This document shows positions 1-64,000 of a DNA stretch of 64,000 nt, piece after piece. Each line of letters begins with the position of its first letter. Position 1 is the stretch's first letter. Position numbers and translations under genes: made by a program. A model generated the notes under the pieces. The model worked only from the letters and a program-made list of their open reading frames with translations, had not been told where the DNA came from and did no database searches. Origin of the DNA: Acinetobacter celticus (GTDB taxonomy: Bacteria; Pseudomonadota; Gammaproteobacteria; Pseudomonadales; Moraxellaceae); assembly GCF_001707755.1 (NCBI RefSeq), contig NZ_MBDL01000008.1, positions 248,001 through 312,000 on the forward strand, written 5' to 3'.

Positions 1-339
1 ATTAAAATGAAATTTACGATCTGCGTGATTAACCTGTTTTTCTGCATACATTAAATTTTGTTGTACATTCATGTGCGGGAACAATAGTGCATTTTGAAAA
101 ATCAGCGCAATTTTCCGTTGATGCATGGGCACATGAATGTTTTTTTGCTGGTCAAATAAAACCTGTTGATTAAACTGAATGGAGCCCTGTGTTGGATGTA
201 ATAAACCGACAAGATTCTTTAAAAATGTACTCTTACCACTACCCGATGCACCGACGATGCCCAATAGCTGATCTTGCATTTCAAACTGTATATTTAACTT
301 AAAATCTGCCCTCAGATATTGAAAATCACAACATAGCAT
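1..339 (-). CDS. modC: Molybdate ABC transporter ATP-binding protein ModC (N-terminal part, runs off the window)
   Basis: ATPase that energises molybdate uptake through ModB. Only the first 113 codons lie in the window; the rest is beyond position 1. Visible features: a short N-terminal strand region, then the Walker A loop GASGSGKST (residues about 30-38) and the Q-loop context ALIFQNALLFPHM near residue 90. The ATG at 339 begins 4 bases after the modB stop, so the two are translated together. It is the last visible gene of the Moco/molybdate run. The C-terminal TOBE (molybdate-binding) domain expected of ModC cannot be checked. Confidence 0.9.
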   Translation of the reverse strand, partial: MLCCDFQYLRADFKLNIQFEMQDQLLGIVGASGSGKSTFLKNLVGLLHPTQGSIQFNQQVLFDQQKNIHVPMHQRKIALIFQNALLFPHMNVQQNLMYAEKQVNHADRKFHFN

Positions 340-343
340 GAGG

Positions 344-1027
344 TTATCCTGTTAATTTCCGTTGATATTTCTGCAAGATAAAGTAATTAGCTATCAGTGC
401 AGAAAAAGCAAGAATTAAAGAAAGAGTGACTAGACGTATCGCCATCTGTTCGCCATCGGGTTGTTGTAAAAAGGAATAAATGGCGATGGGAATGGTCCGG
501 GTTTCATCAGGAATATTGCCGACAAATGTCATAGTTGCACCAAACTCGCCTAGACTACGACTAAAACATAAAATACTGCCAATCAAAATCCCTGGCAGTG
601 CCAAAGGCAAATTAATACTGAAAAATACTTTCATCGGACTAGCGCCCAAAGAGCCTGCAATGTGTTCAAGCTGTTGATTCATCATTTGAAAAGACAGTCT
701 GATGGGTTGCACCATTAAAGGAAAAGCCACAATCATGGAGGCCAATACTGCACCTTTCCAATTAAATGCCAATTCAACACCCATTTGATGTAAATATTGT
801 CCAATCCAACCTTTATTGCCAAATAAAACCAAAAGCAAATAACCTAGAACCACAGGTGGCAATACCATGGGTAATTGTAAAATCGCCTCAACTAAGAATT
901 TAAGTTTGAATTCATAACGAGCTAAACACCACGCCAATACAATTGCAAAAGGAATGCAAAACAGCGTTGCAAAGCAGGCAACTTTTGCCGAAAGGTAGAG
1001 TGCACTCAGTTCTTCAGGGCTTAGCAT
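344..1027 (-). CDS. modB: Molybdate ABC transporter permease ModB
   Basis: Inner-membrane channel subunit of the ModABC molybdate importer, 227 aa, the usual ModB length. About five to six hydrophobic segments are visible. The cytoplasmic EAA loop that docks the ATPase reads roughly EHIAGSLGASPMKVFFSINLP, followed by SLGEFGATMTFVGN, typical of ModB. The ATG at 1027 is preceded by an AAGGATG ribosome site. It lies 46 bp downstream of modA and 4 bp upstream of modC, so it is an operon member. Molybdate import fits the many molybdenum-cofactor genes upstream. Confidence 0.95.
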   Translation of the reverse strand: MLSPEELSALYLSAKVACFATLFCIPFAIVLAWCLARYEFKLKFLVEAILQLPMVLPPVVLGYLLLVLFGNKGWIGQYLHQMGVELAFNWKGAVLASMIVAFPLMVQPIRLSFQMMNQQLEHIAGSLGASPMKVFFSINLPLALPGILIGSILCFSRSLGEFGATMTFVGNIPDETRTIPIAIYSFLQQPDGEQMAIRLVTLSLILAFSALIANYFILQKYQRKLTG

Positions 1028-1073
1028 CCATCATCCTTCTCACTCTTTGCCTGTTTTATTAATTTCTTAAACC

Positions 1074-1832
1074 TTATTGATTAATGCTAAAACCATATTT
1101 TTGAAAAATAATTTTAGCTTGTGGACTACTTTTTACAAATTTTTCAAACTGTACTGCATCCCTATTTTTTTCACCCTGTTGGGTTAAAGCCAAAGGATAA
1201 AGAATCGGATGATGTGAGTTTTCAGGGAATGTCCCAATCACTTTTACCTTTTTGCTGATGAGTGCATCGGTTTTATAAACGATACCGACATCACATTCAC
1301 CACGCTCTACAAATGCCAAGGCGGAACGGACATCATCTGTACCGACAATTCGCCCTTTTAAACTACCGAGCCAATTGAGTTTGATTAAACTTTGTTTGGC
1401 GTATTTCCCCGCAGGAACAGATTCCATTTGACCTGTACACAAATGTCCTTTAAAGGATTGTGCAAAATTAAAATTGGGTTGTGCTTTAAATGCGATATTT
1501 AAATTCTTTGGACTAATCAGCACCAATTGATTTAACAATAAAGCTTTGCTTTTATTTTCATCAATTATTTGTTTTTTGATTAAATAATTCATCCAATCAA
1601 CATCCGCAGAAAAGAAAAGATCACTCTTTGCCCCTGCTTCAATCTGTTTAGCCAAAGCAGAAGATGCCCCAAAAACAGGTACAATATCGGTCTGAGGATG
1701 TTGCTTTTCATAAATTACAGCAATATCTGAGATGGCATTGGTTAAACTCGCAGCGGCATATACCTTGACAGTTTCAGCTTGGGTTAAATTGCATAGACTG
1801 AATAATACTACTCCAATCATTAAATTTTTCAT
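1074..1832 (-). CDS. modA: Periplasmic molybdate-binding protein ModA
   Basis: Soluble receptor that captures molybdate in the periplasm for ModBC. 252 aa. A clear Sec signal peptide (MKNLMIGVVLFSLCNLTQAE) precedes the mature start VKVYAAASLTNAI, the conserved ModA opening with the AASL oxyanion-binding segment. FGASSALAKQIEAGAKSDLFFSAD is the second binding segment of the family. The start is supported by TTGGAG 7 bases upstream. It follows moeA by 49 bp, so molybdate uptake is probably co-transcribed with Moco synthesis. I do not see a canonical ModE operator in the short gap. Confidence 0.95.
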   Translation of the reverse strand: MKNLMIGVVLFSLCNLTQAETVKVYAAASLTNAISDIAVIYEKQHPQTDIVPVFGASSALAKQIEAGAKSDLFFSADVDWMNYLIKKQIIDENKSKALLLNQLVLISPKNLNIAFKAQPNFNFAQSFKGHLCTGQMESVPAGKYAKQSLIKLNWLGSLKGRIVGTDDVRSALAFVERGECDVGIVYKTDALISKKVKVIGTFPENSHHPILYPLALTQQGEKNRDAVQFEKFVKSSPQAKIIFQKYGFSINQ

Positions 1833-1882
1833 GCTTTCTCCAAGTACGAATTATTGATATTTAGCGCAATAAATGATTTTAA

Positions 1883-3184
1883 TTAGATGAAAAATCCATC
1901 TACACTTTGCCCTGCGTGTATTTTCTCCCCAGCAGGAATACGAACCAAAGCATTGGCGTGCATCAAATTGCTCAGCATATGTGATTGTTGATTGGACAAA
2001 CTACTGACTTTTAATGTTGCCTGATCAAAACTGATGCTCATGCGTAAAATGCGTTCTCGTGCATCGGCTTTTAAGTCGTGGGTCAATGCTGCTTTAAAGC
2101 CATTGGGAATATGTCGATGTCCCTGCAAAGCATTTAAAACGGTTTGAGTATAAATGTGCATTCCAACATAGACCGCAGCAGGGTTTCCGGGTAAACCTAA
2201 TAAATAACAAACGGATCCATCTGTTCTGATAAATTCTGCAAACAACATCGGCTTACCGGGTTTTTGTTTTACTTTCCAGAATATTTGCTGAAAACCTAAA
2301 TCCAAAGCGACAGGTCGAATAAAATCATAGTCACCGACAGATACACCACCTGTGGTTAGAATCAGATCGTATTTTTGATTTAAATCAGCTAATAAACTGT
2401 TTACGGCCTCGGCTGTATCTGCGACATGAAAAATATCAACTTTTTGGTTTTGTTGTTGAAACCATGCCTGAATAAGCGGTGCATTGGCATCAAAAATTTT
2501 CCCTGCTTCAAAATCTGCACTGCTTTTTGCGACTTCATCCCCTGTAATCACCACTGCGATTTTAGGATATTGATAAACTTGAACCTGTTGCACGCCTGCC
2601 ATACTCAGTGAAGCGATGGCACCGACTGATAATTGTTGTCCTGCTTGTGCTAAAAGTTGCCCAACAGTAATTTCTTCGCCTGCATCCCGAATATCCGCAT
2701 GAATTTTTAAATGTTCTGTTATTTCGATGGATTCAGCGTTAATAATTTGGACAATTTCCTGCCTTGCCACAGTCGTTGTGCCCTGTGGAATTTCAGCACC
2801 TGTGAAAATCCGTAGCGCCTGCCCTGCCTGTAAAGTTAATTCTGCGCTTTGCCCTGCACGAATTTCACCGATTAAAGTAAATTGGCTATGCGCTTGTATA
2901 ACATCTTCGAAATGATGTTCTACAGAATCAGTTGGATTGATCGCATAACCATCCACTGCACTTTGTGAAAATAAAGGCAATTGAATGGCTGAAAAAATAT
3001 CTTCGGCTAAATAACGGTTTAAAGCAGCATTCAATTCAAGTGTTTCAGTACCTGAAAGTTGGATTTTTTCTAAAATCAAAGCTAAAGCCTGATCAATCGA
3101 AATCAATCCTGATTCCGTTCCACAACCTAAATATGTAGCCGATTCTACTTGAGGCGGGATCATTTCATTGATGCTTTCACTCAT
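1883..3184 (-). CDS. moeA: Molybdopterin molybdenumtransferase MoeA
   Basis: Inserts molybdenum into adenylylated molybdopterin, the last step of Mo-MPT formation, in the cytoplasm. 433 aa, close to other MoeA proteins. Visible features: the N-terminal linker, FSQSAVDGYAI (about residues 72-82, the conserved MDGYA-type motif), the MogA-like core with TTGGVSVGDYD (about 278-288), and GLPGNPAAVYVG followed by the C-terminal beta domain. The start codon overlaps the moaCB stop by 4 bases (ATGA), showing translational coupling. It acts directly after the MoaB/MogA half of MoaCB, which makes the adenylylated intermediate. Confidence 0.95.
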   Translation of the reverse strand: MSESINEMIPPQVESATYLGCGTESGLISIDQALALILEKIQLSGTETLELNAALNRYLAEDIFSAIQLPLFSQSAVDGYAINPTDSVEHHFEDVIQAHSQFTLIGEIRAGQSAELTLQAGQALRIFTGAEIPQGTTTVARQEIVQIINAESIEITEHLKIHADIRDAGEEITVGQLLAQAGQQLSVGAIASLSMAGVQQVQVYQYPKIAVVITGDEVAKSSADFEAGKIFDANAPLIQAWFQQQNQKVDIFHVADTAEAVNSLLADLNQKYDLILTTGGVSVGDYDFIRPVALDLGFQQIFWKVKQKPGKPMLFAEFIRTDGSVCYLLGLPGNPAAVYVGMHIYTQTVLNALQGHRHIPNGFKAALTHDLKADARERILRMSISFDQATLKVSSLSNQQSHMLSNLMHANALVRIPAGEKIHAGQSVDGFFI

Positions 3185-4104
3185 TGATAACCGCCTTGAT
3201 GTGGAATATTTTTTTGCACATCAAACAAATGAACCAATGCAGGTAAAATTGCGATTAAGGATTCTTTGGCACCCTGACGACTTCCCGGCAAAGTAATCAC
3301 TAAACTGTTGTCGATATAACCTGCAACTCCACGGCTGAGTGCCGCATAAGGCGTGCGTTTCTGCCCAAAACTACGGGAAGCTTCCATTAAACCGGGAATT
3401 TCACGCTTCAATAAGGGTTGAATAGTTTCCACGGTTAAATCTTTTGGCCCTAAACCTGTACCACCCACGGTTAAAATTAGCGGATATTGATTTTTTTGTT
3501 GTTCAATTAAAGCCAATAATTGTTCAGGGCTATCTGCAATCACTTGATAGCTGATATTGCTAAAATTCGCTTCCTGTAAAATTTCCAAAACATTTTTCCC
3601 TGCGGTATCGGGCTTTTTTCCCGCAGCGACTGTATCTGACAGCACAATCACCGATGCAGATAACGCCTCTTTCAGCGCACGGGTAAAATGCGACTTACCG
3701 CCTTTTTTCTTGTCTAATTTGCACTGATCCAAACTTAAATCTTCAGGCTCACAATGTGGTTTCAGCATGTCATAGAGGGTTAGACCTGCAAGGCTGACTG
3801 CTGTCAATGCCTCCATTTCTACGCCCGTTGGGCCAATCGTTTCAACAGTTGCAATAATTTTTACATAATTTTCAAATAGTTCGAAATCCACGTCTGCACG
3901 ATAAATTGGCAATGGATGACACAATGGAATCAGCTCATCGGTACGTTTTGCCGCTAAAATGCCTGCAATACGTGCAGTTTTAAGCGCATCGCCTTTTTCG
4001 GTATTACCATTGCGAAGCAATTCAATGCAATGTGGCGGTGCGTATAAAATACCCGATGCAATTGCAGTCCGATAGCTTTCCGCCTTCATACCTACATTTT
4101 TCAT
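3181..4104 (-). CDS. moaCB: Bifunctional MoaC-MoaB fusion (cPMP synthase / molybdopterin adenylyltransferase)
   Basis: Two Moco enzymes in one 307-aa chain. Residues 1 to about 145 are MoaC, which with MoaA converts GTP to cyclic pyranopterin phosphate: LIPLCHPLPIYRADVDFE and GPTGVEMEALTAVSLAGLTLYDM carry its conserved active-site stretches, with the KKGGKSHF end. Residues about 150-300 are MoaB/MogA, which adenylylates molybdopterin: TVGGTGLGPKDLTVE is the signature MPT-binding loop. The MoaC N-terminus is short compared with free-standing MoaC. The ATG at 4104 has AAGGATATTGTC ahead. A 92-bp gap to moaE precedes it. MoaCB fusions are known in several bacteria, so this is unusual but not new. 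Confidence 0.93.
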   Translation of the reverse strand: MKNVGMKAESYRTAIASGILYAPPHCIELLRNGNTEKGDALKTARIAGILAAKRTDELIPLCHPLPIYRADVDFELFENYVKIIATVETIGPTGVEMEALTAVSLAGLTLYDMLKPHCEPEDLSLDQCKLDKKKGGKSHFTRALKEALSASVIVLSDTVAAGKKPDTAGKNVLEILQEANFSNISYQVIADSPEQLLALIEQQKNQYPLILTVGGTGLGPKDLTVETIQPLLKREIPGLMEASRSFGQKRTPYAALSRGVAGYIDNSLVITLPGSRQGAKESLIAILPALVHLFDVQKNIPHQGGYQ

Positions 4105-4197
4105 GACAATATCCTTCAGTGCTGATACAACTTTATAGGTTTAGAGCATTCATTTAAATCAGGATTGAAATGAATGCTGTTGATGCGATTCATCACT

Positions 4198-4725
4198 TTA
4201 TTGATGTGCTTTATCATGACAAAGTTCATGCTTATGACGATGACTATTTGAGTGATGCTTATCCTGATCTAAGCTTTGATCTAAATCCTGCCGAATACAA
4301 CAGCCTTCCACATATTGGCTTGTCCCATCACAGTAAAATTCTTCTTTCCACACAGGCACTTCATGTTTGACCCGTTCCACCGCTTCTTCACACGCCTGAA
4401 ATGCTTCACGGCGATGCGCTGCATAGGCAATGGCAATAATCGCCGTTTCACCAATATCCAAAGCGCCAATTCTGTGAATCACCCGTACATAAGACACGCC
4501 GTATTTTTGTTGAATATCCTGTTCAATCTGACGAATCATTTTTTCCGCTACAGGTGCATAAGCGGTATATTTCAAGGCTTGAACGGCTTTACCTTCATGA
4601 TGATTGCGCACCGTGCCAATAAATACGCCAATGCCCCCACATTCAGGAAAATGTTGAATGCCATCAAAAATATCCTGTGTAAATGCATGGGTCTGAATCC
4701 GTGCAAAATGTTTTAGTGCTTGCAT
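4198..4725 (-). CDS. moaE: Molybdopterin synthase catalytic subunit MoaE, with a histidine-rich tail
   Basis: With MoaD it inserts the dithiolene sulfurs to make molybdopterin. The first about 150 residues are a standard MoaE: GVFIGTVRNHHEGKAVQALKYTAY, HRIGALDIGETAIIAIAYAAHRREAF and KHEVPVWKEEFYCDG (with the catalytic lysines). The last about 25 residues are unusual: roughly a third are histidine, ending HRHKHELCHDKAHQ, which suggests metal binding or may be neutral. I start at ATG 4725, not the TTG at 4731, because AGGAGGT lies 6 bases upstream. That Shine-Dalgarno is formed by the last Gly-Gly codons of moaD. Confidence 0.93.
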   Translation of the reverse strand: MQALKHFARIQTHAFTQDIFDGIQHFPECGGIGVFIGTVRNHHEGKAVQALKYTAYAPVAEKMIRQIEQDIQQKYGVSYVRVIHRIGALDIGETAIIAIAYAAHRREAFQACEEAVERVKHEVPVWKEEFYCDGTSQYVEGCCIRQDLDQSLDQDKHHSNSHRHKHELCHDKAHQ

Positions 4726-4727
4726 AA

Positions 4728-4979
4728 TCAACCTCCTGCGACAGGTGACAGCATGACAAGGGTACTGTCATGATTGAGTAGCATTTGCCGTGACACAATA
4801 TCTTCACCAATAGCGCAGGCACAGCGTTCAAGCATTTTTTGCGCATGTGGATATAACAGTTCCACTTGTGCTAAAACATCTGCAATGCAGCTTGAAGCAT
4901 CACACTGTAGGATTAAATCACTCGGTAATTGCCGTTCAATTGCACCAAAGGCTTCAATTTTAACTAGAATATTTGACAT
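4728..4979 (-). CDS. moaD: Molybdopterin synthase sulfur carrier MoaD
   Basis: Small ubiquitin-fold protein, 83 aa, ending in the obligatory Gly-Gly (SPVAGG) that is adenylylated by MoeB and carries the thiocarboxylate used by MoaE. The start ATG at 4979 lies 2 bases after the moaA stop and is served by GGAGGT, formed by the last two glycine codons of moaA. It is flanked by moaA and moaE as in many moa operons. No moeB is seen in the window, so the activating enzyme must be encoded elsewhere. Confidence 0.93.
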   Translation of the reverse strand: MSNILVKIEAFGAIERQLPSDLILQCDASSCIADVLAQVELLYPHAQKMLERCACAIGEDIVSRQMLLNHDSTLVMLSPVAGG

Positions 4980-4981
4980 CT

Positions 4982-6103
4982 TTAACCTCCAAGCATATGC
5001 ATACTGATTTTTCGGGATGCCTGCTGCGCTGTTCGGGCTTGAATAGCATCATAGCCTTGTTCTTTTTTCCAAATATAAGCACCAACTTTTTGCAATAATG
5101 CTAACTTCTCAGAGGTGTTTTCAGGCATTTTTTCAACGGTTGATAATGCAAATTGTCGTGAAGCTGACAATAGCGCTTTAATTTCTGTTTTCAGCGCTAA
5201 GCCTTTTGGCGCAAACAAACAGTTATACAATTCGCCCTGTGCCGTTAAACGAATCCGATCACAATCACTGCAAAATGAATGACTGATAGTGGAAATAATA
5301 CCAATCGAATGTTTTTTGATGAGATGACTGTCGCCTAAATAGCTGTTGATTAAATATTGCCGTGCAGGATTGGCCCGATATTGAGCCGATGGTTGTTCCT
5401 GAATTTGTACATCAAATTCAGTCGCCAATGTCGCTAGAATCTGTTGCTCACTCACCACATCCGCAACCGACCATTTTTGATCACCATCAAGTGGCATAAA
5501 CTCAATAAAACGTAGCACAATATCCTGCTGAATCGACCATTTTGCCAAAGGTAAAATCTGATTGTCATTCATACCTTTCATTAAAACCGTATTAATTTTA
5601 ATCGGCAATCCAACTTCTTGTGCCGCAGAAATCCCTGCCAATACAGGTGCCAACTCTTTTTGGGTCAGCTGTTTAAATTGTTTAGCATCCAAACTATCCA
5701 AACTGATATTCAGATCATCCAAACCTGCATTCTTCAGTGCTTCAGCATATTTTTTTAAATAATGCGCATTGGTGGTCATCGAAATACGTTTTAGACCAAT
5801 TTTTTTGAATTGTTGTAATTGTTCAATAAAATGCACCACTCCTTGGCGCATTAAAGGTTCACCACCTGTAATGCGAATATGTTCGATACCTTGTTGCACC
5901 ATAAAATGGCAAAATTGATAAAGTTCCTCAAAGCTGAGTAAATCCTGTTTTTTTACCCACTCAGGATGTTCAGGCATACAATAGACACACTTAAAATTAC
6001 AGCGATCAGTCACTGAAATTCTGAGTTTGCGCTTTTGACGACCAAATTGATCAGCAAATACGGCTTGTGTTTCCAATGGCATCATCGCATTCATTCTGAG
6101 CAC
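4982..6103 (-). CDS. moaA: GTP 3',8-cyclase MoaA (radical SAM)
   Basis: First step of molybdenum cofactor synthesis: converts GTP to 3',8-cH2GTP, which MoaC then turns into cPMP. 373 aa. The N-terminal radical-SAM cluster motif CNFKCVYC is at about residues 33-40. The C-terminal second [4Fe-4S] site is visible as CSDCDRIRLTAQGELYNCLF, and the protein ends in the functional Gly-Gly (HMLGG). The start is GTG 6103 or ATG 6094; AGAGGT lies just upstream and neither spacing is ideal. It heads the moa unit 137 bp after mobA. A sigma-54 type promoter at 6195-6210 precedes it, suggesting nitrogen control. Confidence 0.95.
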   Translation of the reverse strand: MLRMNAMMPLETQAVFADQFGRQKRKLRISVTDRCNFKCVYCMPEHPEWVKKQDLLSFEELYQFCHFMVQQGIEHIRITGGEPLMRQGVVHFIEQLQQFKKIGLKRISMTTNAHYLKKYAEALKNAGLDDLNISLDSLDAKQFKQLTQKELAPVLAGISAAQEVGLPIKINTVLMKGMNDNQILPLAKWSIQQDIVLRFIEFMPLDGDQKWSVADVVSEQQILATLATEFDVQIQEQPSAQYRANPARQYLINSYLGDSHLIKKHSIGIISTISHSFCSDCDRIRLTAQGELYNCLFAPKGLALKTEIKALLSASRQFALSTVEKMPENTSEKLALLQKVGAYIWKKEQGYDAIQARTAQQASRKISMHMLGG

Positions 6104-6194
6104 TCACCTCTTTGGGTATTTAAATGTTGCACTCTATTTATGCTTCAACTTAAAACGGCCCAATCCATCCTGATGACTTGTTGTTATGAGAGGT

Positions 6195-6210
6195 AGCAAT
6201 AAGTGTTCCA
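6195..6210 (-). promoter_or_regulatory. Predicted sigma-54 (-24/-12) promoter of the moa-moe-mod unit
   Basis: Read on the minus strand the site is TGGAACACTTATTGCT, against the sigma-54 consensus TGGCACG-N4-TTGCW. The invariant GG and GC are separated by exactly 10 bases. The predicted transcript would begin near 6184, about 80 bases before moaA. It is a pattern match, supported by two similar sites that flank the nas genes. The site lies in the 137-bp gap after mobA, so moaA may also be reached by read-through from the nas operon. Confidence 0.6.
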
Positions 6211-6240
6211 ACTTTGTGCCAAAGTAGAAATTTGCCTGAA

Positions 6241-6972
6241 TTAATGGAGGAATTTCAGTTGTTGATACTGTTGCAACTCATCCAATGAATTAATACTGTG
6301 AAAAAAGAGTGCATGATTTTTAAAACATGCCACCTGAGCGTGCAAAGATTCAAAACATTGCTTTAAACTGCGCTGTTTTTGCTCAAGCTGTGCCACTAAT
6401 GTGGGAAAACTGCTGCGCTTTAACAAACAAAATGGATATAAAGCAGTTTGATTGATTTCCACATAAGCCACTTCTGCCTTCGGATTTTTAGCCAAAGTCT
6501 GATGCAACATTGCCACGACATTGGACGGAATATAGGTTACATCACAAGGTACAAAAAGCACATAATCAGATTGCACATGTGACCATGCACTTTTCATCCC
6601 CATCACAGGGCCTAAAAAGCCACGTTCATCATCCTGATAACAATGCAAACCCGGAATAATTTTCTGATAAATTGAATCATCCCGATGGCTGTTAATCCAC
6701 ACAGTCGTTACAGTAGATTTAAGTTGTTGATGGATTTTAATTAATTGAATTTGATCATCAAATTTCTGCAAAAGTTTATTCATGCCATTCATACGCCGAG
6801 CCTGACCACCTGCAAGAATGACCAAATCAGTGGCAGGATAATCCACCTTCAAACTCACTTTCCGATAGATTCTTTTTACTGTGTTACGCAAGTCTATTTT
6901 TTTCAATGTGTCTTCTTTCATAGCCTTTATATTCATTGATTTTAGATTAAACGCCTTTATTTTCATGTTCAT
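6241..6972 (-). CDS. mobA: Molybdenum cofactor guanylyltransferase MobA
   Basis: Attaches GMP to Mo-molybdopterin, giving the MGD cofactor required by NasA-type reductases. The catalytic part begins at about residue 48 with DLVILAGGQARRMNG, the nucleotide-binding loop. QDDERGFLGPVMGM and VLFVPCDVTYIP (metal-binding Asp) follow, typical of MobA. The first about 46 residues form a lysine-rich extension (repeated MKIKA / MNIKA / MKED) absent from ordinary MobA. The first ATG overlaps the nasA stop (ATGA), which supports that long start, but ATGs inside the extension cannot be excluded. It is translationally coupled to nasA. Confidence 0.88.
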   Translation of the reverse strand: MNMKIKAFNLKSMNIKAMKEDTLKKIDLRNTVKRIYRKVSLKVDYPATDLVILAGGQARRMNGMNKLLQKFDDQIQLIKIHQQLKSTVTTVWINSHRDDSIYQKIIPGLHCYQDDERGFLGPVMGMKSAWSHVQSDYVLFVPCDVTYIPSNVVAMLHQTLAKNPKAEVAYVEINQTALYPFCLLKRSSFPTLVAQLEQKQRSLKQCFESLHAQVACFKNHALFFHSINSLDELQQYQQLKFLH

Positions 6973-9761
6973 AACCGTGCCTCCATCTGACAGATTTTAA
7001 TCAAACCACGAATTTCAGGTAGACATGAACCACAATTTCCACCAGCTTTTAAACACGCTGTGACTTGTTTTTCATCGGTGATATTTTTGGCTTTGATGGT
7101 TTCAATCATGCGGTTTTTCCCGACTTTAAAACAACTACAAACCAAAGCCCCCTCACTGTTCCCCATCGACATCGGTTGCCCTGCAAGTAAGGCTTTACGG
7201 TGCATCGCACTCAAGCGTTCCCGCTTAAACAAACTTGCAACCCAATCCCGATCAGGCAATAAAGCTTTAGGTGCAATATATAAACTTGCAATTAAAATGC
7301 CATTTCTAAGCACAATGTTATGACTGATATATGCCGATGGATCTTCTACATTCAGCCACTCAAAACTTTCATCCTCAAAAGCTAAAAGTTCTTTGAGCTT
7401 TTCAGTGGTCGCAGACATTTTTCGACGATCTGCCAACTCATAACGGGTGGCTTTTGCTGTGGTAATTTTGGTCCACCACACCATTTTATCCACTGCATTT
7501 TTTGTATAATGTTCAAAACCTTGACGAACATATAACACGCCTTGCCACTGTGTATAAAAAGGCTGAATAATGACAGGTGTATGTTTAAATTCAGGCTCGC
7601 CCGAAATTGCATCCACCACAGGATTGACCACTTTACCAATTCTCGCATCGGATGCTGTTTGCTCTGTCCAATGAATGGGGGCAAAAACCTGTCCACGGCG
7701 GATTTTATCGCTCAGCACGACACGTAAGATACAACTGCCCCATTTCGATTTTACTTCAACCAATTCAGTGTCTTTTAAACCAAACTTCAAAGCATCCTGA
7801 GGATGAATCTCGCAATAGGGTTCAGCTTTATGGGTACTTAAATTGGCGGATAAACCTGTACGGGTCATAGTATGCCATTGGTCCCGAATTCGACCTGTAT
7901 TTAAAATCAAGGGGTATTCACTGTCGGTTTGATGTACAGGATGAACGACGGACGTGGCAATAAATTTGGCTTTCCCATCGGCATGACTGAAATGTCCATC
8001 AGCATACAAACGCGCCACAGCATCTTCTTTTTGTTCGCTTGACCATACAGGCCATTGAATCGGTGCTAAATTTTGATAATCAGTGATGCTTAAATTTGTT
8101 AATCCCTTTAAATTAAAATATCGAAAAATAGTTTCATCCGTTCTGTTGGTCAGTTCTACATTTTGATAGGCCGATAATTGTGCATGTTCTGTAAAAATGT
8201 CATGGCTACTGGTGAAATCAAAGCCATCAAAACCCATTTTTTTTGCCACTTGCGCAATTGCCCACCAATCTGGCTTAGTTTGCTCAGGTGCATCTAAAAA
8301 AGCATTCTGACGAGAAATACGTCGTTCTGAATTCGTGACCGTACCTTCTTTTTCGCCCCATGCCAGTGCAGGTAAAAGCACATCTGCATATTGTGTCGTA
8401 TCTGTTTCTGCACAAATATCAGATACCACCACAAACTCACACTTTTCTAAAGCACGCTTTACTTGATCAGCATTGGGTAAACTCACCACAGGATTGGTCG
8501 CCATAATCCAAATCGCTTTAATTTCACCTGCTTCAACAGCTTCAAATAAATCAACTGCCTTTAAACCTGCTTTTTGTGCAATGTATGGACTATTCCAAAA
8601 TTCCTGAACCAATTGTTGATGTTTAGGATTTTCAATCTCCATATGCGCCGCCAACATATTGGCAAGCCCGCCAACCTCACGACCACCCATCGCATTTGGC
8701 TGTCCTGTCATTGAAAATGGTGCAGCACCAAGTTTGCCAATTTTCCCTGTTAACAGATGACAGTTGATAATACTGTTGGCTTTATTTACGCCTTGTGAAG
8801 ATTGATTAACCCCCATCGAAAATAAAGTCATGACTTTTTCAGTCTGAGCAAACTTTTGATAAAACAATTCTAATTTTTCGAGAGAAATTCCTGTTTTTTT
8901 TGCCACGTCGTAAATAGAGGATTCACTGTGGCTACTGTCCAAAGCAGCTGTTAAACCTTGGGTATGTGCTGTGACAAAATCGGCATCGGTTGCATCATTT
9001 TGATGCAAATATTGCAATAGACCATTAAACAGTGCGACATCCTGTCTGGGTAAAATCGGTAAGTGTAAGTCTGCGGCTTCACAGGTTGCAGTAAAACGTG
9101 GGTCTATCACCACCACGAATAAATCCCGCTCTTCTTTGGCTTTCATAATCCGTTGATATAAAACAGGATGACACCAAGCTGTGTTTGAACCAACCAAAAC
9201 CACCATATTGGTATGTTCAAAATCTTCATAACTTGCAGGGACAATATCTTCCCCGAAAGCACGTTTATGTGCTGCGACAGCAGAAGACATGCACAGTCGT
9301 GAATTGGTGTCGATATTAGCTGTACCCAAATAACCTTTCACAAATTTATTGACGACATAATAATCTTCAGTCAACAATTGCCCCGACACATAAAAAGCAA
9401 CACTTTCACGCCCATACTGATCAATACAATGCTGAAATTTCTCTGCAATTTTTGTAGTGACTGTATCCCAATCAGATTTTTCTCGTTGTTCTTTTCGCCC
9501 TATCATCGGCTGTAAAACACGACTTTCCAAACCAAGTGTATCGGCTAAATTACTGCCTTTAATACACAATTTCCCAAAATTGGCAGGATGATGAATATTC
9601 CCTGTGACCGTGACTTTTTGCCCCAAAGTCCCCGTTTGTACCGTAGCCGTCACGCCACAACCCACACCACAGTATGGGCACGTAGAATCTGTGGTTTTAA
9701 TATTATTGTCAGTATGACTTTCTGTGGAGCCGTGCAGTTCCATCATGGGGATACTCTTCAT
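6969..9761 (-). CDS. nasA: Assimilatory nitrate reductase catalytic subunit NasA
   Basis: Cytoplasmic Mo-bisMGD enzyme reducing nitrate to nitrite for nitrogen assimilation. 930 aa. An N-terminal [4Fe-4S] site is formed by C28, C31, C35 and C66 (CPYCGVGCG...KLCIKG). The molybdopterin oxidoreductase core follows, with NTNSRLCMSSAV and SMGVNQSSQGVNKANSI. A C-terminal BFD-type [2Fe-2S] domain has C875-x-C877 and C910-x2-C913. The extra [2Fe-2S] domain marks the assimilatory NAD(P)H-linked type. The ATG has AAGGAG at good spacing. It is downstream of the NirD-like/FAD protein, its likely electron donor, and coupled to mobA. Confidence 0.95.
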   Translation of the reverse strand: MKSIPMMELHGSTESHTDNNIKTTDSTCPYCGVGCGVTATVQTGTLGQKVTVTGNIHHPANFGKLCIKGSNLADTLGLESRVLQPMIGRKEQREKSDWDTVTTKIAEKFQHCIDQYGRESVAFYVSGQLLTEDYYVVNKFVKGYLGTANIDTNSRLCMSSAVAAHKRAFGEDIVPASYEDFEHTNMVVLVGSNTAWCHPVLYQRIMKAKEERDLFVVVIDPRFTATCEAADLHLPILPRQDVALFNGLLQYLHQNDATDADFVTAHTQGLTAALDSSHSESSIYDVAKKTGISLEKLELFYQKFAQTEKVMTLFSMGVNQSSQGVNKANSIINCHLLTGKIGKLGAAPFSMTGQPNAMGGREVGGLANMLAAHMEIENPKHQQLVQEFWNSPYIAQKAGLKAVDLFEAVEAGEIKAIWIMATNPVVSLPNADQVKRALEKCEFVVVSDICAETDTTQYADVLLPALAWGEKEGTVTNSERRISRQNAFLDAPEQTKPDWWAIAQVAKKMGFDGFDFTSSHDIFTEHAQLSAYQNVELTNRTDETIFRYFNLKGLTNLSITDYQNLAPIQWPVWSSEQKEDAVARLYADGHFSHADGKAKFIATSVVHPVHQTDSEYPLILNTGRIRDQWHTMTRTGLSANLSTHKAEPYCEIHPQDALKFGLKDTELVEVKSKWGSCILRVVLSDKIRRGQVFAPIHWTEQTASDARIGKVVNPVVDAISGEPEFKHTPVIIQPFYTQWQGVLYVRQGFEHYTKNAVDKMVWWTKITTAKATRYELADRRKMSATTEKLKELLAFEDESFEWLNVEDPSAYISHNIVLRNGILIASLYIAPKALLPDRDWVASLFKRERLSAMHRKALLAGQPMSMGNSEGALVCSCFKVGKNRMIETIKAKNITDEKQVTACLKAGGNCGSCLPEIRGLIKICQMEARL

Positions 9762-9795
9762 GGATGCTCCTTAATCTAAATTGCTTTTTTAATTC

Positions 9796-9814
9796 CCCCT
9801 CCTTTTAGGAGGGG
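9796..9814. repeat. Intergenic G/C-rich hairpin between nasA and the upstream gene
   Basis: In the 70-bp gap before nasA, CCCCTCC-TTTTA-GGAGGGG forms a 7-bp perfect stem and is followed by another G-run (GGGGGAGG, 9818-9825). It is far more G/C-rich than its surroundings. On the transcribed (minus) strand no clear U-run follows, so it looks more like an mRNA-processing or REP-like element than a terminator. Confidence 0.45.
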
Positions 9815-9831
9815 TTTGGGGGAGGTTCTCA

Positions 9832-11466
9832 TCACCCTGCTTGTTTTAATGCAAAATCTCGACCAAACAGTAATTTATTGCGAATACTTGAAATTGAGCT
9901 TTGATCTGCAATCAATTCTGCATACCAAGCACCGTCTTCGGTATCACCAAACAACACAGCACCAATCATTTTGTCTTTTTGAATAATGATGCGTTTGTAA
10001 ATCTGACGTTTTTCATCATTCAGAATAATGTCTTCATAATCTTCGGCTGATTCACTATTTTCCAAATCAATTCGACCTGCAGAAAACACATCACAGCCAC
10101 TGACTTTTAACTGCGTGGGTACAGTTGGCGCTTTAAAAGTTAAACTGCCATGCTCTGCCAAATGAGTCGCGCAAATAAAAGCTTGCCCCCACAATGGCTC
10201 AACCAATCCAAAAGTTTGATTACGATGTTCAATACATTCACCGACCGCATAAATACTTGGGTCAAAAGTCTGCATGGTGTCATTTACCATCACGCCACGA
10301 TTGCAACGCAAGCCTGCACTTTGTGCCAAAGTAATATTGGGGCGAATACCGACAGCAAACACGACTAAATCTGCATCGATGATTGTGCCATCTTTCAGTT
10401 TAATCTGACTGACATGCCCATCCTGACCCATCAATTCTGCGGTATTGGCTTCAGTGATGATCGAAATACCTTTCGCTTCAATACTGTGACGCAGCATTAC
10501 ACTTGCTCTACTATCAAGCTGACGCTCCATAATTCGATCCATCAAATGCAATACGGTGACATTCATTCCTCGTTGCTTTAAACCATAGGCTGCTTCAAGC
10601 CCCAACAATCCACCACCAATCACCACCGCATTTTTTTTGTTTTTGCAATAATCAAGCATGGTCTTCACATCGTAAATATCACGGAAGCTGATTACACCTG
10701 TTAAATCTGCACCTGAAATAGGCGGAATAAAGGGTTTTGAACCTGTGGCTAAAATCAAACGGTCATAATCCACTACCTGACCTTTTTGGGTATAGACTTG
10801 CTTCCGTGGGCGATCAATTTTCACAGCAGGATCATCGGCAATAAAATTGATATTTTTCGACTGATACCATGAATATGGATGCAACATAATATCTTCAATG
10901 GTTTTTTCACCTGACAAAACAGGCGACAACATAATGCGGTTATAATTACCCCATGGTTCTTCACCGATCACGGTAATATCATAACGATCAGGTGCCATAT
11001 CTAATAAATCTTCCAAGCAACGCATACCTGCCAAACCATTACCAACCAAAACAAGTTTGGTTTTTTCTTGCGATGCCACATTATTGGTAATATAGGTTTT
11101 TTGTGCTATCGGGCAGACAAAAACATCGCCATTTTCAATTTTGCTTGGAAATACCAATAGTTTCTGTTCTTTATCCTCTAAACAACGCCCCGTCGCTAAA
11201 CTAAAATGTTGCTTATAAATTGGCGATGCGACTACACGTTCACCTTGTAAATCACCCAAAATTCCCCGTGACATCACAAAAGCTTGGCTAAAAGGGTCTT
11301 GGTTGCTTAAAGCATATATTCGCTTTTCATTCCCGACACGGAATAAAGCAATTTGTTGCTGATTGATGATTGCTCCAACGCCTGTATTCGGCGTGATATC
11401 ATCGAGTTGGCAGACTTTAATCCAATCTAATTCAGCGATTGGATTCACGCTTTTTAAAATAGTCAT
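9832..11466 (-). CDS. NirD-like domain fused to a FAD/NAD(P)H reductase (nitrate/nitrite reductase electron-transfer protein)
   Basis: 544 aa. Residues 1 to about 118 look like NirD, the small subunit of NADH-nitrite reductase (GDLQGERVVASPIYKQHFSLATG). They lack the Cys/His ligands of a true Rieske cluster, as in other NirD. Residues about 135-535 are a pyridine-nucleotide disulfide-type oxidoreductase: FAD loop VLVGNGLAGMRCLEDLLD, NAD loop AVVIGGGLLGLEAA, and VFAVGIRPN. Lying between nirB and nasA, it most likely passes NAD(P)H electrons to NasA and/or acts as NirB's small subunit. AAGGAG precedes the ATG. The role split is inference. Confidence 0.8.
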   Translation of the reverse strand: MTILKSVNPIAELDWIKVCQLDDITPNTGVGAIINQQQIALFRVGNEKRIYALSNQDPFSQAFVMSRGILGDLQGERVVASPIYKQHFSLATGRCLEDKEQKLLVFPSKIENGDVFVCPIAQKTYITNNVASQEKTKLVLVGNGLAGMRCLEDLLDMAPDRYDITVIGEEPWGNYNRIMLSPVLSGEKTIEDIMLHPYSWYQSKNINFIADDPAVKIDRPRKQVYTQKGQVVDYDRLILATGSKPFIPPISGADLTGVISFRDIYDVKTMLDYCKNKKNAVVIGGGLLGLEAAYGLKQRGMNVTVLHLMDRIMERQLDSRASVMLRHSIEAKGISIITEANTAELMGQDGHVSQIKLKDGTIIDADLVVFAVGIRPNITLAQSAGLRCNRGVMVNDTMQTFDPSIYAVGECIEHRNQTFGLVEPLWGQAFICATHLAEHGSLTFKAPTVPTQLKVSGCDVFSAGRIDLENSESAEDYEDIILNDEKRQIYKRIIIQKDKMIGAVLFGDTEDGAWYAELIADQSSISSIRNKLLFGRDFALKQAG

Positions 11467-11515
11467 GCAAATTCTCCTTGATTTTATTCAGTGCAAATAC
11501 TTAGCTTTCAACCGC

Positions 11516-14062
11516 TTAAGCTTCAACCATCGCAATACGGCTCACATCACGTTCTGCTGTGGTTTTTGGACGGATTTGCCCACGTTCAGAGGCAAACTGA
11601 ATATGTGGATCATTTTGTTGTTCAGCTTTTGCATTAATAAAGGTGATAAAGCGTTTACGTACTTCAGGGTCTTCAATTGCAGTACGCCATTCATCCTGAT
11701 AAGTGCCAACCACGTGCGACATACGGCGTTCCAATTCATCCGCTATGTCTAAAGAATCATCAATCACGACGGCTTTTAGATAATCCAAGCCCCCTTCCAT
11801 GTTGTCACGCCATACTGAAGTTCGTTGTAAACGGTCTGCGGTTTGCACATAGAACATAAAGAAACGGTCGATATAGCGAATTAAAGTTTCCGTATCCAAG
11901 TCGGAAGCCAATAATTCTGCATGACGAGGTTTCATCCCACCATTACCACAGACGTATAAATTCCAACCTCGTTCTGTAGCAATCACACCGACATCTTTAC
12001 TTTGTGCTTCAGCACACTCACGGGTACAGCCTGAAACCGCCATTTTAAGTTTATGTGGTGAACGTAAACCCTTATAACGATTCTCTAAAAAGATCGCTAA
12101 GGCCATAGAATCATCAACGCCATAACGACACCATGTACGACCCACGCAAGATTTAACGGTACGTAGTGATTTACCGTAGGCATGACCTGATTCAAAGCCT
12201 GCATTGATGAGTTTTTCCCAAATATCAGGCAATTGATGCACTTGCACCCCAAATAAATCAATGCGTTGCCCACCTGTTATTTTGGTATACAAGCCATAAT
12301 CTTTCGCTACTTGCCCAATGGCAATTAAACCTTCAGGGGTAATTTCCCCTCCTGCGATTCGTGGCACAACCGAATAAGAGCCATCTTTTTGAATGTTGCC
12401 CAAGTAATAATCATTACTGTCCTGTAGACCTGCATGAGTGGGTTTTAAAACAAAATCGTTCCAACAAGATGCTAAAATATTCGCTACCGTTGGTTTACAA
12501 ATATCACAACCTAAACCATGCCCATGTTGATGGATTAAATCACCAAAGGTTTTAATTTCATTGACTCGCACCAAGTGATAGAGCTCTTGACGTGAATAGG
12601 CAAAATGCTCACATAGATGATTATTAACCGTTACCCCTTGACGCTGTAATTCAGATTTTAAAACCTGTGTCACCAAGGCTGAACAACCGCCACACGCCGT
12701 TGCGGCTTTGGTGCATTTTTTTAGTGCACCCAATGAGGTTGAACCCTCTGCAATTGCCGAACAAATATCTGCTTTAGACACATTATTACATGAACAAATC
12801 GTTGCGCTGTCGGGCAGTAAATCAACACCACTTCCGCCACTTTTAGAAGGTGCATTGGTATACCCTGGCATAATCAAACTTTCAGGGCTTTCTGGAACAG
12901 CCAAGCCATTCAGCATCATTTGTAAAAGGTCGTTATATTCTTTGGCACAACCAACCAAAACTGCACCCAAAAGTTTAGTTTTTTCAGCATTCACCACGAT
13001 TTTTTTATAAATCATGGCATCTTCATCTGCATAAAAATAACTGAGTGCATTCGGTGTTATGGCGTGTGCATCACCGACTGATGCCACATCAACACCCATT
13101 AGTTTCAGCTTGGTGCTCATGTCTGCACCTAAAAATGCAGTGCTTGTTTGTGACATCACGTGCTTGGCTGCAATACGTGCCATGTCATAGCCAGGTGCAA
13201 CCAAACCATAAATTTTATTTTGCCATAATGCACATTCACCAATGGCGTAAATGTCTTCATCTGAGGTTTGGCAATAATCATTAATACTGATTCCGCCACG
13301 CTCCCCCATGTTCAAACCACTTTGACGCGCCAATTCATCACGTGGGCGAATGCCTGCGGAGAAGAGAATGATGTCTGTTTCAAGCTCTGAACCATCACCA
13401 AACTTCATCACATGTGTGGTTGATGTACCCTCTTCAATGGATGATGTCGCTTTTTGGGTATGGACTTTCACGCCTAAATTTTCGATTTTTGAACGTAAAA
13501 CTTTGCCGCCCAAATCATCAATTTGTACCGCCATTAAACGGGGTGCAAATTCCACCACATGGGTGTCTAAATCTAAATCTCTTAATGCTTTGGCTGCTTC
13601 TAATCCAAGCAGACCACCACCAATGACCACACCTGTTTTAGCATTTAAACTTGCAGCACGAATGGCATCAAGGTCATCAATTGTCCGATATACAAAGCAA
13701 TTTTTACGTTCATTGCCCGGAATCGGTGGAACAAAAGCATAAGAACCTGTTGCTAAGATCAATTTATCATAGGCAATCACATCACCATGATTGGTTGTAA
13801 TGCTTTTATTGATACGATCAATGGCAACCGCTTTGGTGCTTAAACGCAAATCTATTCCATAAGCATCTGCAAAATCACTACGGCATAAGGTTAAATCTTT
13901 GACAGATTTTCCTGAGAAATATTCAGTTAAATGCACACGGTCATAGGCTAAACGAGATTCTTCAGCAAGGATGGTGATTTCCACTTCATCGCCTGCATGC
14001 TCAAGCACCGATTCGATAAATTTGTGACCCACCATACCGTGACCAATCATGACTAATTTCAT
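11516..14062 (-). CDS. nirB: Assimilatory nitrite reductase large subunit NirB
   Basis: Reduces nitrite to ammonium with NADH. Domains in order: FAD/NADH oxidoreductase (GHGMVGHKFIE near the start, GVVIGGGLLGLEAAKAL around 150), BFD-type [2Fe-2S] (CSCNNV...CGGC, about 430-470), a second Cys-rich region (LGCDICKP), and the ferredoxin-type siroheme-[4Fe-4S] half with CVGRTWC and GCTREC providing the four cluster cysteines. Length 848 aa is standard. I start at MKLVMIG (14062), not the TTG at 14077, because GAGGAGAATTGAA lies directly ahead of this ATG. It lies 35 bp after narK, in the same operon. Confidence 0.95.
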   Translation of the reverse strand: MKLVMIGHGMVGHKFIESVLEHAGDEVEITILAEESRLAYDRVHLTEYFSGKSVKDLTLCRSDFADAYGIDLRLSTKAVAIDRINKSITTNHGDVIAYDKLILATGSYAFVPPIPGNERKNCFVYRTIDDLDAIRAASLNAKTGVVIGGGLLGLEAAKALRDLDLDTHVVEFAPRLMAVQIDDLGGKVLRSKIENLGVKVHTQKATSSIEEGTSTTHVMKFGDGSELETDIILFSAGIRPRDELARQSGLNMGERGGISINDYCQTSDEDIYAIGECALWQNKIYGLVAPGYDMARIAAKHVMSQTSTAFLGADMSTKLKLMGVDVASVGDAHAITPNALSYFYADEDAMIYKKIVVNAEKTKLLGAVLVGCAKEYNDLLQMMLNGLAVPESPESLIMPGYTNAPSKSGGSGVDLLPDSATICSCNNVSKADICSAIAEGSTSLGALKKCTKAATACGGCSALVTQVLKSELQRQGVTVNNHLCEHFAYSRQELYHLVRVNEIKTFGDLIHQHGHGLGCDICKPTVANILASCWNDFVLKPTHAGLQDSNDYYLGNIQKDGSYSVVPRIAGGEITPEGLIAIGQVAKDYGLYTKITGGQRIDLFGVQVHQLPDIWEKLINAGFESGHAYGKSLRTVKSCVGRTWCRYGVDDSMALAIFLENRYKGLRSPHKLKMAVSGCTRECAEAQSKDVGVIATERGWNLYVCGNGGMKPRHAELLASDLDTETLIRYIDRFFMFYVQTADRLQRTSVWRDNMEGGLDYLKAVVIDDSLDIADELERRMSHVVGTYQDEWRTAIEDPEVRKRFITFINAKAEQQNDPHIQFASERGQIRPKTTAERDVSRIAMVEA

Positions 14063-14097
14063 TTCAATTCTCCTCAAATTTTCTTATTTTTTTGCGA

Positions 14098-15477
14098 TTA
14101 AGCTGCGTGATTTTGTTTAGTGCTTTGTGCAAGGCTTTGTTCAAGATCGTGGCGCTCAAGAACAGCGGCTTCAAACAATTTTTGTTCTTTTTCTTTATGT
14201 TCAACCGAGAAACGAATCATCAAGACACAACTTGCAGCGATCACCACCAAACCACCCAACACCATCAATGTAGTTTGAATATCAAGCATACCTTTCAATA
14301 AGAAACCTGCTGCCACTGCTCCGACATTACCGCCTGCACCAATAATGCCTGCCACACCACCTAAAGCATCACGGTCAATAAATGGAACAAGTGCATAGGT
14401 GGCACCACATGCCATATGCGTAAATAGTGCAAATACTGTCATTGCGAGGATGGCAAAAACCGCAGTATTCATTTGAGAGAAGACCACCAAAAATACACCT
14501 TCCATCAAGATCATCAGGAAAAGTACTTTAGTACGACCATCCAAACCTTTTTTTGTTGCGACTTTATCTGAAACAATGCCACCTAAAGCACGAGCAAATA
14601 AAGCAAGTAAACCGAAAATTCCTGCTGCCAATCCTGCTTCTTTTAAACCAAACTGAAAATTATCGACGTAGTACAGAGCAATAATGTTATGAATAAAAAT
14701 TTCAATACCAAAACATGCCGCATACGCCCCAAAGAGAATCCAAACGCGATAGTTACGTGCAGCGTGCATTAAAATCGCAATGCCACCTTTTTTATCACTG
14801 CCGACTTGAATACCTTGTGCACGTAATTCTTTAAAATCGCCTTGTGGGCAATCTTGCGTAAATTTCCAATACATCACACCAACAAGCAACATCAATACGC
14901 CCGGCACAATCAGCGCAATTCTCCAACCCATTGCCTGTTCAACACCAAACATCACTAAAGCCGCTAACATTAAGGGCATTAAAGCCTGTGTCGCACCACC
15001 ACCTGCATTTCCCCAACCTGCTGTGGTTGCATTTGCTGTTCCTACGACATTCGGTGCAAACATAATGCTGGTGTGATATTGCGTAATTACAAAACTGGCA
15101 CCAATTGCACCAATGAGTAAGCGGAAAAATAAGAAGGATTCATAACTGTTGGCAGATGCCACACCAAACACAGGAATACTGCCGATGATTAATAGTGCGG
15201 TATAAGTTTTACGTGGCCCGTATTTGTCACAAAGTGGGCCAACAATCAGACGAACTAAAATGGTAATCGCAACTGCTGCAATATTAATATTGGCAATTTG
15301 ATCTTTAGTCAGATGAAATTCACCTGCAATCACAGGCATGAGTGGTGCACAGGCAAACCATGCAAAGAAACAGACAAAAAAAGCGAGCCAACTCATGTGG
15401 AAGGCTCGCATCGCTGCGCTATTAAAATTTAAAAGACTTATTTTTGTAGCTTTCTTAGCATCTAAATTTGAAGACAT
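14098..15477 (-). CDS. narK: Nitrate/nitrite transporter, NarK/NasA-type MFS
   Basis: 459 aa inner-membrane major facilitator with about 12 hydrophobic segments. NarK signatures are visible: RLIVGPLCDKYGPRKTY after segment 2, the glycine-rich nitrate signature TAGWGNAGGGATQALMP in segment 5, and GGIIGAGGNVGAVAAGF in segment 11. The start has AGGAAAAGG ahead. It is the first gene of the nitrate operon, preceded by a leader of about 120 nt, an ANTAR-type hairpin and a sigma-54 promoter, so it is probably made only under nitrogen limitation with nitrate present. The role is nitrate uptake for assimilation. Confidence 0.93.
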   Translation of the reverse strand: MSSNLDAKKATKISLLNFNSAAMRAFHMSWLAFFVCFFAWFACAPLMPVIAGEFHLTKDQIANINIAAVAITILVRLIVGPLCDKYGPRKTYTALLIIGSIPVFGVASANSYESFLFFRLLIGAIGASFVITQYHTSIMFAPNVVGTANATTAGWGNAGGGATQALMPLMLAALVMFGVEQAMGWRIALIVPGVLMLLVGVMYWKFTQDCPQGDFKELRAQGIQVGSDKKGGIAILMHAARNYRVWILFGAYAACFGIEIFIHNIIALYYVDNFQFGLKEAGLAAGIFGLLALFARALGGIVSDKVATKKGLDGRTKVLFLMILMEGVFLVVFSQMNTAVFAILAMTVFALFTHMACGATYALVPFIDRDALGGVAGIIGAGGNVGAVAAGFLLKGMLDIQTTLMVLGGLVVIAASCVLMIRFSVEHKEKEQKLFEAAVLERHDLEQSLAQSTKQNHAA

Positions 15478-15600
15478 AACCTTTTCCTACCTGAACTGAA
15501 CGTGTGGGTTTTCTGTGATGCAGACATTGCATCTCAGAGCGATCAGAGCGGACATCGTTGGCCGTCTTACAAATTTCTTATGAGAGTCGTCTTTGACTCG
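15478..15600 (-). promoter_or_regulatory. narK operon leader RNA, predicted target of NasT
   Basis: Taking the sigma-54 site at 15611-15626, transcription should begin near 15600. The transcript would open almost immediately with the hairpin GAGTC-AAAGAC-GACTC at 15584-15599. Its 6-base loop has A at position 1 and G at position 4, the pattern recognised by ANTAR proteins. A second stem, GATGC/GCATC (15517-15533) with loop AATGTCT, could be the partner hairpin. I see no classical terminator with a U-run, so the antitermination mechanism is not fully explained by sequence. Confidence 0.6.
15584..15599 (-). promoter_or_regulatory. ANTAR-type hexaloop hairpin
   Basis: Perfect 5-bp stem closed by a C-G pair around loop AAAGAC (A1, G4), read on the minus strand. 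Its position at the predicted 5' end of the nitrate operon mRNA, with an ANTAR regulator gene next door, is strong context. Binding by NasT is inference. Confidence 0.6.
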
Positions 15601-15610
15601 AAATAGATAA

Positions 15611-15626
15611 TGCACTTAGTGTGCCA
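15611..15626 (-). promoter_or_regulatory. Predicted sigma-54 promoter of the narK-nirB-nasA-mobA operon
   Basis: On the minus strand TGGCACACTAAGTGCA matches TGGCACG-N4-TTGCW at the -24 element and at GC of -12, with exact GG-N10-GC spacing. The predicted start is near 15600. An NtrC-like palindrome is centred about 178 bp upstream, a usual enhancer distance. Confidence 0.7.
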
Positions 15627-15769
15627 ATGCTTTAAATAAAAATTTAATTATTTGATTTTTATATATTTATTATTTTTTAAACTCTATTTTACTGTTATTT
15701 AAGATACCTAAATTAAAATAATGATGACTTTAAAAATGCTTTGTTAATGTTCATCTTGCGCTAATCAAG

Positions 15770-15786
15770 TGCATCATGATGATGCA
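15770..15786. promoter_or_regulatory. NtrC-like 17-bp palindromic site shared by two divergent promoters
   Basis: TGCATCATGATGATGCA is a perfect palindrome (8+1+8) and resembles the enteric NtrC site TGCACCA-N3-TGGTGCA in length and outer bases. It lies about 170-190 bp from both predicted start points (near 15600 leftward and near 15959 rightward), so one enhancer could serve both sigma-54 promoters. Similarity to NtrC sites is from memory of the consensus. Confidence 0.6.
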
Positions 15787-15932
15787 TACCCCATAAGCCA
15801 TTATTTTTCATAATTTTATATATTTATAAATTTTGTATAAAATCTTTTATTTAAGCTTTATATTATTGAAATATATAACGAATAATCTATCCATCCAAAT
15901 AAGTGCTTAAGGTTTATAAGAAACAGTATGAC

Positions 15933-15948
15933 TGGCATCTTATTTGCT
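15933..15948 (+). promoter_or_regulatory. Predicted sigma-54 promoter of nasT-nasS
   Basis: TGGCATCTTATTTGCT matches TGGCACG-N4-TTGCW with exact GG-N10-GC spacing. The predicted transcript start near 15959 is 30 bases before the nasT ATG. It rules out the TTG codon at 15944 as the start of nasT, since that codon lies inside the -12 element. Confidence 0.68.
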
Positions 15949-15988
15949 TGTTTATAGCTATAATTTTTTAAGTTTCAGCCATTTTCCA

Positions 15989-16576
15989 ATGCCAAAACTA
16001 AAAATAGCTTTAATTGATGACGATCTGGATCGGGCGCAGTACATCAAAAAATCACTGATCGAACATGACTTCGAAGTCGTGGCATGCCTAATGATTGATC
16101 ATTTAACTATGTTCGATCTGCAACAATTACATGCAGATGTGATTTTACTGGACATGGATCATCCACATCGAGACATCATTGAAAGCTGTGTCAGTCAATT
16201 TGATTTACCTACTGTCTTATTCACTAAGAATAGCCATAAAGATACAATTAAAAATGCTATAGATGCAGGAGTCACAGCGTATATTGTGGATGGTATTGAT
16301 CCAAGTAAACTGGAAAATATTTTAGAAATTTCCATCGAACAATTCAAAAAACATAAAAAATTAATGACCGATCTTAAAGATACTAAAAATAAACTAGCTG
16401 ACCGCAAAGATTTAGAAAAAGCTAAAGTTTTACTGATGCAATTACATAGTTTAAACGAAGAACATGCTTTTCAGCTATTGCGTAAAAATGCCATGAGCCA
16501 CCGTATGACCATTGGTGAAATGGCTCGTCGTTTACTAGACGCTCAACAACTTTTACAAAATCAATTGAAGGATTAG
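15989..16576 (+). CDS. nasT: NasT-type ANTAR response regulator (nitrate-responsive antiterminator)
   Basis: 195 aa. The N-terminal receiver-like domain has the acidic pair in LIDDDLDRA, the phospho-acceptor-like Asp in ILLDMDHPH, and a conserved Lys near the end. A coiled linker (KKHKKLMTDLKDTKNKLADRKD) follows, then a C-terminal ANTAR RNA-binding helix bundle (AKVLLMQLHSLNEEHAFQLLRKNAM...). In the NasS-NasT system NasS holds NasT inactive until nitrate binds; free NasT then binds leader hairpins and allows read-through. ATG 15989 is chosen because the upstream TTG falls in the promoter. It abuts nasS with no gap. Confidence 0.9.
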   Translation: MPKLKIALIDDDLDRAQYIKKSLIEHDFEVVACLMIDHLTMFDLQQLHADVILLDMDHPHRDIIESCVSQFDLPTVLFTKNSHKDTIKNAIDAGVTAYIVDGIDPSKLENILEISIEQFKKHKKLMTDLKDTKNKLADRKDLEKAKVLLMQLHSLNEEHAFQLLRKNAMSHRMTIGEMARRLLDAQQLLQNQLKD

Positions 16577-17578
16577 ATGATGACAGATTTAGAAAAAACT
16601 AAAATCCAAATTGGCTATATTCCTTTACTCGATTGCGTTGCAATACTTTGGGCAAAACAGCGCGGTTTTTTTGATGAACAAGGTCTAGACGTTAATTTAA
16701 TCAAAGAAGCCTCTTGGGCGAGCCTAAGAGATCGTTTGGCTTTTGGTGTTTTAGATGTCGCTCATTGCTTATCAGCCATGCTTCCTGCAGCGGCTTTAGG
16801 TGAGGATCAGCTCGGTATTCCACTACAAACCAATTTGGTCTTGAGCCAAAATCGTGCTTTTATTTCACTCAGCCAAAAGCTTTGCCATCAACTCAATATT
16901 TCTCACCAAGATTCTGCTGAACAATCTGCTCAAAAAATTGTTCTCGCCCTAAAAAATGGGCAGAAAATACGTTTGGCAAATGTATTTAAGCAATCTATAC
17001 ACCACTATTGTCTACGACAATGGCTCGCACTTGCAGATCATGAAACCGCTAAACAATGTAATCTCCTAACACTTCCCCCACCCTATATGGTCGAAGCCAT
17101 TTCTAAAAACTTAATTGATGGTTTCTGTGTTGGAGAACCTTGGAACACTCAAGGGGAATTAGCAGGTATCAGCCAACCCGTCACTTCAAGTCAGGAGATT
17201 ATCCCTGACATCGCAGATAAAGTTTTAGCTTTCACTCAAGACTGGGCCATACAATATCCCAATACGCTTAAAGCGATTACTCAAGCAATTGTTAAAGCTC
17301 AACAAGAGTTAAAAGATATGGTTAATTTTGATGAAGTCTGGGAGCTATTAATTGAATTTAATATTATTCAATTTCAATGCTCAGAAAGTCTTCATGTAGA
17401 GAAATATTATTCCATTCAAAATATCATTCGTCATTTAGTCAAAGATTCTGCAACACCTAAAATAGATGATTTTTATTGGCTTATTGAACAAATGATCAAA
17501 TGGGATAACATTACGTTAAAACCTGCTGAAATAGCACGAATTGCTGAAAGTTGCTACTTGCTGTTATATAAAACATAA
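16577..17578 (+). CDS. nasS: Nitrate sensor NasS (NrtA/CmpA-like, cytoplasmic)
   Basis: 333 aa protein of the nitrate/bicarbonate solute-binding family: IQIGYIPLLDCVAILWAKQRGFFDEQGLDVNL is the family's N-terminal lobe, and GFCVGEPWNTQGELAG a conserved ligand-lobe stretch. No signal peptide is present, which separates a cytoplasmic NasS sensor from a periplasmic receptor, and no permease genes follow. Directly adjacent to nasT (stop then ATGATG), it is expected to bind and restrain NasT in the absence of nitrate. It is transcribed with nasT from the sigma-54 promoter at 15933. Confidence 0.9.
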   Translation: MMTDLEKTKIQIGYIPLLDCVAILWAKQRGFFDEQGLDVNLIKEASWASLRDRLAFGVLDVAHCLSAMLPAAALGEDQLGIPLQTNLVLSQNRAFISLSQKLCHQLNISHQDSAEQSAQKIVLALKNGQKIRLANVFKQSIHHYCLRQWLALADHETAKQCNLLTLPPPYMVEAISKNLIDGFCVGEPWNTQGELAGISQPVTSSQEIIPDIADKVLAFTQDWAIQYPNTLKAITQAIVKAQQELKDMVNFDEVWELLIEFNIIQFQCSESLHVEKYYSIQNIIRHLVKDSATPKIDDFYWLIEQMIKWDNITLKPAEIARIAESCYLLLYKT

Positions 17579-17681
17579 ACTTTGAGTATTAAATACGGCT
17601 TTGTTGCATAAACCTTTAATTATGATCTGATCCTTTTCTTTCAGTCTGTTGACTTAAATTTCTAAAAAATAAATGCATAAA

Positions 17682-17709
17682 AAATCCCATGTCGGTTGGC
17701 ATGGGATTT
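17682..17709 (+). terminator. Terminator after nasS
   Basis: AAATCCCATG and CATGGGATTT form a 10-bp perfect stem around an 8-base loop, followed by CTTTAT. It is the first strong hairpin downstream of nasS, about 100 bp away. Confidence 0.6.
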
Positions 17710-17992
17710 CTTTATGGCATTAAAGATGTTGGTTGCTGGATGGCTTATCCTCCAATTGATAAGGAGACTATTCAAAAGTATAAATTTGAAATAAAAAATA
17801 ATTTAAGAACCTATTTAGAATGAAATTTACAAAAAATCTGATCTCACAGTTGTCTATTCTTTTATTGTGTCTTTCATTTTATTTCTAGCTATTCTTATTA
17901 GTAGTCAATTAAATATCTCACCACCTTTATCCAATCTAGTCTGTTCTGATCTATTTCAATCCAAAATTTGATGAGGGGTAAAATCACAGGCA

Positions 17993-18030
17993 AGAAAAAA
18001 GCCCTTGTGTTATCACAAGGGCTTTTTTCT
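17993..18030. terminator. Bidirectional terminator next to the left attachment site
   Basis: A 17-bp near-perfect stem (AAAAAAGCCCTTGTG ... CACAAGGGCTTTTTT) with loop TTAT and T-runs on both strands. It matches the terminator at 44271-44294 beyond the intact tRNA-Ser gene, so it was probably that tRNA's terminator before the island inserted. Confidence 0.75.
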
Positions 18031-18031
18031 A

Positions 18032-18047
18032 TTTAGCGGAAGCGGTG
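18032..18047. repeat. Left attachment repeat (attL), remnant of the tRNA-Ser 3' end
   Basis: TTTAGCGGAAGCGGTG repeats the 3' end of tRNA-Ser(UGA) at 44304-44319 (TTTGGCGGAAGCGGTG) with one mismatch and in the same orientation. It lies about 150 bp before the integrase gene, the classic arrangement of an integrated island. Confidence 0.75.
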
Positions 18048-18161
18048 TCCGCATAACAGTAGTCCTATACAGTCCAAACAAATACTATAAAAATATATTA
18101 TTCAATTAGATACAAAACATTAAATCCAACGACGTCTTGACCAATCCAGCCAATTCCAGTA

Positions 18162-18188
18162 TTTTATGAGGGGTAGGTTGTGGGGTAA
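18162..18188 (+). repeat. 27-bp box upstream of the integrase (copy 1)
   Basis: A T-rich start followed by two GGGGTA units 12 bp apart, ending 8 bases before the integrase ATG. An almost identical copy (26 of 27) lies at 44227-44253 at the other island end in the same orientation. Integrase arm-site binding is a plausible role; this is inference. Confidence 0.55.
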
Positions 18189-18196
18189 GCAAGAAC

Positions 18197-19477
18197 ATGC
18201 CAAAGAAGTCTAAAGAACTATCTGCACTCAGTGTAGCAAAAATTAAAGAGACCGGTCGATATTCCGTAGGTGGCGTGGATGGCTTATGTCTAAATGTCGA
18301 AGGTAATTCTCGCGTCTGGATTTTGCGCGCTATTGTAGGCAAGCGTCTAGATAAAGAAGGTAAACTAAAACCTCATCGCCGTGATATTGGTATCGGCCCC
18401 TACCCTGAGGTTTCTTTATCTGAAGCTCGTACTAAAGCAACAGAACTACGATTACAAATTCGAAATGGCATTGATCCAATTGCTCATAAACGAGAAAAGC
18501 TTGAAAAGTTACATATCCAAAAGCTACGTGACAAAACATTCAGTGAATGTGCAAAAGTGGTTATTGCCAATAAAACGCGTGAGCTTAAAAATCAAAAGCA
18601 TATCGGGCAATGGACGACTACACTAGAAACTTATATTTATCCAACCTTGGGGAATCTTAGCATTAGCGCAATTACCAAAGTCGATATTGCTGAAGTTTTA
18701 AAACCTATCTGGGTTGAAAAAAATGAAACCGCTAAACGTATTCGTGGTCGTATAGAAACCATTTTTGATTATGCCAAGGCTATGGGATATTTTGTAGGTG
18801 ATAACCCTGCTGAATGGAAAGGTAACTTAGAGCCTATTTTAGGTAATCTAAAACAGGTTTCACGCCCTCACCCTTCTTTGCCTTATGAACAGGTTACAGA
18901 GTTTATTCAGCATTTAAGGCAGAAAAAAGGTATTTCACCCAAAGCACTAGAATTTGCAATTTTAACGGCTTGTCGGTCGGGTGAAATCTTTGGAGCCACT
19001 TGGCAAGAAATTGACTTTAAAAATAAGGTTTGGATTATTCCCAAAGAACGGATGAAAGCAGAAAAGGAACATCGTGTTCCCTTATCACAACAAGCCATTA
19101 GTTTACTTCAATCCATTCAAGACCATATTCAACCACAAGAGTTCATATTCCCTGCCCCTCGCAGTGGTGCAATGCTTTCTGATATGTCTTTAACTACATT
19201 GATCAAACGTATGCATGAACAGAAGTTAAAAGAAAATGGCTTAGGCTATATTGATCCAAAACAAAATCGTGTGATTACTACACATGGTTTTCGCTCGACT
19301 TTCCGTGACTGGTCAGCCGATAAAACAGATTACCCTCGTGAAGTTTGTGAACACGTACTTGCCCATAAATTACCAGATGAAGTTGAAGCAGCTTATTTAC
19401 GCGGTGCTTATCTTGAAAAACGTAAGGGACTGATGGCAGATTGGTCTGGATTTTGTGATAAAAAAGTAGTCCAATGA
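18197..19477 (+). CDS. P4-type tyrosine integrase
   Basis: Site-specific recombinase that integrates and excises the island, 426 aa. The N-terminal DUF4102-like domain (LSVAKIKETGRYSVGGVDGLCLNV) is at residues 10-95, then a core-binding SAM-like domain (about 115-210), then the catalytic domain. Active-site residues seen: R260 (AILTACRSGEIFG), H363 and R366 (THGFRSTF), H387 or H390, and the nucleophile probably Y400 (EAAYLRGAYLEKRK). It looks intact. It sits about 150 bp inside attL, transcribed into the island. Upstream GGGGTA repeats may be its own binding sites. Confidence 0.92.
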   Translation: MPKKSKELSALSVAKIKETGRYSVGGVDGLCLNVEGNSRVWILRAIVGKRLDKEGKLKPHRRDIGIGPYPEVSLSEARTKATELRLQIRNGIDPIAHKREKLEKLHIQKLRDKTFSECAKVVIANKTRELKNQKHIGQWTTTLETYIYPTLGNLSISAITKVDIAEVLKPIWVEKNETAKRIRGRIETIFDYAKAMGYFVGDNPAEWKGNLEPILGNLKQVSRPHPSLPYEQVTEFIQHLRQKKGISPKALEFAILTACRSGEIFGATWQEIDFKNKVWIIPKERMKAEKEHRVPLSQQAISLLQSIQDHIQPQEFIFPAPRSGAMLSDMSLTTLIKRMHEQKLKENGLGYIDPKQNRVITTHGFRSTFRDWSADKTDYPREVCEHVLAHKLPDEVEAAYLRGAYLEKRKGLMADWSGFCDKKVVQ

Positions 19478-19881
19478 TGGATTAGATTACATATTCAAAA
19501 TATTATATTAAATAAATTAAATTCTCAGACGAAGTGCAACAAAGATTAATTTAACTTGAGTTCGACGAACTCAAGTTACTTATACTCAGCATTTAGGATG
19601 CTTCTTAATCCCCCATCATTTCATCCATGAATCCTATCTTAACCATTTTTAACCATATTATTTTTTAAATGGACACTTATTAATACAATGGGCTAGTTGT
19701 AGGCTCAACACAGTAGAAGTAATGATAATCACTATTTTCTAAGAATGGACTCAGTTTTTAATAAAAATATGCGCCTCATAACAAAAACTCACCGATATAT
19801 GAAAAAATATCATGTGAATAAAACTTCTCAATATCCTAGTAAAAAATTATCATGAATCTTATTTAAATCAGACAAGCAAAA
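19478..19881. other. Non-coding gap after the integrase, with a perfect hairpin
   Basis: No gene is seen. At 19553-19577, AACTTGAGTTC and GAACTCAAGTT form an 11-bp perfect stem around GAC; there is no U-run directly after it. The rest is very AT-rich. Confidence 0.5.
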
Positions 19882-20784
19882 ATGAATCGTCAGATTGGAA
19901 CCAGTATAGGTATTTTAGCTCTTTTACTATGGTCTACCTTAGTTGGTCTATTACGACTCTCGACGGAAAAATTTGGCCCACTATATACAGTTACTTATGT
20001 CTATACTTTCAGTGCCATCATTTTATATTTATCTTACGGCCTACCTGATTTTAAAAAAGTTTCTAAAAAATTCTTATTTATTTCTAGCATACTGTTTGTT
20101 ATTTTTGAGTTATGTTTCGCATTTTCAATTACTTTAGCTCAATCATCAGAAAAATCTATAGAAATGAATATTATTTTCAGTCTATGGCCAACATTAATAA
20201 TTTTAATGCTCACTTTTTTAAAAGAAGAAAAAGTAAATTTTTTAACTATTGTTGGTGTACTAATTAGTTTTTCTGGCATTATCATGATCAATTACCACCC
20301 AAACATGAATTTTATTGATAATTTCTATAAAAATCCAACAAGTTATTTACTCATTTTATTAGCATCTATACTCTGGGCGGTATACTGTATTTATACTAAA
20401 AAACAGAGCAATGGTACGAATGCTATTTCGTTGTATTTTATTTTAACAGCTGTGGCTTTATGGGTTTTAACATTATATACCCAAGGTTTTTCTTTCCCTC
20501 ACGTTAACTCTATCACGAGTTATTTCTTAATTATTCTAAATGCTTTCTTTTTTGCAATGGGATATTTAGCTTGGAATGTTGGTATTATTAAAGGTAATAT
20601 GCCAATATTAGTCATGCTTTCCTATTTTTCCCCAATGCTTTCATCAGCATTTTCAGTCATTGTTTTACATTCAAGTTTATCTACAAACTTCTGGTATGGT
20701 GCAATCATTGTCACGATTGGGTCACTGATATGTTGGCTTTCTATTCGTAAAAATCAAGTTCAACAAACTAAATTAGCAACTTGA
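19882..20784 (+). CDS. yddG: DMT/EamA-family exporter, YddG-like
   Basis: 300 aa membrane protein with about ten hydrophobic helices in two EamA repeats (residues about 5-140 and 155-290). It resembles YddG-type exporters of aromatic amino acids: IGILALLLWSTLVGLLRLSTEKFGPL at the start, LWAVYCIYTKKQSNGTNAI in the middle, FAMGYLAWNVGIIKGNMP before the end. It lies alone between the integrase and the amine cluster, facing the porin gene. It is markedly AT-rich even for this window, which fits island acquisition. Substrate is inferred from similarity only. Confidence 0.7.
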   Translation: MNRQIGTSIGILALLLWSTLVGLLRLSTEKFGPLYTVTYVYTFSAIILYLSYGLPDFKKVSKKFLFISSILFVIFELCFAFSITLAQSSEKSIEMNIIFSLWPTLIILMLTFLKEEKVNFLTIVGVLISFSGIIMINYHPNMNFIDNFYKNPTSYLLILLASILWAVYCIYTKKQSNGTNAISLYFILTAVALWVLTLYTQGFSFPHVNSITSYFLIILNAFFFAMGYLAWNVGIIKGNMPILVMLSYFSPMLSSAFSVIVLHSSLSTNFWYGAIIVTIGSLICWLSIRKNQVQQTKLAT

Positions 20785-20843
20785 TTGACAAAGATAAATG
20801 AAAACTATTTTTATCCTATATTAACGATATTCCTATTCAAAAC

Positions 20844-20869
20844 TTCAGGAAGCGAAATCGCTTCCTGAA
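20844..20869. terminator. Convergent hairpin between the exporter and porin genes
   Basis: TTCAGGAAGCG and CGCTTCCTGAA form an 11-bp perfect stem with a 4-base loop between two convergent genes; the minus-strand side runs into AAGTTTTG. The run of T is short, so efficiency is uncertain. Confidence 0.5.
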
Positions 20870-20907
20870 AATAATATAATCGCTTAACCCTTTAAAAAGG
20901 TCTATTT

Positions 20908-22080
20908 CTAAAAATTATATATCAACATAATATTCAAAAGTTTGTTCCATTTACCATCATCACCTGCTGCTAAAGAGGTCGTTGTTCCACCGACAAATGG
21001 ATCATTCTTACTCATTAAATACTCTGTATATAAAGAGACATTTTTATAGCCCCATGCGACACCCACAATATTTCGTTGTGAGTCATCAAAACCCTGCTCT
21101 TTTTTATTAAACCCACTCAGCACCATATATGGGGTGATATTGAAAGAATCTCGGACATTATTAAAGACATAACTTGTATCTAGAGTATAAAAGTAGCCTT
21201 TATTGGCAATATCATATTCAGTATCAAAAGAACCAAAGGCTGAACTATTCGGGCTCAAAGCATCTTTATTACTAATCGACTGTTTCCCACCTGTAAGAAC
21301 TATATTCAAATTCTTATAGTTAATTCGGTTAAATAGTACCCAAGCATTTCTTGTACCATCCGCCGAAGCCTTCTTATTTTCAATATCTGAATGCCAATAA
21401 CTTCCACCTAACGAGACTTTCAAATCATCTGTAGTTAAAAACTTAAGCTCTTGATCAACACGAGCCATCCACATATTTTTTTCATTTAAATCTGTTTTAA
21501 GTGGATCAGAGGATGTCACCATATTACCTGTATAACGTGCAGCATCTTTACTTTCACCGTGATAATTTCCACCGTCTGTAGCAAAATAAGCTAAGTCTAC
21601 TTTGGTTGCTGAAGGCATTTCAAAGTGATAATTCACGCCTAAATTCAAAGCATCCTGTAATCCCATGGTATTGTTGATGCCTGCATAGAAACTACTATCC
21701 CAATAGCGCCCTGGCCCAAATGGAATCGGTTGTAAACCTACACTGATATTATCTGTAGAATTTAAGCGATATCCCATAGAACCTGAAACCAAAGTTGAAA
21801 AGTCACAAAAGGTATCATACTGATAACAACGATATTCGGCTTGACCAAACCAATCAGGAGATTCATAACCTAAACGTAAAATTGCCGCATCAAATTTCAC
21901 TTTCTCATCGGATGCTAGTTCACCATAATGCTTATCTTGATAGTTTGCTCGGACTGCCCCTGATACTGTCAATGCGCCTAATTCGCTTTGTGGATCACCA
22001 AAGGTTACACCAGCAAAACTAGGCAATGTCATGACAATACTCACTAGGCCGAATCCAACTTTTAAATACGTTTTGTTCAT
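20908..22080 (-). CDS. Outer-membrane porin of the amine-degradation locus
   Basis: 390 aa. A signal peptide ends near SFAGVTFG (residues 1 to about 23). The rest shows alternating polar/aromatic strands of a beta-barrel (AILRLGYESPDWFGQAEYR, SVGLQPIPFGPGRYWD) and ends with the terminal aromatic IYNF needed for outer-membrane assembly. It resembles the alginate-O/porin-like group, but I cannot place it precisely. It is the last gene of the minus-strand cluster, 206 bp after the cupin, and probably admits the cluster's substrate. Confidence 0.7.
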   Translation of the reverse strand: MNKTYLKVGFGLVSIVMTLPSFAGVTFGDPQSELGALTVSGAVRANYQDKHYGELASDEKVKFDAAILRLGYESPDWFGQAEYRCYQYDTFCDFSTLVSGSMGYRLNSTDNISVGLQPIPFGPGRYWDSSFYAGINNTMGLQDALNLGVNYHFEMPSATKVDLAYFATDGGNYHGESKDAARYTGNMVTSSDPLKTDLNEKNMWMARVDQELKFLTTDDLKVSLGGSYWHSDIENKKASADGTRNAWVLFNRINYKNLNIVLTGGKQSISNKDALSPNSSAFGSFDTEYDIANKGYFYTLDTSYVFNNVRDSFNITPYMVLSGFNKKEQGFDDSQRNIVGVAWGYKNVSLYTEYLMSKNDPFVGGTTTSLAAGDDGKWNKLLNIMLIYNF

Positions 22081-22286
22081 TTACATATCCTTGTTTAAAT
22101 GAAGATGAATAAAAGCTATTCCTGCTTTCTCATACTTTTTCAGGAAACACTTCTCCCTTCAGGAGAAATTCCCAAATTTGATTTTTTGAAATTGATTGTT
22201 ATAGGCCTTGGCTTGACCTATAACGTAAAAAGATTATATAAATGTAAATTGATACTCTTTAATTGGCTCTAATAATTGCCTAGCAT

Positions 22287-22640
22287 TTAGGCTAAGCCGT
22301 GTAATTCTTTCCAATTTCCAGGATGTACCACATAACCAAATAAGGCATGTCCACCATAGATCAGTTCTGTTCCTTCTGGTATCCACAACATTTGCCCTGG
22401 GCGTACCTCATATTTATGACCATTGGCTGTGAGTTCAAAACATCCCTCAATCACAAAGACCACTTCGTCATAAAGAACTTTCCAAGTGACTTCTGCCCCT
22501 TCCCAGCGTGCAAACCCAATTCCCATATTGGGTGAAACATCTTCGCCTAATGCTCTTGCTACATAAGCAGTACCATCTGGAGTTTCGCCACGTAAATTAA
22601 AATTAAGCTTGGCACTATCTACTAACTTCACTTCTTTCAT
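22287..22640 (-). CDS. Small cupin protein (EutQ / DUF861 type)
   Basis: About 117 aa single-domain cupin: TWKVLYDEVVFVIEGCFEL and GQMLWIPEGTELIYGG form the two cupin motifs, similar to EutQ-like and ureidoglycine-type cupins. The longer upstream reading (to 22691) overlaps the preceding gene; ATG 22640 has AGGATAAAGAC directly ahead and starts 13 bp after the oxidase stop. The partner FAD oxidase and aldehyde dehydrogenase suggest a role in amine catabolism. Catalytic or sensory function is unknown. Confidence 0.7.
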   Translation of the reverse strand: MKEVKLVDSAKLNFNLRGETPDGTAYVARALGEDVSPNMGIGFARWEGAEVTWKVLYDEVVFVIEGCFELTANGHKYEVRPGQMLWIPEGTELIYGGHALFGYVVHPGNWKELHGLA

Positions 22641-22653
22641 GTCTTTATCCTGT

Positions 22654-23970
22654 TTATAATTCACTACGACTTCGCCACTTTTCAAATGCAATACGGGTTT
22701 TTACCCCAATGCCTAAAAATGGTTCTGGTGGGTTTAAACTCGGCATACCAGTGACATACTGAATATCTTTTAAGGCTGCGGAGTCTGTACCTACAATTAA
22801 ATCTGCCAGTAATGTTCCTGAAATTGTTCCCCATGCAGCACCAACCCCATTGTCACAAGCGCTGGCATAAACACCATCTTCCAACTGACCAAAGAAATTG
22901 GTGAAATTACGAGAAATAGCATAAACGCCACCCCACGTGTGGGTGAATGGAACATCTGCTAAATCAGGATAACGAGCTAAATATGCTTTGCGATGGTCTT
23001 GTTGAATCCATCGTCGAGTTTCATCACTCACATTTGCACCATATTTCGGCACATGTTTATAGGTATTACGAATTAAGATACGGCGATCTGCCGTCATGCG
23101 TAAGGTCGTGCCTGCATGATCTGCTGGGGTAAGTCCCCAATCTAACTCACCATGATAACGTGACATTTCAGCATCAGTTAAAGGTCGAGTCCAACTTGCA
23201 AAAGTCATTACGGGTAATAGACGGTTTTTTAAATAACCGAATTCTTTGGTAAAAATACTGGTCGCCAATAACACGGTTGGTGTCGTTATAATGCCGTGAT
23301 CACCTTGAAGTATCCATTGACCATTCTTCTTTTTCAAACTTCGAACAGGAGATTGTTCCAATAATTCTACGTTTTCAGGTAAATGATCTCCCATACCTCG
23401 GACTAAAGCGGCTGGTTGCATTAAATAAGAACTGGGCGTAAAAATCGCTCGACTATAATAATCTGTCCCCAAAACTTTTTTCAGCTCTGCTTTTTCCACC
23501 CAGCGAAACGGCTCTCCAAGATCTTTCATCAAGTGTTCAAAGTGATTAAGATGTGCTTCTCCTCGCTCACCAATCGCCCCTTGATATTTACCAGCCGCAG
23601 ACCATTGGCATTCGATCTTATATTTTTCGACCAAACCCTGTAATTGGGCAATTGCTGCTCGGTTCAAACTTAATAATTTTTGCTTATGCGCTGGATCTGG
23701 ATGACTTAATGCAAATTTATGTGGCAAATCAATCACAAATCCCGAATTACGACCAGATGCACCTTCTGCAACACGTTGAGCATCAATTAAAATAATTCGT
23801 GCATTTGGCTTTAACTCAGCAAGCCTACGTGCTGCTGCCAATCCCGCAAAACCCGCACCAATAATTGCATAGTCAGCTTTTTGTGTCCCAAGCAACTTCT
23901 GAGAAGGTGGTGCTGGCGGTAAGGCTGAGTACCAACCACAAGTACTATCATCATTTGGTAAAGCAATCAT
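22654..23970 (-). CDS. FAD-dependent amine oxidoreductase (DAO / PuuB-like)
   Basis: 438 aa flavoprotein of the glycine/D-amino-acid oxidase fold. The dinucleotide loop is ADYAIIGAGFAGLAAARRLAEL at about 33-54, followed by RVAEGASGRNSGFV, the motif typical of PuuB-like gamma-glutamylputrescine oxidases. GVYASACDNGVGAAWGT near the C-terminus contacts FAD. It oxidises a C-N bond of an amine, giving an aldehyde or imine. It fits between the Rieske oxygenase product and the aldehyde dehydrogenase, or acts on a demethylated amine. Substrate unknown. AAGGAAG precedes the ATG. Confidence 0.8.
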   Translation of the reverse strand: MIALPNDDSTCGWYSALPPAPPSQKLLGTQKADYAIIGAGFAGLAAARRLAELKPNARIILIDAQRVAEGASGRNSGFVIDLPHKFALSHPDPAHKQKLLSLNRAAIAQLQGLVEKYKIECQWSAAGKYQGAIGERGEAHLNHFEHLMKDLGEPFRWVEKAELKKVLGTDYYSRAIFTPSSYLMQPAALVRGMGDHLPENVELLEQSPVRSLKKKNGQWILQGDHGIITTPTVLLATSIFTKEFGYLKNRLLPVMTFASWTRPLTDAEMSRYHGELDWGLTPADHAGTTLRMTADRRILIRNTYKHVPKYGANVSDETRRWIQQDHRKAYLARYPDLADVPFTHTWGGVYAISRNFTNFFGQLEDGVYASACDNGVGAAWGTISGTLLADLIVGTDSAALKDIQYVTGMPSLNPPEPFLGIGVKTRIAFEKWRSRSEL

Positions 23971-23981
23971 CTTGTTCTTCC

Positions 23982-25337
23982 TTAAACTATCGATGGTTGA
24001 TGGGTATTCAGTTTCTCAAGCCACTGACTACGATGTTGTTGTAATTGACGTCCCAATAAGGCAAAACCAGTTAATTTTCCTGTGTCATCATAAAAACCGG
24101 CACTCCATTCTCCCTCATGTTGTTCAACATGCCATTTTCCATCCCCCATTGCAGGAAGGAGTGAAAGCGGTAAAATTGGTGTTTTCACAATGACAGGGCT
24201 GTTTTGTAATTGAGTCATTTGAATTTTGCCTAATAAATTGTCCGCTAAGGCTGGAATTGCCTGATTAATCGGACTAATGTAAGGCAGCCATTGACCTTCT
24301 ACTTCAGCACAATCACCTAAAGCAAAAATAGAGTTATCACTGGTGCAATGATCAAGACCTGTACAAATACCATGTGCTGTATTTAAACCCGCCATTTGTG
24401 CCAATGTAATATTTGGGCGTAATCCAACAGCACTCAAAATCAAGTCTGTCTCTAATAACTGCCCATCTTGTAACTGAACTTGATAACGGTTATTAACACT
24501 CTGGATTGACTGAATACTATTTTGTAATTTCCATTCAACTCCAATTTGATTCAGTGCATTTTGTAATGCATGACCTAATTCTTCTGGAATCAAACGTCCC
24601 ATTGCTGATCGACCTAAGCCGACCACGGTCACTTGAATACCATGCGCAGCAAGATCATTGGCAAATTCACATCCGATTAATCCATCACCTAAAATAGTAA
24701 CGTGTTGTTTAGCCTCTAACTTTTCTCGGAAAAGACGATAATCAGCTAAATCATTCACACTATAGACATGAGAAGTATCGCCCTGAATTGGAATAACAAT
24801 CGGACTTGCACCAGTGGCTAAAACCAAGCGGCCATATGGATATTCACCAATAGAGGTGTGAATTTTTTTATTCACACGATCAATTTTCTTAACAAATGTA
24901 TGCGCATAAACTCGAATATTTAAGCGTTGTTCCCAACTTAAGGCGGTCTCTCTAACTAAACTCGGACCATCCTTACCTAAGGCTAAGGCATTCGATAACG
25001 ATGGTTTGCTATAAATTGCACCATCATCCGCAGTAAATAAGGTAATAGACACATCTTTAGATTGCTGGCGCAGTGCTGAAGCCAATTGATAGCCTGCATG
25101 ACCACTTCCAATTATCACAATAGGTTCAATCACATTCAAACTAGCAATTGCAGGTTCTTCAAGAACATCATCTGTGATATCAAGCATTTCAAAATCAGCT
25201 TTACCTACCTGACATTCTGGGCACATCCAATCCTCTGGAATGTCTTCCCATTTTGTACCTGGTGCAATTCCATCATCAGGCCAGCCTTTCGCTTCATCGT
25301 AAATCCAGCCACAGACAACACATAACCACTTTCTCAT
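23982..25337 (-). CDS. Rubredoxin-rubredoxin reductase fusion
   Basis: 451 aa. Residues 1-50 are a complete rubredoxin with C6-x2-C9 and C39-x2-C42 as iron ligands (CVVCG ... CPEC). After a 20-residue linker comes a FAD/NAD(P)H reductase: FAD loop [16 protein letters not shown] (about 75-90), NAD loop [17 protein letters not shown], and [16 protein letters not shown]. Rubredoxin pairs usually feed AlkB-type alkane hydroxylases. Here the gene lies with a Rieske oxygenase and no ferredoxin or ferredoxin reductase is present in the cluster, so it is the likely electron supply. It lies 27 bp after the aldehyde dehydrogenase. Confidence 0.88.
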
Positions 25338-25364
25338 CGTGTCTATTTCCCTTTTTTCTACTAT

Positions 25365-26795
25365 TTACACGTTATGTTGCAAACGAATTCCAATATTGCG
25401 TGTTTGAACATAACTAAAGATGGCTTCCTGCCCTTTTTCACGACCAAACCCAGATAATCCAACACCGCCAAATGGGGTTTCAATACCACCTGCAAACCAT
25501 TCATTAATAAATACTTGTCCAGCAATCAAGCGATTGGCTACACGTAATGTTTGATTCAAACTTTCACCAAATACACCTGCGACTAATCCAAAGTCTGTAC
25601 CATTGGCAATAGCCACCGCTTCATCTTCAGTTTCAAATGGCATTATCACGAGTACAGGGCCAAAAACTTCTTGTTGTGCAATCGACATTTCAGGAGATGC
25701 TTCAATAATTGTCGGTAACACAAAATAGCCAGATAAATCTGCTGCATGTCCACCCGTCAGAATATTGGCGCCTTCTTGTCGTGCTTTTGCAATCATTGCC
25801 AAGATTTGCTGTTGCTGATCGTGAGATATAACGGGGGTAAGTTCAGCATTATTTTCACCGATCCCCACAGTTAGGCTTTCAGCCAAACCCACCACTGCAT
25901 TTTTGACTTCGTCATAGCGACTACGATGTACAAGTAAACGTGACATTGCGGAACACACTTGCCCAGAGTTATAGAAAATTCCGACTTTGACGCTACGCAA
26001 TAATTGTTCAAGGTCGACATCAGCAAAAGCAATTGCTGCTGATTTCCCACCTAACTCCATTACTGATGGGGTCGCACGTTCAGCAGCATCTTTTAAAATA
26101 CGCTGCCCAGTTGCTACAGAACCCGTGAATACAATTTGGTTGGTATATTTGTGTTTAACCAAACAACTCCCCACTTCTGAACCTTTACCACAAAGCAAAT
26201 TGATCGCACCTTGTGGAAATCCAGCTTTTTCAAGCGCTTTAAATAATAAAATCATACCCAGTGGGGAAATTTCAGGTGATTTCACCACGACTGCATTACC
26301 TGCGGCCAAAGCTGGTGCTAAAGAGCGCGCACAAATGGACACAGGGAAATTCCAAGGTACAATTTGCACGGATACGCCCATTGGAATATAAGAAGTAAAA
26401 TCAATGTAATCTTTGCCTAAAGGCACAGAAATTCCTTCAATTTTATCTGCCATTCCTGCGTAATATTCGAAGTAACGTGCGGCTTCATCAAACTCTTCAC
26501 GTGCTGTTGCCAAATTTTTACCATTTTCACGGCACAGAATTAATGCACCCTCAGCAGCAATTTCACGAATTGCATCCGCTGCTTTTAGTAGCCATGTTGT
26601 ACGCTGTGCAGGGCGAACATCGGTTAATACACCACTTTTTGCACAACGATGAGCTGCGGTCATAGCAGCATCAGCATCTTCAATACTGGCTTGAGCCATC
26701 GTAGCAAATGCTTGTGCTGTTGCGGGATTGATGACATCCAACTGGCTAGAAGAATCTCGCCATTGACCATCAATAAAGTTGAGGTAATGTTGCAT
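25365..26795 (-). CDS. Aldehyde dehydrogenase (betaine-aldehyde-dehydrogenase-like)
   Basis: 476 aa NAD(P)-dependent aldehyde dehydrogenase. Seen: the substrate/cofactor region VPWNFPVS, NAD loop FTGSVATGQRIL, catalytic Glu in VMELGGKSAAIAFADVDL, and catalytic Cys in FYNSGQVCSAMSRLLVHRS. The reading that begins at 26891 is too long; ATG 26795 (MQHYLNFIDGQW) has GGAGGC ahead and lies just after the Rieske gene stop. It should oxidise the aldehyde released by the oxygenase or the oxidase. BetB-like by general appearance; substrate not provable. Confidence 0.88.
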   Translation of the reverse strand: MQHYLNFIDGQWRDSSSQLDVINPATAQAFATMAQASIEDADAAMTAAHRCAKSGVLTDVRPAQRTTWLLKAADAIREIAAEGALILCRENGKNLATAREEFDEAARYFEYYAGMADKIEGISVPLGKDYIDFTSYIPMGVSVQIVPWNFPVSICARSLAPALAAGNAVVVKSPEISPLGMILLFKALEKAGFPQGAINLLCGKGSEVGSCLVKHKYTNQIVFTGSVATGQRILKDAAERATPSVMELGGKSAAIAFADVDLEQLLRSVKVGIFYNSGQVCSAMSRLLVHRSRYDEVKNAVVGLAESLTVGIGENNAELTPVISHDQQQQILAMIAKARQEGANILTGGHAADLSGYFVLPTIIEASPEMSIAQQEVFGPVLVIMPFETEDEAVAIANGTDFGLVAGVFGESLNQTLRVANRLIAGQVFINEWFAGGIETPFGGVGLSGFGREKGQEAIFSYVQTRNIGIRLQHNV

Positions 26796-26796
26796 A

Positions 26797-27987
26797 TTAT
26801 GCCTCCAACGCTGCTTTGGCTTGAGTTGCCAACCATTGTTGGAAGAAATGAGTCGGTAAATCCATTTCAGGTGAGAAAACACCACCACCAAAACCAGGAG
26901 AATGTCGACCTTTTTGCATATTTTCTACTGCAAAAATATCTTCAGAAAAAACAACTTTCCATGATTCTAAAGTTGCTTCACGGCAAGCATCGTATTCAGG
27001 CTTTAATGACTCATCCCCAACATAATACAAACGTAGTTTTTCAAGTGTTTTCTCAGGAGCAATCGGATCAATCATCATGGCAAATGCATGATCAGCCTGA
27101 ATACCTAACAATACATTTGGGAAAACCGCCACATATTCAGCATGACGCAATTGTTCTTCTGGCCAATGTGGAAATTTTGGTAAATGTGTACCTGCAGTTG
27201 CAGATAAATTATATTTATAACTGCCTTGACCTGCAAAACGACCTTCAAACATGATGTTGTAATGATCTTCAAGTTTTGAATAAGTATTTAATGCAGGATG
27301 TACCCATGGTAAATGATAGGCTTCACAATAGTTTTCAACTGTTAGCTTCCAATTACTCTTTACAGGTAACTCAAAAGTTGAACCTATTTTACTGGTGCGA
27401 ATTAAATCTAATCCATCTTCACCTAAGAAAGGTTTCCAACGTTCAACTAGTGGTGCAATATGCTCTTCAAAGCTTGGTGCATCACCAGAGATATTAATAA
27501 ACACCATATCCATCCAAATCGCTGAACGAAGTGCTTTTAAGCCATGTTTTTCACACTTAAAACGATCATCCTTATGTTGGTTAATACCACCAACGTGCGG
27601 AGTTCCCTTTAAGTTACCATTGAGGTCATAACTCCAAGAATGATATGGACAACGAATCACACCTTCAATGGTGCCTTCTTCATGAACCAGTTGCATACCA
27701 CGATGGCTACATACATTATGAAAAACTTGAACCTGACCTTCACGGTTACGCATCATGACTAATGGCATACCCATAAAGTTGCTTGGTTTGACATAGCTTT
27801 TTTTCGGCAAATCAGAAGCAAAACCAACACATACCCAAGTTTTACTCAAAATATTGTCACGTTCAAAATTAAAATACTCATCACTGGTATAGGCGATATT
27901 TGGCATACCATTGGATTCAGTAATCGGATTTAAAACATTGTCGACTTGTTGAACTGTAATCAGTTTTTGGTTGACTTGGCTATTCAT
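26797..27987 (-). CDS. Rieske non-heme iron oxygenase (choline-monooxygenase / betaine-demethylase type)
   Basis: 396 aa alpha subunit. Rieske [2Fe-2S] ligands C93-x-H95 and C113-x2-H116 (CSHRG ... CPYHSW). Mononuclear iron histidines H225 and H230 in NYCEAYHLPWVHP. This group includes choline monooxygenase and glycine-betaine or stachydrine demethylases; the BCCT transporter across the divergent promoter supports a quaternary-amine substrate. It differs clearly from carnitine oxygenase CntA as I remember that sequence. First gene of the operon; GGAGATTATTAG precedes ATG. The donor is probably the rubredoxin fusion two genes downstream. Confidence 0.85.
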   Translation of the reverse strand: MNSQVNQKLITVQQVDNVLNPITESNGMPNIAYTSDEYFNFERDNILSKTWVCVGFASDLPKKSYVKPSNFMGMPLVMMRNREGQVQVFHNVCSHRGMQLVHEEGTIEGVIRCPYHSWSYDLNGNLKGTPHVGGINQHKDDRFKCEKHGLKALRSAIWMDMVFINISGDAPSFEEHIAPLVERWKPFLGEDGLDLIRTSKIGSTFELPVKSNWKLTVENYCEAYHLPWVHPALNTYSKLEDHYNIMFEGRFAGQGSYKYNLSATAGTHLPKFPHWPEEQLRHAEYVAVFPNVLLGIQADHAFAMMIDPIAPEKTLEKLRLYYVGDESLKPEYDACREATLESWKVVFSEDIFAVENMQKGRHSPGFGGGVFSPEMDLPTHFFQQWLATQAKAALEA

Positions 27988-28319
27988 CTAATAATCTCCA
28001 TTTATTTTGAATCACGCAGTACTCCCTGCGTTGCTATTCACATTGCTGCACTATCTGCTGCCTTATGGAGATTGTGGAAAACATCTTGATGATAAACAAA
28101 CGACTTTTTTGCTCGGTACACATGAGTTTTAATCATGCATTTTTTTGTATAACACTTTTATTAAATTTGGTGTCTTGCAAAAATATACGTATTACAAAAA
28201 CTCACTCAGAGATGAGAATAAATAGGTTGAGCATCCCGCTAAGATATCTTTACTCTTTTACGATCTACACAAACAGTTAATAGATAGTTAGCTGCTTGCC
28301 ACGCATCCAAGGAGGAATT
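27988..28319. promoter_or_regulatory. Divergent regulatory gap between the oxygenase operon and the BCCT gene
   Basis: 332 bp between two divergent genes. It contains the inverted repeat CATGA-N7-TCATG (28121-28137), found again upstream of the LysR gene. A 71-codon reading frame in this gap has no recognisable content and is probably chance. Confidence 0.5.
28121..28137. promoter_or_regulatory. Operator-like inverted repeat, copy 1
   Basis: CATGAGTTTTAATCATG, 5-bp arms around 7 bases, in the divergent promoter of the oxygenase operon and BCCT gene. The identical 17-mer at 31279-31295 lies upstream of the LysR gene. The likely ligand is the LysR-type regulator at 30161; this is inference. 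Confidence 0.5.
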
Positions 28320-30029
28320 ATGCGTACAACAGGGATCTCTGAATCCAACACAGTCGTATCTGTGGTTTCAAAAGTTTTAGTCATTATATTTATTTTATTT
28401 TGTGCAATTTATGCAGATAAAGCAGTTGAAATTTTTTCTTATTTATCCGGTATCTTACTGCACAATATGAAATGGTTTATCTTATTGGCTGCTACAGGTA
28501 TCTGCTTCTTTCTTATCTATCTCATGTTCAGCCGTTATGGGTTAATCAAATTAGGTAAAGACACAGACAAACCCGAGTACAGTTACTTTGCATGGATGTC
28601 AATGTTATTCTCATGTGCAATGGGTGTCGGTCTGGTTTTCTGGGGTGTTGCTGAGCCCATGAATCATTATGCAAGCAATCCTTTTACCAAAGGTTTAACG
28701 GATGAAGCTGCCAGTATGGCGATGCAAATCACCTTTTTCCATTGGGGTTTACATGCTTGGTCTGTTTACTGTGTTACAGCTTTAGCCATTGGTTATTTCT
28801 CATATCGTAAAGGGCTCCCTTTTTCTTTGCGCTCTATTTTGCATCCTTTTATTGGAAATCGTATTTATGGCCCTATTGGAAATTTAGTTGATATTATTGT
28901 CATTGTAGTCACCACCTTTGGTATTTCTCAAACCCTTGCGCTGGGTGTGTTACAAATTAATGCAGGCCTCAATAAAGTATTTGGTTTAGGCATCAATGTC
29001 ACCTCCCAATTTATTATTTTATTACTGTTGTCTAGTCTCGCAACAATCTCTGTAGTACGAGGTATTGGTACAGGAATGCGCCGTATCTCTGAATTAAACA
29101 TTATTTTATCAATTATTCTTATTGTTATTTTAATGTGTGTTGGCCCTGCACGTTATATCACCCATTCGTATATGGAAGGCCTGAGTAACTATTCTTCAAA
29201 CTTTATCAGCATGAGCTTATGGAGTGATGCACAAAAAGATTCTGAATGGCAAAATTGGTGGACAGCCTTTTATTGGTTATGGTGGTCAACATGGGCACCT
29301 TTTGTAGGAATGTTTATTGCTAAAATCTCCAAAGGCCGAACGATTCGTCAACTTATCGCGGGTGTTTTAATTATTCCAACGTTGGTAACATTCCTTTGGA
29401 TGAGCGTCTTTGGTGGTTCTGCGCTTAAAGTTGAGCAAAATGCTCGCCACGCATTTGAGAAACAACAGACTGCACAAATAGAAAAAGCTCCGTCAACTGC
29501 TACTCCAAATCTACAAAGCAAAGCCATAGACACAACACAAGCCTCATCTGAATTTACAGGTGGCCCAATTGTTAAAGCAACCCAAAAGGACAACACTCTG
29601 GCAATCTTTGCCTTGTATGATGCGATTGATGATGGCTTATTTGGAATGATCCTGAGTATTACCACATGCTTATTACTGATTACTTATTTAGTCACCTCAC
29701 AAGATGGCGGTACACACGTATTATGTTTCCTTGATACTCGTTCAGAAAAAGAGACGCCTATTCGTACACGACTTATCTGGTGTTTCTTTGTAACCTCCAT
29801 TAGTTTAGGGCTACTCTATGTAGGTGGATTAAAGGCGATTCAAACAGCGGTTATTTTGTTTGGTTTTCCAATCCTAATTCTGTTAACTATTATGTGTGTG
29901 GCTCTTCTTAAAGTCTTACATAAAGAAACTTCAATTGGTGTTTTAACCTTAGCCGTAGAAGAAGTAAAAGAAGATTTAGATCCTATAAATTTAGTTAAAA
30001 CACCACTAGAAACAAAGTCTAAAACCTAG
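28320..30029 (+). CDS. BCCT-family betaine/choline/carnitine transporter
   Basis: 569 aa inner-membrane carrier with about 12 helices. Family signatures: WMSMLFSCAMGVGLVFWGVAEPMNHY (helix 3 glycine-rich stretch), HWGLHAWSVYC, and WWTAFYWLWWSTWAPFVGMFIAKIS with the conserved tryptophan box. A hydrophilic insert of about 60 residues (KVEQNARHAFEKQQTAQ... to ATQKDN) follows the FGGSALK segment and is longer than I expect in BetT- or CaiT-type carriers. I start at ATG 28320 because AAGGAGG lies 5 bases upstream. It imports the quaternary amine degraded by the divergent operon. Confidence 0.9.
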   Translation: MRTTGISESNTVVSVVSKVLVIIFILFCAIYADKAVEIFSYLSGILLHNMKWFILLAATGICFFLIYLMFSRYGLIKLGKDTDKPEYSYFAWMSMLFSCAMGVGLVFWGVAEPMNHYASNPFTKGLTDEAASMAMQITFFHWGLHAWSVYCVTALAIGYFSYRKGLPFSLRSILHPFIGNRIYGPIGNLVDIIVIVVTTFGISQTLALGVLQINAGLNKVFGLGINVTSQFIILLLLSSLATISVVRGIGTGMRRISELNIILSIILIVILMCVGPARYITHSYMEGLSNYSSNFISMSLWSDAQKDSEWQNWWTAFYWLWWSTWAPFVGMFIAKISKGRTIRQLIAGVLIIPTLVTFLWMSVFGGSALKVEQNARHAFEKQQTAQIEKAPSTATPNLQSKAIDTTQASSEFTGGPIVKATQKDNTLAIFALYDAIDDGLFGMILSITTCLLLITYLVTSQDGGTHVLCFLDTRSEKETPIRTRLIWCFFVTSISLGLLYVGGLKAIQTAVILFGFPILILLTIMCVALLKVLHKETSIGVLTLAVEEVKEDLDPINLVKTPLETKSKT

Positions 30030-30050
30030 TCGTTGTTGAATTTAATCGTA

Positions 30051-30087
30051 ATAAAAAAGGAGAAATTACAAATTGCTCCTTTTTTAT
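30051..30087 (+). terminator. Terminator after the BCCT gene
   Basis: ATAAAAAAGGAG and CTCCTTTTTTAT form a 12-bp stem around 13 bases, ending in a T-run, 22 bases past the BCCT stop. Confidence 0.7.
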
Positions 30088-30160
30088 ATTTTCCATAAAT
30101 GGAAAATAAATGCAGTATTAGTAACGCAATGATGTCATTTACAGTCGAAAGGCAATCTCA

Positions 30161-31084
30161 TTAAGTTAAACCTTTCTCTCCCACTTTCCCAGGTAACTGC
30201 TCCAATAGCCAACAACGAAACTGTTTAACACTCGGAGGAATTATTCCTCTATCAATAGGTTCGAGCATACTAAAATTTGCCTCAGTTCTTAATACCGTTT
30301 CTATTGGACGAACTAAAGCACCACTCTTTAAATAATCATCAACTAAAGAACCCCATGCCAATGCAACACCTTGACCATTAATTGCAGCTTGCAATAACAT
30401 CGGATAGTTATTGATATTTACTCTATTTTTGGGCTTAATTACTGGATAGTTTACCGCTTCAAACCATTCTGCCCAAGTAATCCAATCCTTCTGTGAATCG
30501 TCTAAATAAAGTAAACTTTTAGCGAATATATTTTCAGAATCACTATCTTTCTCAAACTGTGAAAGATAGCTTGGACTACAAACAGGAAAAACCTCTTCAG
30601 GAAATAAAGTCGTTACTTTCATGCCTGTAGGCGGTACCCGACAATAGAATAGAGCTAAATCAAAATCCATTTTATATAAATCTTTAATATTTTCTGTGGT
30701 TAATATCCTTAAATCAATTCCTTCACTTTGTTGAAAAGCTGAAATTTTAGGTAGCAACCAAAGTGCGGCCATGGCATTCGTTGTTGCAACTGTAACTTGA
30801 TGTTCTCCCTGCCATTTCTTTATATCAGCCGTTGCTTGAGCAACATCTAATAAAGCACTATAAATTGTTTTATAGTATTGTAAGCCTGTCGGGGTCAAAA
30901 AAATATTTCGATTGGCTCGAACAAATAATTCCTTCCCTAAATATATTTCTAGCTGTCGTATTTGCCGACTAATTGCCCCTTGCGTAACGCTTAATTCATT
31001 TGCTGCTTGAGTAAAACTAAGATGACGCGCTGCCGCCTCAAATACAATCAAGCTATTCATAGGCGGCAATGGTTTAATTTTCAT
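30161..31084 (-). CDS. LysR-type regulator, GcvA-like
   Basis: About 307 aa. The N-terminal winged helix-turn-helix (LIVFEAAARHLSFTQAANELSVTQGAISRQIRQLE) occupies residues about 10-60, followed by a LysR substrate domain (TVATTNAMAALWLLPKISAF...), resembling GcvA-type regulators. ATG 31084 has TAGGAGTGTCC ahead; the GTG 6 bases earlier is less likely. It is convergent with the BCCT gene and probably controls the oxygenase operon and transporter. The 17-bp inverted repeat found in both promoter regions is a candidate binding site. Confidence 0.88.
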   Translation of the reverse strand: MKIKPLPPMNSLIVFEAAARHLSFTQAANELSVTQGAISRQIRQLEIYLGKELFVRANRNIFLTPTGLQYYKTIYSALLDVAQATADIKKWQGEHQVTVATTNAMAALWLLPKISAFQQSEGIDLRILTTENIKDLYKMDFDLALFYCRVPPTGMKVTTLFPEEVFPVCSPSYLSQFEKDSDSENIFAKSLLYLDDSQKDWITWAEWFEAVNYPVIKPKNRVNINNYPMLLQAAINGQGVALAWGSLVDDYLKSGALVRPIETVLRTEANFSMLEPIDRGIIPPSVKQFRCWLLEQLPGKVGEKGLT

Positions 31085-31278
31085 GGACACTCCTAATTTG
31101 TCCTACATTTCCATTTTTAAGATTTGACGCGTAATTAAATTATCATCCATTTCAAATTTTAGTCCTTACTTAAATTTACAGTCCTTCTACTTCTAAATTC
31201 GTAGTTTTACTGGAAACCCTTTTCGCAATAAAGTGTCATATCGTGACATTAATAAAAAGTGAGAAAAAGTACTTAACC

Positions 31279-31295
31279 CATGAGTTTTAATCATG
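31279..31295. promoter_or_regulatory. Operator-like inverted repeat, copy 2
   Basis: Identical to the 17-mer at 28121-28137, located 195 bp upstream of the LysR start and only 6 bp from the insertion-sequence end at 31302. The insertion may have separated it from something further right. Confidence 0.45.
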
Positions 31296-31336
31296 GCTAA
31301 CTGGACTGCCCCCAGTATCCTAGACACGAGACAGCC

Positions 31337-32192
31337 TCATTTTGAAGCTGCCTCAAATGCTTCTGGACTCATCCCATCAAGATGCGAATGGCGCCTGATT
31401 CGATTGTAAAACATCTCGATATAATCAAACACATCTGCACGTGCCATTTCTCGTGTTTTATAGATCCTCTTTTTAATTTTTTCCTTCTTTAAGCTACTAA
31501 AAAAGGATTCAGCAACGGCATTATCCCAACAGTTTCCGCGACGACTCATACTGGGAACTAAGTTATGCTTCTGACAGAATCTTTGCCAATCTCCGCTGCT
31601 GTATTGTGAACCTTGGTCTGAGTGTATGATCACAGGCTCATTTGGCCTACGTCGCCACACTACCATGAGAAGTGCATCCAAAACGATATCCTTGGCAAGC
31701 GTAGGTTTCATTGACCAACCGATGACTTTCCTTGAATATAAATCAAGAATCACAGCCAGATATAACCAGCCTTGCCAGGTGCGAATGTAAGTTATATCAG
31801 TCACCCAAGAAGTATCAGGCGTGTTTACAACAAACTCTCGATTTAAGTAATTTGGTGGAACGATTTGAGAACGACCACAGCCATAACTCTTATGCTTTTT
31901 ATATCCTAGAACAGCGGCAATGCCATTGTTCTTCATGATCTTTAGCACACGATTAGGCCCACAGCTTTCCCCTAACTCTTAGATCCAGCATGATGCGACG
32001 ATACCCATAGATACCATAACTAGCTTCATAAGAAGAGCGAATAAGTTGTAATAACCGTTTGTCTTCAATGGTTCTGCCTGATTCAGGTTCATGTAACCAG
32101 GCGTAATAGCCAGCACGAGCAATCTTAAGAACCCAGCACATCATTTTAATCTTAAACTGATGGCTGTATTCAAGGATAAACTGATACTTTAC
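31337..32192 (-). pseudogene. IS3-family transposase OrfB, frameshifted
   Basis: DDE integrase-type transposase. The N-terminal part (KYQFILEYSHQFKIKMMCWVLKIARAGYYAW) and the C-terminal catalytic part (DTSWVTDITYIRTWQGWLYLAVILD, IIHSDQGSQYSS, WDNAVAESFFSSLKKE) are in different frames. The break is near 31955-31975, where AGAGTTAGGGG should encode a REL-type turn; two bases (GA) appear lost. Otherwise all DDE landmarks remain. It is therefore inactive unless rescued in trans. Confidence 0.85.
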
Positions 32193-32229
32193 TCGGGCAG
32201 GCTTGCAAAGCGGCGTGAAAGGCGTGCTT

Positions 32230-32481
32230 TCACTTTAAAATATCCCGTTCCTCTTCAGTTTGTTTGAGCTGACTTTTAAGGCGAAGGATTTCTTTCTTTG
32301 CTTCGAGAAGTTCATGTTCATCAGAACTGTTGCGTAAAGGCTGTACGACCTTTAGCCATTTATAAATGCTGTGCTGTGATATACCTAAACGTTCTGCGAC
32401 TTCAGTGACAGAATATCCACGTTCAGTAATCAATTTAACAGCTTCATCTTTAAATTCTGGGGTATATCTTTGTCCACTCAT
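32230..32481 (-). CDS. IS3-family transposase OrfA
   Basis: 83 aa helix-turn-helix DNA-binding protein (YTPEFKDEAVKLITERGYSVTEVAERLGISQHSIYKWLK) with a C-terminal leucine-zipper-like helix (LLEAKKEILRLKSQLKQTEEERDILK). In IS3 elements it joins OrfB by programmed frameshifting. The frame stops at ILK; the continuation KARLSRRFASLPE is in the -1 frame, which could be a natural extension or another small lesion. Confidence 0.85.
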   Translation of the reverse strand: MSGQRYTPEFKDEAVKLITERGYSVTEVAERLGISQHSIYKWLKVVQPLRNSSDEHELLEAKKEILRLKSQLKQTEEERDILK

Positions 32482-32575
32482 AAGGTTCTCTCCTATGCAA
32501 AAAGAATAGACTAAATTTGTCTAGGAGAGTGGTGGCAGTCCATTTCTAACTAAAGAGTGTCTACAAAATCGGTGG

Positions 32576-32922
32576 CTATTCAGCTATGACTGAAACTGCA
32601 ATGGTCACCACCACTAAGGTAATCACTAAAATCACAGGCTTCCAACCCAGTGCCGCAATTTGCTCTAAGGTAATTCTCATTCCGAGTAACGCAATACCAA
32701 TCCGTAATACAGTACGCGATGTAAATTCAATACCCGCCTTACATTTACTCTCTGAGGAGAGAAAATTCAGCCCCATCCCTAACAATAAAGCAAATAACAT
32801 CACTGGAGCGCTGTAATGCTCCGATAAGAAACCTGCTGCTGCGACAACAATAAACTCACCACAAAACCCGGCAGCAACTCACGTGTATGCTGATTCCAAT
32901 TCATTAGCATCGGACTATTCAT
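32576..32922 (-). pseudogene. YeiH-family (UPF0324, putative sulfate exporter) gene remnant
   Basis: Only the N-terminal third remains. The start region (MNSPMLMNWNQHTRELLPGF) is in one frame and the rest (APVMLFALLLGMGLNFLS, SRTVLRIGIALLGMRITLEQIAALGW) in another, shifted near 32840-32870. After VSVIAE the reading ends in a stop 34 bases from the insertion sequence, and the remaining about 230 residues expected of the family are missing. It is broken by both a frameshift and truncation, probably linked to the IS event. Confidence 0.75.
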
Positions 32923-33229
32923 GCTGCTCTCCAGCATCCATTATAATAAATACTTGATCATCAATGACCTTAACAGGATATGAAGCAACTTTAAGCTGTG
33001 TAGAGTTCAACAGATACCCATTGGCTAAACCATGCACACAGCATTGGAGCACGCATCCTTCAAACTTGCCGCACCTTAATGAAGTACCCTTATGTAGGTA
33101 ACTCTCATCAATCGCATAAAATTGTCGAGCCACATGAAATAGAGTAGGCATTTTATTCTCAATTTGGAGAAAGACACGTGCGCTTAGTGTAAGATTTTTT
33201 TCAATTGGAGGCTGAAATCGAGCTGTCAT
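32915..33229 (-). CDS. Degenerate Rieske ferredoxin-like protein
   Basis: About 104 aa. The layout is that of a small Rieske ferredoxin for a dioxygenase (YAIDESYLHKGTSLRCGKFEGCVLQCCVHG ... YPVKVIDDQVFII). The normal first ligand pair C-x-H reads Y-L-H (a single-base TGC to TAC change would explain it), while the second pair C-x2-H (CCVHG) is intact. The [2Fe-2S] cluster is thus probably not formed. ATG 33229 has AGGTG ahead; an upstream ATG at 33244 overlaps the MFS stop. No partner oxygenase subunit is adjacent. Confidence 0.6.
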   Translation of the reverse strand: MTARFQPPIEKNLTLSARVFLQIENKMPTLFHVARQFYAIDESYLHKGTSLRCGKFEGCVLQCCVHGLANGYLLNSTQLKVASYPVKVIDDQVFIIMDAGEQHE

Positions 33230-33240
33230 TACACCTGCCC

Positions 33241-34539
33241 TCATACTACTTTTTGGACATTTAATCTTTTAATGTCATGGTGATAATGAGATTTTGCATA
33301 AAAGAATACTGCTGCTGATATAATACTAACCAGTGGCATTAACTGAAATGCATTGTGTAACCCAATCACATCAGAAACTTTACCAATAACCAGTGGTCCA
33401 AGTGCCAAACCCAGTAAATTATTGGCTAATGTCAGTGTTGCAAAGGCAGTGGCATGTACTGAATAATGCGTCAGATTAGCTACCATCGCAGTAGCTGGGC
33501 CATTACTACCAAATACAATAAAAGCTCCTAAACAAATTAAAACCAGTTGTGCACTACCTACTGGCAAAGTAAAAGCCAGCAACAATAGTCCACAACTGAC
33601 TAGACAATAAACAATCGCCAAACTAATTTTACGATCTGGATGCTCACGTCCTAAACGGTCACATAACATGCCACACAAAATAGTACCAACGGCACCACAC
33701 AACACAATGACCGCAGCCATCGCACCTGCCTTATCTGTACTCATGCCATAGTAACGATTCAAATAGCTTGGCATCCAAACAATCACAGTTCCTCCAACAA
33801 ACAACTGCAATCCGCTGCCAATATAGGCTGAAATAACGGAATGACTTGAATATAAACTACGCAATGGACGCTGTGCCTTTATCCTTGCTTTATCAGCCAC
33901 ATCTGTTAAACGTGCTGGGCTTACCCGCTTCTCTTTGACAATCAGCGGATAAATAATTGCCAATATCAAACCAAATATGGCCATACCGCCAAATGCCCAA
34001 CGCCAGCCAAAATGTTCAGCCATAAGGCCGCCTAACGCCATACCTAATACAGCGCCAAACACGCCGCCTGCCATAAAAGCACTTGTCAAAGTTGCACGCA
34101 TTTCTCGGGGGAAGACGGCAACGATAACTGCCATACCCACACTGCCATAGGCCGCTTCACCAACACCCACAATAAAACGAGCAACAAGCATTTGTTGATA
34201 ACTTTCTGCGATTGCGCAACCTAAGGTCGCTAAACTCCACAAGACCGCCATCAACGTTAAGCTTTTAATTCGACCAAAACGATCTGCCAATAAAGACAGA
34301 GGTAAACTCAATAGGCCGACCATTAAGGCCACGATGCCACTAAGTAAACCTAATTGACTATCACTGAGCACCCATTCTGCTTTGAGCAACGGGAAAACAG
34401 CATTAAGTACCTGACGCGACATGTAATCTGAAATCAGTAAACCAAAGGTTAAAGCAAAAACCAACCATGCATAACGACGTGGAATACTGATCGAGGTATC
34501 TACACTGGCTGTATTTTGTATATATTGTTGTACGCCCAT
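33241..34539 (-). CDS. MFS transporter
   Basis: 432 aa with about 12 hydrophobic segments. The conserved loop between helices 2 and 3 is visible (PLSLLADRFGRIKSLTLMAVLWS). The N-terminus before helix 1 is about 20 residues, and GVGEAAYGSVGMAVIVAVFPREMRATLTS is typical of the spinster/ACS-like group that carries organic acids or lipids. It lies 149 bp after the acyl-CoA ligase and overlaps the next gene by ATGA. Probably imports the aromatic or fatty acid processed by the neighbouring enzymes; substrate unproven. Confidence 0.8.
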   Translation of the reverse strand: MGVQQYIQNTASVDTSISIPRRYAWLVFALTFGLLISDYMSRQVLNAVFPLLKAEWVLSDSQLGLLSGIVALMVGLLSLPLSLLADRFGRIKSLTLMAVLWSLATLGCAIAESYQQMLVARFIVGVGEAAYGSVGMAVIVAVFPREMRATLTSAFMAGGVFGAVLGMALGGLMAEHFGWRWAFGGMAIFGLILAIIYPLIVKEKRVSPARLTDVADKARIKAQRPLRSLYSSHSVISAYIGSGLQLFVGGTVIVWMPSYLNRYYGMSTDKAGAMAAVIVLCGAVGTILCGMLCDRLGREHPDRKISLAIVYCLVSCGLLLLAFTLPVGSAQLVLICLGAFIVFGSNGPATAMVANLTHYSVHATAFATLTLANNLLGLALGPLVIGKVSDVIGLHNAFQLMPLVSIISAAVFFYAKSHYHHDIKRLNVQKVV

Positions 34540-34688
34540 ATGACTTCCCTATATTTTTATCATCTTCATTCTATGTCTAGAGTCACTTCTTTAGGACTCA
34601 CTCTTTCTAGCTCAAGCACACTATAGACTTAGAGGAATTCCTTTCCATTTACTGCCTAATATCGTTTAAAAATCTTGATATTAGCTTT

Positions 34689-36317
34689 TTAGCTCTCTAG
34701 CAAAATTGCTCCAAATTGTTCACGTAAATCTTTCTTAAGCACCTTACCTGTACCCCCCATTGGAATCGTATCTACAAAAATAACCTTGTCTGGAATCTGC
34801 CATTTTGCAATTTTATCTGTGTAATAATTCAAAAGGTCAGTTTCAGTTATTTGACTCGTAGCAGATTTTTTAGCGATTAAGATGGGACGTTCATCCCACT
34901 TGAGGTGGGTGGCCGCAATCACCGCGACATTCTCAATTTCAGGATGTGCAATGGCAATATTTTCAAGTTCTACTGAGGAAATCCACTCACCACCTGATTT
35001 GATTAGGTCTTTGGAACGGTCACGAATGGATAAATAGCCATCTGCATCTAGTGTGGCAATATCGCCCGTATCGAACCAACCATCTTCAGTTAATGCATTG
35101 CTATTTTTGCCAAAATACGTGTCAACAATCCAATGCCCTTTGATTTGTAAATGACCTGTAGTTTGACCATCACGTGGCAATTCCTGCTGACTTTTTTCGT
35201 CATCACTAATGCGGAGTGTCACACCAAATGGTGGACGGCCTTGTGAGAAACGCAACTTAAACTGCTCGGCTTCTGAGAGTTCCGCATGCTTGGCCTTAAG
35301 CTGGTTCACGGAACCAATTGGACTGGTTTCAGTCATTCCCCAAGCATGAATGGTTTCACATTGATACACGTCTCGGAATGTTTTAATCATGGATGGTGGG
35401 CACGTGGCACCGCCAACAACGTTGCGTTTTAAACTGTGTAACTGACTGCCCAACTGATGTGCTGCGGTTAACAATCCTTGCCAGATCGTTGGAACACCTA
35501 ATGCATTCGTTACATGGTACTGATCAATCAAATTGACTAAACTGATGCCATCTAACATCGGCCCCGGCAGAACTAAACTACAGCCAACCATCGCTGCTGT
35601 GTACGGTGCTCCCCAAGCATTGACATGAAACATCGGGACCACCGGCATGACAACATCCATCGCAGAAAAATTCAATGAATCTGGCATGCTAATCGCATAA
35701 CTATGCAATACCGTTGAACGATGACTATAAAGAACGCCTTTTGGATGCCCAGTGGTGCCAGAGGTATAACACAGTGAACTGGCCAATGACTCTTCAAGCT
35801 CAGGCCACACATATTGGTCAGATTGAGTGTCAAGCAATTGATCATAGAATTTCACTTCTGGAAATGCATCTACAATGGCTGAATCATAGGCATCCAAACA
35901 AATAAAATGTTCAACATTCGGCAGATATTCTTTGATTGACACAATTAAATGAACAAAATTTTTATCAAACAAGACCACGCGATCATGCGCATCATTGATG
36001 ATATAAATCAATTGTTCAGGAAAAAGACGTGGATTAATGGTATGACAAATCAATCCGCTTCCTGAGATGGCATACCATGCTTCTAAATGACGATGGTTAT
36101 TCCATGCAACGGTTGCCACGCGATCACTTAATGACAATCCAAACGATTGTAAAACATTCGCAAATCGTTTTGAGTTTTTTGCAACTTGTGCCCAATTACT
36201 GTGCGTCATACTGCCGTCTGTATTTTTAGAAATAACAGCAGTATCTCCATGATACATTTCAGCATGCTCAATTAAGCTACTAATCAAAAGTGGCTGAAAC
36301 ATCATATTTCCGTTCAT
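34689..36317 (-). CDS. Acyl-CoA ligase (AlkK-like, medium-chain fatty-acid type)
   Basis: 542 aa ANL-superfamily ligase that activates a carboxylic acid to its CoA thioester with ATP. Motifs: P-loop YTSGTTGHPKGVLYSH, the WGMTET motif at the second core site, DGWFDTGDIATLDADGYLSIRDRSKDLIKSGGEW near the hinge, and the C-terminal lysine in GGTGKVLKKDLRE. It resembles AlkK-type medium-chain ligases. GGATACAACC precedes the first ATG. It lies between the hydrolase and the MFS gene, so it probably activates the acid end-product of that pathway. Confidence 0.82.
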   Translation of the reverse strand: MNGNMMFQPLLISSLIEHAEMYHGDTAVISKNTDGSMTHSNWAQVAKNSKRFANVLQSFGLSLSDRVATVAWNNHRHLEAWYAISGSGLICHTINPRLFPEQLIYIINDAHDRVVLFDKNFVHLIVSIKEYLPNVEHFICLDAYDSAIVDAFPEVKFYDQLLDTQSDQYVWPELEESLASSLCYTSGTTGHPKGVLYSHRSTVLHSYAISMPDSLNFSAMDVVMPVVPMFHVNAWGAPYTAAMVGCSLVLPGPMLDGISLVNLIDQYHVTNALGVPTIWQGLLTAAHQLGSQLHSLKRNVVGGATCPPSMIKTFRDVYQCETIHAWGMTETSPIGSVNQLKAKHAELSEAEQFKLRFSQGRPPFGVTLRISDDEKSQQELPRDGQTTGHLQIKGHWIVDTYFGKNSNALTEDGWFDTGDIATLDADGYLSIRDRSKDLIKSGGEWISSVELENIAIAHPEIENVAVIAATHLKWDERPILIAKKSATSQITETDLLNYYTDKIAKWQIPDKVIFVDTIPMGGTGKVLKKDLREQFGAILLES

Positions 36318-36442
36318 GGTTGTATCCTTACTTACAATTTTTATAAATTCATTTTTAATATCAGTAGATGATGATTTTTAAGTTGAGACGAGGAAGTACC
36401 AATAACCTGTCATACCTCTATTAAAGGTCCAACTCTAAAACA

Positions 36443-37483
36443 CTAGTCCTTAAACTGCTTCAAGAACTCTAATAGCAACTCATTCACCGTCTCAACGCTT
36501 TCTTCCGCTACGGCATGACCTATTCCTGATAGCAGTACTTTCTTTTGTAATTCAGGCATATAAGTTTCTAATCCATCGTAAACATTGCGTATCTCTATCG
36601 GTTCGATAGACGGATCTGCTGCGCCGCCGATAAACATACTTGGTTGGCGAATCACTGCACCGTCTAGAAAAGAAGTGATTTCCCAATTACGATCACGACA
36701 ACGGTAATGATTAATAGCACCTGTAAATCCTGTGCGTGTATATTCCTCAACGTAGTAGTCGATTGCTTGTGCACTTAACCATGATGGGAACTCCTTTGGC
36801 TCCGTAAATGAATTAAGAATAGGCTCACCTGCCTCGATAAATAGACGCCAACGTTCATTGCCAACAGCACTACCAGAAACTGAATAATAAATACTGCGCA
36901 ATGTCTTACGTGGATCAAGAGCAAATTCACGATCAGGCTTATCAATTTGCTGAAAGTATAAATGATGAAATACCCTGCCATTTGCCATTTTCTTTAAGCC
37001 AATAGTGGGTTGAACCTTTCCACGTGGTGGCACTGGCGTATTGAACATCACTAAGCCCTGAAATAAATCAGGTCTTAACATCGCTGCTGTTTGAGCGACC
37101 CACGCGCCTAAATCATGTCCAACAATCACCGCTGATGCTTCCCCTAGCGCGGCCATTAAACCAACTACATCACCCACTGACTGGCTCATGTCATAAGCAT
37201 CAATGGAATCTGGCCGATCACTTTGACCAAACCCTCGTTGATCAGGAACAACTACCCGAAAGCCAGCATCAGCCAACACCTTGATTTGATTGCGCCACAT
37301 GTACCAAAGATACGGAAAACCATGCAGTAGAATAACGAGTGGTCCTTGCCCTTCGTCGACATAATGAAGACGGATGCCGTTAACTTCGGCAAAACAATGT
37401 TTGAATGTAGCGGGATCATCCACATTGGTTCTAGCAAGTTTGGCGTGGGACTGATCAATATCTATTAAGGTGCTAGTGTTCAT
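36443..37483 (-). CDS. Alpha/beta hydrolase, epoxide-hydrolase-like
   Basis: 346 aa. HGFPYLWYMWRNQIKVLADAGFRVVVPDQRGFGQSDRP is the family opening with the oxyanion HGxP. The nucleophile lies in VIVGHDLGAWVAQ (Asp in place of Ser, as in epoxide hydrolases and haloalkane dehalogenases), and the catalytic His in LSGIGHAVAEES. A cap-domain Tyr for epoxide ring opening is plausible. GGAGATAAATA precedes the ATG. It is divergent from the AraC regulator; two direct AGGACA repeats lie between them. Confidence 0.8.
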   Translation of the reverse strand: MNTSTLIDIDQSHAKLARTNVDDPATFKHCFAEVNGIRLHYVDEGQGPLVILLHGFPYLWYMWRNQIKVLADAGFRVVVPDQRGFGQSDRPDSIDAYDMSQSVGDVVGLMAALGEASAVIVGHDLGAWVAQTAAMLRPDLFQGLVMFNTPVPPRGKVQPTIGLKKMANGRVFHHLYFQQIDKPDREFALDPRKTLRSIYYSVSGSAVGNERWRLFIEAGEPILNSFTEPKEFPSWLSAQAIDYYVEEYTRTGFTGAINHYRCRDRNWEITSFLDGAVIRQPSMFIGGAADPSIEPIEIRNVYDGLETYMPELQKKVLLSGIGHAVAEESVETVNELLLEFLKQFKD

Positions 37484-37550
37484 TATTTATCTCCATTTTT
37501 TAATTTATGGAATATAAGGTAGCGTGAATTGACTATTTTATATTATGTTT

Positions 37551-37580
37551 AATAGGACATAATTTTGTAAAATTAGGACA
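37551..37580. promoter_or_regulatory. Paired AGGACA direct repeats (21-bp spacing), hydrolase/AraC promoter
   Basis: AATAGGACA at 37551-37559 and ATTAGGACA at 37572-37580 are two helical turns apart on the same face, the usual layout for AraC-family activators. A similar pair, on the opposite strand, lies upstream of the dioxygenase gene at 38745-38772. Confidence 0.6.
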
Positions 37581-37585
37581 GACCT

Positions 37586-38632
37586 GTGTATACCTTAACG
37601 CGAAGTGCCAGTCTCACTAACTTTGAACACGTGGCCCATTCATTAGGCCTTGATCCATTCCGTATGTTACGAATGGCTCAGCTACCAGCCACTGTCTTCG
37701 ATGATCCAAATCAGATGATCAGTGCAGATGCCGTGGGGTGGCTATTGGAAGAGTCTGCACGCCTTTCCTCTCAGGAAGCTTTCGGACTCTTACTCGCAGA
37801 AACAAGAAGCTTAGCCAACTTAGGAATGTTGGCGCTGGTATTACGAGATGAGTCCACATTACGCGCAGCGATGCAATCTGGCATCCGCTATATGCGATTG
37901 CATAATGCTGGTGTGCACTTACATCTTCAGGATGTAGGTGATTTCGTACTACTACATATGGATGCCAATATGCAAGGAGGGTATGGCATTTGGCGGCAGA
38001 CAATAGAAATGTCAACCGGCATCCTATTGAAGATTTTCCATGTACTGAGCGGAAATACCTTTCGACCAGTTAGAGTGACTTTCACACATGAACCACCCGC
38101 AAATTTTGAAGTACATCATCGTGTGTTAGGTACTAATATTGAATTTTCACAAGAATACAATGCCATCGTTTACCGTAAACTTGACTTGGACCTACCTATC
38201 CCTAAAGCCGATCCGACAATGCATCGTGAGGTGAAGAGATGGTTAGACATGGAACTGGTTAAACTCCACAACGAACCTGTGCTACGGACACGTCAGATTG
38301 TAAAAATGCTGCTGCCAAGTGGCCTGTGCTCCGTTGATCAAATTGCTCAGCATCTAGGCATGCATCGACGTACTCTTAACCGACATCTAGCAGCAGAAGG
38401 TGAAAATGTCACTACTATCATTAATGCTGTACGTGCTGATCTCGCCAAAGAATATCTGACCACCAGCAGACGCCGATTATATGAAGTTTCCGAGCTTCTC
38501 GGTTTTTCATCTTCCGCAGACTTTTCGCGTTGGTTCCGCAGTCAATTCGGTAAAACGCCTTCGAGTTGGGCCTCTCAATATCGTAAAAATAAGGCAAAGC
38601 CTCTTTCACATGAATTAGAAGATACAAAGTAA
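37586..38632 (+). CDS. AraC-family regulator (OruR/ArgR-like)
   Basis: 348 aa. The N-terminal about 190 residues form an arabinose-binding-like sensor of the OruR type (FGLLLAETRSLANLGMLALVLRDESTL). The C-terminal double helix-turn-helix is at about 240-335 (LCSVDQIAQHLGMHRRTLNRHLAAEGE, then LYEVSELLGFSSSADFSRWFRSQFGKTPSSW). The start GTG 37586 is 6 bases past the second AGGACA repeat, so the gene may be autoregulated. It is the obvious local regulator for the hydrolase unit (leftward) and the dioxygenase unit (rightward). Confidence 0.87.
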   Translation: MYTLTRSASLTNFEHVAHSLGLDPFRMLRMAQLPATVFDDPNQMISADAVGWLLEESARLSSQEAFGLLLAETRSLANLGMLALVLRDESTLRAAMQSGIRYMRLHNAGVHLHLQDVGDFVLLHMDANMQGGYGIWRQTIEMSTGILLKIFHVLSGNTFRPVRVTFTHEPPANFEVHHRVLGTNIEFSQEYNAIVYRKLDLDLPIPKADPTMHREVKRWLDMELVKLHNEPVLRTRQIVKMLLPSGLCSVDQIAQHLGMHRRTLNRHLAAEGENVTTIINAVRADLAKEYLTTSRRRLYEVSELLGFSSSADFSRWFRSQFGKTPSSWASQYRKNKAKPLSHELEDTK

Positions 38633-38744
38633 GATTATCAACTTTAACTCATTAAAGAACCTACTCCCAACTTCACTCGCCATCCGACTATTTATATACT
38701 TCCTAGAGTAGGTGAATGCTATTTTTCATAATTACAAGACCAAT

Positions 38745-38772
38745 TGTCCCAATATGTTAAAAATACGTCCTA
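38745..38772. promoter_or_regulatory. Paired GTCC direct repeats (21-bp spacing) before the dioxygenase gene
   Basis: TGTCCCAAT (38745-) and CGTCCTAAA (38766-), read on the minus strand as AGGACG and GGGACA, match the 37551-37580 boxes in sequence and spacing, inverted. They lie 140 bp ahead of the TauD-type gene and suggest joint control by the AraC protein. Confidence 0.5.
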
Positions 38773-38909
38773 AAAACCAAAATAAAATACGATTGTAATG
38801 CGTATATTAAAGCTCATAGCCAAGGAAATGGTGCCCACTCAGCCCACTTAAAGGCCTTAAAGGACGCGCATATCGCTCGCCAGCGCACAATAACAAATCG
38901 GAGATATCC

Positions 38910-39872
38910 ATGACATCTAACGCTGTAATGCAAAATACTATTCCACAGTCAAAATCTGTGGCACCAGCAATTATTCGACCATCAGTTCTTCAACACTCGT
39001 TTAAAGTCGAAATTTGTACCCCCACCATTGGTGCCGAACTTAGTAACATCAGTCTAGCTGATGCAGCGCAAGATCCAGCATTGATCGCTGAAATCCGTGC
39101 ACTTTGGCTCAAACACAAAGTATTATTTTTTCGTGACCAAGATATTACTCCAATGGAACAGCAACATTTTGCTGCACAATTTGCGGAACTAGAAGCCCAT
39201 CCACTTGCTCCTAGCCATCCAGAGGCCGATAAATTATTGATGTTGTACCGAAATCTTGATCCGAGTAAACCAAAAAATTATGTCGAAAAAGCCAGTCGTG
39301 AAAATATCTGGCATGCTGATGTGACCTATAAAAAGGCACCACCACGCGGTGCAGTCTTACGCTGCGAAATGGGCCCAGAAAGTGGTGGGGATACTATATG
39401 GTCAAATATGGTGATGGCCTATGAAAATCTCCCTCAAGCCATTAAACAACGCATCGATGGTCTATATGCAAAACACGGTGCTGAACAAACCTTTGGTGCA
39501 CAATTACCGCGTGAAGAGCGCCTTGCAATGGCCGAAAAGTCTCCAGCATCCGAGCATCCTGTAGTACTTACCCACCCTGAAACAGGCGAAAAGGTATTAT
39601 TCGTCAATTCTGCATTCACCACCCATTTTTCGAATTTCTTCAATTTTGAGGATATTCGATATGGGCAGGATTTTATGCCTGAAGCACAACGACTCATGAA
39701 TTATCTGACCTCACAAGCCATGATTCCTGAATACCAAGTCCGCTTGAAATGGAGACCCAATACAGTTGCTATGTGGGACAACCTACAAGTTCAACATTAC
39801 GCAGTGGCGGACTATGGCAATGCACCTCGAAAAATGTTACGCGCTACCCTTGTAGGTAAACCACTAGTCTAA
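38910..39872 (+). CDS. TauD/TfdA-family 2-oxoglutarate Fe(II) dioxygenase (paralog 1)
   Basis: 320 aa. The iron triad is visible: H135-x-D137 (IWHADVTY) and distal H296 (VQHYAV), followed by the 2-oxoglutarate Arg about 11 to 15 residues on (RKMLR). The N-terminus has about 30 extra residues compared with paralog 2. About half of the residues match the gene at 41127, so the two arose by duplication. GGAGATATCC precedes the ATG. It is followed 54 bp later by the cupin. The family hydroxylates sulfonates, phenoxyacetates and related compounds; substrate unknown. Confidence 0.85.
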   Translation: MTSNAVMQNTIPQSKSVAPAIIRPSVLQHSFKVEICTPTIGAELSNISLADAAQDPALIAEIRALWLKHKVLFFRDQDITPMEQQHFAAQFAELEAHPLAPSHPEADKLLMLYRNLDPSKPKNYVEKASRENIWHADVTYKKAPPRGAVLRCEMGPESGGDTIWSNMVMAYENLPQAIKQRIDGLYAKHGAEQTFGAQLPREERLAMAEKSPASEHPVVLTHPETGEKVLFVNSAFTTHFSNFFNFEDIRYGQDFMPEAQRLMNYLTSQAMIPEYQVRLKWRPNTVAMWDNLQVQHYAVADYGNAPRKMLRATLVGKPLV

Positions 39873-39926
39873 GCATATTTAACCACTTTCAACCTAAAGA
39901 ACTTAAGCAAATCAATGGAGATAGAT

Positions 39927-40403
39927 ATGCTATACCAACAAATAGAAACTGCCGTTATCGATGGTGAGTCACTGCCTTGGGTACCATTAATTCCCTTTTC
40001 AGACAAAATATTACTGAAATATTTCAAGCTCGATCCAATTCGAGGCGAATGGATCGTACTCATGCGAGTGCCGTTTGGCGTATCCATGCCCAAGCATCAT
40101 CATACTGGAACAGTGGTGGTTTATACGACTGAAGGTAAATGGAAATATATAGAACACGATTGGGTCGCAGGGGCAGGTAGCCTCGTATATGAAACGGCTG
40201 CATCAAGTCATACATTTGAAGTCTTAGAAGTAGGTGAAAGTGGCTATGTAACGACATTGGTTCAAGTGAGTGGTGAACTCTTGTTCCTCGATGACAATGA
40301 GAATATCGTTGCCTCAGAAAACTGGAAAACTTCACTAGACCGTTATCTTGCCTACTGTGAAAAAAATAACATCACACCACAAGATCTCACCGCATTTAAA
40401 TAA
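39927..40403 (+). CDS. Cupin dioxygenase, 2,4'-dihydroxyacetophenone-dioxygenase-like
   Basis: 158 aa cupin. The metal site is suggested by MPKHHHTGTVVVYTTEGKWKYIE (three histidines) plus SHTFEV. It resembles the 2,4'-dihydroxyacetophenone dioxygenase family, which cleaves between carbonyl carbons of a hydroxyacetophenone. An earlier ATG at 39915 is in frame, but GGAGATAGAT directly precedes ATG 39927. Downstream of the dioxygenase, in one likely operon. Actual activity is inferred. Confidence 0.75.
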   Translation: MLYQQIETAVIDGESLPWVPLIPFSDKILLKYFKLDPIRGEWIVLMRVPFGVSMPKHHHTGTVVVYTTEGKWKYIEHDWVAGAGSLVYETAASSHTFEVLEVGESGYVTTLVQVSGELLFLDDNENIVASENWKTSLDRYLAYCEKNNITPQDLTAFK

Positions 40404-40452
40404 TTGAAAAACCTACACAATACAATGCTGAAAAATTAAAAAACGATCAATA

Positions 40453-40484
40453 AAAGAATGGAAGCTTAGCTTCCATTCTTTATT
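40453..40484 (+). terminator. Terminator after the cupin gene
   Basis: AAAGAATGGAAGC and GCTTCCATTCTTT form a 13-bp perfect stem with loop TTA, followed by ATTT. Confidence 0.75.
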
Positions 40485-40888
40485 TCATATAAAAGATTCA
40501 TGTTAAATAAAAATCAACAGTACAAGTTTTATCTGATTGTGTTCTAATTTTTTAGGCTTTTAATTGCCCATGAATTTTTAATTTTTTTTTCACGTTTAAT
40601 TAAAATAAATATACGATGGCAAGCCAATACAGATGCCCCTAAATACAAAACTTAGCCCTAAAAAAATCATTCCTGACATTTTAATAATAAAAGTAATTAG
40701 GCCACTCTAGCAGTGAACTTCTTCCTTAATTGCCACAGCAATATTAGTAGTAATTTCTCCCAACCGTACCAGTCCCGCCAACGCCACTACTAGTTCTATT
40801 GGTAGTAAGCCCAATAGTATTCAAACACTAAAAAGGTAAAGTATAAAACTTACCTATTTCTATTTTAATCTGATCATTCGAGAGTTAA

Positions 40889-40916
40889 TTTATTACTAAT
40901 GATCATTAGTAATAAA
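40889..40916. promoter_or_regulatory. Perfect 28-bp palindrome upstream of the second dioxygenase
   Basis: Fourteen matched base pairs without a loop, centred on a GATC at 40901-40904 within ACTAATGATCATTAGT, about 210 bp ahead of the gene. Candidate operator for an unidentified dimeric regulator. Confidence 0.4.
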
Positions 40917-41126
40917 CTTCGAAGAGTACCTTTGTCGTTATAGGATAAATAACTGTCGTCATATGAAAAGTGATTTGTACCTTGAGTATTGTAGTTTTAG
41001 CTATTGTTTTTCACACCCTAAACAAAATACAAAACATGGATTTTAAAGGTGTCGTACAAGTACATCAAGGTTGAAAAATACATAGAACGATAGGTTTATC
41101 ACTTTTTGTAATATGAAAGGATTTTT

Positions 41127-41975
41127 ATGCAAATTGAACAATTAACTTGCCATATAGGTGCAGAGCTGAGTGGTATTAACTTGGCAGATGCGATTCATGA
41201 TGATGATTTATTTTCTGAAATTCGTACGCAACTTCTTAAGCATCGTGTTTTATTCTTACGAGATCAGCCATTGACTGGGGCTGAGCATGTTGCCTTTGCA
41301 AAACTTTTTGGGGAACTAGAAGACCATCCTGTACTTGGAAGCAACCCAGAAAACCCCGGATTGGTACAAATTTATAAAAGACCTGATCAGCCACAAGATC
41401 GTTATGAGAACGCATGGCATACAGACGCTACTTGGCGTGATGCACCACCGATGGGGGCAGTGTTACGTTGTGTTGAGTGTCCACCAGTAGGTGGTGATAC
41501 AATGTGGACAAATATGGTACAGGCTTATGAAAATCTACCTGAAGATGTAAAGATAAAAATTGATGGTCTTCGTGCACGTCACAGTATTGAAGCTAGTTTT
41601 GGCGCTGCAATGCCGATTGAAAAGCGTTTAGCACTCAAGGAAAAGTTTCCAGATGCTGAACATCCTGTAGTTCGTATTCACCCTGAAACAGGTGAAAAAG
41701 TCTTGTTTGTTAATAGCTACACGACTCATATCAGTAATTATCACACACCTGAACGTGTAAGATTCGGGCAGGATGCTAATCCTGGTGCAGCAGACCTATT
41801 GCGTTACTTAATATCACAAGCAGCTATTCCTGAATATCAAGTCCGTTGGCGTTGGAAGCCTAATAGTATTGCAATTTGGGATAATCGCAGTACACAGCAC
41901 TATGCAGTTATGGACTACCCTGCCTGTCATCGAAAAATGGAACGAGCAGCTATTATTGGTGATCGAACATACTAA
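41127..41975 (+). CDS. TauD/TfdA-family 2-oxoglutarate Fe(II) dioxygenase (paralog 2)
   Basis: 282 aa, the usual TauD length. H98-x-D100 (AWHTDATW), distal H258 (TQHYAV), and the 2-oxoglutarate Arg nearby (RKMER). It shares HPETGEKVLFVNS and most surrounding residues with paralog 1 but lacks that protein's N-terminal extension. GAAAGGATTTTT precedes the ATG. It has its own promoter region (with a 28-bp palindrome) and terminator, so it is probably regulated separately. Substrate unknown. Confidence 0.85.
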   Translation: MQIEQLTCHIGAELSGINLADAIHDDDLFSEIRTQLLKHRVLFLRDQPLTGAEHVAFAKLFGELEDHPVLGSNPENPGLVQIYKRPDQPQDRYENAWHTDATWRDAPPMGAVLRCVECPPVGGDTMWTNMVQAYENLPEDVKIKIDGLRARHSIEASFGAAMPIEKRLALKEKFPDAEHPVVRIHPETGEKVLFVNSYTTHISNYHTPERVRFGQDANPGAADLLRYLISQAAIPEYQVRWRWKPNSIAIWDNRSTQHYAVMDYPACHRKMERAAIIGDRTY

Positions 41976-42047
41976 ATTTATATGTTTATTTGCTCCACCC
42001 AATCCGTTCTACAAAATATCTATAAATTATTAAATTTCACCAAATAT

Positions 42048-42092
42048 TCCATAGAGCTCATAATTTAAGCTCTATGGAATTTATCTTTATTT
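42048..42092 (+). terminator. Terminator after dioxygenase paralog 2
   Basis: TTCCATAGAGCT and AGCTCTATGGAA form a 12-bp perfect stem; TTTATCTTTATTTTT follows. Confidence 0.75.
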
Positions 42093-42299
42093 TTCATAAA
42101 ATCAGCATATTACGCAAAATACTTATGTTAGAACACATTTAAGGCATCTATATTTCAACCAAAAAATATCGAGTCTATAATAGTTTTATTACCATAAACT
42201 AAATAAAAATTAGAGACAGCGCACTCTGTAAGACTGAATTTTTTAACCTAATTAATTTACTGCCCCTACGAGTGCGTCTTGGAAGCAGCACTCCCCCTA

Positions 42300-43049
42300 A
42301 TGCCCCACCTAGATGAAATCAGTATCGGGTTTAAACACCCCTCAACTGTAATTGCGCTACAAAACTCGACTACGACCACAATCGCTAAAATGATGAATGA
42401 GTTTGTACAAAAACTTTTTGAGTTATGTCATGGCACGAAGTTCTTATCAGCATGTAATGAAAGAAGAAAACGTTCAAAATTGAACTTTAAAACAGCTTCA
42501 GAATATATCAATAAACTACCTCGGTATTTCGGTCGTCTGTTGGTTATTCGGATTGATTTACATTTACCTCAAGACAATAAAGAAATGCAGGTCGATGAGC
42601 TTAAACGTCGATTTGGTACTTTCTTACAAAAAATTAGACGTAAACGCTCACTCAACTTAAAAGGCTACATATGGAAACTAGAATATGGTTTTCATCAGTC
42701 CTTTCATTATCACTGTCTTTTTTTTCTGGATGGGCGAAAACACGCACAAGATATTAAATTGGCCCAAATGCTTGGTGACATATGGGATCAAATCATCGAA
42801 GGCAAACATTGTTACTTCAATTGCAATCACCCGAAATACTTGAAACGTTATCAACAACCGATTACAGGGCGCTTAGAACCTTATGATACTGAAAAATATG
42901 ATCTGCTATTAAATCAAGTTATTCGCTATTTCTGTAAAAAAGATCAATTTATTGTCCATAAGTCGATTGCAAATAAAAAGAGATTTGAGACAGCCCGTCT
43001 ACCCTATGTAAAAAAACGCCTAGGGCGACCACGTACACAAACTGCTTAG
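42300..43049 (+). CDS. Inovirus Gp2 / YagK-YfjJ-type replication-like protein
   Basis: About 249 aa, basic. It resembles the Gp2/YagK-YfjJ group found on small integrated elements: KLNFKTASEYINKLPRYFGRLLVIRIDLHL, then SFHYHCLFFLDG, where HYH resembles the metal-binding histidine pair of rolling-circle (HUH) initiators, and KYDLLLNQVIRYFCKKDQF further on. ATG 42300 is chosen over the TTG 42279; neither has a clear ribosome site, and MMNEF at 42390 is a further candidate. It is near the island's right end. A role in island replication is inference. Confidence 0.65.
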   Translation: MPHLDEISIGFKHPSTVIALQNSTTTTIAKMMNEFVQKLFELCHGTKFLSACNERRKRSKLNFKTASEYINKLPRYFGRLLVIRIDLHLPQDNKEMQVDELKRRFGTFLQKIRRKRSLNLKGYIWKLEYGFHQSFHYHCLFFLDGRKHAQDIKLAQMLGDIWDQIIEGKHCYFNCNHPKYLKRYQQPITGRLEPYDTEKYDLLLNQVIRYFCKKDQFIVHKSIANKKRFETARLPYVKKRLGRPRTQTA

Positions 43050-43075
43050 TTTTAATTAACAAGGAACCCTATCTT

Positions 43076-44044
43076 ATGTTAGACCATAACGCTCTACAAA
43101 GCTTCATTGAAGAATCACAAAGAAGCCTAGAACAATTCACAAACTTACAAGCTCAATCAATACTTAAGCAATACTCTTGGCATCAAAATAGTACAAGGTT
43201 CTTGTTCGAACAAATCACGAGCCTCATGCAGGCAATCGAACTTGATCAAATGAAATGGCTATCCAAGTCCCCTTCATCTTCTACTGTACAAAAATGGCAA
43301 ATGCTGTTCAATTGTATTCAGCTGGTTCAGAACTCACCGCCTTTACCTATGGGCTATTTGATCAGTCCTTATATTAAGGCGTTTGTGCAGCAAGTCAGTC
43401 AAATAACTCTGAATCCAAACTGGAATAACCAACCAATTGATGTTGTAAAACAAATTCAAACAGCATTGTATGCTGAAAAAGCAGGTTTAAAAGCTACGGC
43501 ATACAAAGAAAAAATAAATACGCAACTCACTATTCAAAATCGTTATTTTGATCAAATACTACGTAAGCACAAACACATCAATTGTTTTTTTCTGGAAATT
43601 CCATATAGCAATACAACCAATATGGTTTCAAATACCGCAATGCAACAGTACGAATCTAGTTTTCCACCACTACTCAAAAAATTCTTTTTAGCATTGTGGC
43701 AAAATCGGGACTTCGATAAAAAATTATGTGACATTCAATGGCGTATTGTAAAAGGGCTAGATGGTACAATTATCGCTCAGATACTTATTTATTTTGTTAG
43801 TGACATCTCCATTGAAGCACGTGCACTACGTAGAATATGGAAAGTATGTTGCAGTGAACTTCTGCCTTATATCAAGGATGATACTTTATATGTTCACCCA
43901 CCCATGACTATCTACAAAGAACACGCCCTTGCAAAAAAACAATGGAAGGATTTACTCAAAAACTATCATAAACCTTTAGAGTATTATCATTACAAAAGTA
44001 GCAATATCACCTATGAGTGGAAATCCTATACAGGAAATATTTAA
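43076..44044 (+). CDS. Unrecognised island protein next to the Gp2-like gene
   Basis: 322 aa, AT-rich and lysine-rich, without signal peptide or clear membrane helix. I do not recognise a domain. Conspicuous parts: a glutamine-rich helical N-terminus (FIEESQRSLEQFTNLQAQSILKQY) and a C-terminal half with SIEARALRRIWKVCCSELLPYIK and many aromatic residues at the end. It starts 26 bp after the Gp2-like gene with AAGGAACCC upstream, so the two are one unit, probably island maintenance or replication. Confidence 0.6.
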   Translation: MLDHNALQSFIEESQRSLEQFTNLQAQSILKQYSWHQNSTRFLFEQITSLMQAIELDQMKWLSKSPSSSTVQKWQMLFNCIQLVQNSPPLPMGYLISPYIKAFVQQVSQITLNPNWNNQPIDVVKQIQTALYAEKAGLKATAYKEKINTQLTIQNRYFDQILRKHKHINCFFLEIPYSNTTNMVSNTAMQQYESSFPPLLKKFFLALWQNRDFDKKLCDIQWRIVKGLDGTIIAQILIYFVSDISIEARALRRIWKVCCSELLPYIKDDTLYVHPPMTIYKEHALAKKQWKDLLKNYHKPLEYYHYKSSNITYEWKSYTGNI

Positions 44045-44052
44045 TTGAATAC

Positions 44053-44086
44053 AAATGGCAGAATACCCTCTGCCATTTTTTTATTT
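44053..44086 (+). terminator. Terminator after the island's last gene
   Basis: AAATGGCAGA and TCTGCCATTT form a 10-bp stem around six bases, followed by TTTTATTT. Confidence 0.75.
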
Positions 44087-44226
44087 AACTTTTTTATTTT
44101 CTACTGATATGACTTTTAAAACAAAGTTCATCAACACAAATAAAAGAGTTTAAAAAAACAATTCTGATCTAACTATCAGACTTTTCTTGTCCAATATCAT
44201 ACAAAGACAAGCAATCCAATCCAATT

Positions 44227-44253
44227 TTTTATGTGGGGTAGGTTGTGGGGTAA
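44227..44253 (+). repeat. 27-bp box at the island's right end (copy 2)
   Basis: Matches the box just ahead of the integrase (18162-18188) at 26 of 27 positions and in the same orientation, though no integrase gene follows here. It lies about 50 bp from the right attachment repeat. Confidence 0.55.
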
Positions 44254-44264
44254 AACTACAGGCA

Positions 44265-44294
44265 AGAAAAAAGCCCTTGTAATAACAAGGGCTT
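44265..44294 (-). terminator. tRNA-Ser terminator
   Basis: AAGCCCTTGT-AATA-ACAAGGGCTT, with a T-run (TTTTTTCTT) on the minus strand after the stem, 12 bases beyond the tRNA 3' end. It matches the copy at 17993-18030. Confidence 0.7.
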
Positions 44295-44303
44295 AATTCA
44301 ATA

Positions 44304-44319
44304 TTTGGCGGAAGCGGTG
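44304..44319. repeat. Right attachment repeat (attR) inside tRNA-Ser
   Basis: TTTGGCGGAAGCGGTG covers the last 14 bases of the tRNA gene and matches 18032-18047 with one mismatch. The island therefore restores the tRNA 3' end. Confidence 0.7.
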
Positions 44320-44395
44320 AGATTCGAACTCACGGAGGGGGTAAACCCTCGTCGGTTTTCAAGACCGGTGCATTAAACCGCTCTGCCACGCTTCC
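44306..44395 (-). tRNA. tRNA-Ser (anticodon UGA)
   Basis: 90 nt with encoded CCA. The acceptor stem GGAAGCG pairs with CGCTTCC. The anticodon loop CTTGAAA gives UGA. A long variable arm (class II) and GTTCGAATC T-loop are present. It is the integration target of the island at its left, on the 3' side of the gene. Confidence 0.95.
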
Positions 44396-44665
44396 ATGGG
44401 CGTCATAATATAAATAAATTAAGGCTTTGGCAAATGATTTAAAAAAAAAGTGTTTCGATTGGTTAAAATAAAATCAAAAAATCATACTAAGTAATCTGAA
44501 TCCTGCTTAAGAAAGCAAGATCATTCACCTTTTGAGACCAATTCGCTATTTTGATTATGAAAAAATTTATGATTTGATTTGATCTCATTAAAATTGGGCT
44601 TAAATGAGCCAAAAAATTACACTTATTTTATCATTTTAAAGAAAAAACCTTATCCGCGATTCAGG

Positions 44666-45157
44666 TTAAGTAAGTTTATTAGATGGTTCATACCGAATTG
44701 CATTGATAAACCATATTTTTTTCCCAGAAGGCGTAATTACTTCAGCTTCATCATCAACTTGTTTAGACAACAATGCACGCGCCATCGGTGAATCAATTGA
44801 AATATGTTGCGGATGATGATCATAAATTTCATCCACACCAACAATACGTAAAGTCTTTTTTTCGCCTGCTTCATTTTCAATATCAACCCATGCACCAAAA
44901 TAGACTTTACCTTCCTGCTCGGCTGAAAAATCTACAATATGTAATTCTTCAAGACGTTTTCCGAGGTAACGCACACGACGGTCAATTTTGCGCAAAATTT
45001 GTTTGTTGTATTGGTAATCTGCATTTTCTGACCGATCGCCAAGACTTGCGGCCCAGTTCACTTTTTGGGTAATTTCAGGCCGTTCTTCATGCCATAAATG
45101 CTTTAATTCAGCGACCAGCAAATCATGTCCGCCACGTGTAATTAAGTTGGATTTCAT
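44666..45157 (-). CDS. greB: Transcription elongation factor GreB
   Basis: 163 aa. The N-terminal coiled coil has the acidic tip typical of Gre factors (WAASLGDRSENADYQYNKQILRKIDRR, residues about 35-61), which stimulates RNA cleavage by backtracked RNA polymerase. A C-terminal FKBP-like domain follows (VDEIYDHHPQHISIDSPMARALLSKQVDDEAEV). The RYLGKRLEEL stretch and the basic N-terminus favour GreB over GreA. Its own upstream region is separate from mltF. Confidence 0.9.
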   Translation of the reverse strand: MKSNLITRGGHDLLVAELKHLWHEERPEITQKVNWAASLGDRSENADYQYNKQILRKIDRRVRYLGKRLEELHIVDFSAEQEGKVYFGAWVDIENEAGEKKTLRIVGVDEIYDHHPQHISIDSPMARALLSKQVDDEAEVITPSGKKIWFINAIRYEPSNKLT

Positions 45158-45521
45158 AATAATTTTAGGCCGTTGTGATTACATTTAACTGGGGTTAAAT
45201 GGGTATATTATGCCATTTTTATACACAAAAAAAGGCTACAAAATTAATTTATTAATTAAATTATACACTTACGATACATATTTTAAATATTTTAAGTACA
45301 AAATTTGACAAGTCTTTTTTTCATCTTTATTATGCGCACATCTTCCAATGTAGTTTGTTTTTTAACCAGTGTAGTTTTTCTGCACAATATTCGATTCACT
45401 CTTAGTCATTTTTGAATGACGTCATGACTGCCCAACCCCTTATCGAATTTATCTAACTTGTAAAAGTTTAAGGCCTGTTGCCTTTGCTTTTTAGGGCATA
45501 AATACTTGTAGCGGAGACAAC

Positions 45522-46634
45522 ATGCACAGTAGTTCAACTTCTGGGTCGAGGCTTTGCCTTAACTCTTTTAAATCTCTCCCGATTAAAGCACTCGCATTTA
45601 GCACTGTATTACTCCCATTTCACAGTATTAATGCAAGTAAAACAGCCTATCAGTTTGATGATGTAGTAAACAACAATAAACTGGTTGTTGTATCCGTGGT
45701 AAATCCAACCACAGTATTTGAAGAAAGCGAACATTTTCATGGCTTTGGCTATGATATTGTACGAAATTATGCAGATAATTTAAATGTAAAGCTGGAATTT
45801 AAAACGGTAGCAGATAATGCTACAGCTTTAAAATGGGTCAAACAAGGTAAAGCCAGTTTTGCCATGACCACAGCAAGTATTCAAAGCATTGAAGCAAAGA
45901 GCTTAACTTCGTTCTCTGCAACATGTGGTGAAACTGTATCTTTGCAAAAAAACGGCTTAAATTCCAACTTAAATTGGGTTTTTAAACATGCCGATGATCC
46001 ACTTAGTCAAACAGCAAGCGGTTTCGTTTGTCGTGCAAAGCAAAGTGGGACGTTGCAACAATTGGCTTCCTTTTATAATCGCAATATAATTAAAGAAGAA
46101 TCGTGGAATAGTATTCAACGTGACCTCAATAATCGTATGCCTATTTATAAAGCTAGCTTTAAACGTACAGCGCAACAATATGATTTAGATTGGCACCTAT
46201 TGGCAGCCATTGGTTATCAAGAATCATACTTAAAACCCAACTCTGTCTCTCCCACAGGTGTTCGCGGTTTAATGATGCTAACCAACAGTACAGCGAAAGC
46301 TATGGGTGTAAGCAACCGTACAGACCCAACTCAAAGTATTCAAGGTGGTGCAAAGTACTACGACTTAATGCTTAGTCGATATGCAGATATTCCATACCCA
46401 GACCGTAATTGGTTTGCTCTGGTTGCATATAATATGGGCCCTGGTGCAGTCAATCAGCTTCAGACCCGTATTAAGTCTCAAGGTAAAGATCCGAATAAAT
46501 GGGTCAACCTATATTCTTATTTAGATAAAAACAAAGCCAGCAATGGTCGCTATCGTCAAGCGGTGCAATATGTAACACGTATTCGTGCATATTTAGAACA
46601 CATTAAGACGACACCTGAATTGGTCAATATCTAA
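45522..46634 (+). CDS. mltF: Lytic transglycosylase with solute-binding-like domain (MltF-like)
   Basis: 370 aa, shorter than the about 500 aa of enteric MltF because the solute-binding-like domain is reduced (about residues 45-180: FHGFGYDIVRNYADNLNVKLEFK). A signal/anchor is suggested by LAFSTVLLPFHSINAS. The C-terminal transglycosylase domain has the catalytic Glu in AAIGYQESYLKPNSVSPTGVRGLMML and NMGPGAV later. GGAG lies 5 bases before the ATG. It cleaves peptidoglycan glycan chains in the periplasm. Confidence 0.85.
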   Translation: MHSSSTSGSRLCLNSFKSLPIKALAFSTVLLPFHSINASKTAYQFDDVVNNNKLVVVSVVNPTTVFEESEHFHGFGYDIVRNYADNLNVKLEFKTVADNATALKWVKQGKASFAMTTASIQSIEAKSLTSFSATCGETVSLQKNGLNSNLNWVFKHADDPLSQTASGFVCRAKQSGTLQQLASFYNRNIIKEESWNSIQRDLNNRMPIYKASFKRTAQQYDLDWHLLAAIGYQESYLKPNSVSPTGVRGLMMLTNSTAKAMGVSNRTDPTQSIQGGAKYYDLMLSRYADIPYPDRNWFALVAYNMGPGAVNQLQTRIKSQGKDPNKWVNLYSYLDKNKASNGRYRQAVQYVTRIRAYLEHIKTTPELVNI

Positions 46635-46653
46635 ATCTAGATACCATATTCAC

Positions 46654-46685
46654 AAAAAAAGCTTACCTCTGGGTAAGCTTTTTTT
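46654..46685. terminator. Bidirectional terminator between mltF and the SCP2 gene
   Basis: AAAAAAAGCTTACC and GGTAAGCTTTTTTT form a 14-bp perfect stem with loop TCTG, between convergent genes. Confidence 0.85.
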
Positions 46686-46707
46686 ACATATATTTCTTTA
46701 AGTTAAC

Positions 46708-47091
46708 TTAAGCGGTTTGCTCAAGTACTTTTTTAAACAAATCTTTCTGCTCTTGGCTTGGCTTAGCGGTTTGCAATGCCATCAATTGAGACATATCGCC
46801 TTGCACTTTAATTTTACCGGTCATAAATGCTTGCATCGCTGCAGCCATATCAAACTCTAGAAAAACTTTACGTAAAGTTTCTCCATCCATGTTCAATGTG
46901 GTTTTTGCATTTGAAGATAGGCCTTTTTTAATCGCACCGCCCTCTAAAGATAATTCAGTATTACCTGAAGCGTCTGCAACCACTAAGTTAATGGCTAGAT
47001 TTGCAAGTGCTGGTGACAAGTTTAAGTCCCCCGCTTGTGCGGTAAGGGTCTCAACATTTGAAAACCAATCATCAGTTAAAAAAGCAGGCAT
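46708..47091 (-). CDS. SCP2 sterol-binding domain protein
   Basis: 127 aa single SCP2-like fold: NLVVADASGNTELSLEGGAI and FMTGKIKVQGDMSQLMALQ are the characteristic end-pieces. The family binds lipids or acyl-CoA; the cellular role in bacteria is uncertain. It is a stand-alone gene facing mltF. Confidence 0.8.
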   Translation of the reverse strand: MPAFLTDDWFSNVETLTAQAGDLNLSPALANLAINLVVADASGNTELSLEGGAIKKGLSSNAKTTLNMDGETLRKVFLEFDMAAAMQAFMTGKIKVQGDMSQLMALQTAKPSQEQKDLFKKVLEQTA

Positions 47092-47263
47092 GATGTTTCC
47101 TCAATTTATTTGTTCATTACGTGAAGCCTATCCAGGCCGCATCTTTTGAAGCTATTTTGCTTGATGCTTGTTATAGCATGTAAATATAATTTCTACCTAA
47201 AGTTTTTTGTACGCAGCGTTCAGTTTTTATCTTTCTTATACAACTTTGATATAAATCAAAAAT

Positions 47264-47297
47264 AAAAAAAGCACCTTTAATTTAAGATGCTTTTTTT
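47264..47297 (-). terminator. Terminator downstream of ttcA
   Basis: AAAAAAAGCA and TGCTTTTTTT flank an imperfect CTT/AAG stem, 17 bases beyond the ttcA stop. T-runs exist on both strands. Confidence 0.6.
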
Positions 47298-47313
47298 AGT
47301 GCAAAAAATACGA

Positions 47314-48240
47314 TTATTCTGCAGCAAAGCCTAGATTGACCATATTAATACGCTTAGGTTCACCTTCAGCTTGCTCTTCGGTTGAGTCGCTAGTTTTAAA
47401 ATCAAACTCACGTTGCTCGTCCAATGCTTCAAAATCAAACAATTCACGGTCTGCGAGTTGTGAAGGCGAGACGTTTTGCAACGCACCAAAAATACTGTGT
47501 AAGCGTTTTGGATAGTCTTTGTCCCATGTACGCAACATGTCATTCAGTATAGCGCGCTGTAAATTTTCCTGCGAACCACACAAGTTGCACGGAATAATGG
47601 GGAATTTACGCATTTCTGCATACTTAATAATGTCTTTTTCTTCGACGTATGCCAAAGGACGAATCAAGATGTTCTTTTTATCCGATGACAATAGCTTCGG
47701 TGGCATCGCTTTTAAACTACCACCATGGAACAAGTTCAAGAAGAACGTCGCCAAAATATCATCACGGTGATGACCCAAAGCGACTTTGGTTGCGCCAATC
47801 TCTTGAGCGAAGCCATATAAAGAGCCACGGCGTAATCGTGAGCATACGGCGCAGTAAGTTTTACCTTCAGGCGTTAAGCGTTTGGTAATGGTATAGGTGT
47901 CTTTTTCAAGAATATAATAAGGAATATTATTTTCTTCTAAGTAACGAGGCAGAACATCTTCTGGAAAGCCAGGTTGCTTTTGGTCTAAGTTCACGGCAAC
48001 CACATCAAAATTGATCGGTGCAATGCGCTTAAACTGCAACATGATATCCAATAAGGTATAGCTGTCTTTCCCACCAGAAACACATACCATTACTTTGTCA
48101 CCGTCTTCGATCATTTTAAAATCACGAATGGCATGACCAACTTGGCGACGGAGCTTTTTCAGCAAACGGTAGTACGCAGAACTAGTCGGCAGTTCCGGCT
48201 TGAAATTAAATCCTTGTTCGGACTCAACTGGCGAGTACAT
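47314..48240 (-). CDS. ttcA: tRNA 2-thiocytidine(32) synthetase TtcA
   Basis: Thiolates cytidine 32 of certain tRNAs with an Fe-S cluster. PP-loop VCVSGGKDS at residues 53-60, C130-x2-C133 ([16 protein letters not shown]), a third Cys in IPCNLCGSQ near 220, and [16 protein letters not shown] start at [11 protein letters not shown] (48240), the beginning of family members I recognise; the upstream reading from 48297 adds 19 poorly conserved residues. It has an extended acidic C-terminal tail. Confidence 0.92.
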
Positions 48241-48417
48241 AGACGAGGTAAACCCATAAATAAAAATACCGCGTAATTTTATCCGATTCAGCAGCATCCC
48301 GCATCAAAAGAATGAAAAATTAATTGCTAGAAAAATATTGTCATCAGTTCTTCATTGATAGGATGTTATTTTGAACGGTTGAGTTTATTTTTTAGCCAAG
48401 ATGCTTATCTTTTGGAC

Positions 48418-48462
48418 TTTTCCACAGTTTTCCACAAATCCTGTGGATAACTTTGTGGATTT
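48418..48462. promoter_or_regulatory. Cluster of four DnaA-box-like sites
   Basis: TTTTCCACA (48418), TTTTCCACA (48428), TGTGGATAA (48442, a perfect box TTATCCACA on the minus strand) and TGTGGATTT (48454) lie within 45 bp, two on each strand. AT-rich DNA and a 15-bp palindrome follow. It could be a DnaA titration or regulatory site, or an origin-like region. Position in a genome is unknown, so I do not call it an origin. Confidence 0.6.
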
Positions 48463-48504
48463 AAAACCACTTGACAGCTTCTCTGGCCCTCCTTTTAAGG
48501 GTTC

Positions 48505-48539
48505 TATTTAAATTGATCATTTTTTGATCAATTTAAATA
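48505..48539. repeat. Perfect 15-bp inverted repeat with T5 loop
   Basis: Arms TATTTAAATTGATCA and its complement flank TTTTT, with a GATC in each arm. It lies 43 bp beyond the DnaA-box cluster and upstream of the next transglycosylase gene. T-rich context makes a terminator possible, but no gene ends nearby. Confidence 0.55.
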
Positions 48540-48739
48540 TTGTTAATATTCAGTAGTTTATATGTGTCAAGTTATGCTGGATAAAAATAAATTAATTATT
48601 TTTTTGATTATTGAATCATCAAATTGACTTGCTTTTTACAAACTAATTGCGAAATAAATCACTCAAGCCTGTGCAATGACTTTTTTTTTGCTAAACTCGT
48701 GCTTAACTGTTTGGGGACAGAATCTTTTCTATTACGATA

Positions 48740-49600
48740 ATGAACAATAAATTCGCAATACTTACTTTTTTTTATACTTGCAGTGTTGCGACAATGTTTT
48801 CTGTTGCAGGTACGACGCATGCCGGTCAAATTTACGTATATAAAGACAACAAGGGTAGTACGCTACTGACCAATCGTAAAAGTTCAGATCGTTCTTTGAC
48901 TAAAGTCAAAGTAACTTATTATGCAGACAGTAATATTCACTCATACCGTAATTGGGGTTCGAATGAAGCAGCTGTTTTACCCAGCTATAGTCGCAATAAA
49001 GATGCTTATAACCACATTATTAAACAGGCAGCCCAACAGCATGGTGTTTCGGAAGGTTTAATTAAAGCAGTCATGCATACCGAATCCGGTTTTAATGTCA
49101 ATGCACGTTCGCCAGTAGGCGCTCAAGGCCTCATGCAACTCATGCCTGCCACTGCACGGCGTTTTAATGTCTCGAATGCTTTTGATCCACAACAAAACAT
49201 TATGGCGGGTGCAAAATATTTAGCGTGGTTAAATAGACGTTTTAATGGCAACACCTCTTTAGTACTTGCGGGCTACAATGCCGGTGAAGGCAATGTACAA
49301 AAATATGGAGGAATCCCTCCTTTTCGTGAAACACAAGATTATGTCCGACGCGTCACTAGTCGCTATAACAACTTATATTCAAGAGGCGCAGGTCTGGTAA
49401 GTGAGATTCCCCCCTCTTCATCGCAGGGTCAAATCATTGCCAGTTCAAGCAATTATTCATCAGCTGCACCAGAAGTAAAAACACCGCAAAATTCCCGTCA
49501 AATTATCCAAACAGCTGATGGCAATTTTACCGATGCACCCGCTGGCTCATATGCAACAGCAAATGCAAGTGCTTCTGCCCATATCTATTTCAATCAATAA
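48740..49600 (+). CDS. SLT-type lytic transglycosylase
   Basis: 286 aa. A signal peptide ends at about residue 28 (THAGQIYVYK), then a DUF4124-like strand region, then the SLT domain (about 95-215). Catalytic Glu is in MHTESGFNVNARSPVGAQGLMQLMPATA; the NAGEG turn lies in LAGYNAGEGNVQKYGG. The C-terminal 70 residues are Ser/Ala-rich and probably disordered. It degrades peptidoglycan in the periplasm and belongs to the same broad family as the mltF-like gene at 45522. Confidence 0.85.
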   Translation: MNNKFAILTFFYTCSVATMFSVAGTTHAGQIYVYKDNKGSTLLTNRKSSDRSLTKVKVTYYADSNIHSYRNWGSNEAAVLPSYSRNKDAYNHIIKQAAQQHGVSEGLIKAVMHTESGFNVNARSPVGAQGLMQLMPATARRFNVSNAFDPQQNIMAGAKYLAWLNRRFNGNTSLVLAGYNAGEGNVQKYGGIPPFRETQDYVRRVTSRYNNLYSRGAGLVSEIPPSSSQGQIIASSSNYSSAAPEVKTPQNSRQIIQTADGNFTDAPAGSYATANASASAHIYFNQ

Positions 49601-49732
49601 CGAAATTTTTTGCTATTTTTTATAGTTGATTTACGATTTTTCCTTGAATTTTCGAAACTTTCACCTCATATTCAATTGGATGATTTATATTAGTAAATCA
49701 GATTATTTTTATCTTATAAGAGGATTTTATCA

Positions 49733-50638
49733 ATGATGCGGATTGGTTTGTTTTTGCTAACCAACCTCGCGGTACTGGTTGTAGCTGGCATTATTTTGTC
49801 ACTCTTCGGTGTCGGCAGTTACCATGGCGCCGGTGGCCTAAATCTTGGTAACTTATTGGTTATCTGTTTTGTCTTCGGTATGGTTGGCTCAATGATTTCC
49901 CTGTTCATGTCTAAATGGATGGCGAAAAAAACAACTGGTACTGAGCTTATTGACCCGAATGCTCCTCGTAGCCAAGCTGAAGTATGGTTATTACAAGAAG
50001 TTGCTCAACTCTCTCAACGCGCTGGTATTAAAATGCCTGAAGTGGGTATTTTTCCATCTTATCAATCGAATGCGTTTGCAACGGGTTGGAACAAAAATGA
50101 TGCCTTAGTGTCTGTTTCAACGGGCTTGCTAGAACGCATGAATAAAGATGAGCTTCGTGCTGTATTGGCACACGAAATTGGCCACGTTGCCAATGGCGAT
50201 ATGGTGACATTGGCCTTAATTCAAGGTGTCGTCAACGCTTTCGTGATGTTCTTTGCCCGTGTTGCGGGTGACTTTATTGACCGTAATGTCTTTGGTCGTG
50301 AAGAGGGTGAAGCCCCTGGTATCGCTTATTTTGTGATTACCATTGTGTTAGATATCGTCTTTGGTATTTTGGCATCGTCTATTGTGATGTGGTTCTCCCG
50401 TCAACGTGAATACCGTGCCGATGAAGCAGGTGCACGTTTAGCTGGTAAACAAGCGATGATTTCAGCTTTATTACGTTTACAAGCTGAGTCTGAAATGCCT
50501 GATGCAATGCCAAAAGAAATGAAAGCATTTGCAATTTCTGCAGGGAAAGAGGAAGGTTTTAGCTTAGCGGCTCTATTCCAAACTCACCCGAGTATTGAAC
50601 AACGTGTGGCGGCTTTACAGCAATTAGATTGCCCATAA
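49733..50638 (+). CDS. htpX: Membrane metalloprotease HtpX
   Basis: 301 aa. Two N-terminal transmembrane helices (residues about 4-25 and 40-60), the zinc motif H147-E148-x2-H151 (AHEIGH) with the third ligand Glu in the YRADEAGA context further on, and two more hydrophobic segments. Quality control of inner-membrane proteins. AGAGGATTTTATCA precedes the ATGATG. Confidence 0.93.
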
Positions 50639-50660
50639 GCACTCCTTTGTTTCAATATAT

Positions 50661-50688
50661 AAAAGCCTCCACAAGGAGGCTTTTTTTT
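50661..50688 (+). terminator. Terminator after htpX
   Basis: GCCTCC-ACAA-GGAGGC followed by eight T. Confidence 0.85.
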
Positions 50689-50711
50689 GATTGTTTGATT
50701 CATATTTAAAA

Positions 50712-51074
50712 TTACGCTTGTAGCTGTAAACAACGCAGTAAACTACCATTGATGTCAATAATACAAAATTGCTGAAGCTCAGGTAAATGCTGAATCTCCG
50801 TGAGTTTTGCCTGTGGAAATAAACTCCAATCAAGTGCGTTCCAATAATGGAAATACTCTTGAATATTATTAACGCGAATACATGCACTATGCCAAGAGTC
50901 TTGAGGTAAAAGATGCGGATGATGAAAGAATTCTAGAACCATTTCGCCCAGTTTTAAAATCATCCATTCAGATGAGTGATAGACCAGATCAAAACCTAGA
51001 AATTGATAAAAATTTGCAGTGTGCACAAAATCTATGGCAGGAAGGTTGGCTGTCAAATGTCCTTCAAATTTCAT
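50712..51074 (-). CDS. VOC-family protein (glyoxalase/bleomycin-resistance-like)
   Basis: About 120 aa. ANLPAIDFVHTANFYQFLGFDLVYHSSEWMILKLGEMVLEFFHHP matches the first half of a VOC metal-dependent fold of the bleomycin-resistance group. The ATG at 51074 has GGAACAAGAG ahead; the longer frame would run into the DUF4112 gene, so I discard it. It follows that gene by 11 bp, probably in one transcript. Confidence 0.78.
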   Translation of the reverse strand: MKFEGHLTANLPAIDFVHTANFYQFLGFDLVYHSSEWMILKLGEMVLEFFHHPHLLPQDSWHSACIRVNNIQEYFHYWNALDWSLFPQAKLTEIQHLPELQQFCIIDINGSLLRCLQLQA

Positions 51075-51085
51075 CTCTTGTTCCC

Positions 51086-51679
51086 CTATCCAGCTTGCAT
51101 AGCCTGATATGCCTGCCAAAGCCAAGCACCGCCAGCCCAAAGCGCTACTATTAACAATAAAATAAAGAATAGCCCCAATAAATCTGGAATGTGAAGCCAA
51201 AACCAAGCCACAATTGGATTACGCCAAAATGCCGATTGTTGTTGTTTCTTTTCTAATTGTTCATGCAAAAATGGATGAACTACATGTGAGTCACCCTGAA
51301 TTTGATATTCAGTCCGAATATGTTCATGTACCACATCTAAAGCTTTACGACTGGGTCGAATAAAAATATCAAATATAGTGCCAACAATGGGAATAAAACC
51401 AATGACTGCATCCATCATGGCCAATTTCATTACAGAATTTAATTTACTCTGTGGTACACCAATTTGTTTGGCTTTATAAATGGCATAGCAAGTCAAGATA
51501 AAGCCAGCAACATCGCCTGCAATAGGAATTGTGCTTAAAGCCGCGTCAGCGCCGACCCCTTGTTTGGTAAATGGAATACGAACCACTGAATCCATCATAT
51601 TGGCAAATTTGGCCAAATCGCGTTCCAAACGAATGACTTCTTGCTGAGTTAATTTTTTTTTCTGAATGATTTGCGACAT
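51086..51679 (-). CDS. DUF4112 membrane protein
   Basis: 197 aa. The DUF4112 core is recognisable (MMDSVVRIPFTKQGVGADAALSTIPIAGDVAGFILTCY and GFIPIVGTIFDIFIRPSRKALD), with hydrophobic segments at about 50-70 and 90-110 and a further C-terminal membrane helix. Function unknown. It is followed by the VOC gene. Confidence 0.8.
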   Translation of the reverse strand: MSQIIQKKKLTQQEVIRLERDLAKFANMMDSVVRIPFTKQGVGADAALSTIPIAGDVAGFILTCYAIYKAKQIGVPQSKLNSVMKLAMMDAVIGFIPIVGTIFDIFIRPSRKALDVVHEHIRTEYQIQGDSHVVHPFLHEQLEKKQQQSAFWRNPIVAWFWLHIPDLLGLFFILLLIVALWAGGAWLWQAYQAMQAG

Positions 51680-51759
51680 AATTTAATCGTACTTCACGGC
51701 TTTATCTTAATAGAACATAATAATTTTATGACGTATATAGTGGTCTGCGCGCTAGTGTA

Positions 51760-53097
51760 TTAGAAGAGAAGTCTAGAGGCGATGAATAAATACACCAACA
51801 CACCTGTTGCATCGCAAATTGAAGTCACTAAGGGGGCTGAAGCACTTGCAGGGTCCATACCAAAACGATTCAAAATAAAGGGCAAACTCATTCCAATTAA
51901 ACAGCCCATCATCACAATAGTCAGCATACTCAATGCTAGAACCAAAGCCACCATTTCGTCACCACGGAAATAGCCCAATACAGATACTGCAAATGCCATA
52001 GTGCCACCTAGTAGTAACGCCACCAAACTTTCACGTCCCAATAAATAAAACCAATCCTTAAAATGTACATCACCTGTGGCCAAAGCACGGACCATCAGTG
52101 TGGCAGATTGTGAGCCTGCATTTCCTCCACTACCCACCAAGAGTGGTAGAAAAAAGACCAGCACAATATGGGCCGCAATAATATCTTCAAAATGTGCAAT
52201 GCCCAGTCCAGAAAGCAAACTACCGAATACCAAAAAAACCAACCAATACACGCGTTTTTGATACAATTGCAAAATTGGTGCAAATTTCAGACTTAATTTA
52301 CTGTCTGCATTTACCGCACCCGCTTTTAAAAAATCTTCCGTGGCTTCTTCACTGGCAACGTCCATGGCATCATCATAAGTGACAATTCCGACCATAACGC
52401 CTTGATGATCAATAATTGGCAATGCCAATAAATCATAACGTGCAATGGTTTTGGCGACTTCATCTTGATCTGTTTCAACAAAGGCAGAAACAATATTTGT
52501 TGCCATCAAATCTGCAATGTTTTGATTTTCTGGGGCCAAAATCAGTTGCTTTAATGAAACCACACCCAGCAGTTTCCGTGCTTCATCTAACACATAAGCA
52601 AAATAAATTGTTTCGGTATCGGGTGCTTCTAAGCGCAACATTGTAATGGCTTCTTTGACACTCAGTTCTGGTTTAAGCGTGGCATATTCAGAACTCATGA
52701 TTGCACCCGCAGTGCCTTCGACATACGAAGACAGTAAGCGAATATCTTCCCTTTCAGCTTGTGCCAAAGCAGGTAACAGCGCATTTTGCTGTTGTTTATT
52801 TAAGTTTTTAAACAAATCTGCGCGTTTGTCGGAAGACATTTCACCCACAATTTCCGCCAAGGTCTGACGTGCCAAAACATTAGCAAAACGAACCTGTACT
52901 TCAGGTGCTAAATAGGAAAAGACATAGGCCCGATCTGGTAAATGTTGTAACAGCAATTGGCTATTTTCTAAAGGAAGCTGCGTCAGCACGTCCGCCAAAT
53001 CGGCAGCCCGAAATGTTTTGACTGAATCGAGTGCAAGATCTAAATGTTGATTACTTAATGCATCATTGAGGAGATATAAAAAATTATTAAAGCCCAT
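51760..53097 (-). CDS. mgtE: Magnesium transporter MgtE
   Basis: About 445 aa. Order: the cytoplasmic N-domain (about 1-120, superhelical, with DKRADLFKNLNKQQQNALL), CBS pair (about 125-245), then five membrane helices with the pore motif region VFFLPLLVGSGGNAGSQSATLMVRALATGD. MgtE gates on cytoplasmic Mg2+. ATG 53097 has AGGGG ahead; the ATG at 53142 lacks one. Transcribed separately from neighbours. Confidence 0.9.
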   Translation of the reverse strand: MGFNNFLYLLNDALSNQHLDLALDSVKTFRAADLADVLTQLPLENSQLLLQHLPDRAYVFSYLAPEVQVRFANVLARQTLAEIVGEMSSDKRADLFKNLNKQQQNALLPALAQAEREDIRLLSSYVEGTAGAIMSSEYATLKPELSVKEAITMLRLEAPDTETIYFAYVLDEARKLLGVVSLKQLILAPENQNIADLMATNIVSAFVETDQDEVAKTIARYDLLALPIIDHQGVMVGIVTYDDAMDVASEEATEDFLKAGAVNADSKLSLKFAPILQLYQKRVYWLVFLVFGSLLSGLGIAHFEDIIAAHIVLVFFLPLLVGSGGNAGSQSATLMVRALATGDVHFKDWFYLLGRESLVALLLGGTMAFAVSVLGYFRGDEMVALVLALSMLTIVMMGCLIGMSLPFILNRFGMDPASASAPLVTSICDATGVLVYLFIASRLLF

Positions 53098-53346
53098 GTA
53101 AGCCCCTAGTTCTGTCTCTTGCACAGTAACAAGGGCATACATTCACATTTTATTATGATGAATACACAACCCCATCATTCTGAGCAAAAAAATTATAGCA
53201 ATCTGAATATTGGAATGAATGACAACAATGCCTGTCCATTGAAGGGGTGAATCCTCATTTAACCGCTTATACGGCGCGACAATAGTACGAATTTTTACCA
53301 TAAAGCTCAATCAATGCTTCAAAACAAATACAATTCAATAAGTTAC

Positions 53347-56300
53347 TTAAGCTCTTTCCTTGAATTTAAAAATACTACGGATAAGAACATACATAAAGGG
53401 AATAAAAAGTAAGACCAATACCGTACCAAAAATAACGCCCCCCAATACGCTCACGCCAATTTCTTGACGACTGGCCGCACCTGCTCCAAAAGCCACAACC
53501 AAAGGAACAACCCCTGCCCCAAAGGCCAAAGAAGTCATTAAAATGGGACGTAAACGTAATACGGCTCCTTCTAAGGCAGCATCTATAACACTGCGCCCTT
53601 TTTCTTGTGCTGATAAGGCAAATTCCACAATTAAAATTGCATTTTTACATGACAAACCAATGGTGGTTAATAATGCAATTTGAAAATAAATATCATTGGG
53701 GAAACCGACAAAATAACTAAATAAAATATTGCCTCCAATACCCAAAGGAATGGCACTCATCACCGCCGTTGGAATACTCCAGCTTTCATACAACGCGGCC
53801 AAACATAGAAAAATAAAACCTATCGAAATTAAATATAGCCATGCAACTTGATGACTAGATTTTTGTTCTTCATAAGATAAGCCACTCCATGCCACATCAA
53901 TACCTGATTCTTGTGCAACCAAACGCTGTACGTCTTGCATGGCCTGCCCAGAACTAATATTTTTTGCCGTATCGGCTTGCATTTGCAAAGCGGTATAGCC
54001 CATAAAGCGGTTTACAACTTCTGGCCCGCCCGTCCAATCAATTGTCGAAAACTGATTAAATGAAACCATTTGATTTTGTGCATTACGCACATGCCAATAC
54101 TGCAAATCTTCTGGTTTTGAGCGAAATTCGGCATCACCTTGCATCATCACACGTTTAATCCGACCACGATCAATAAAGTCATTAATATAAGTTCCGCCCC
54201 ATGCACTGGCCAAAGTACTATTAATTGCAACGGGTGATAGACCTGAAGCCATGGCTTGCTTTTGATCAATATTAACGTTTAGTTCAGCTTTATCTGGATT
54301 GGACTTTTTATCTAAATTTTCAAAACTGTGATATTCACCTGAGTGTTCTTTCAAAACCTTAAATTTATCTTCTAAATAAGACAGTCCTTTTCCGTCCATA
54401 TCACGAATCCAGAACTCTAAACCGTCCGTTTGACCTAAACCACTGACAGAGGAAGGCATATTGACATTCACTTGCGCATTGGGGTATTGCTTAAAATATT
54501 TTATGGCACGTTCACGAATCGCTTGTGCCGTATTGGCTTGACCGGCACGTGCATCCCAATGTTTTAATGCAATAAAGCCTTGGCCTAAATTTTGCCCTGT
54601 GCCTGAAAAATTTCGTCCATAGCGAATCATCACCAAGTCCACATTGTCTTTTTCATGTGCTAAGAAATACTGACGAATTGATTCTCCCACTTCACGACTT
54701 TTAGACATGGGCGCGCCATCTTGCAATTTAAATTGGACGGATAAAATGCCCTGATCTTCGCTAGGAATAAAACTGGTGGGCAGTGCCCGATAAAACAAAG
54801 CAAAAACAGTAATTAAAGCAATAAAAATCACCATAAAAATAGTTTTATGCGCAAGCGCTATTTTTGAAATTTGAAGATAGCGACCTTTCAGCTGATCTAG
54901 CTTTTGATTAAACCAAATGGCCCATTTTGCAGGCTGTGGATTAGGTTTTAAGATTAAAGCGCATAATGCAGGGGTTAAAATTAGGGCAACAATTAAAGAC
55001 AGCCCCATAGCAGCGACTAAAGTAATAGAAAACTGACGGTAAATCACACCTGTAGAACCGCCAAAAAAAGCCATTGGAATAAATACAGCCGTCAAAACCA
55101 ATGTAATCCCAATTAATGCCCCACTAATTTCATGCATAGACTCAATAGAAGCTTGCTTGGCACTTAAGCCTTGTTCATGCATCAATCGCTCAACGTTTTC
55201 CACCACCACAATGGCATCATCGACCAACAAACCAATGGCCAAAACCAAGGCAAAGAGCGTGAGTGTGTTAATCGTCATGCCGACGGCATACAAAATAGCC
55301 AAAGTTCCTAAAATAACCACAGGAACAGTGATCGCTGGAATTAAAGTTGCGCGCCAATTTTGTAAAAACAGGAACATCACCAAGACCACCAAGGCGACCG
55401 CTTCAAATAGCGTTTTAACCACTTCTTTAATCGACTCTTGCACAAAAGGCGTATTATCTCGTGGGTAGACAATTTTATAACCATTGGGCAATTTCTGAGA
55501 TAAATGATTTACTTCTTGCTGAATCAATGCCGATGTTGCTAAAGCATTGGCACCAGAGGCTAATGAAATCCCCATGCCTGCGGATGGATAGCCATTAATA
55601 ATATTAAAAAATTGATAATTTTCTGCACCCAATTCTATGCGGGCGACATCTTTTAAATAAACGAAACGACCATCGACAGCCGATTTAACAATAATATTTT
55701 CAAATTCTTCAACCGTTTTTAAACGCGACCCAGAAGTTACTTTGGCATTTAAATACTGATTCCGTAGAACAGGTAAATCACCTAGGGCTCCGGCTGCAAC
55801 TTGGGTATTTTGTGATTCTACTGCGTTACGAATATCACTTGGCATTAAACCATATTGTTTTAATTTAAGCGGATTTAACCAAATGCGCATGGCATATTGC
55901 GAACCAAAAACATCAACCTCGCCTATTCCGTCAATGCGTGCAAGGTCTTGTTCAAAATGTGTCATTAAATAATCAGACAACTCAATACTGGAGCTGTTAT
56001 CTGATGCATCATATAAACCAATGACCATATGAGTGTCGCCCAAGGACTTATAAACATTCACCCCTTGGCGCTGTACATCATCGGGTAAACGGTTAATGAC
56101 CCCATTAATGGCATTTTGTACTTGAACCTGTGCAGTATCTGGGTCTGTCCCATTTTCAAAGCTAATACTGATTCGGCTACGACCTGACGAATCACTACTG
56201 GAACTAAAATATAGTAAATGATCGATGCCTTTAATTTGCTGTTCCAAAACCTGTGTAACGCTTTCTTCCACCGTTTCTGCTGAGGCACCTGTATACGTTG

Positions 56301-56442
56301 CACTGACATTAATCTTGGGTGGTGCAATATCGGGATAACGCTCTACGGGTAAATTTAAAATTGCAAAAATACCCAGCGCCATGACCATAATAGCCAGTAC
56401 ACCTGCAAAAATAGGACGATGGATAAAGAATTTAGACAGCAT
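53347..56442 (-). CDS. RND efflux permease (HAE-1 type), no adaptor gene adjacent
   Basis: 1031 aa inner-membrane proton antiporter. It begins MLSKFFIHRPIFAGVLAIMVMALG, has large periplasmic loops after helices 1 and 7, and the helix-4 pair of acidic residues in GLLVDDAIVVVENVERLM, needed for proton coupling. GGSTGVIYRQFSITL follows. It is related to MexB/AdeB-type drug pumps. No membrane-fusion protein or outer-membrane factor lies next to it (mgtE one side, dgkA the other), so it must borrow these from elsewhere. Confidence 0.9.
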   Translation of the reverse strand: MLSKFFIHRPIFAGVLAIMVMALGIFAILNLPVERYPDIAPPKINVSATYTGASAETVEESVTQVLEQQIKGIDHLLYFSSSSDSSGRSRISISFENGTDPDTAQVQVQNAINGVINRLPDDVQRQGVNVYKSLGDTHMVIGLYDASDNSSSIELSDYLMTHFEQDLARIDGIGEVDVFGSQYAMRIWLNPLKLKQYGLMPSDIRNAVESQNTQVAAGALGDLPVLRNQYLNAKVTSGSRLKTVEEFENIIVKSAVDGRFVYLKDVARIELGAENYQFFNIINGYPSAGMGISLASGANALATSALIQQEVNHLSQKLPNGYKIVYPRDNTPFVQESIKEVVKTLFEAVALVVLVMFLFLQNWRATLIPAITVPVVILGTLAILYAVGMTINTLTLFALVLAIGLLVDDAIVVVENVERLMHEQGLSAKQASIESMHEISGALIGITLVLTAVFIPMAFFGGSTGVIYRQFSITLVAAMGLSLIVALILTPALCALILKPNPQPAKWAIWFNQKLDQLKGRYLQISKIALAHKTIFMVIFIALITVFALFYRALPTSFIPSEDQGILSVQFKLQDGAPMSKSREVGESIRQYFLAHEKDNVDLVMIRYGRNFSGTGQNLGQGFIALKHWDARAGQANTAQAIRERAIKYFKQYPNAQVNVNMPSSVSGLGQTDGLEFWIRDMDGKGLSYLEDKFKVLKEHSGEYHSFENLDKKSNPDKAELNVNIDQKQAMASGLSPVAINSTLASAWGGTYINDFIDRGRIKRVMMQGDAEFRSKPEDLQYWHVRNAQNQMVSFNQFSTIDWTGGPEVVNRFMGYTALQMQADTAKNISSGQAMQDVQRLVAQESGIDVAWSGLSYEEQKSSHQVAWLYLISIGFIFLCLAALYESWSIPTAVMSAIPLGIGGNILFSYFVGFPNDIYFQIALLTTIGLSCKNAILIVEFALSAQEKGRSVIDAALEGAVLRLRPILMTSLAFGAGVVPLVVAFGAGAASRQEIGVSVLGGVIFGTVLVLLFIPFMYVLIRSIFKFKERA

Positions 56443-56875
56443 CAGACTGATTCACTCGTCATGAGGGTTTTGTTATAAAACGTTATAAATATGAATAACA
56501 AATAATGATGGATATTCAGTGACTCACATAGAAAAAACAAGCTTATTCAACAGAAAACAGCAAATATATAGCAATGTGTAGAAACTATGAAGAAACCGTA
56601 TTTTATGAAACATCAGAAGTTCCCCATAGATTGTTCTCTCTGCATCATATATGGAGCGTTGTTATAAAAACTTCATGATTAGAAAACGCCTGAATCAGAT
56701 TTAAAACTGCTGCATTTTTAAGTTCTTTTTTACAAATTTGCTTTTAATCTTTTTCTTGTGCAAAACTACTCGGTCATCCTAACATCGTAAAAAATTTCGA
56801 TCATGTTCTCAAATTTCAGCTTTCTTTCAGTTTCATCTTTTAGGCTAGAAGTCATTTCAAATTATAGGCGCAGAT
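56443..56875. other. Non-coding gap between the RND gene and dgkA
   Basis: 433 bp of AT-rich DNA. No gene, hairpin or repeat worth listing is seen; it holds the two divergent promoters. Confidence 0.4.
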
Positions 56876-57250
56876 ATGACTAATATCTCACCATTTAAAG
56901 GTAAAACAGGGGCCAAACGTATCTTGAGTGCTACTGGGTATTCAATGGCCGGTTTTAAAGCTGCATTTTTTAATGAAGCAGCATTTCGGCAAATTACCCT
57001 ACTTAATGCCATATTAATTCCCATGAGCTTCTTTCTTAATGTCAGCCGAGTTGAGCAAGCTCTTATGGTCGCTGTGTGCTTGTTAGCACTCATTGTTGAA
57101 TTATTTAACTCAGCAATTGAGGCTGTGGTTGATCGAATTTCCTTAGACCGCCACGAATTATCAAAAAATGCCAAAGATATGGGGAGCGCCGCACAGTTTG
57201 TTGCCTTAACGCTCATCTTTATTGTGTGGGCTTTAGTTTTAATTCCTTAA
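56876..57250 (+). CDS. dgkA: Diacylglycerol kinase DgkA
   Basis: 124 aa inner-membrane enzyme with three transmembrane helices, recycling diacylglycerol to phosphatidic acid. The conserved core VCLLALIVELFNSAIEAVVDRISLDRHELSKNAKDMGSAAQ holds the ENTAIE-like catalytic region (here ELFNSAIEAVVD) and KDxGSAA. No clear ribosome site is seen, but no better start exists. Confidence 0.93.
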   Translation: MTNISPFKGKTGAKRILSATGYSMAGFKAAFFNEAAFRQITLLNAILIPMSFFLNVSRVEQALMVAVCLLALIVELFNSAIEAVVDRISLDRHELSKNAKDMGSAAQFVALTLIFIVWALVLIP

Positions 57251-57322
57251 AGACTACAACATAAAAATATGTGTTCTCTATAAATGCTTATTTCGCATTC
57301 TCTGGTGATAAAAACTGGCCAT

Positions 57323-57352
57323 AAAAAAACCCTGCTTATGCAGGGTTTTTTT
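57323..57352. terminator. Bidirectional terminator between dgkA and aceA
   Basis: AAAAAAACCCTGC-TTAT-GCAGGGTTTTTTT, 13-bp stem, T-runs on both strands, between convergent genes. Confidence 0.85.
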
Positions 57353-57368
57353 GAATCACTCGGGGGGA

Positions 57369-58970
57369 TTAACCACCGAATTGGTTCATTGTGTTTTTAG
57401 CATCGTCATGCGCTTTCAGTGCATTGTCACCAGAGAAGATTTCTTTGTGATCATCACCGATGTCAGAACCAGCCATTGCTTGGTGTTTAACACAAGCGAT
57501 ACCACCGCGGATTTCTTTACGTTGTACGCCAGCAACATAAGCAAGCATACCTTGTTCGCCGAAGTAACCTTTAGCAAGCTCATGTGTAGAAAGAGCAGCA
57601 GTGTGGTAAGTCGGAAGTGTGATCAAGTGATGGAACACACCTGCTTCACGAGAAGCATCCGCTTGGAATGTACGTACTTTTTCATCAGCATCAGCAGCTA
57701 ATTCAGTTTCGTCATACTCAGCGCTCATTAATTTAGCACGGTCGTAAGCAGAAACGTCTTTACCTTCAGCAACGAAACGGTCATAAGACTGTTGACGGAA
57801 GTTTAAAGTCCAGTTGAACGATGGGCTGTTGTTATAAACAAGCTTCGCATTTGGAACTGTTTCACGTACACGGTTAACCATGTGAGCGATTTCGTCAACG
57901 TTTGGCGTTGCAGTTTCGATCCAAAGAAGGTCAGCACCGTTTTGTAAGCTAGATACGCAGTCAAGTACAACACGGTCAATTTGCGTGTCAGCACGGAACT
58001 GGTACAAACCAGAAGCTAAACGCTTAGGACGGTGTAATTTACCATCACGTTTGATCAAGATTTCATCTTCTTGAGCATCAGCAATGTCAATTTCAACTGT
58101 GTCTAAGAAACCGATGTATTGAGAAGCGATGTCGCCTGGCTCTTTAACCACTGGGATTTTTTGAGTCAAGTCAGCGCCTTCAGAGTCAGTACGCGCAACG
58201 ATAATACCGTCATCAAGGCCCATTTCTAAGAATGCATAACGTAATGCATGGATTTTAGAGATGAAGTCTTCATGTGGAACAGTTACTTTACCAGCTTGGT
58301 GACCACATTGTTTCGCGTCAGATACTTGGTTTTCGATTTGTAGTGCACAAGCACCCGCTTCAATCATTTTACGAGCAAGTAAGTAAGTCGCTTCTTCGTT
58401 ACCAAAACCAGCATCGATGTCCGCAATAATTGGCACGATGTGAGTTTGGAAACCGTCGATTTGAGCAGTAATTTCAGCTGCTTTAGCAGTATCGCCTGCT
58501 TCATTTGCTTTTTTAAGCGCACGGAACAAGTCATTTAATTCTTTAGCGTCTGCTTGACGAAGGAAAGTGTAGATTTCTTCGATTAGAGCAGGTACAGATG
58601 TTTTTTCATGCATAGATTGGTCAGGAAGTGGACCAAATTCTGAACGAAGTGCTGCAACCATCCAACCAGATAAGTAGATGTAGCGCTTGTCAGTTGTACC
58701 AAAATATTTTTTGTTCGCAATCATTTTTTGCTGTGCGATAAAACCGTGCCAGCAACCTAAAGATTGGGTGTATTTGCTAGAGTCAGCATCATACTCAGCC
58801 ATATCACGACGCATAATTGCAGCGGTATATTTAGCAATATCTAAACCAGTTTTGAATTGGTTTTGCATTTGCATACGTGCAGCATCTTCTGGGCTAATAT
58901 CGCGCCAAGTGCTACCGAATTTTGCTTTTAATTCGCGGATTGCATCAATCGCTGTTTGGTAAGTAGTCAT
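57369..58970 (-). CDS. aceA: Isocitrate lyase AceA
   Basis: 533 aa, the long form of isocitrate lyase. Catalytic Cys222 in AKQCGHQAGK (the KKCGH-type motif), Mg2+ region PIIADIDAGFG, and YNNSPSFNW further on. First step of the glyoxylate bypass, cleaving isocitrate to glyoxylate and succinate, needed for growth on acetate and fatty acids. Malate synthase is not in the window. A LysR gene lies divergently 629 bp away and could regulate it. Confidence 0.95.
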   Translation of the reverse strand: MTTYQTAIDAIRELKAKFGSTWRDISPEDAARMQMQNQFKTGLDIAKYTAAIMRRDMAEYDADSSKYTQSLGCWHGFIAQQKMIANKKYFGTTDKRYIYLSGWMVAALRSEFGPLPDQSMHEKTSVPALIEEIYTFLRQADAKELNDLFRALKKANEAGDTAKAAEITAQIDGFQTHIVPIIADIDAGFGNEEATYLLARKMIEAGACALQIENQVSDAKQCGHQAGKVTVPHEDFISKIHALRYAFLEMGLDDGIIVARTDSEGADLTQKIPVVKEPGDIASQYIGFLDTVEIDIADAQEDEILIKRDGKLHRPKRLASGLYQFRADTQIDRVVLDCVSSLQNGADLLWIETATPNVDEIAHMVNRVRETVPNAKLVYNNSPSFNWTLNFRQQSYDRFVAEGKDVSAYDRAKLMSAEYDETELAADADEKVRTFQADASREAGVFHHLITLPTYHTAALSTHELAKGYFGEQGMLAYVAGVQRKEIRGGIACVKHQAMAGSDIGDDHKEIFSGDNALKAHDDAKNTMNQFGG

Positions 58971-59599
58971 GATATTTTACCCTGTGTATATTTTTAGGAT
59001 TATCAATCGAAGGCTTTCATCTAGTTAATTCTAACAGTTCAGATTTACAGCGCTTCGTTGCGATGAACACAGATTAGATTGTGCGAATCAATTAATCCAA
59101 TATTCTCTAAGAATCTTCAACATTTATTTAAAAAATATGTAGATTAAAGTCTAATTATATTTCATTAAAAATATCGTAAGTACATACTTTTAATGAAATA
59201 AAAATATTTTTCACCTTTACTTCTTAGACGATAAATCAATCAAACTGGCTGATTTTTCTTTATTAGACTTAAGTCTTAACACAATAAAACAATGCTTAAA
59301 AACACCATTTAGAGCATTTGCTCTGTTTTTTGATCAATTTTTGCGGTTGGTTTCACCACCTTCAAGAGTCATTTCAAAAAATTATTATTCTGTGCTTTAT
59401 TTAATCATGCCTTCTTTTTTGGTATTTTGGCTTTCGAGTAGGTTATATTTTTGGGCGACATATAGGCCTATTTAAAACAATGACGCACTGAAAAATCTGA
59501 TTCATTTGATGTCTTTTATTTCGTCAACTTTTTACACAACCCATACCAGTTATGGCATAATCCTAATAATTTCTTGATTTTATTTTCGGTATTTTTTTT
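58971..59599. other. Divergent regulatory gap between aceA and a LysR gene
   Basis: 629 bp, very AT-rich, no gene seen. At 59160-59170 and 59188-59198, TTTCATTAAAA and its complement form 11-bp arms about 17 bp apart, a possible regulatory dyad. The promoters of both genes must lie here. Confidence 0.45.
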
Positions 59600-60589
59600 A
59601 TGAATCTGGAGCGTGTCGATCTCAATCTACTCATTTATTTAGACGTACTGCTTCGTGAAAAAAATGTGACTCGCGCTGCTGAACAGCTCGGTGTAACACA
59701 ACCCGCAATGAGTAATATTCTTCGTCGTCTTCGTAATTTATTTAATGATCCTCTGCTTATTCGTTCTTCGGAAGGAATGACACCAACTGAACGTGCATTA
59801 GAATTACAACCACGTATTCGGGATGTATTAGCTGACCTTTCCATGATTTTGGAACCTCGTACCGAATTTCGTCCTTATACATCTAATCGTGTTTTTCGCA
59901 TTATGACATCTGATTATGCAGAAGCCACGTTGGTTCCTCGCTTAGTCAAAGCTTTACGTTCCGAAGCCCCGAATGTGGTTCTCGACTTTTTAACCCCAAG
60001 TGATGTGTCATACCGTGATATGGAACAAGGTAAAGTCGACTTAGCCATTAACCGATTCAATGAAATTCCCCAAAGTTTCCACCAAGTTTTGGTTTGGCGT
60101 GATAGTTTTTCCTGTTTACTCAATAGCAAACATCCTGCTGCGACCAATCTCAATCTTAAAAGCTATCTAGATGCACAACATATTTGGGTGTCTAAAACAG
60201 GTATGGGCGTTGGCTTTGGCGTAAATCCAGAAAAACAAGCAGGTTTGGGCTGGATTGATCAAGCACTCGAGCGTATTGGACAAAAACGTAAAATTTCTGT
60301 TTTCACTCGTCACTATCAAATGCCGGGTCTATTGGCAGCCAATGTCGACCTAGTGGCAACCTTGCCAACACGAATTGCGCGCTTACAAGCCAAAAGTCAG
60401 AATCTATTATTAAAAGATCCGCCCTTCTATATTCCAGAATTTGAGCTAAAAATGGCATGGTGTCCTTTATTACACCATCACCCTGCCCACCGTTGGTTAC
60501 GCCAGCTCATTCTTTATGTTGCCCGCCAAATGGTAGAGGAAGAAAACCGTGAGTTTTTGATGAATAACTCTCAATTTTCACAATATTGA
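59600..60589 (+). CDS. LysR-type regulator
   Basis: 329 aa. Helix-turn-helix at residues about 8-60 (LLIYLDVLLREKNVTRAAEQLGVTQPAMSNILRRLRNLFNDPLLIRS), then a LysR substrate domain with SDYAEATLVPRLV near 105. The style of the first domain is that of the NodD/YbeF-like group. Its targets are not identified; divergent aceA is an obvious candidate. Confidence 0.85.
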   Translation: MNLERVDLNLLIYLDVLLREKNVTRAAEQLGVTQPAMSNILRRLRNLFNDPLLIRSSEGMTPTERALELQPRIRDVLADLSMILEPRTEFRPYTSNRVFRIMTSDYAEATLVPRLVKALRSEAPNVVLDFLTPSDVSYRDMEQGKVDLAINRFNEIPQSFHQVLVWRDSFSCLLNSKHPAATNLNLKSYLDAQHIWVSKTGMGVGFGVNPEKQAGLGWIDQALERIGQKRKISVFTRHYQMPGLLAANVDLVATLPTRIARLQAKSQNLLLKDPPFYIPEFELKMAWCPLLHHHPAHRWLRQLILYVARQMVEEENREFLMNNSQFSQY

Positions 60590-60632
60590 GCATAATTAAT
60601 CTTAAATTCTTCTTTTTTAAGCCTATACTGTG

Positions 60633-60670
60633 ACTTGAGGCAATAATTACATTATTCCTCAAGTTTTTTT
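60633..60670 (+). terminator. Terminator after the LysR gene
   Basis: ACTTGAGG and CCTCAAGT form an 8-bp outer stem, with AATAAT/ATTATT pairing inside, followed by seven T. Confidence 0.75.
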
Positions 60671-60713
60671 ATGTTAAAAATATCCATAATAACGATGATC
60701 CGCAGGTGGGTTT

Positions 60714-62036
60714 GTGAGCCTCTTCCAAAATATCGTAATCATCGCCATCCTTATCGCCGGAGCCGGTTTTTTATCATTAACAGAGATCGCTCTAGCTGGT
60801 GCGCGAAAAGTTAAACTTAAAATTCTTGCTGAAGCTGGCGATGAACGTGCGCAAGAAGTTCTAGATTTACAAGAAAATTCCGCTGATTTTTTTGCAGCCG
60901 CACAAATTGGCTTAAATGCCGTTGCCATTTTAGGTGGTATTTTAGGTGAAGGAGCTTTCCGTCCTTATTTTCTAAATTTTGTTGAGCGGTTTTATACAGG
61001 GCCATTGGCCGAATCCATCAGCTTTACCCTCTCCTTTACCATGGTGACTTCACTATTTATTCTGTTTGCAGATTTAATGCCAAAACGTTTGGCAATGATT
61101 GCTCCAGAAAAAATTGCCGTCTCCGTTATTAACCCAATTCAAGTCTTTATTAAAGTCTGTAAACCACTGGCTTGGGTCATTAATGCCATTGCGAATTTAT
61201 TGTTCCGCTTATTTAAAGTCAACACGACCCGCGACGACAATATTACCTTCGCAGATATTTCAGCCGTCATGGATGCAGGTGCACAAGCGGGCGTTCTACA
61301 AAAACAAGAACATCATTTTATTGAAAATGTATTTGAACTTGAAGAACGTAATGTACCCTCAAGTATGACCACGCGTGAAAATGTCGTGTTTTTTACTTTA
61401 AAAGAATCCGAAGCCAGTATTCGCCAAAAACTTGCAGAATACCCATATTCTAAGTTTGTGGTGTGTAGCGAAAATATTGATGATGTGATTGGCTATATTG
61501 ATGCAAAAGATATTTTAGTCCGTATTCTTAACAACCAATCGCTACTACAACTCAACGAAAATACCATTCGTAATGTGCTCACTATCCCAGATACTTTAAC
61601 CTTATCTGAGCTTCTTGATCGTTTTCGTTCAACGAAAGAAAAGTTTGCTGTGGTTATTAATGAATATGCCTTGGTTGTTGGTGTCATTACCTTGTCCGAC
61701 ATTATGATTACCGTGATGGGTGATTGGGTTATTCCCATTGATGCAGACCAACAAATTTTTAAACGTGATAATAATTCATGGTTAATTGAAGGCAGTACCC
61801 CCATTGAAGATTTGATGCATGCGTTAGAAATTGATGAAATGCCCGACACCGACAACTATGAAACGCTGGCAGGCTTCATGATGTATAAACTGAGAAAAAT
61901 TCCACGCCCTGCAGATGCCGTAATTTTTGGTGACTATAAATTTGAAGTGGTCGATGTTGATCATTTTAAAATTGACCAGCTCTTGGTGACACGCTTATTA
62001 GAAACTACCGAAACAGCTGAAGAAAAATCAGAGTAA
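60714..62036 (+). CDS. CorC/HlyC-type membrane protein with DUF21 and CBS domains
   Basis: 440 aa. The DUF21 (CNNM) membrane domain with four helices is at residues 1 to about 185 (AGFLSLTEIALAGARKVKLK, LMPKRLAMIAPEKIA), then a CBS pair (about 205-335), then the C-terminal CorC_HlyC transport-associated domain (about 355-425, PTDNYETLAGFMMYKLRKIPRP-like). This family includes Mg2+/Co2+ exporters and the UPF0053 'hemolysins'; function here is unproven. The GTG start has AGGTGGG ahead. Confidence 0.85.
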   Translation: MSLFQNIVIIAILIAGAGFLSLTEIALAGARKVKLKILAEAGDERAQEVLDLQENSADFFAAAQIGLNAVAILGGILGEGAFRPYFLNFVERFYTGPLAESISFTLSFTMVTSLFILFADLMPKRLAMIAPEKIAVSVINPIQVFIKVCKPLAWVINAIANLLFRLFKVNTTRDDNITFADISAVMDAGAQAGVLQKQEHHFIENVFELEERNVPSSMTTRENVVFFTLKESEASIRQKLAEYPYSKFVVCSENIDDVIGYIDAKDILVRILNNQSLLQLNENTIRNVLTIPDTLTLSELLDRFRSTKEKFAVVINEYALVVGVITLSDIMITVMGDWVIPIDADQQIFKRDNNSWLIEGSTPIEDLMHALEIDEMPDTDNYETLAGFMMYKLRKIPRPADAVIFGDYKFEVVDVDHFKIDQLLVTRLLETTETAEEKSE

Positions 62037-62104
62037 TCTGATTTTTCTTTGAGCATTTGAGATCTTCCCTTTCGGTTTAACACTTGGGTAAAAGTCCAAT
62101 AGAC

Positions 62105-62130
62105 AAAAAAGCGCCATTAGGCGCTTTTTT
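62105..62130. terminator. Bidirectional terminator
   Basis: AAAAAAGCGCC-ATTA-GGCGCTTTTTT between convergent genes. Confidence 0.85.
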
Positions 62131-62146
62131 GACACGATAAACTTAA

Positions 62147-62653
62147 TTAATGCTTTGAAATAAGTGCATCTAACACAGCTTGATAATGAATCGAGATATC
62201 ATCTTGTAAAATGCTATAGGCATTATCAAATTGAACCATTGGCCAGCCTTCTTTCCAAAATGGAAAAATATTATGCAAATCGCGAGTCACGATTGCATCT
62301 TCACGGCTAATGGCTTGTGCAACTTGAGACAGTACTTGTGCTGTTTCTGCACCATCAATCGCAGAGTAATCGATACCACGTACTTTCAAAATACGGATAC
62401 GGTCTTTTTTGTAGCGAATTTTTTTACTTTGACCTTCATTCAAATGCAAAGCCAAAGTCACGGCCTCTACAAATTTTTCTTCAAATGAGTGATGCAAAGC
62501 AACCAAAGCTTGTTTATGCGCTTCCTGACGTCCAGCCTTTCCGCCTTCACGAATAATGTTGTTTGCTTCTGCATCCAATTCATCATTTCTCATCGACGTT
62601 AAAATATCTAAGATTTCAATATCACTTAAATTTTCAGGAGATTGGTCAGCCAT
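62147..62653 (-). CDS. Conserved-looking cytoplasmic protein of unknown function
   Basis: 168 aa, predicted soluble, largely helical. A charged N-terminus (NLSDIEILDILTSMRNDELDAEANNIIREGGK) is followed by a helical region and a C-terminal part with aromatic residues (FPFWKEGWPMVQFDNAYSILQDD). I recognise no family. Codon use resembles the core genes around it. Confidence 0.6.
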   Translation of the reverse strand: MADQSPENLSDIEILDILTSMRNDELDAEANNIIREGGKAGRQEAHKQALVALHHSFEEKFVEAVTLALHLNEGQSKKIRYKKDRIRILKVRGIDYSAIDGAETAQVLSQVAQAISREDAIVTRDLHNIFPFWKEGWPMVQFDNAYSILQDDISIHYQAVLDALISKH

Positions 62654-62823
62654 TGCTTGCCTGTAAATACAATTATAAAAAAGTATTTTCTCATATTTCA
62701 GCCCAGAAAAGTGGAATATCTACCGTTCTGCGATGAATCTATAAAAATCCATACAATTTTTTGTGTCTTATGCGCTAAATTAAATTATATTGAGCATCAA
62801 GTTTTTAGAACACTGCTTTTTGC

Positions 62824-63558
62824 ATGATGAAAGATAAACAAGCTGTGCAATTTTTGGAACAGCTCAAATTGCTGTATCCTGCCGCCTTTAAGCGTAATTA
62901 TCTGTTTTACAGCATGATAAAAACCAAAGGTCTTTTGGATGAATTAAAAGAGTTCATTCCGTGGCTATTGGCAGCGATGATTTTTATATCCATTAGCATG
63001 AGTCTGGGAGCATATCTGCAAAACACTTGGCCTCAATTAAGCGAATTTCGCGCCAAAGGCCTTGCCGTTCTTGCTGTCATGTTGTTTTTCATGCTAATTA
63101 CACCGTTAGTTATTAAACAAATGAAGCATAGTTCTGTTTCGCTTTATAAACAGCTTTGCCACACTCCCATTAAACTTGCAGTTATCATTCTTTTGCAAGC
63201 CATCAATATTGCCTATGTAGAAAGCAGTTTTTTGCAGTCTTTACTGTTCTTTTTTGCCATGAGTTTTGGCTTTGTTCGTTTTTATAAAGAGAACTTATTC
63301 CGCGATCACAGCGACAGCCATCAATATTATTATTTACAAGAAACCCGTCGGGTGTGTTTTTGGTCTTATAAACAAGTCTTGAAAATTAAATGTCGGCGCC
63401 TATTATGCAAACGTAATTCTAAAAAATTGAATGAGTTAAAGCAACAACAACAACAATTCCAAATACTCCATGAAAAGGCCTTAGGCTTTGAGCATCAGCT
63501 CTGCAAAAGCTTCAAACATTTAGATTTAAACACCTATTTAGAAAATATGATGAAATAA
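62824..63558 (+). CDS. Membrane protein of unknown function
   Basis: 244 aa. About four hydrophobic segments (WLLAAMIFISISMSLGAYL at about 45-63; LAVLAVMLFFMLITPLV at about 80-96; LAVIILLQAINIAYV; LLFFFAMSFGFVRFY), then a basic, helical, glutamine-rich C-terminal tail (CRRLLCKRNSKKLNELKQQQQQFQ). No family recognised. The start is the first of two ATG codons; no clear ribosome site. Confidence 0.6.
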   Translation: MMKDKQAVQFLEQLKLLYPAAFKRNYLFYSMIKTKGLLDELKEFIPWLLAAMIFISISMSLGAYLQNTWPQLSEFRAKGLAVLAVMLFFMLITPLVIKQMKHSSVSLYKQLCHTPIKLAVIILLQAINIAYVESSFLQSLLFFFAMSFGFVRFYKENLFRDHSDSHQYYYLQETRRVCFWSYKQVLKIKCRRLLCKRNSKKLNELKQQQQQFQILHEKALGFEHQLCKSFKHLDLNTYLENMMK

Positions 63559-63588
63559 AAAACCGAGCTTTATAGCTCGGTTTTTTTT
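63557..63588 (+). terminator. Terminator after the membrane-protein gene
   Basis: CCGAGCT-TTAT-AGCTCGG with preceding A-run and eight T following; overlaps the stop codon of the gene. Confidence 0.85.
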
Positions 63589-63963
63589 GGCTTCAATTAA
63601 GCACTTTGTGCCAATGGAAAAATAGGTTTCTTCAATGCATCGCCAAATCTTAAAATTTTAGCTCTGGATAACCTAAGATATTCTTTTTTACTGTACGCAT
63701 CTCATAAAACCAAGCAAGATTTTTAAATCATCTTAGAAGCTGAAACTTTAATTTTCATTCTTCAGCTATCCATTTTTTCAGCCAGCTTAATAAAACTCTA
63801 TTTCAGTTTGAGCGCAAAAGTATGGACTAAATATGACGCATATCATATCAAAGCCAGATTTAGCATTTTTTTTATACATAAACACATATTTTGTCTAATT
63901 TTAAATCAATCATGCAGTTTTACACTTGCCAAGCCACGTTTCGTCCACTATTATTGCGCTCAT
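63589..63963. other. Non-coding stretch before tRNA-Leu
   Basis: 375 bp, no gene seen. It should contain the tRNA-Leu promoter; TTTACACTTGCC and CACTATTATTGC near the end could be -35/-10-like. Confidence 0.4.
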
Positions 63964-64000
63964 GCCCGAGTGGTGAAATCGGTAGACACAGGGGATTTAA
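63964..64000 (+). tRNA. tRNA-Leu (anticodon UAA), 5' part, cut by the window end
   Basis: GCCCGAGTGGTGAAATCGG is the 5' half of a class II tRNA, with D-loop GGTAGACACA and the anticodon stem GGGGATTTAA. The anticodon appears to be UAA; the rest is beyond the window. Confidence 0.85.

Follow-up and report, generated by a model that had tools for sequence, protein, structure and literature searches.

The window, by which is meant the whole 64,000-nt stretch of Acinetobacter celticus DNA analysed here (C8:248001-312000), contains a group of genes arranged around a Rieske non-heme iron oxygenase (Table 1). The gaps between the Rieske, aldehyde dehydrogenase (ALDH), rubredoxin-reductase fusion, DAO-family amine oxidase, and cupin genes are 1, 27, 11, and 13 nt, supporting a single transcript for these five; the porin gene begins 206 nt past the end of this operon. 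Family models recovered the Rieske, ALDH, fusion, DAO-family, cupin, and BCCT genes named in the original prediction. The gene it had called a porin exists as well, but without a family match (none in Pfam or NCBIfam at E 0.001, nor is it a match to one DcaP protein), leaving the label plausible but putative. Fifteen loci, every one from Acinetobacter, carry homologues of this gene at 58-97% identity; in three others the identity is 23-26%.

Table 1. Genes of the operon and its immediate surroundings
Product	Position	Strand	Family matches	Remarks
Putative outer-membrane porin	20908..22080	-		
EutQ-like cupin	22287..22640	-	PF06249	Likely ATG start at 22640
DAO-family FAD amine oxidase	22654..23970	-	PF01266	438 aa
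Rubredoxin (1-55) fused to FAD-dependent rubredoxin reductase (~70-451)	23982..25337	-	PF00301, Pyr_redox_2, PF18113	451 aa
Aldehyde dehydrogenase, BADH-like superfamily member	25365..26795	-	PF00171 (495 bits)	Likely start ATG 26795, not TTG 26891
Rieske non-heme iron oxygenase	26797..27987	-	PF00355, PF00848	396 aa
BCCT-family transporter (divergent)	28320..30029	+	PF02028	Likely ATG start at 28320
LysR-family regulator (GcvA-like)	30161..31090	-	Family match	

The operon is also present in many other proteobacteria, accompanied by the LysR regulator in 80 of 83 loci. The BCCT transporter carries an insertion that splits its family match in two. No histidine is found among cupin positions conserved at more than 93%, so it lacks a canonical metal site. 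Confidence in the predicted structure of the DAO-family protein is low (mean pLDDT 66.6), and its fold matches to glycine and sarcosine oxidases (Z ~20-22) suggest a DAO fold only; BLAST matches to two other flavoproteins are short.

The oxygenase and its proposed electron supply

The [2Fe-2S] ligands of the window Rieske protein are C93, H95, C113, and H116, and the iron ligands H225, H230, and probably D350, picked by analogy; these are invariant in all 30 aligned sequences, chosen from 81. Y220 and the bridging E222 correspond to Y203 and E205 of the carnitine monooxygenase CntA. In the alignment, position 220 is Y or F in 95 of 95 rows and position 222 is E in 94. A bridging Glu with an aromatic residue two positions earlier is given as the signature of group Va, which takes in carnitine and choline oxygenases (PMC7948474). 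By this active-site signature the window protein would be a group V (quaternary-ammonium) oxygenase, which lends support to the kind of substrate originally proposed. Stc2 and GbcA, of group Vb, are also group V relatives, but have Asn in place of the aromatic residue; against the GbcA model (NF058607) the window protein scores 127.6 bits, with a cut-off of 670, so that it is not placed among glycine betaine monooxygenases.

The closest solved sequence is 6y9c (CntA; E 6.7e-34, 121 bits), at ~22% identity. Fold comparison barely separates quaternary-ammonium enzymes (Z 30.6-31.6) from terephthalate dioxygenase (30.5); CntA is in the top group (31.6), tied with the stachydrine demethylase Stc2 (~31). 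The operon shares ALDH and BCCT neighbours with CntA/CntB systems, but has DAO and cupin genes in addition. A further difference is in the electron donor: the partner of CntA is a PDR/VanB flavin-ferredoxin reductase, while that in the window would be the rubredoxin fusion.

In this fusion a Cys4 rubredoxin (PF00301, residues 3-49), Pyr_redox_2, and a rubredoxin-binding C-terminal domain (PF18113) lie in a single frame, confirming the earlier statement that a rubredoxin is joined to its reductase in the Rieske operon. In line with the prediction that the usual ferredoxin reductase is lacking, a search of the window for a PDR/VanB-type reductase found none: all 16 matches to the GbcB model in the genome lie outside it. 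A PDR/VanB reductase does occur in the separate carnitine monooxygenase cluster considered below (L125).

Of 83 loci, 81 encode rubredoxin and reductase as a single frame. Of the two others, L052 has no rubredoxin, and L054 has a stand-alone one with all four cysteines, between the ALDH and DAO genes, where only rubredoxin remains. The Cys4 motif is kept in 82 of 82 rubredoxins of operon loci. Within the window clade (support 97), a rubredoxin lies within 4 kb of the Rieske gene in 83 of 85 loci, and a PDR/VanB reductase in just one (L063, which has both); among 33 more distant Rieske loci, the corresponding counts are 0 and 5, two of the latter seemingly the same record. In 96 related genomes, counting pairs on a shared contig, six Ring_hydroxyl_A matches among the stronger ones listed have a rubredoxin within 5 kb, all of them from the operon; the next nearest pair listed is 24 kb apart. 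The pairing of Rieske and fusion genes is more than chance, and these distributions support the proposal that the fusion would be the oxygenase's linked electron supply. Four loci (L186, L178, L185, and L052) have neither a rubredoxin nor a PDR/VanB reductase within 4 kb of the Rieske gene, indicating that an unlinked donor can serve. Oxygenase Rieske centres also tend to have lower potentials than rubredoxins, which makes electron transfer from the fusion less favourable.

Relatives and a link to probable N-methylglutamate dehydrogenase

Some relatives of the operon suggest where the route may lead. In L186, from a gammaproteobacterium (G069), the Rieske and ALDH genes are followed, in the same direction and with small gaps, by genes in the positions of SoxB, SoxD, SoxA, and SoxG (the SoxD and SoxG labels reflect position and size; the 190-aa SoxG frame has no family match). 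The SoxB and SoxA proteins are 79-80% and ~62% identical to Acinetobacter proteins adjoining gmaS-mgsABC, and by this similarity the four genes most likely encode N-methylglutamate dehydrogenase (Mgd). MgsC was not found in G069, where the best match was 35%, in a 1503-aa frame; a Rieske-ALDH-Mgd operon in a genome lacking N-methylglutamate synthase suggests that the route may pass through N-methylglutamate. In Ruegeria AD91A (L101), SoxB and SoxA genes ~2 kb from the Rieske gene encode proteins 78% and 65% identical to those of Paracoccus alcaliphilus, which sit in an mgs-gmaS-sox-folD-purU cluster.

Of the N-methylglutamate pathway (gmaS, mgsABC, mgdABCD), then, relatives of the operon have probable Mgd subunit genes within or next to them, in G069 without MgsC; in the window genome both Mgd and MgsC are missing (26.5 bits for the best TIGR01372 match, cut-off 1164; no MgsC found). 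The link to N-methylglutamate is thus borrowed from relatives ~46-58% identical, and in the window genome the DAO-family protein would have to replace MgdABCD. The Mgd assignment is made somewhat weaker by Mesorhizobium and Rhizobium Sox proteins, which share 53-61% identity with the G069 ones and may use another N-methyl amino acid: their clusters are accompanied by genes for an M24 peptidase and an amidase, with no mgs genes in the stretch. No ALDH directly follows the Rieske gene in L101, and an ALDH match is absent from 19 of the 20 stretches L157-L176, so more distant homologs may act otherwise. The Mgd-like genes near the Rieske gene of G372 (L157) are accompanied by an MgsC and were not counted as support; an AraC/GlxA regulator near the Ruegeria cluster was likewise set aside, since it shares only 29% identity with the regulator next to Paracoccus mgd. 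In Psychrobacter lutiphocae (L052), a luciferase-like monooxygenase/flavin reductase cluster is found beside the operon; it was not used as evidence.

Candidate substrates

The best explanation of the operon, falling just short of an even chance, is that it serves to degrade a cyclic betaine bearing an N-methyl group, with homarine (N-methylpicolinate) the likeliest. The BCCT transporter would import the betaine, and electrons would pass from NAD(P)H via FAD to the fusion's own rubredoxin, and from there to the Rieske [2Fe-2S] centre. The oxygenase would hold the cationic ring through a cation-pi interaction with Y220 and oxidise it beside the nitrogen, with the ring probably opening to an aldehyde that ALDH would convert to the carboxylate. 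Further steps, perhaps helped by the cupin, may yield N-methylglutamate; in genomes without MgdABCD, that of the window included, the DAO-family flavoprotein is proposed to demethylate this to glutamate.

While gene content, operon structure, conservation, active-site residues, and the probable Mgd linkage in relatives can be read from the sequences, homarine is the substrate that we infer; it leads the candidates because Mgd is reported to take part in homarine catabolism (PMC13390433) and relatives of the operon are linked to probable Mgd. A more far-reaching proposal is distinctly tentative, the balance being against it: that a group V Rieske enzyme, with a dedicated fusion as electron donor, cleaves by oxidation the N-methylpyridinium ring of homarine, or the ring of another cyclic betaine, starting an N-methylglutamate route widespread in Gamma- and Betaproteobacteria, including non-marine ones. 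We know of no oxidative ring opening of this type by a group V Rieske enzyme.

Ring opening of the proline-betaine (stachydrine) type is a serious rival, even if an unlikely one. Here CntA-like oxidation at C5 would yield N,N-dimethylglutamate semialdehyde by opening the pyrrolidinium ring; ALDH would turn this into N,N-dimethylglutamate, and demethylation by one flavoprotein or two would lead to glutamate. To get from homarine to N-methylglutamate, one carbon must be lost and an imine reduced, with no clear enzyme for either in the operon; the stachydrine route loses no carbon, so that Rieske, ALDH, and demethylase would be enough. It is also favoured by the two demethylase-like systems of L186 (the Sox genes and a 449-aa DAO protein), the equal standing of Stc2 and CntA as fold neighbours, an L178 gene behind ALDH that resembles pyrroline-2-carboxylate reductase (345 bits, cut-off 322), and, ~3 kb behind the Rieske gene of Leisingera (L102), a gene of the mandelate racemase/muconate lactonizing type, the superfamily to which proline betaine racemase belongs (PMC5144071). 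The known enzyme Stc2, however, takes off a methyl group and has the Asn of group Vb where the window family has Tyr or Phe, and the one Mgd-betaine link met in print, in searches that covered homarine, is with homarine.

An acyclic betaine (choline, glycine betaine, carnitine, or butyrobetaine), as first suggested, seems quite improbable. C-N cleavage or hydroxylation would give an aldehyde for the BADH-like ALDH, whose best model group is betaine aldehyde dehydrogenase (396 bits, cut-off 669) and whose best structures are BADH; the adjacent BCCT transporter and the carnitine and choline oxygenases of group Va are in keeping with this. However, carnitine monooxygenase is encoded elsewhere in the genome, in a cluster on contig C9 (L125: a Rieske protein scoring 811 bits with CntA, ALDH, PDR/VanB reductase, BCCT, and LysR), which makes carnitine an unlikely substrate for the operon, the GbcA model is far under its cut-off, and a DAO, Mgd, or FAD-GcvT demethylase would be unexpected once trimethylamine had been released. 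The Mgd linkage in relatives points instead to a cyclic N-methyl betaine.

Least probable is that the fusion feeds another partner (an alkane hydroxylase, the DAO enzyme, or peroxide/O2 defence) and the Rieske oxygenase depends on an unlinked ferredoxin reductase: rubredoxin and its reductase classically serve AlkB, DAO activity can be a source of H2O2, the fusion is missing from a few loci, and the genome has several other reductases, but a separate rubredoxin (69% identical to that of the fusion) adjoins a reductase-like gene on contig C11, all four FA_desaturase-family (AlkB-type) matches are on contigs other than the operon's, a PDR/VanB reductase stands instead near the same Rieske type in 5 of the 33 distant homologs, and the L054 operon keeps rubredoxin alone. 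On these grounds alkane hydroxylation also ranks low as a role for the operon.

Precedents and implications

A homarine catabolic pathway appeared in 2026 (Ferrer-Gonzalez et al., 2026, Nat Microbiol 11:1531). The original description of the route as undescribed therefore cannot be upheld, and the pathway of the window operon may have been published already. Homarine catabolism involves Mgd (PMC13390433), of which relatives of the window operon carry probable copies, and we hypothesize that the published pathway and this operon are the same. Homarine is a common marine compound, its catabolic genes reportedly being named homABCDER. Ruegeria pomeroyi draws it down rapidly (PMC12817926); it had no confirmed transporter (PMC9723723), and was merely annotated in a further study (PMC9038784). 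No homarine genes are named in the available portions of these three papers. In the openly licensed literature, no paper was found joining Rieske, rubredoxin reductase, and betaine in Acinetobacter, or Rieske, rubredoxin, BCCT, and aldehyde dehydrogenase, and the sole match on homarine Rieske operons concerns glycine betaine in Vibrio.

The rubredoxin supply is the unusual part of the operon. The fusion has the same domains as the RubA/RubB and AlkG/AlkT pairs of alkane hydroxylation, but is one chain and set in a Rieske operon. There is a precedent in Rhodococcus, where rubredoxin is needed by or linked to Rieske dioxygenases (Rub1 of strain P200; o-xylene oxidation in strain TKN14; PMC5209329); these act on aromatic hydrocarbons, however, and the accessible part of that paper mentions no reductase fusion.

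If the preferred reading, catabolism of homarine or a similar cyclic betaine, is true, a single enzyme lineage could have either a flavin-[2Fe-2S] reductase or a rubredoxin system as the exchangeable partner of its Rieske oxygenases, which would amount to a clean natural experiment on the donors that Rieske centres accept. In Vibrio, Pseudoalteromonas, Psychrobacter, Pseudomonas, and Acinetobacter, the operon genes would also serve as markers of the degradation of an abundant compound of algae and invertebrates, and many genes whose annotation now goes no further than "aromatic ring-hydroxylating dioxygenase" would gain a function.

Layout of the locus

All of the genes that the original prediction placed at one locus (Rieske oxygenase, rubredoxin-reductase fusion, aldehyde dehydrogenase (ALDH), amine oxidase, cupin, BCCT transporter, and a putative porin) are encoded there; with the likely starts, the gaps within the five-gene operon are 1, 27, 11, and 13 nt.

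Features of the operon and its surroundings in the window
Feature	Position	Strand or orientation	Basis
Rieske oxygenase, ALDH, rubredoxin-rubredoxin reductase fusion, DAO-family FAD enzyme, EutQ-like cupin	27987-22287	minus	gene calls and family searches
BCCT gene	28320-30029	divergent from operon	
LysR gene	after BCCT gene		
Putative porin, 390 aa	206 nt behind cupin gene		
Tyrosine recombinase with arm DNA-binding domain	18197-19477		
rve-type transposase frame	31337-31948		
544-aa frame	9832-11466		
853-aa NirB-like frame	11516-14077		

An insertion divides the family match of the BCCT protein into two. Compared across Acinetobacter loci, it is in many cases no more than about 48-51% identical, and from these comparisons the transporter seems to have been swapped. 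Elsewhere in the window, the 544-aa frame has a weak N-terminal match to a Rieske domain, then an FAD-reductase-like part, and adjoins the NirB-like frame; the two (9832-14077) are probably a nitrite reductase unit.

Rubredoxin linkage and oxygenase type

A search with the Rieske protein alone, one genome per species, provided the best 80 of 97 stretches with a relative (63-99% identical in the best segment), to which three plasmid loci were added. Rubredoxin and reductase are fused in one frame in 81 of these 83 loci; Marinobacter (L054) has a stand-alone rubredoxin between its ALDH and DAO genes, and Psychrobacter lutiphocae (L052) has no rubredoxin at the operon. The Cys4 rubredoxin motif is intact in 82/82. 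ALDH and DAO matches are found in all 83, LysR in 80, cupin in 79, and BCCT in 76; contig ends truncate part of the loci, and a match to ALDH or BCCT may be another member of its family. Beside the P. lutiphocae copy (1406-5293 of that locus) lies a set comprising a luciferase-like monooxygenase, flavin reductase, alpha/beta hydrolase, and AA_synth.

Two more loci bring the window clade to 85, of which 83 have rubredoxin within 4 kb of the Rieske gene, as against 0 of 33 more distant loci: the predicted connection of rubredoxin-reductase to the Rieske oxygenase is thus, with the fusion counts, borne out as linkage. A PDR/VanB reductase, the usual CntA partner, occurs in one clade member (L063, which has rubredoxin too) and in five distant loci (two apparently the same record); the other 28 have neither this reductase nor rubredoxin. 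The clade (85 rows including the window) has an SH-aLRT support of 97 by a quick method, in a tree with flagged long outgroup branches and without L100, which is counted in the clade. Among the Rieske oxygenase matches listed for 96 related genomes, rubredoxin lies within 5 kb only for six operon copies. Three further Rieske systems of the window genome each come with a linked reductase: L125 is a carnitine monooxygenase cluster (its Rieske scores 811 bits against CntA, and ALDH, PDR/VanB, BCCT, and LysR stand beside it), L126 pairs BenA with BenC, and in L124 a 425-aa Rieske is accompanied by a PDR/VanB reductase. At the AntA gene of this genome (L127), no reductase was found among the proteins tested.

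The best solved sequence relatives of the operon's Rieske are CntA chains (E 6.7e-34). The predicted model (mean pLDDT 80.0, pTM 0.84; weak at residues 129-149 and 223-239, where two of the iron ligands lie) has its best fold matches in CntA and stachydrine demethylase (entry 3vca), which fill eight of ranks 1-9 with Z 30.6-31.6 and rmsd 3.9-4.4 over 337-363 residues; terephthalate dioxygenase is next (Z 30.5), so the modeled fold by itself leaves the Rieske group unsettled. A GbcA assignment missed its model cut-off, and a CntA/B assignment fails on the lack of a linked CntB. According to PMC7948474, group Va enzymes bind the ammonium group with a Tyr or Phe two residues ahead of the bridging Glu. 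Y/F220 is kept in 95/95 aligned rows and E222 in 94/95 (some rows share species), a signature that makes a quaternary ammonium substrate likely and supports the substrate type originally proposed.

Rubredoxin-linked Rieske dioxygenases are known in Rhodococcus (PMC5209329) and share this link with the operon's enzyme. What is unusual is that rubredoxin would supply a Rieske of the quaternary-ammonium type, of which targeted searches of openly licensed papers turned up no description.

Substrate and possible route

Homarine is a quaternary N-methylpyridinium carboxylate. N-methylglutamate dehydrogenase (Mgd) is reported to take part in its catabolism (PMC13390433), and the one-genome-per-species Rieske search places the operon in marine genera, among them Vibrio, Pseudoalteromonas, Photobacterium, and Oceanisphaera, besides Pseudomonas and Acinetobacter. 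On these grounds homarine is ranked first, at close to even odds. Against it, no gene for the loss of one carbon needed on this route is evident in the operon; the cupin has no histidine at positions conserved above 93% (77 aligned rows). Ring opening of proline betaine, ranked second, is a serious though less likely rival; it gains some weight, and homarine loses some, from Leisingera (L102), where a gene of the mandelate racemase/muconate lactonizing type stands about 3 kb behind the Rieske. Proline betaine racemase belongs to that superfamily (PMC5144071).

For homarine, the established part of the mechanism, as read from sequence, is gene order, domains, and residues. Electrons would pass from NAD(P)H through FAD and rubredoxin to the Rieske, which would oxidize the position beside the ring nitrogen, opening the ring to an aldehyde that ALDH would convert to the acid. 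Imine reduction, for which the operon has no clear enzyme, would give N-methylglutamate; the DAO enzyme may demethylate this in place of Mgd, which was not found in the window genome.

Some relatives point the same way. Locus L186, of the gammaproteobacterial genome G069, has the order Rieske, ALDH, SoxB, SoxD, SoxA, SoxG, DAO (SoxD and SoxG labeled by position and size). Its SoxB and SoxA are 79-80% and about 62% identical, respectively, to Acinetobacter plasmid proteins beside gmaS and mgsABC (A. ursingii, L194; LoGeW2-3, L188/L191), and hence are most likely Mgd. The N-methylglutamate synthase subunit MgsC was not found in G069, so N-methylglutamate would have another source, plausibly the Rieske operon. 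Ruegeria AD91A has similar Sox genes, of alphaproteobacterial type, about 2 kb from the Rieske, and no ALDH directly behind it; Phaeobacter loci have an FAD-GcvT (dimethylglycine dehydrogenase-like) protein in place of Sox genes; and L178 has an imine (pyrroline-2-carboxylate) reductase. These neighbors fit an N-methyl amino acid arising after Rieske and ALDH; the lack of an ALDH match in 19/20 stretches around more distant homologs (L157-L176) counts against this.

A small conserved protein (about 79 aa; the one copy scanned has no family match) follows or adjoins the Rieske gene in 14 of those 20 stretches and 2/11 of L177-L187, most of them without ALDH (L097 13628-13867, L102, L103, L158, L159, L161-L166, L168, L170-L174, L183, L184).

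Distribution

Of 121 loci scanned, 15, among them that of the query, have a DddP-like M24-family gene close to the operon (L020, L021, L022, L024, L030-L032, L043-L045, L054, L063, L072, L073, and L098, the last at 440 bits against a DddP cut-off of 600).

The nearest named match to the window Rieske among the best 80 loci is from A. silvestris (99%). At E <= 1e-60, the Rieske is found in 6/60 same-genus genomes and 8/96 overall, its own genome counted in both. This patchy distribution, with recombinase and transposase frames on the two sides of the region, suggests a mobile island; in Acinetobacter, the operon is an accessory trait.
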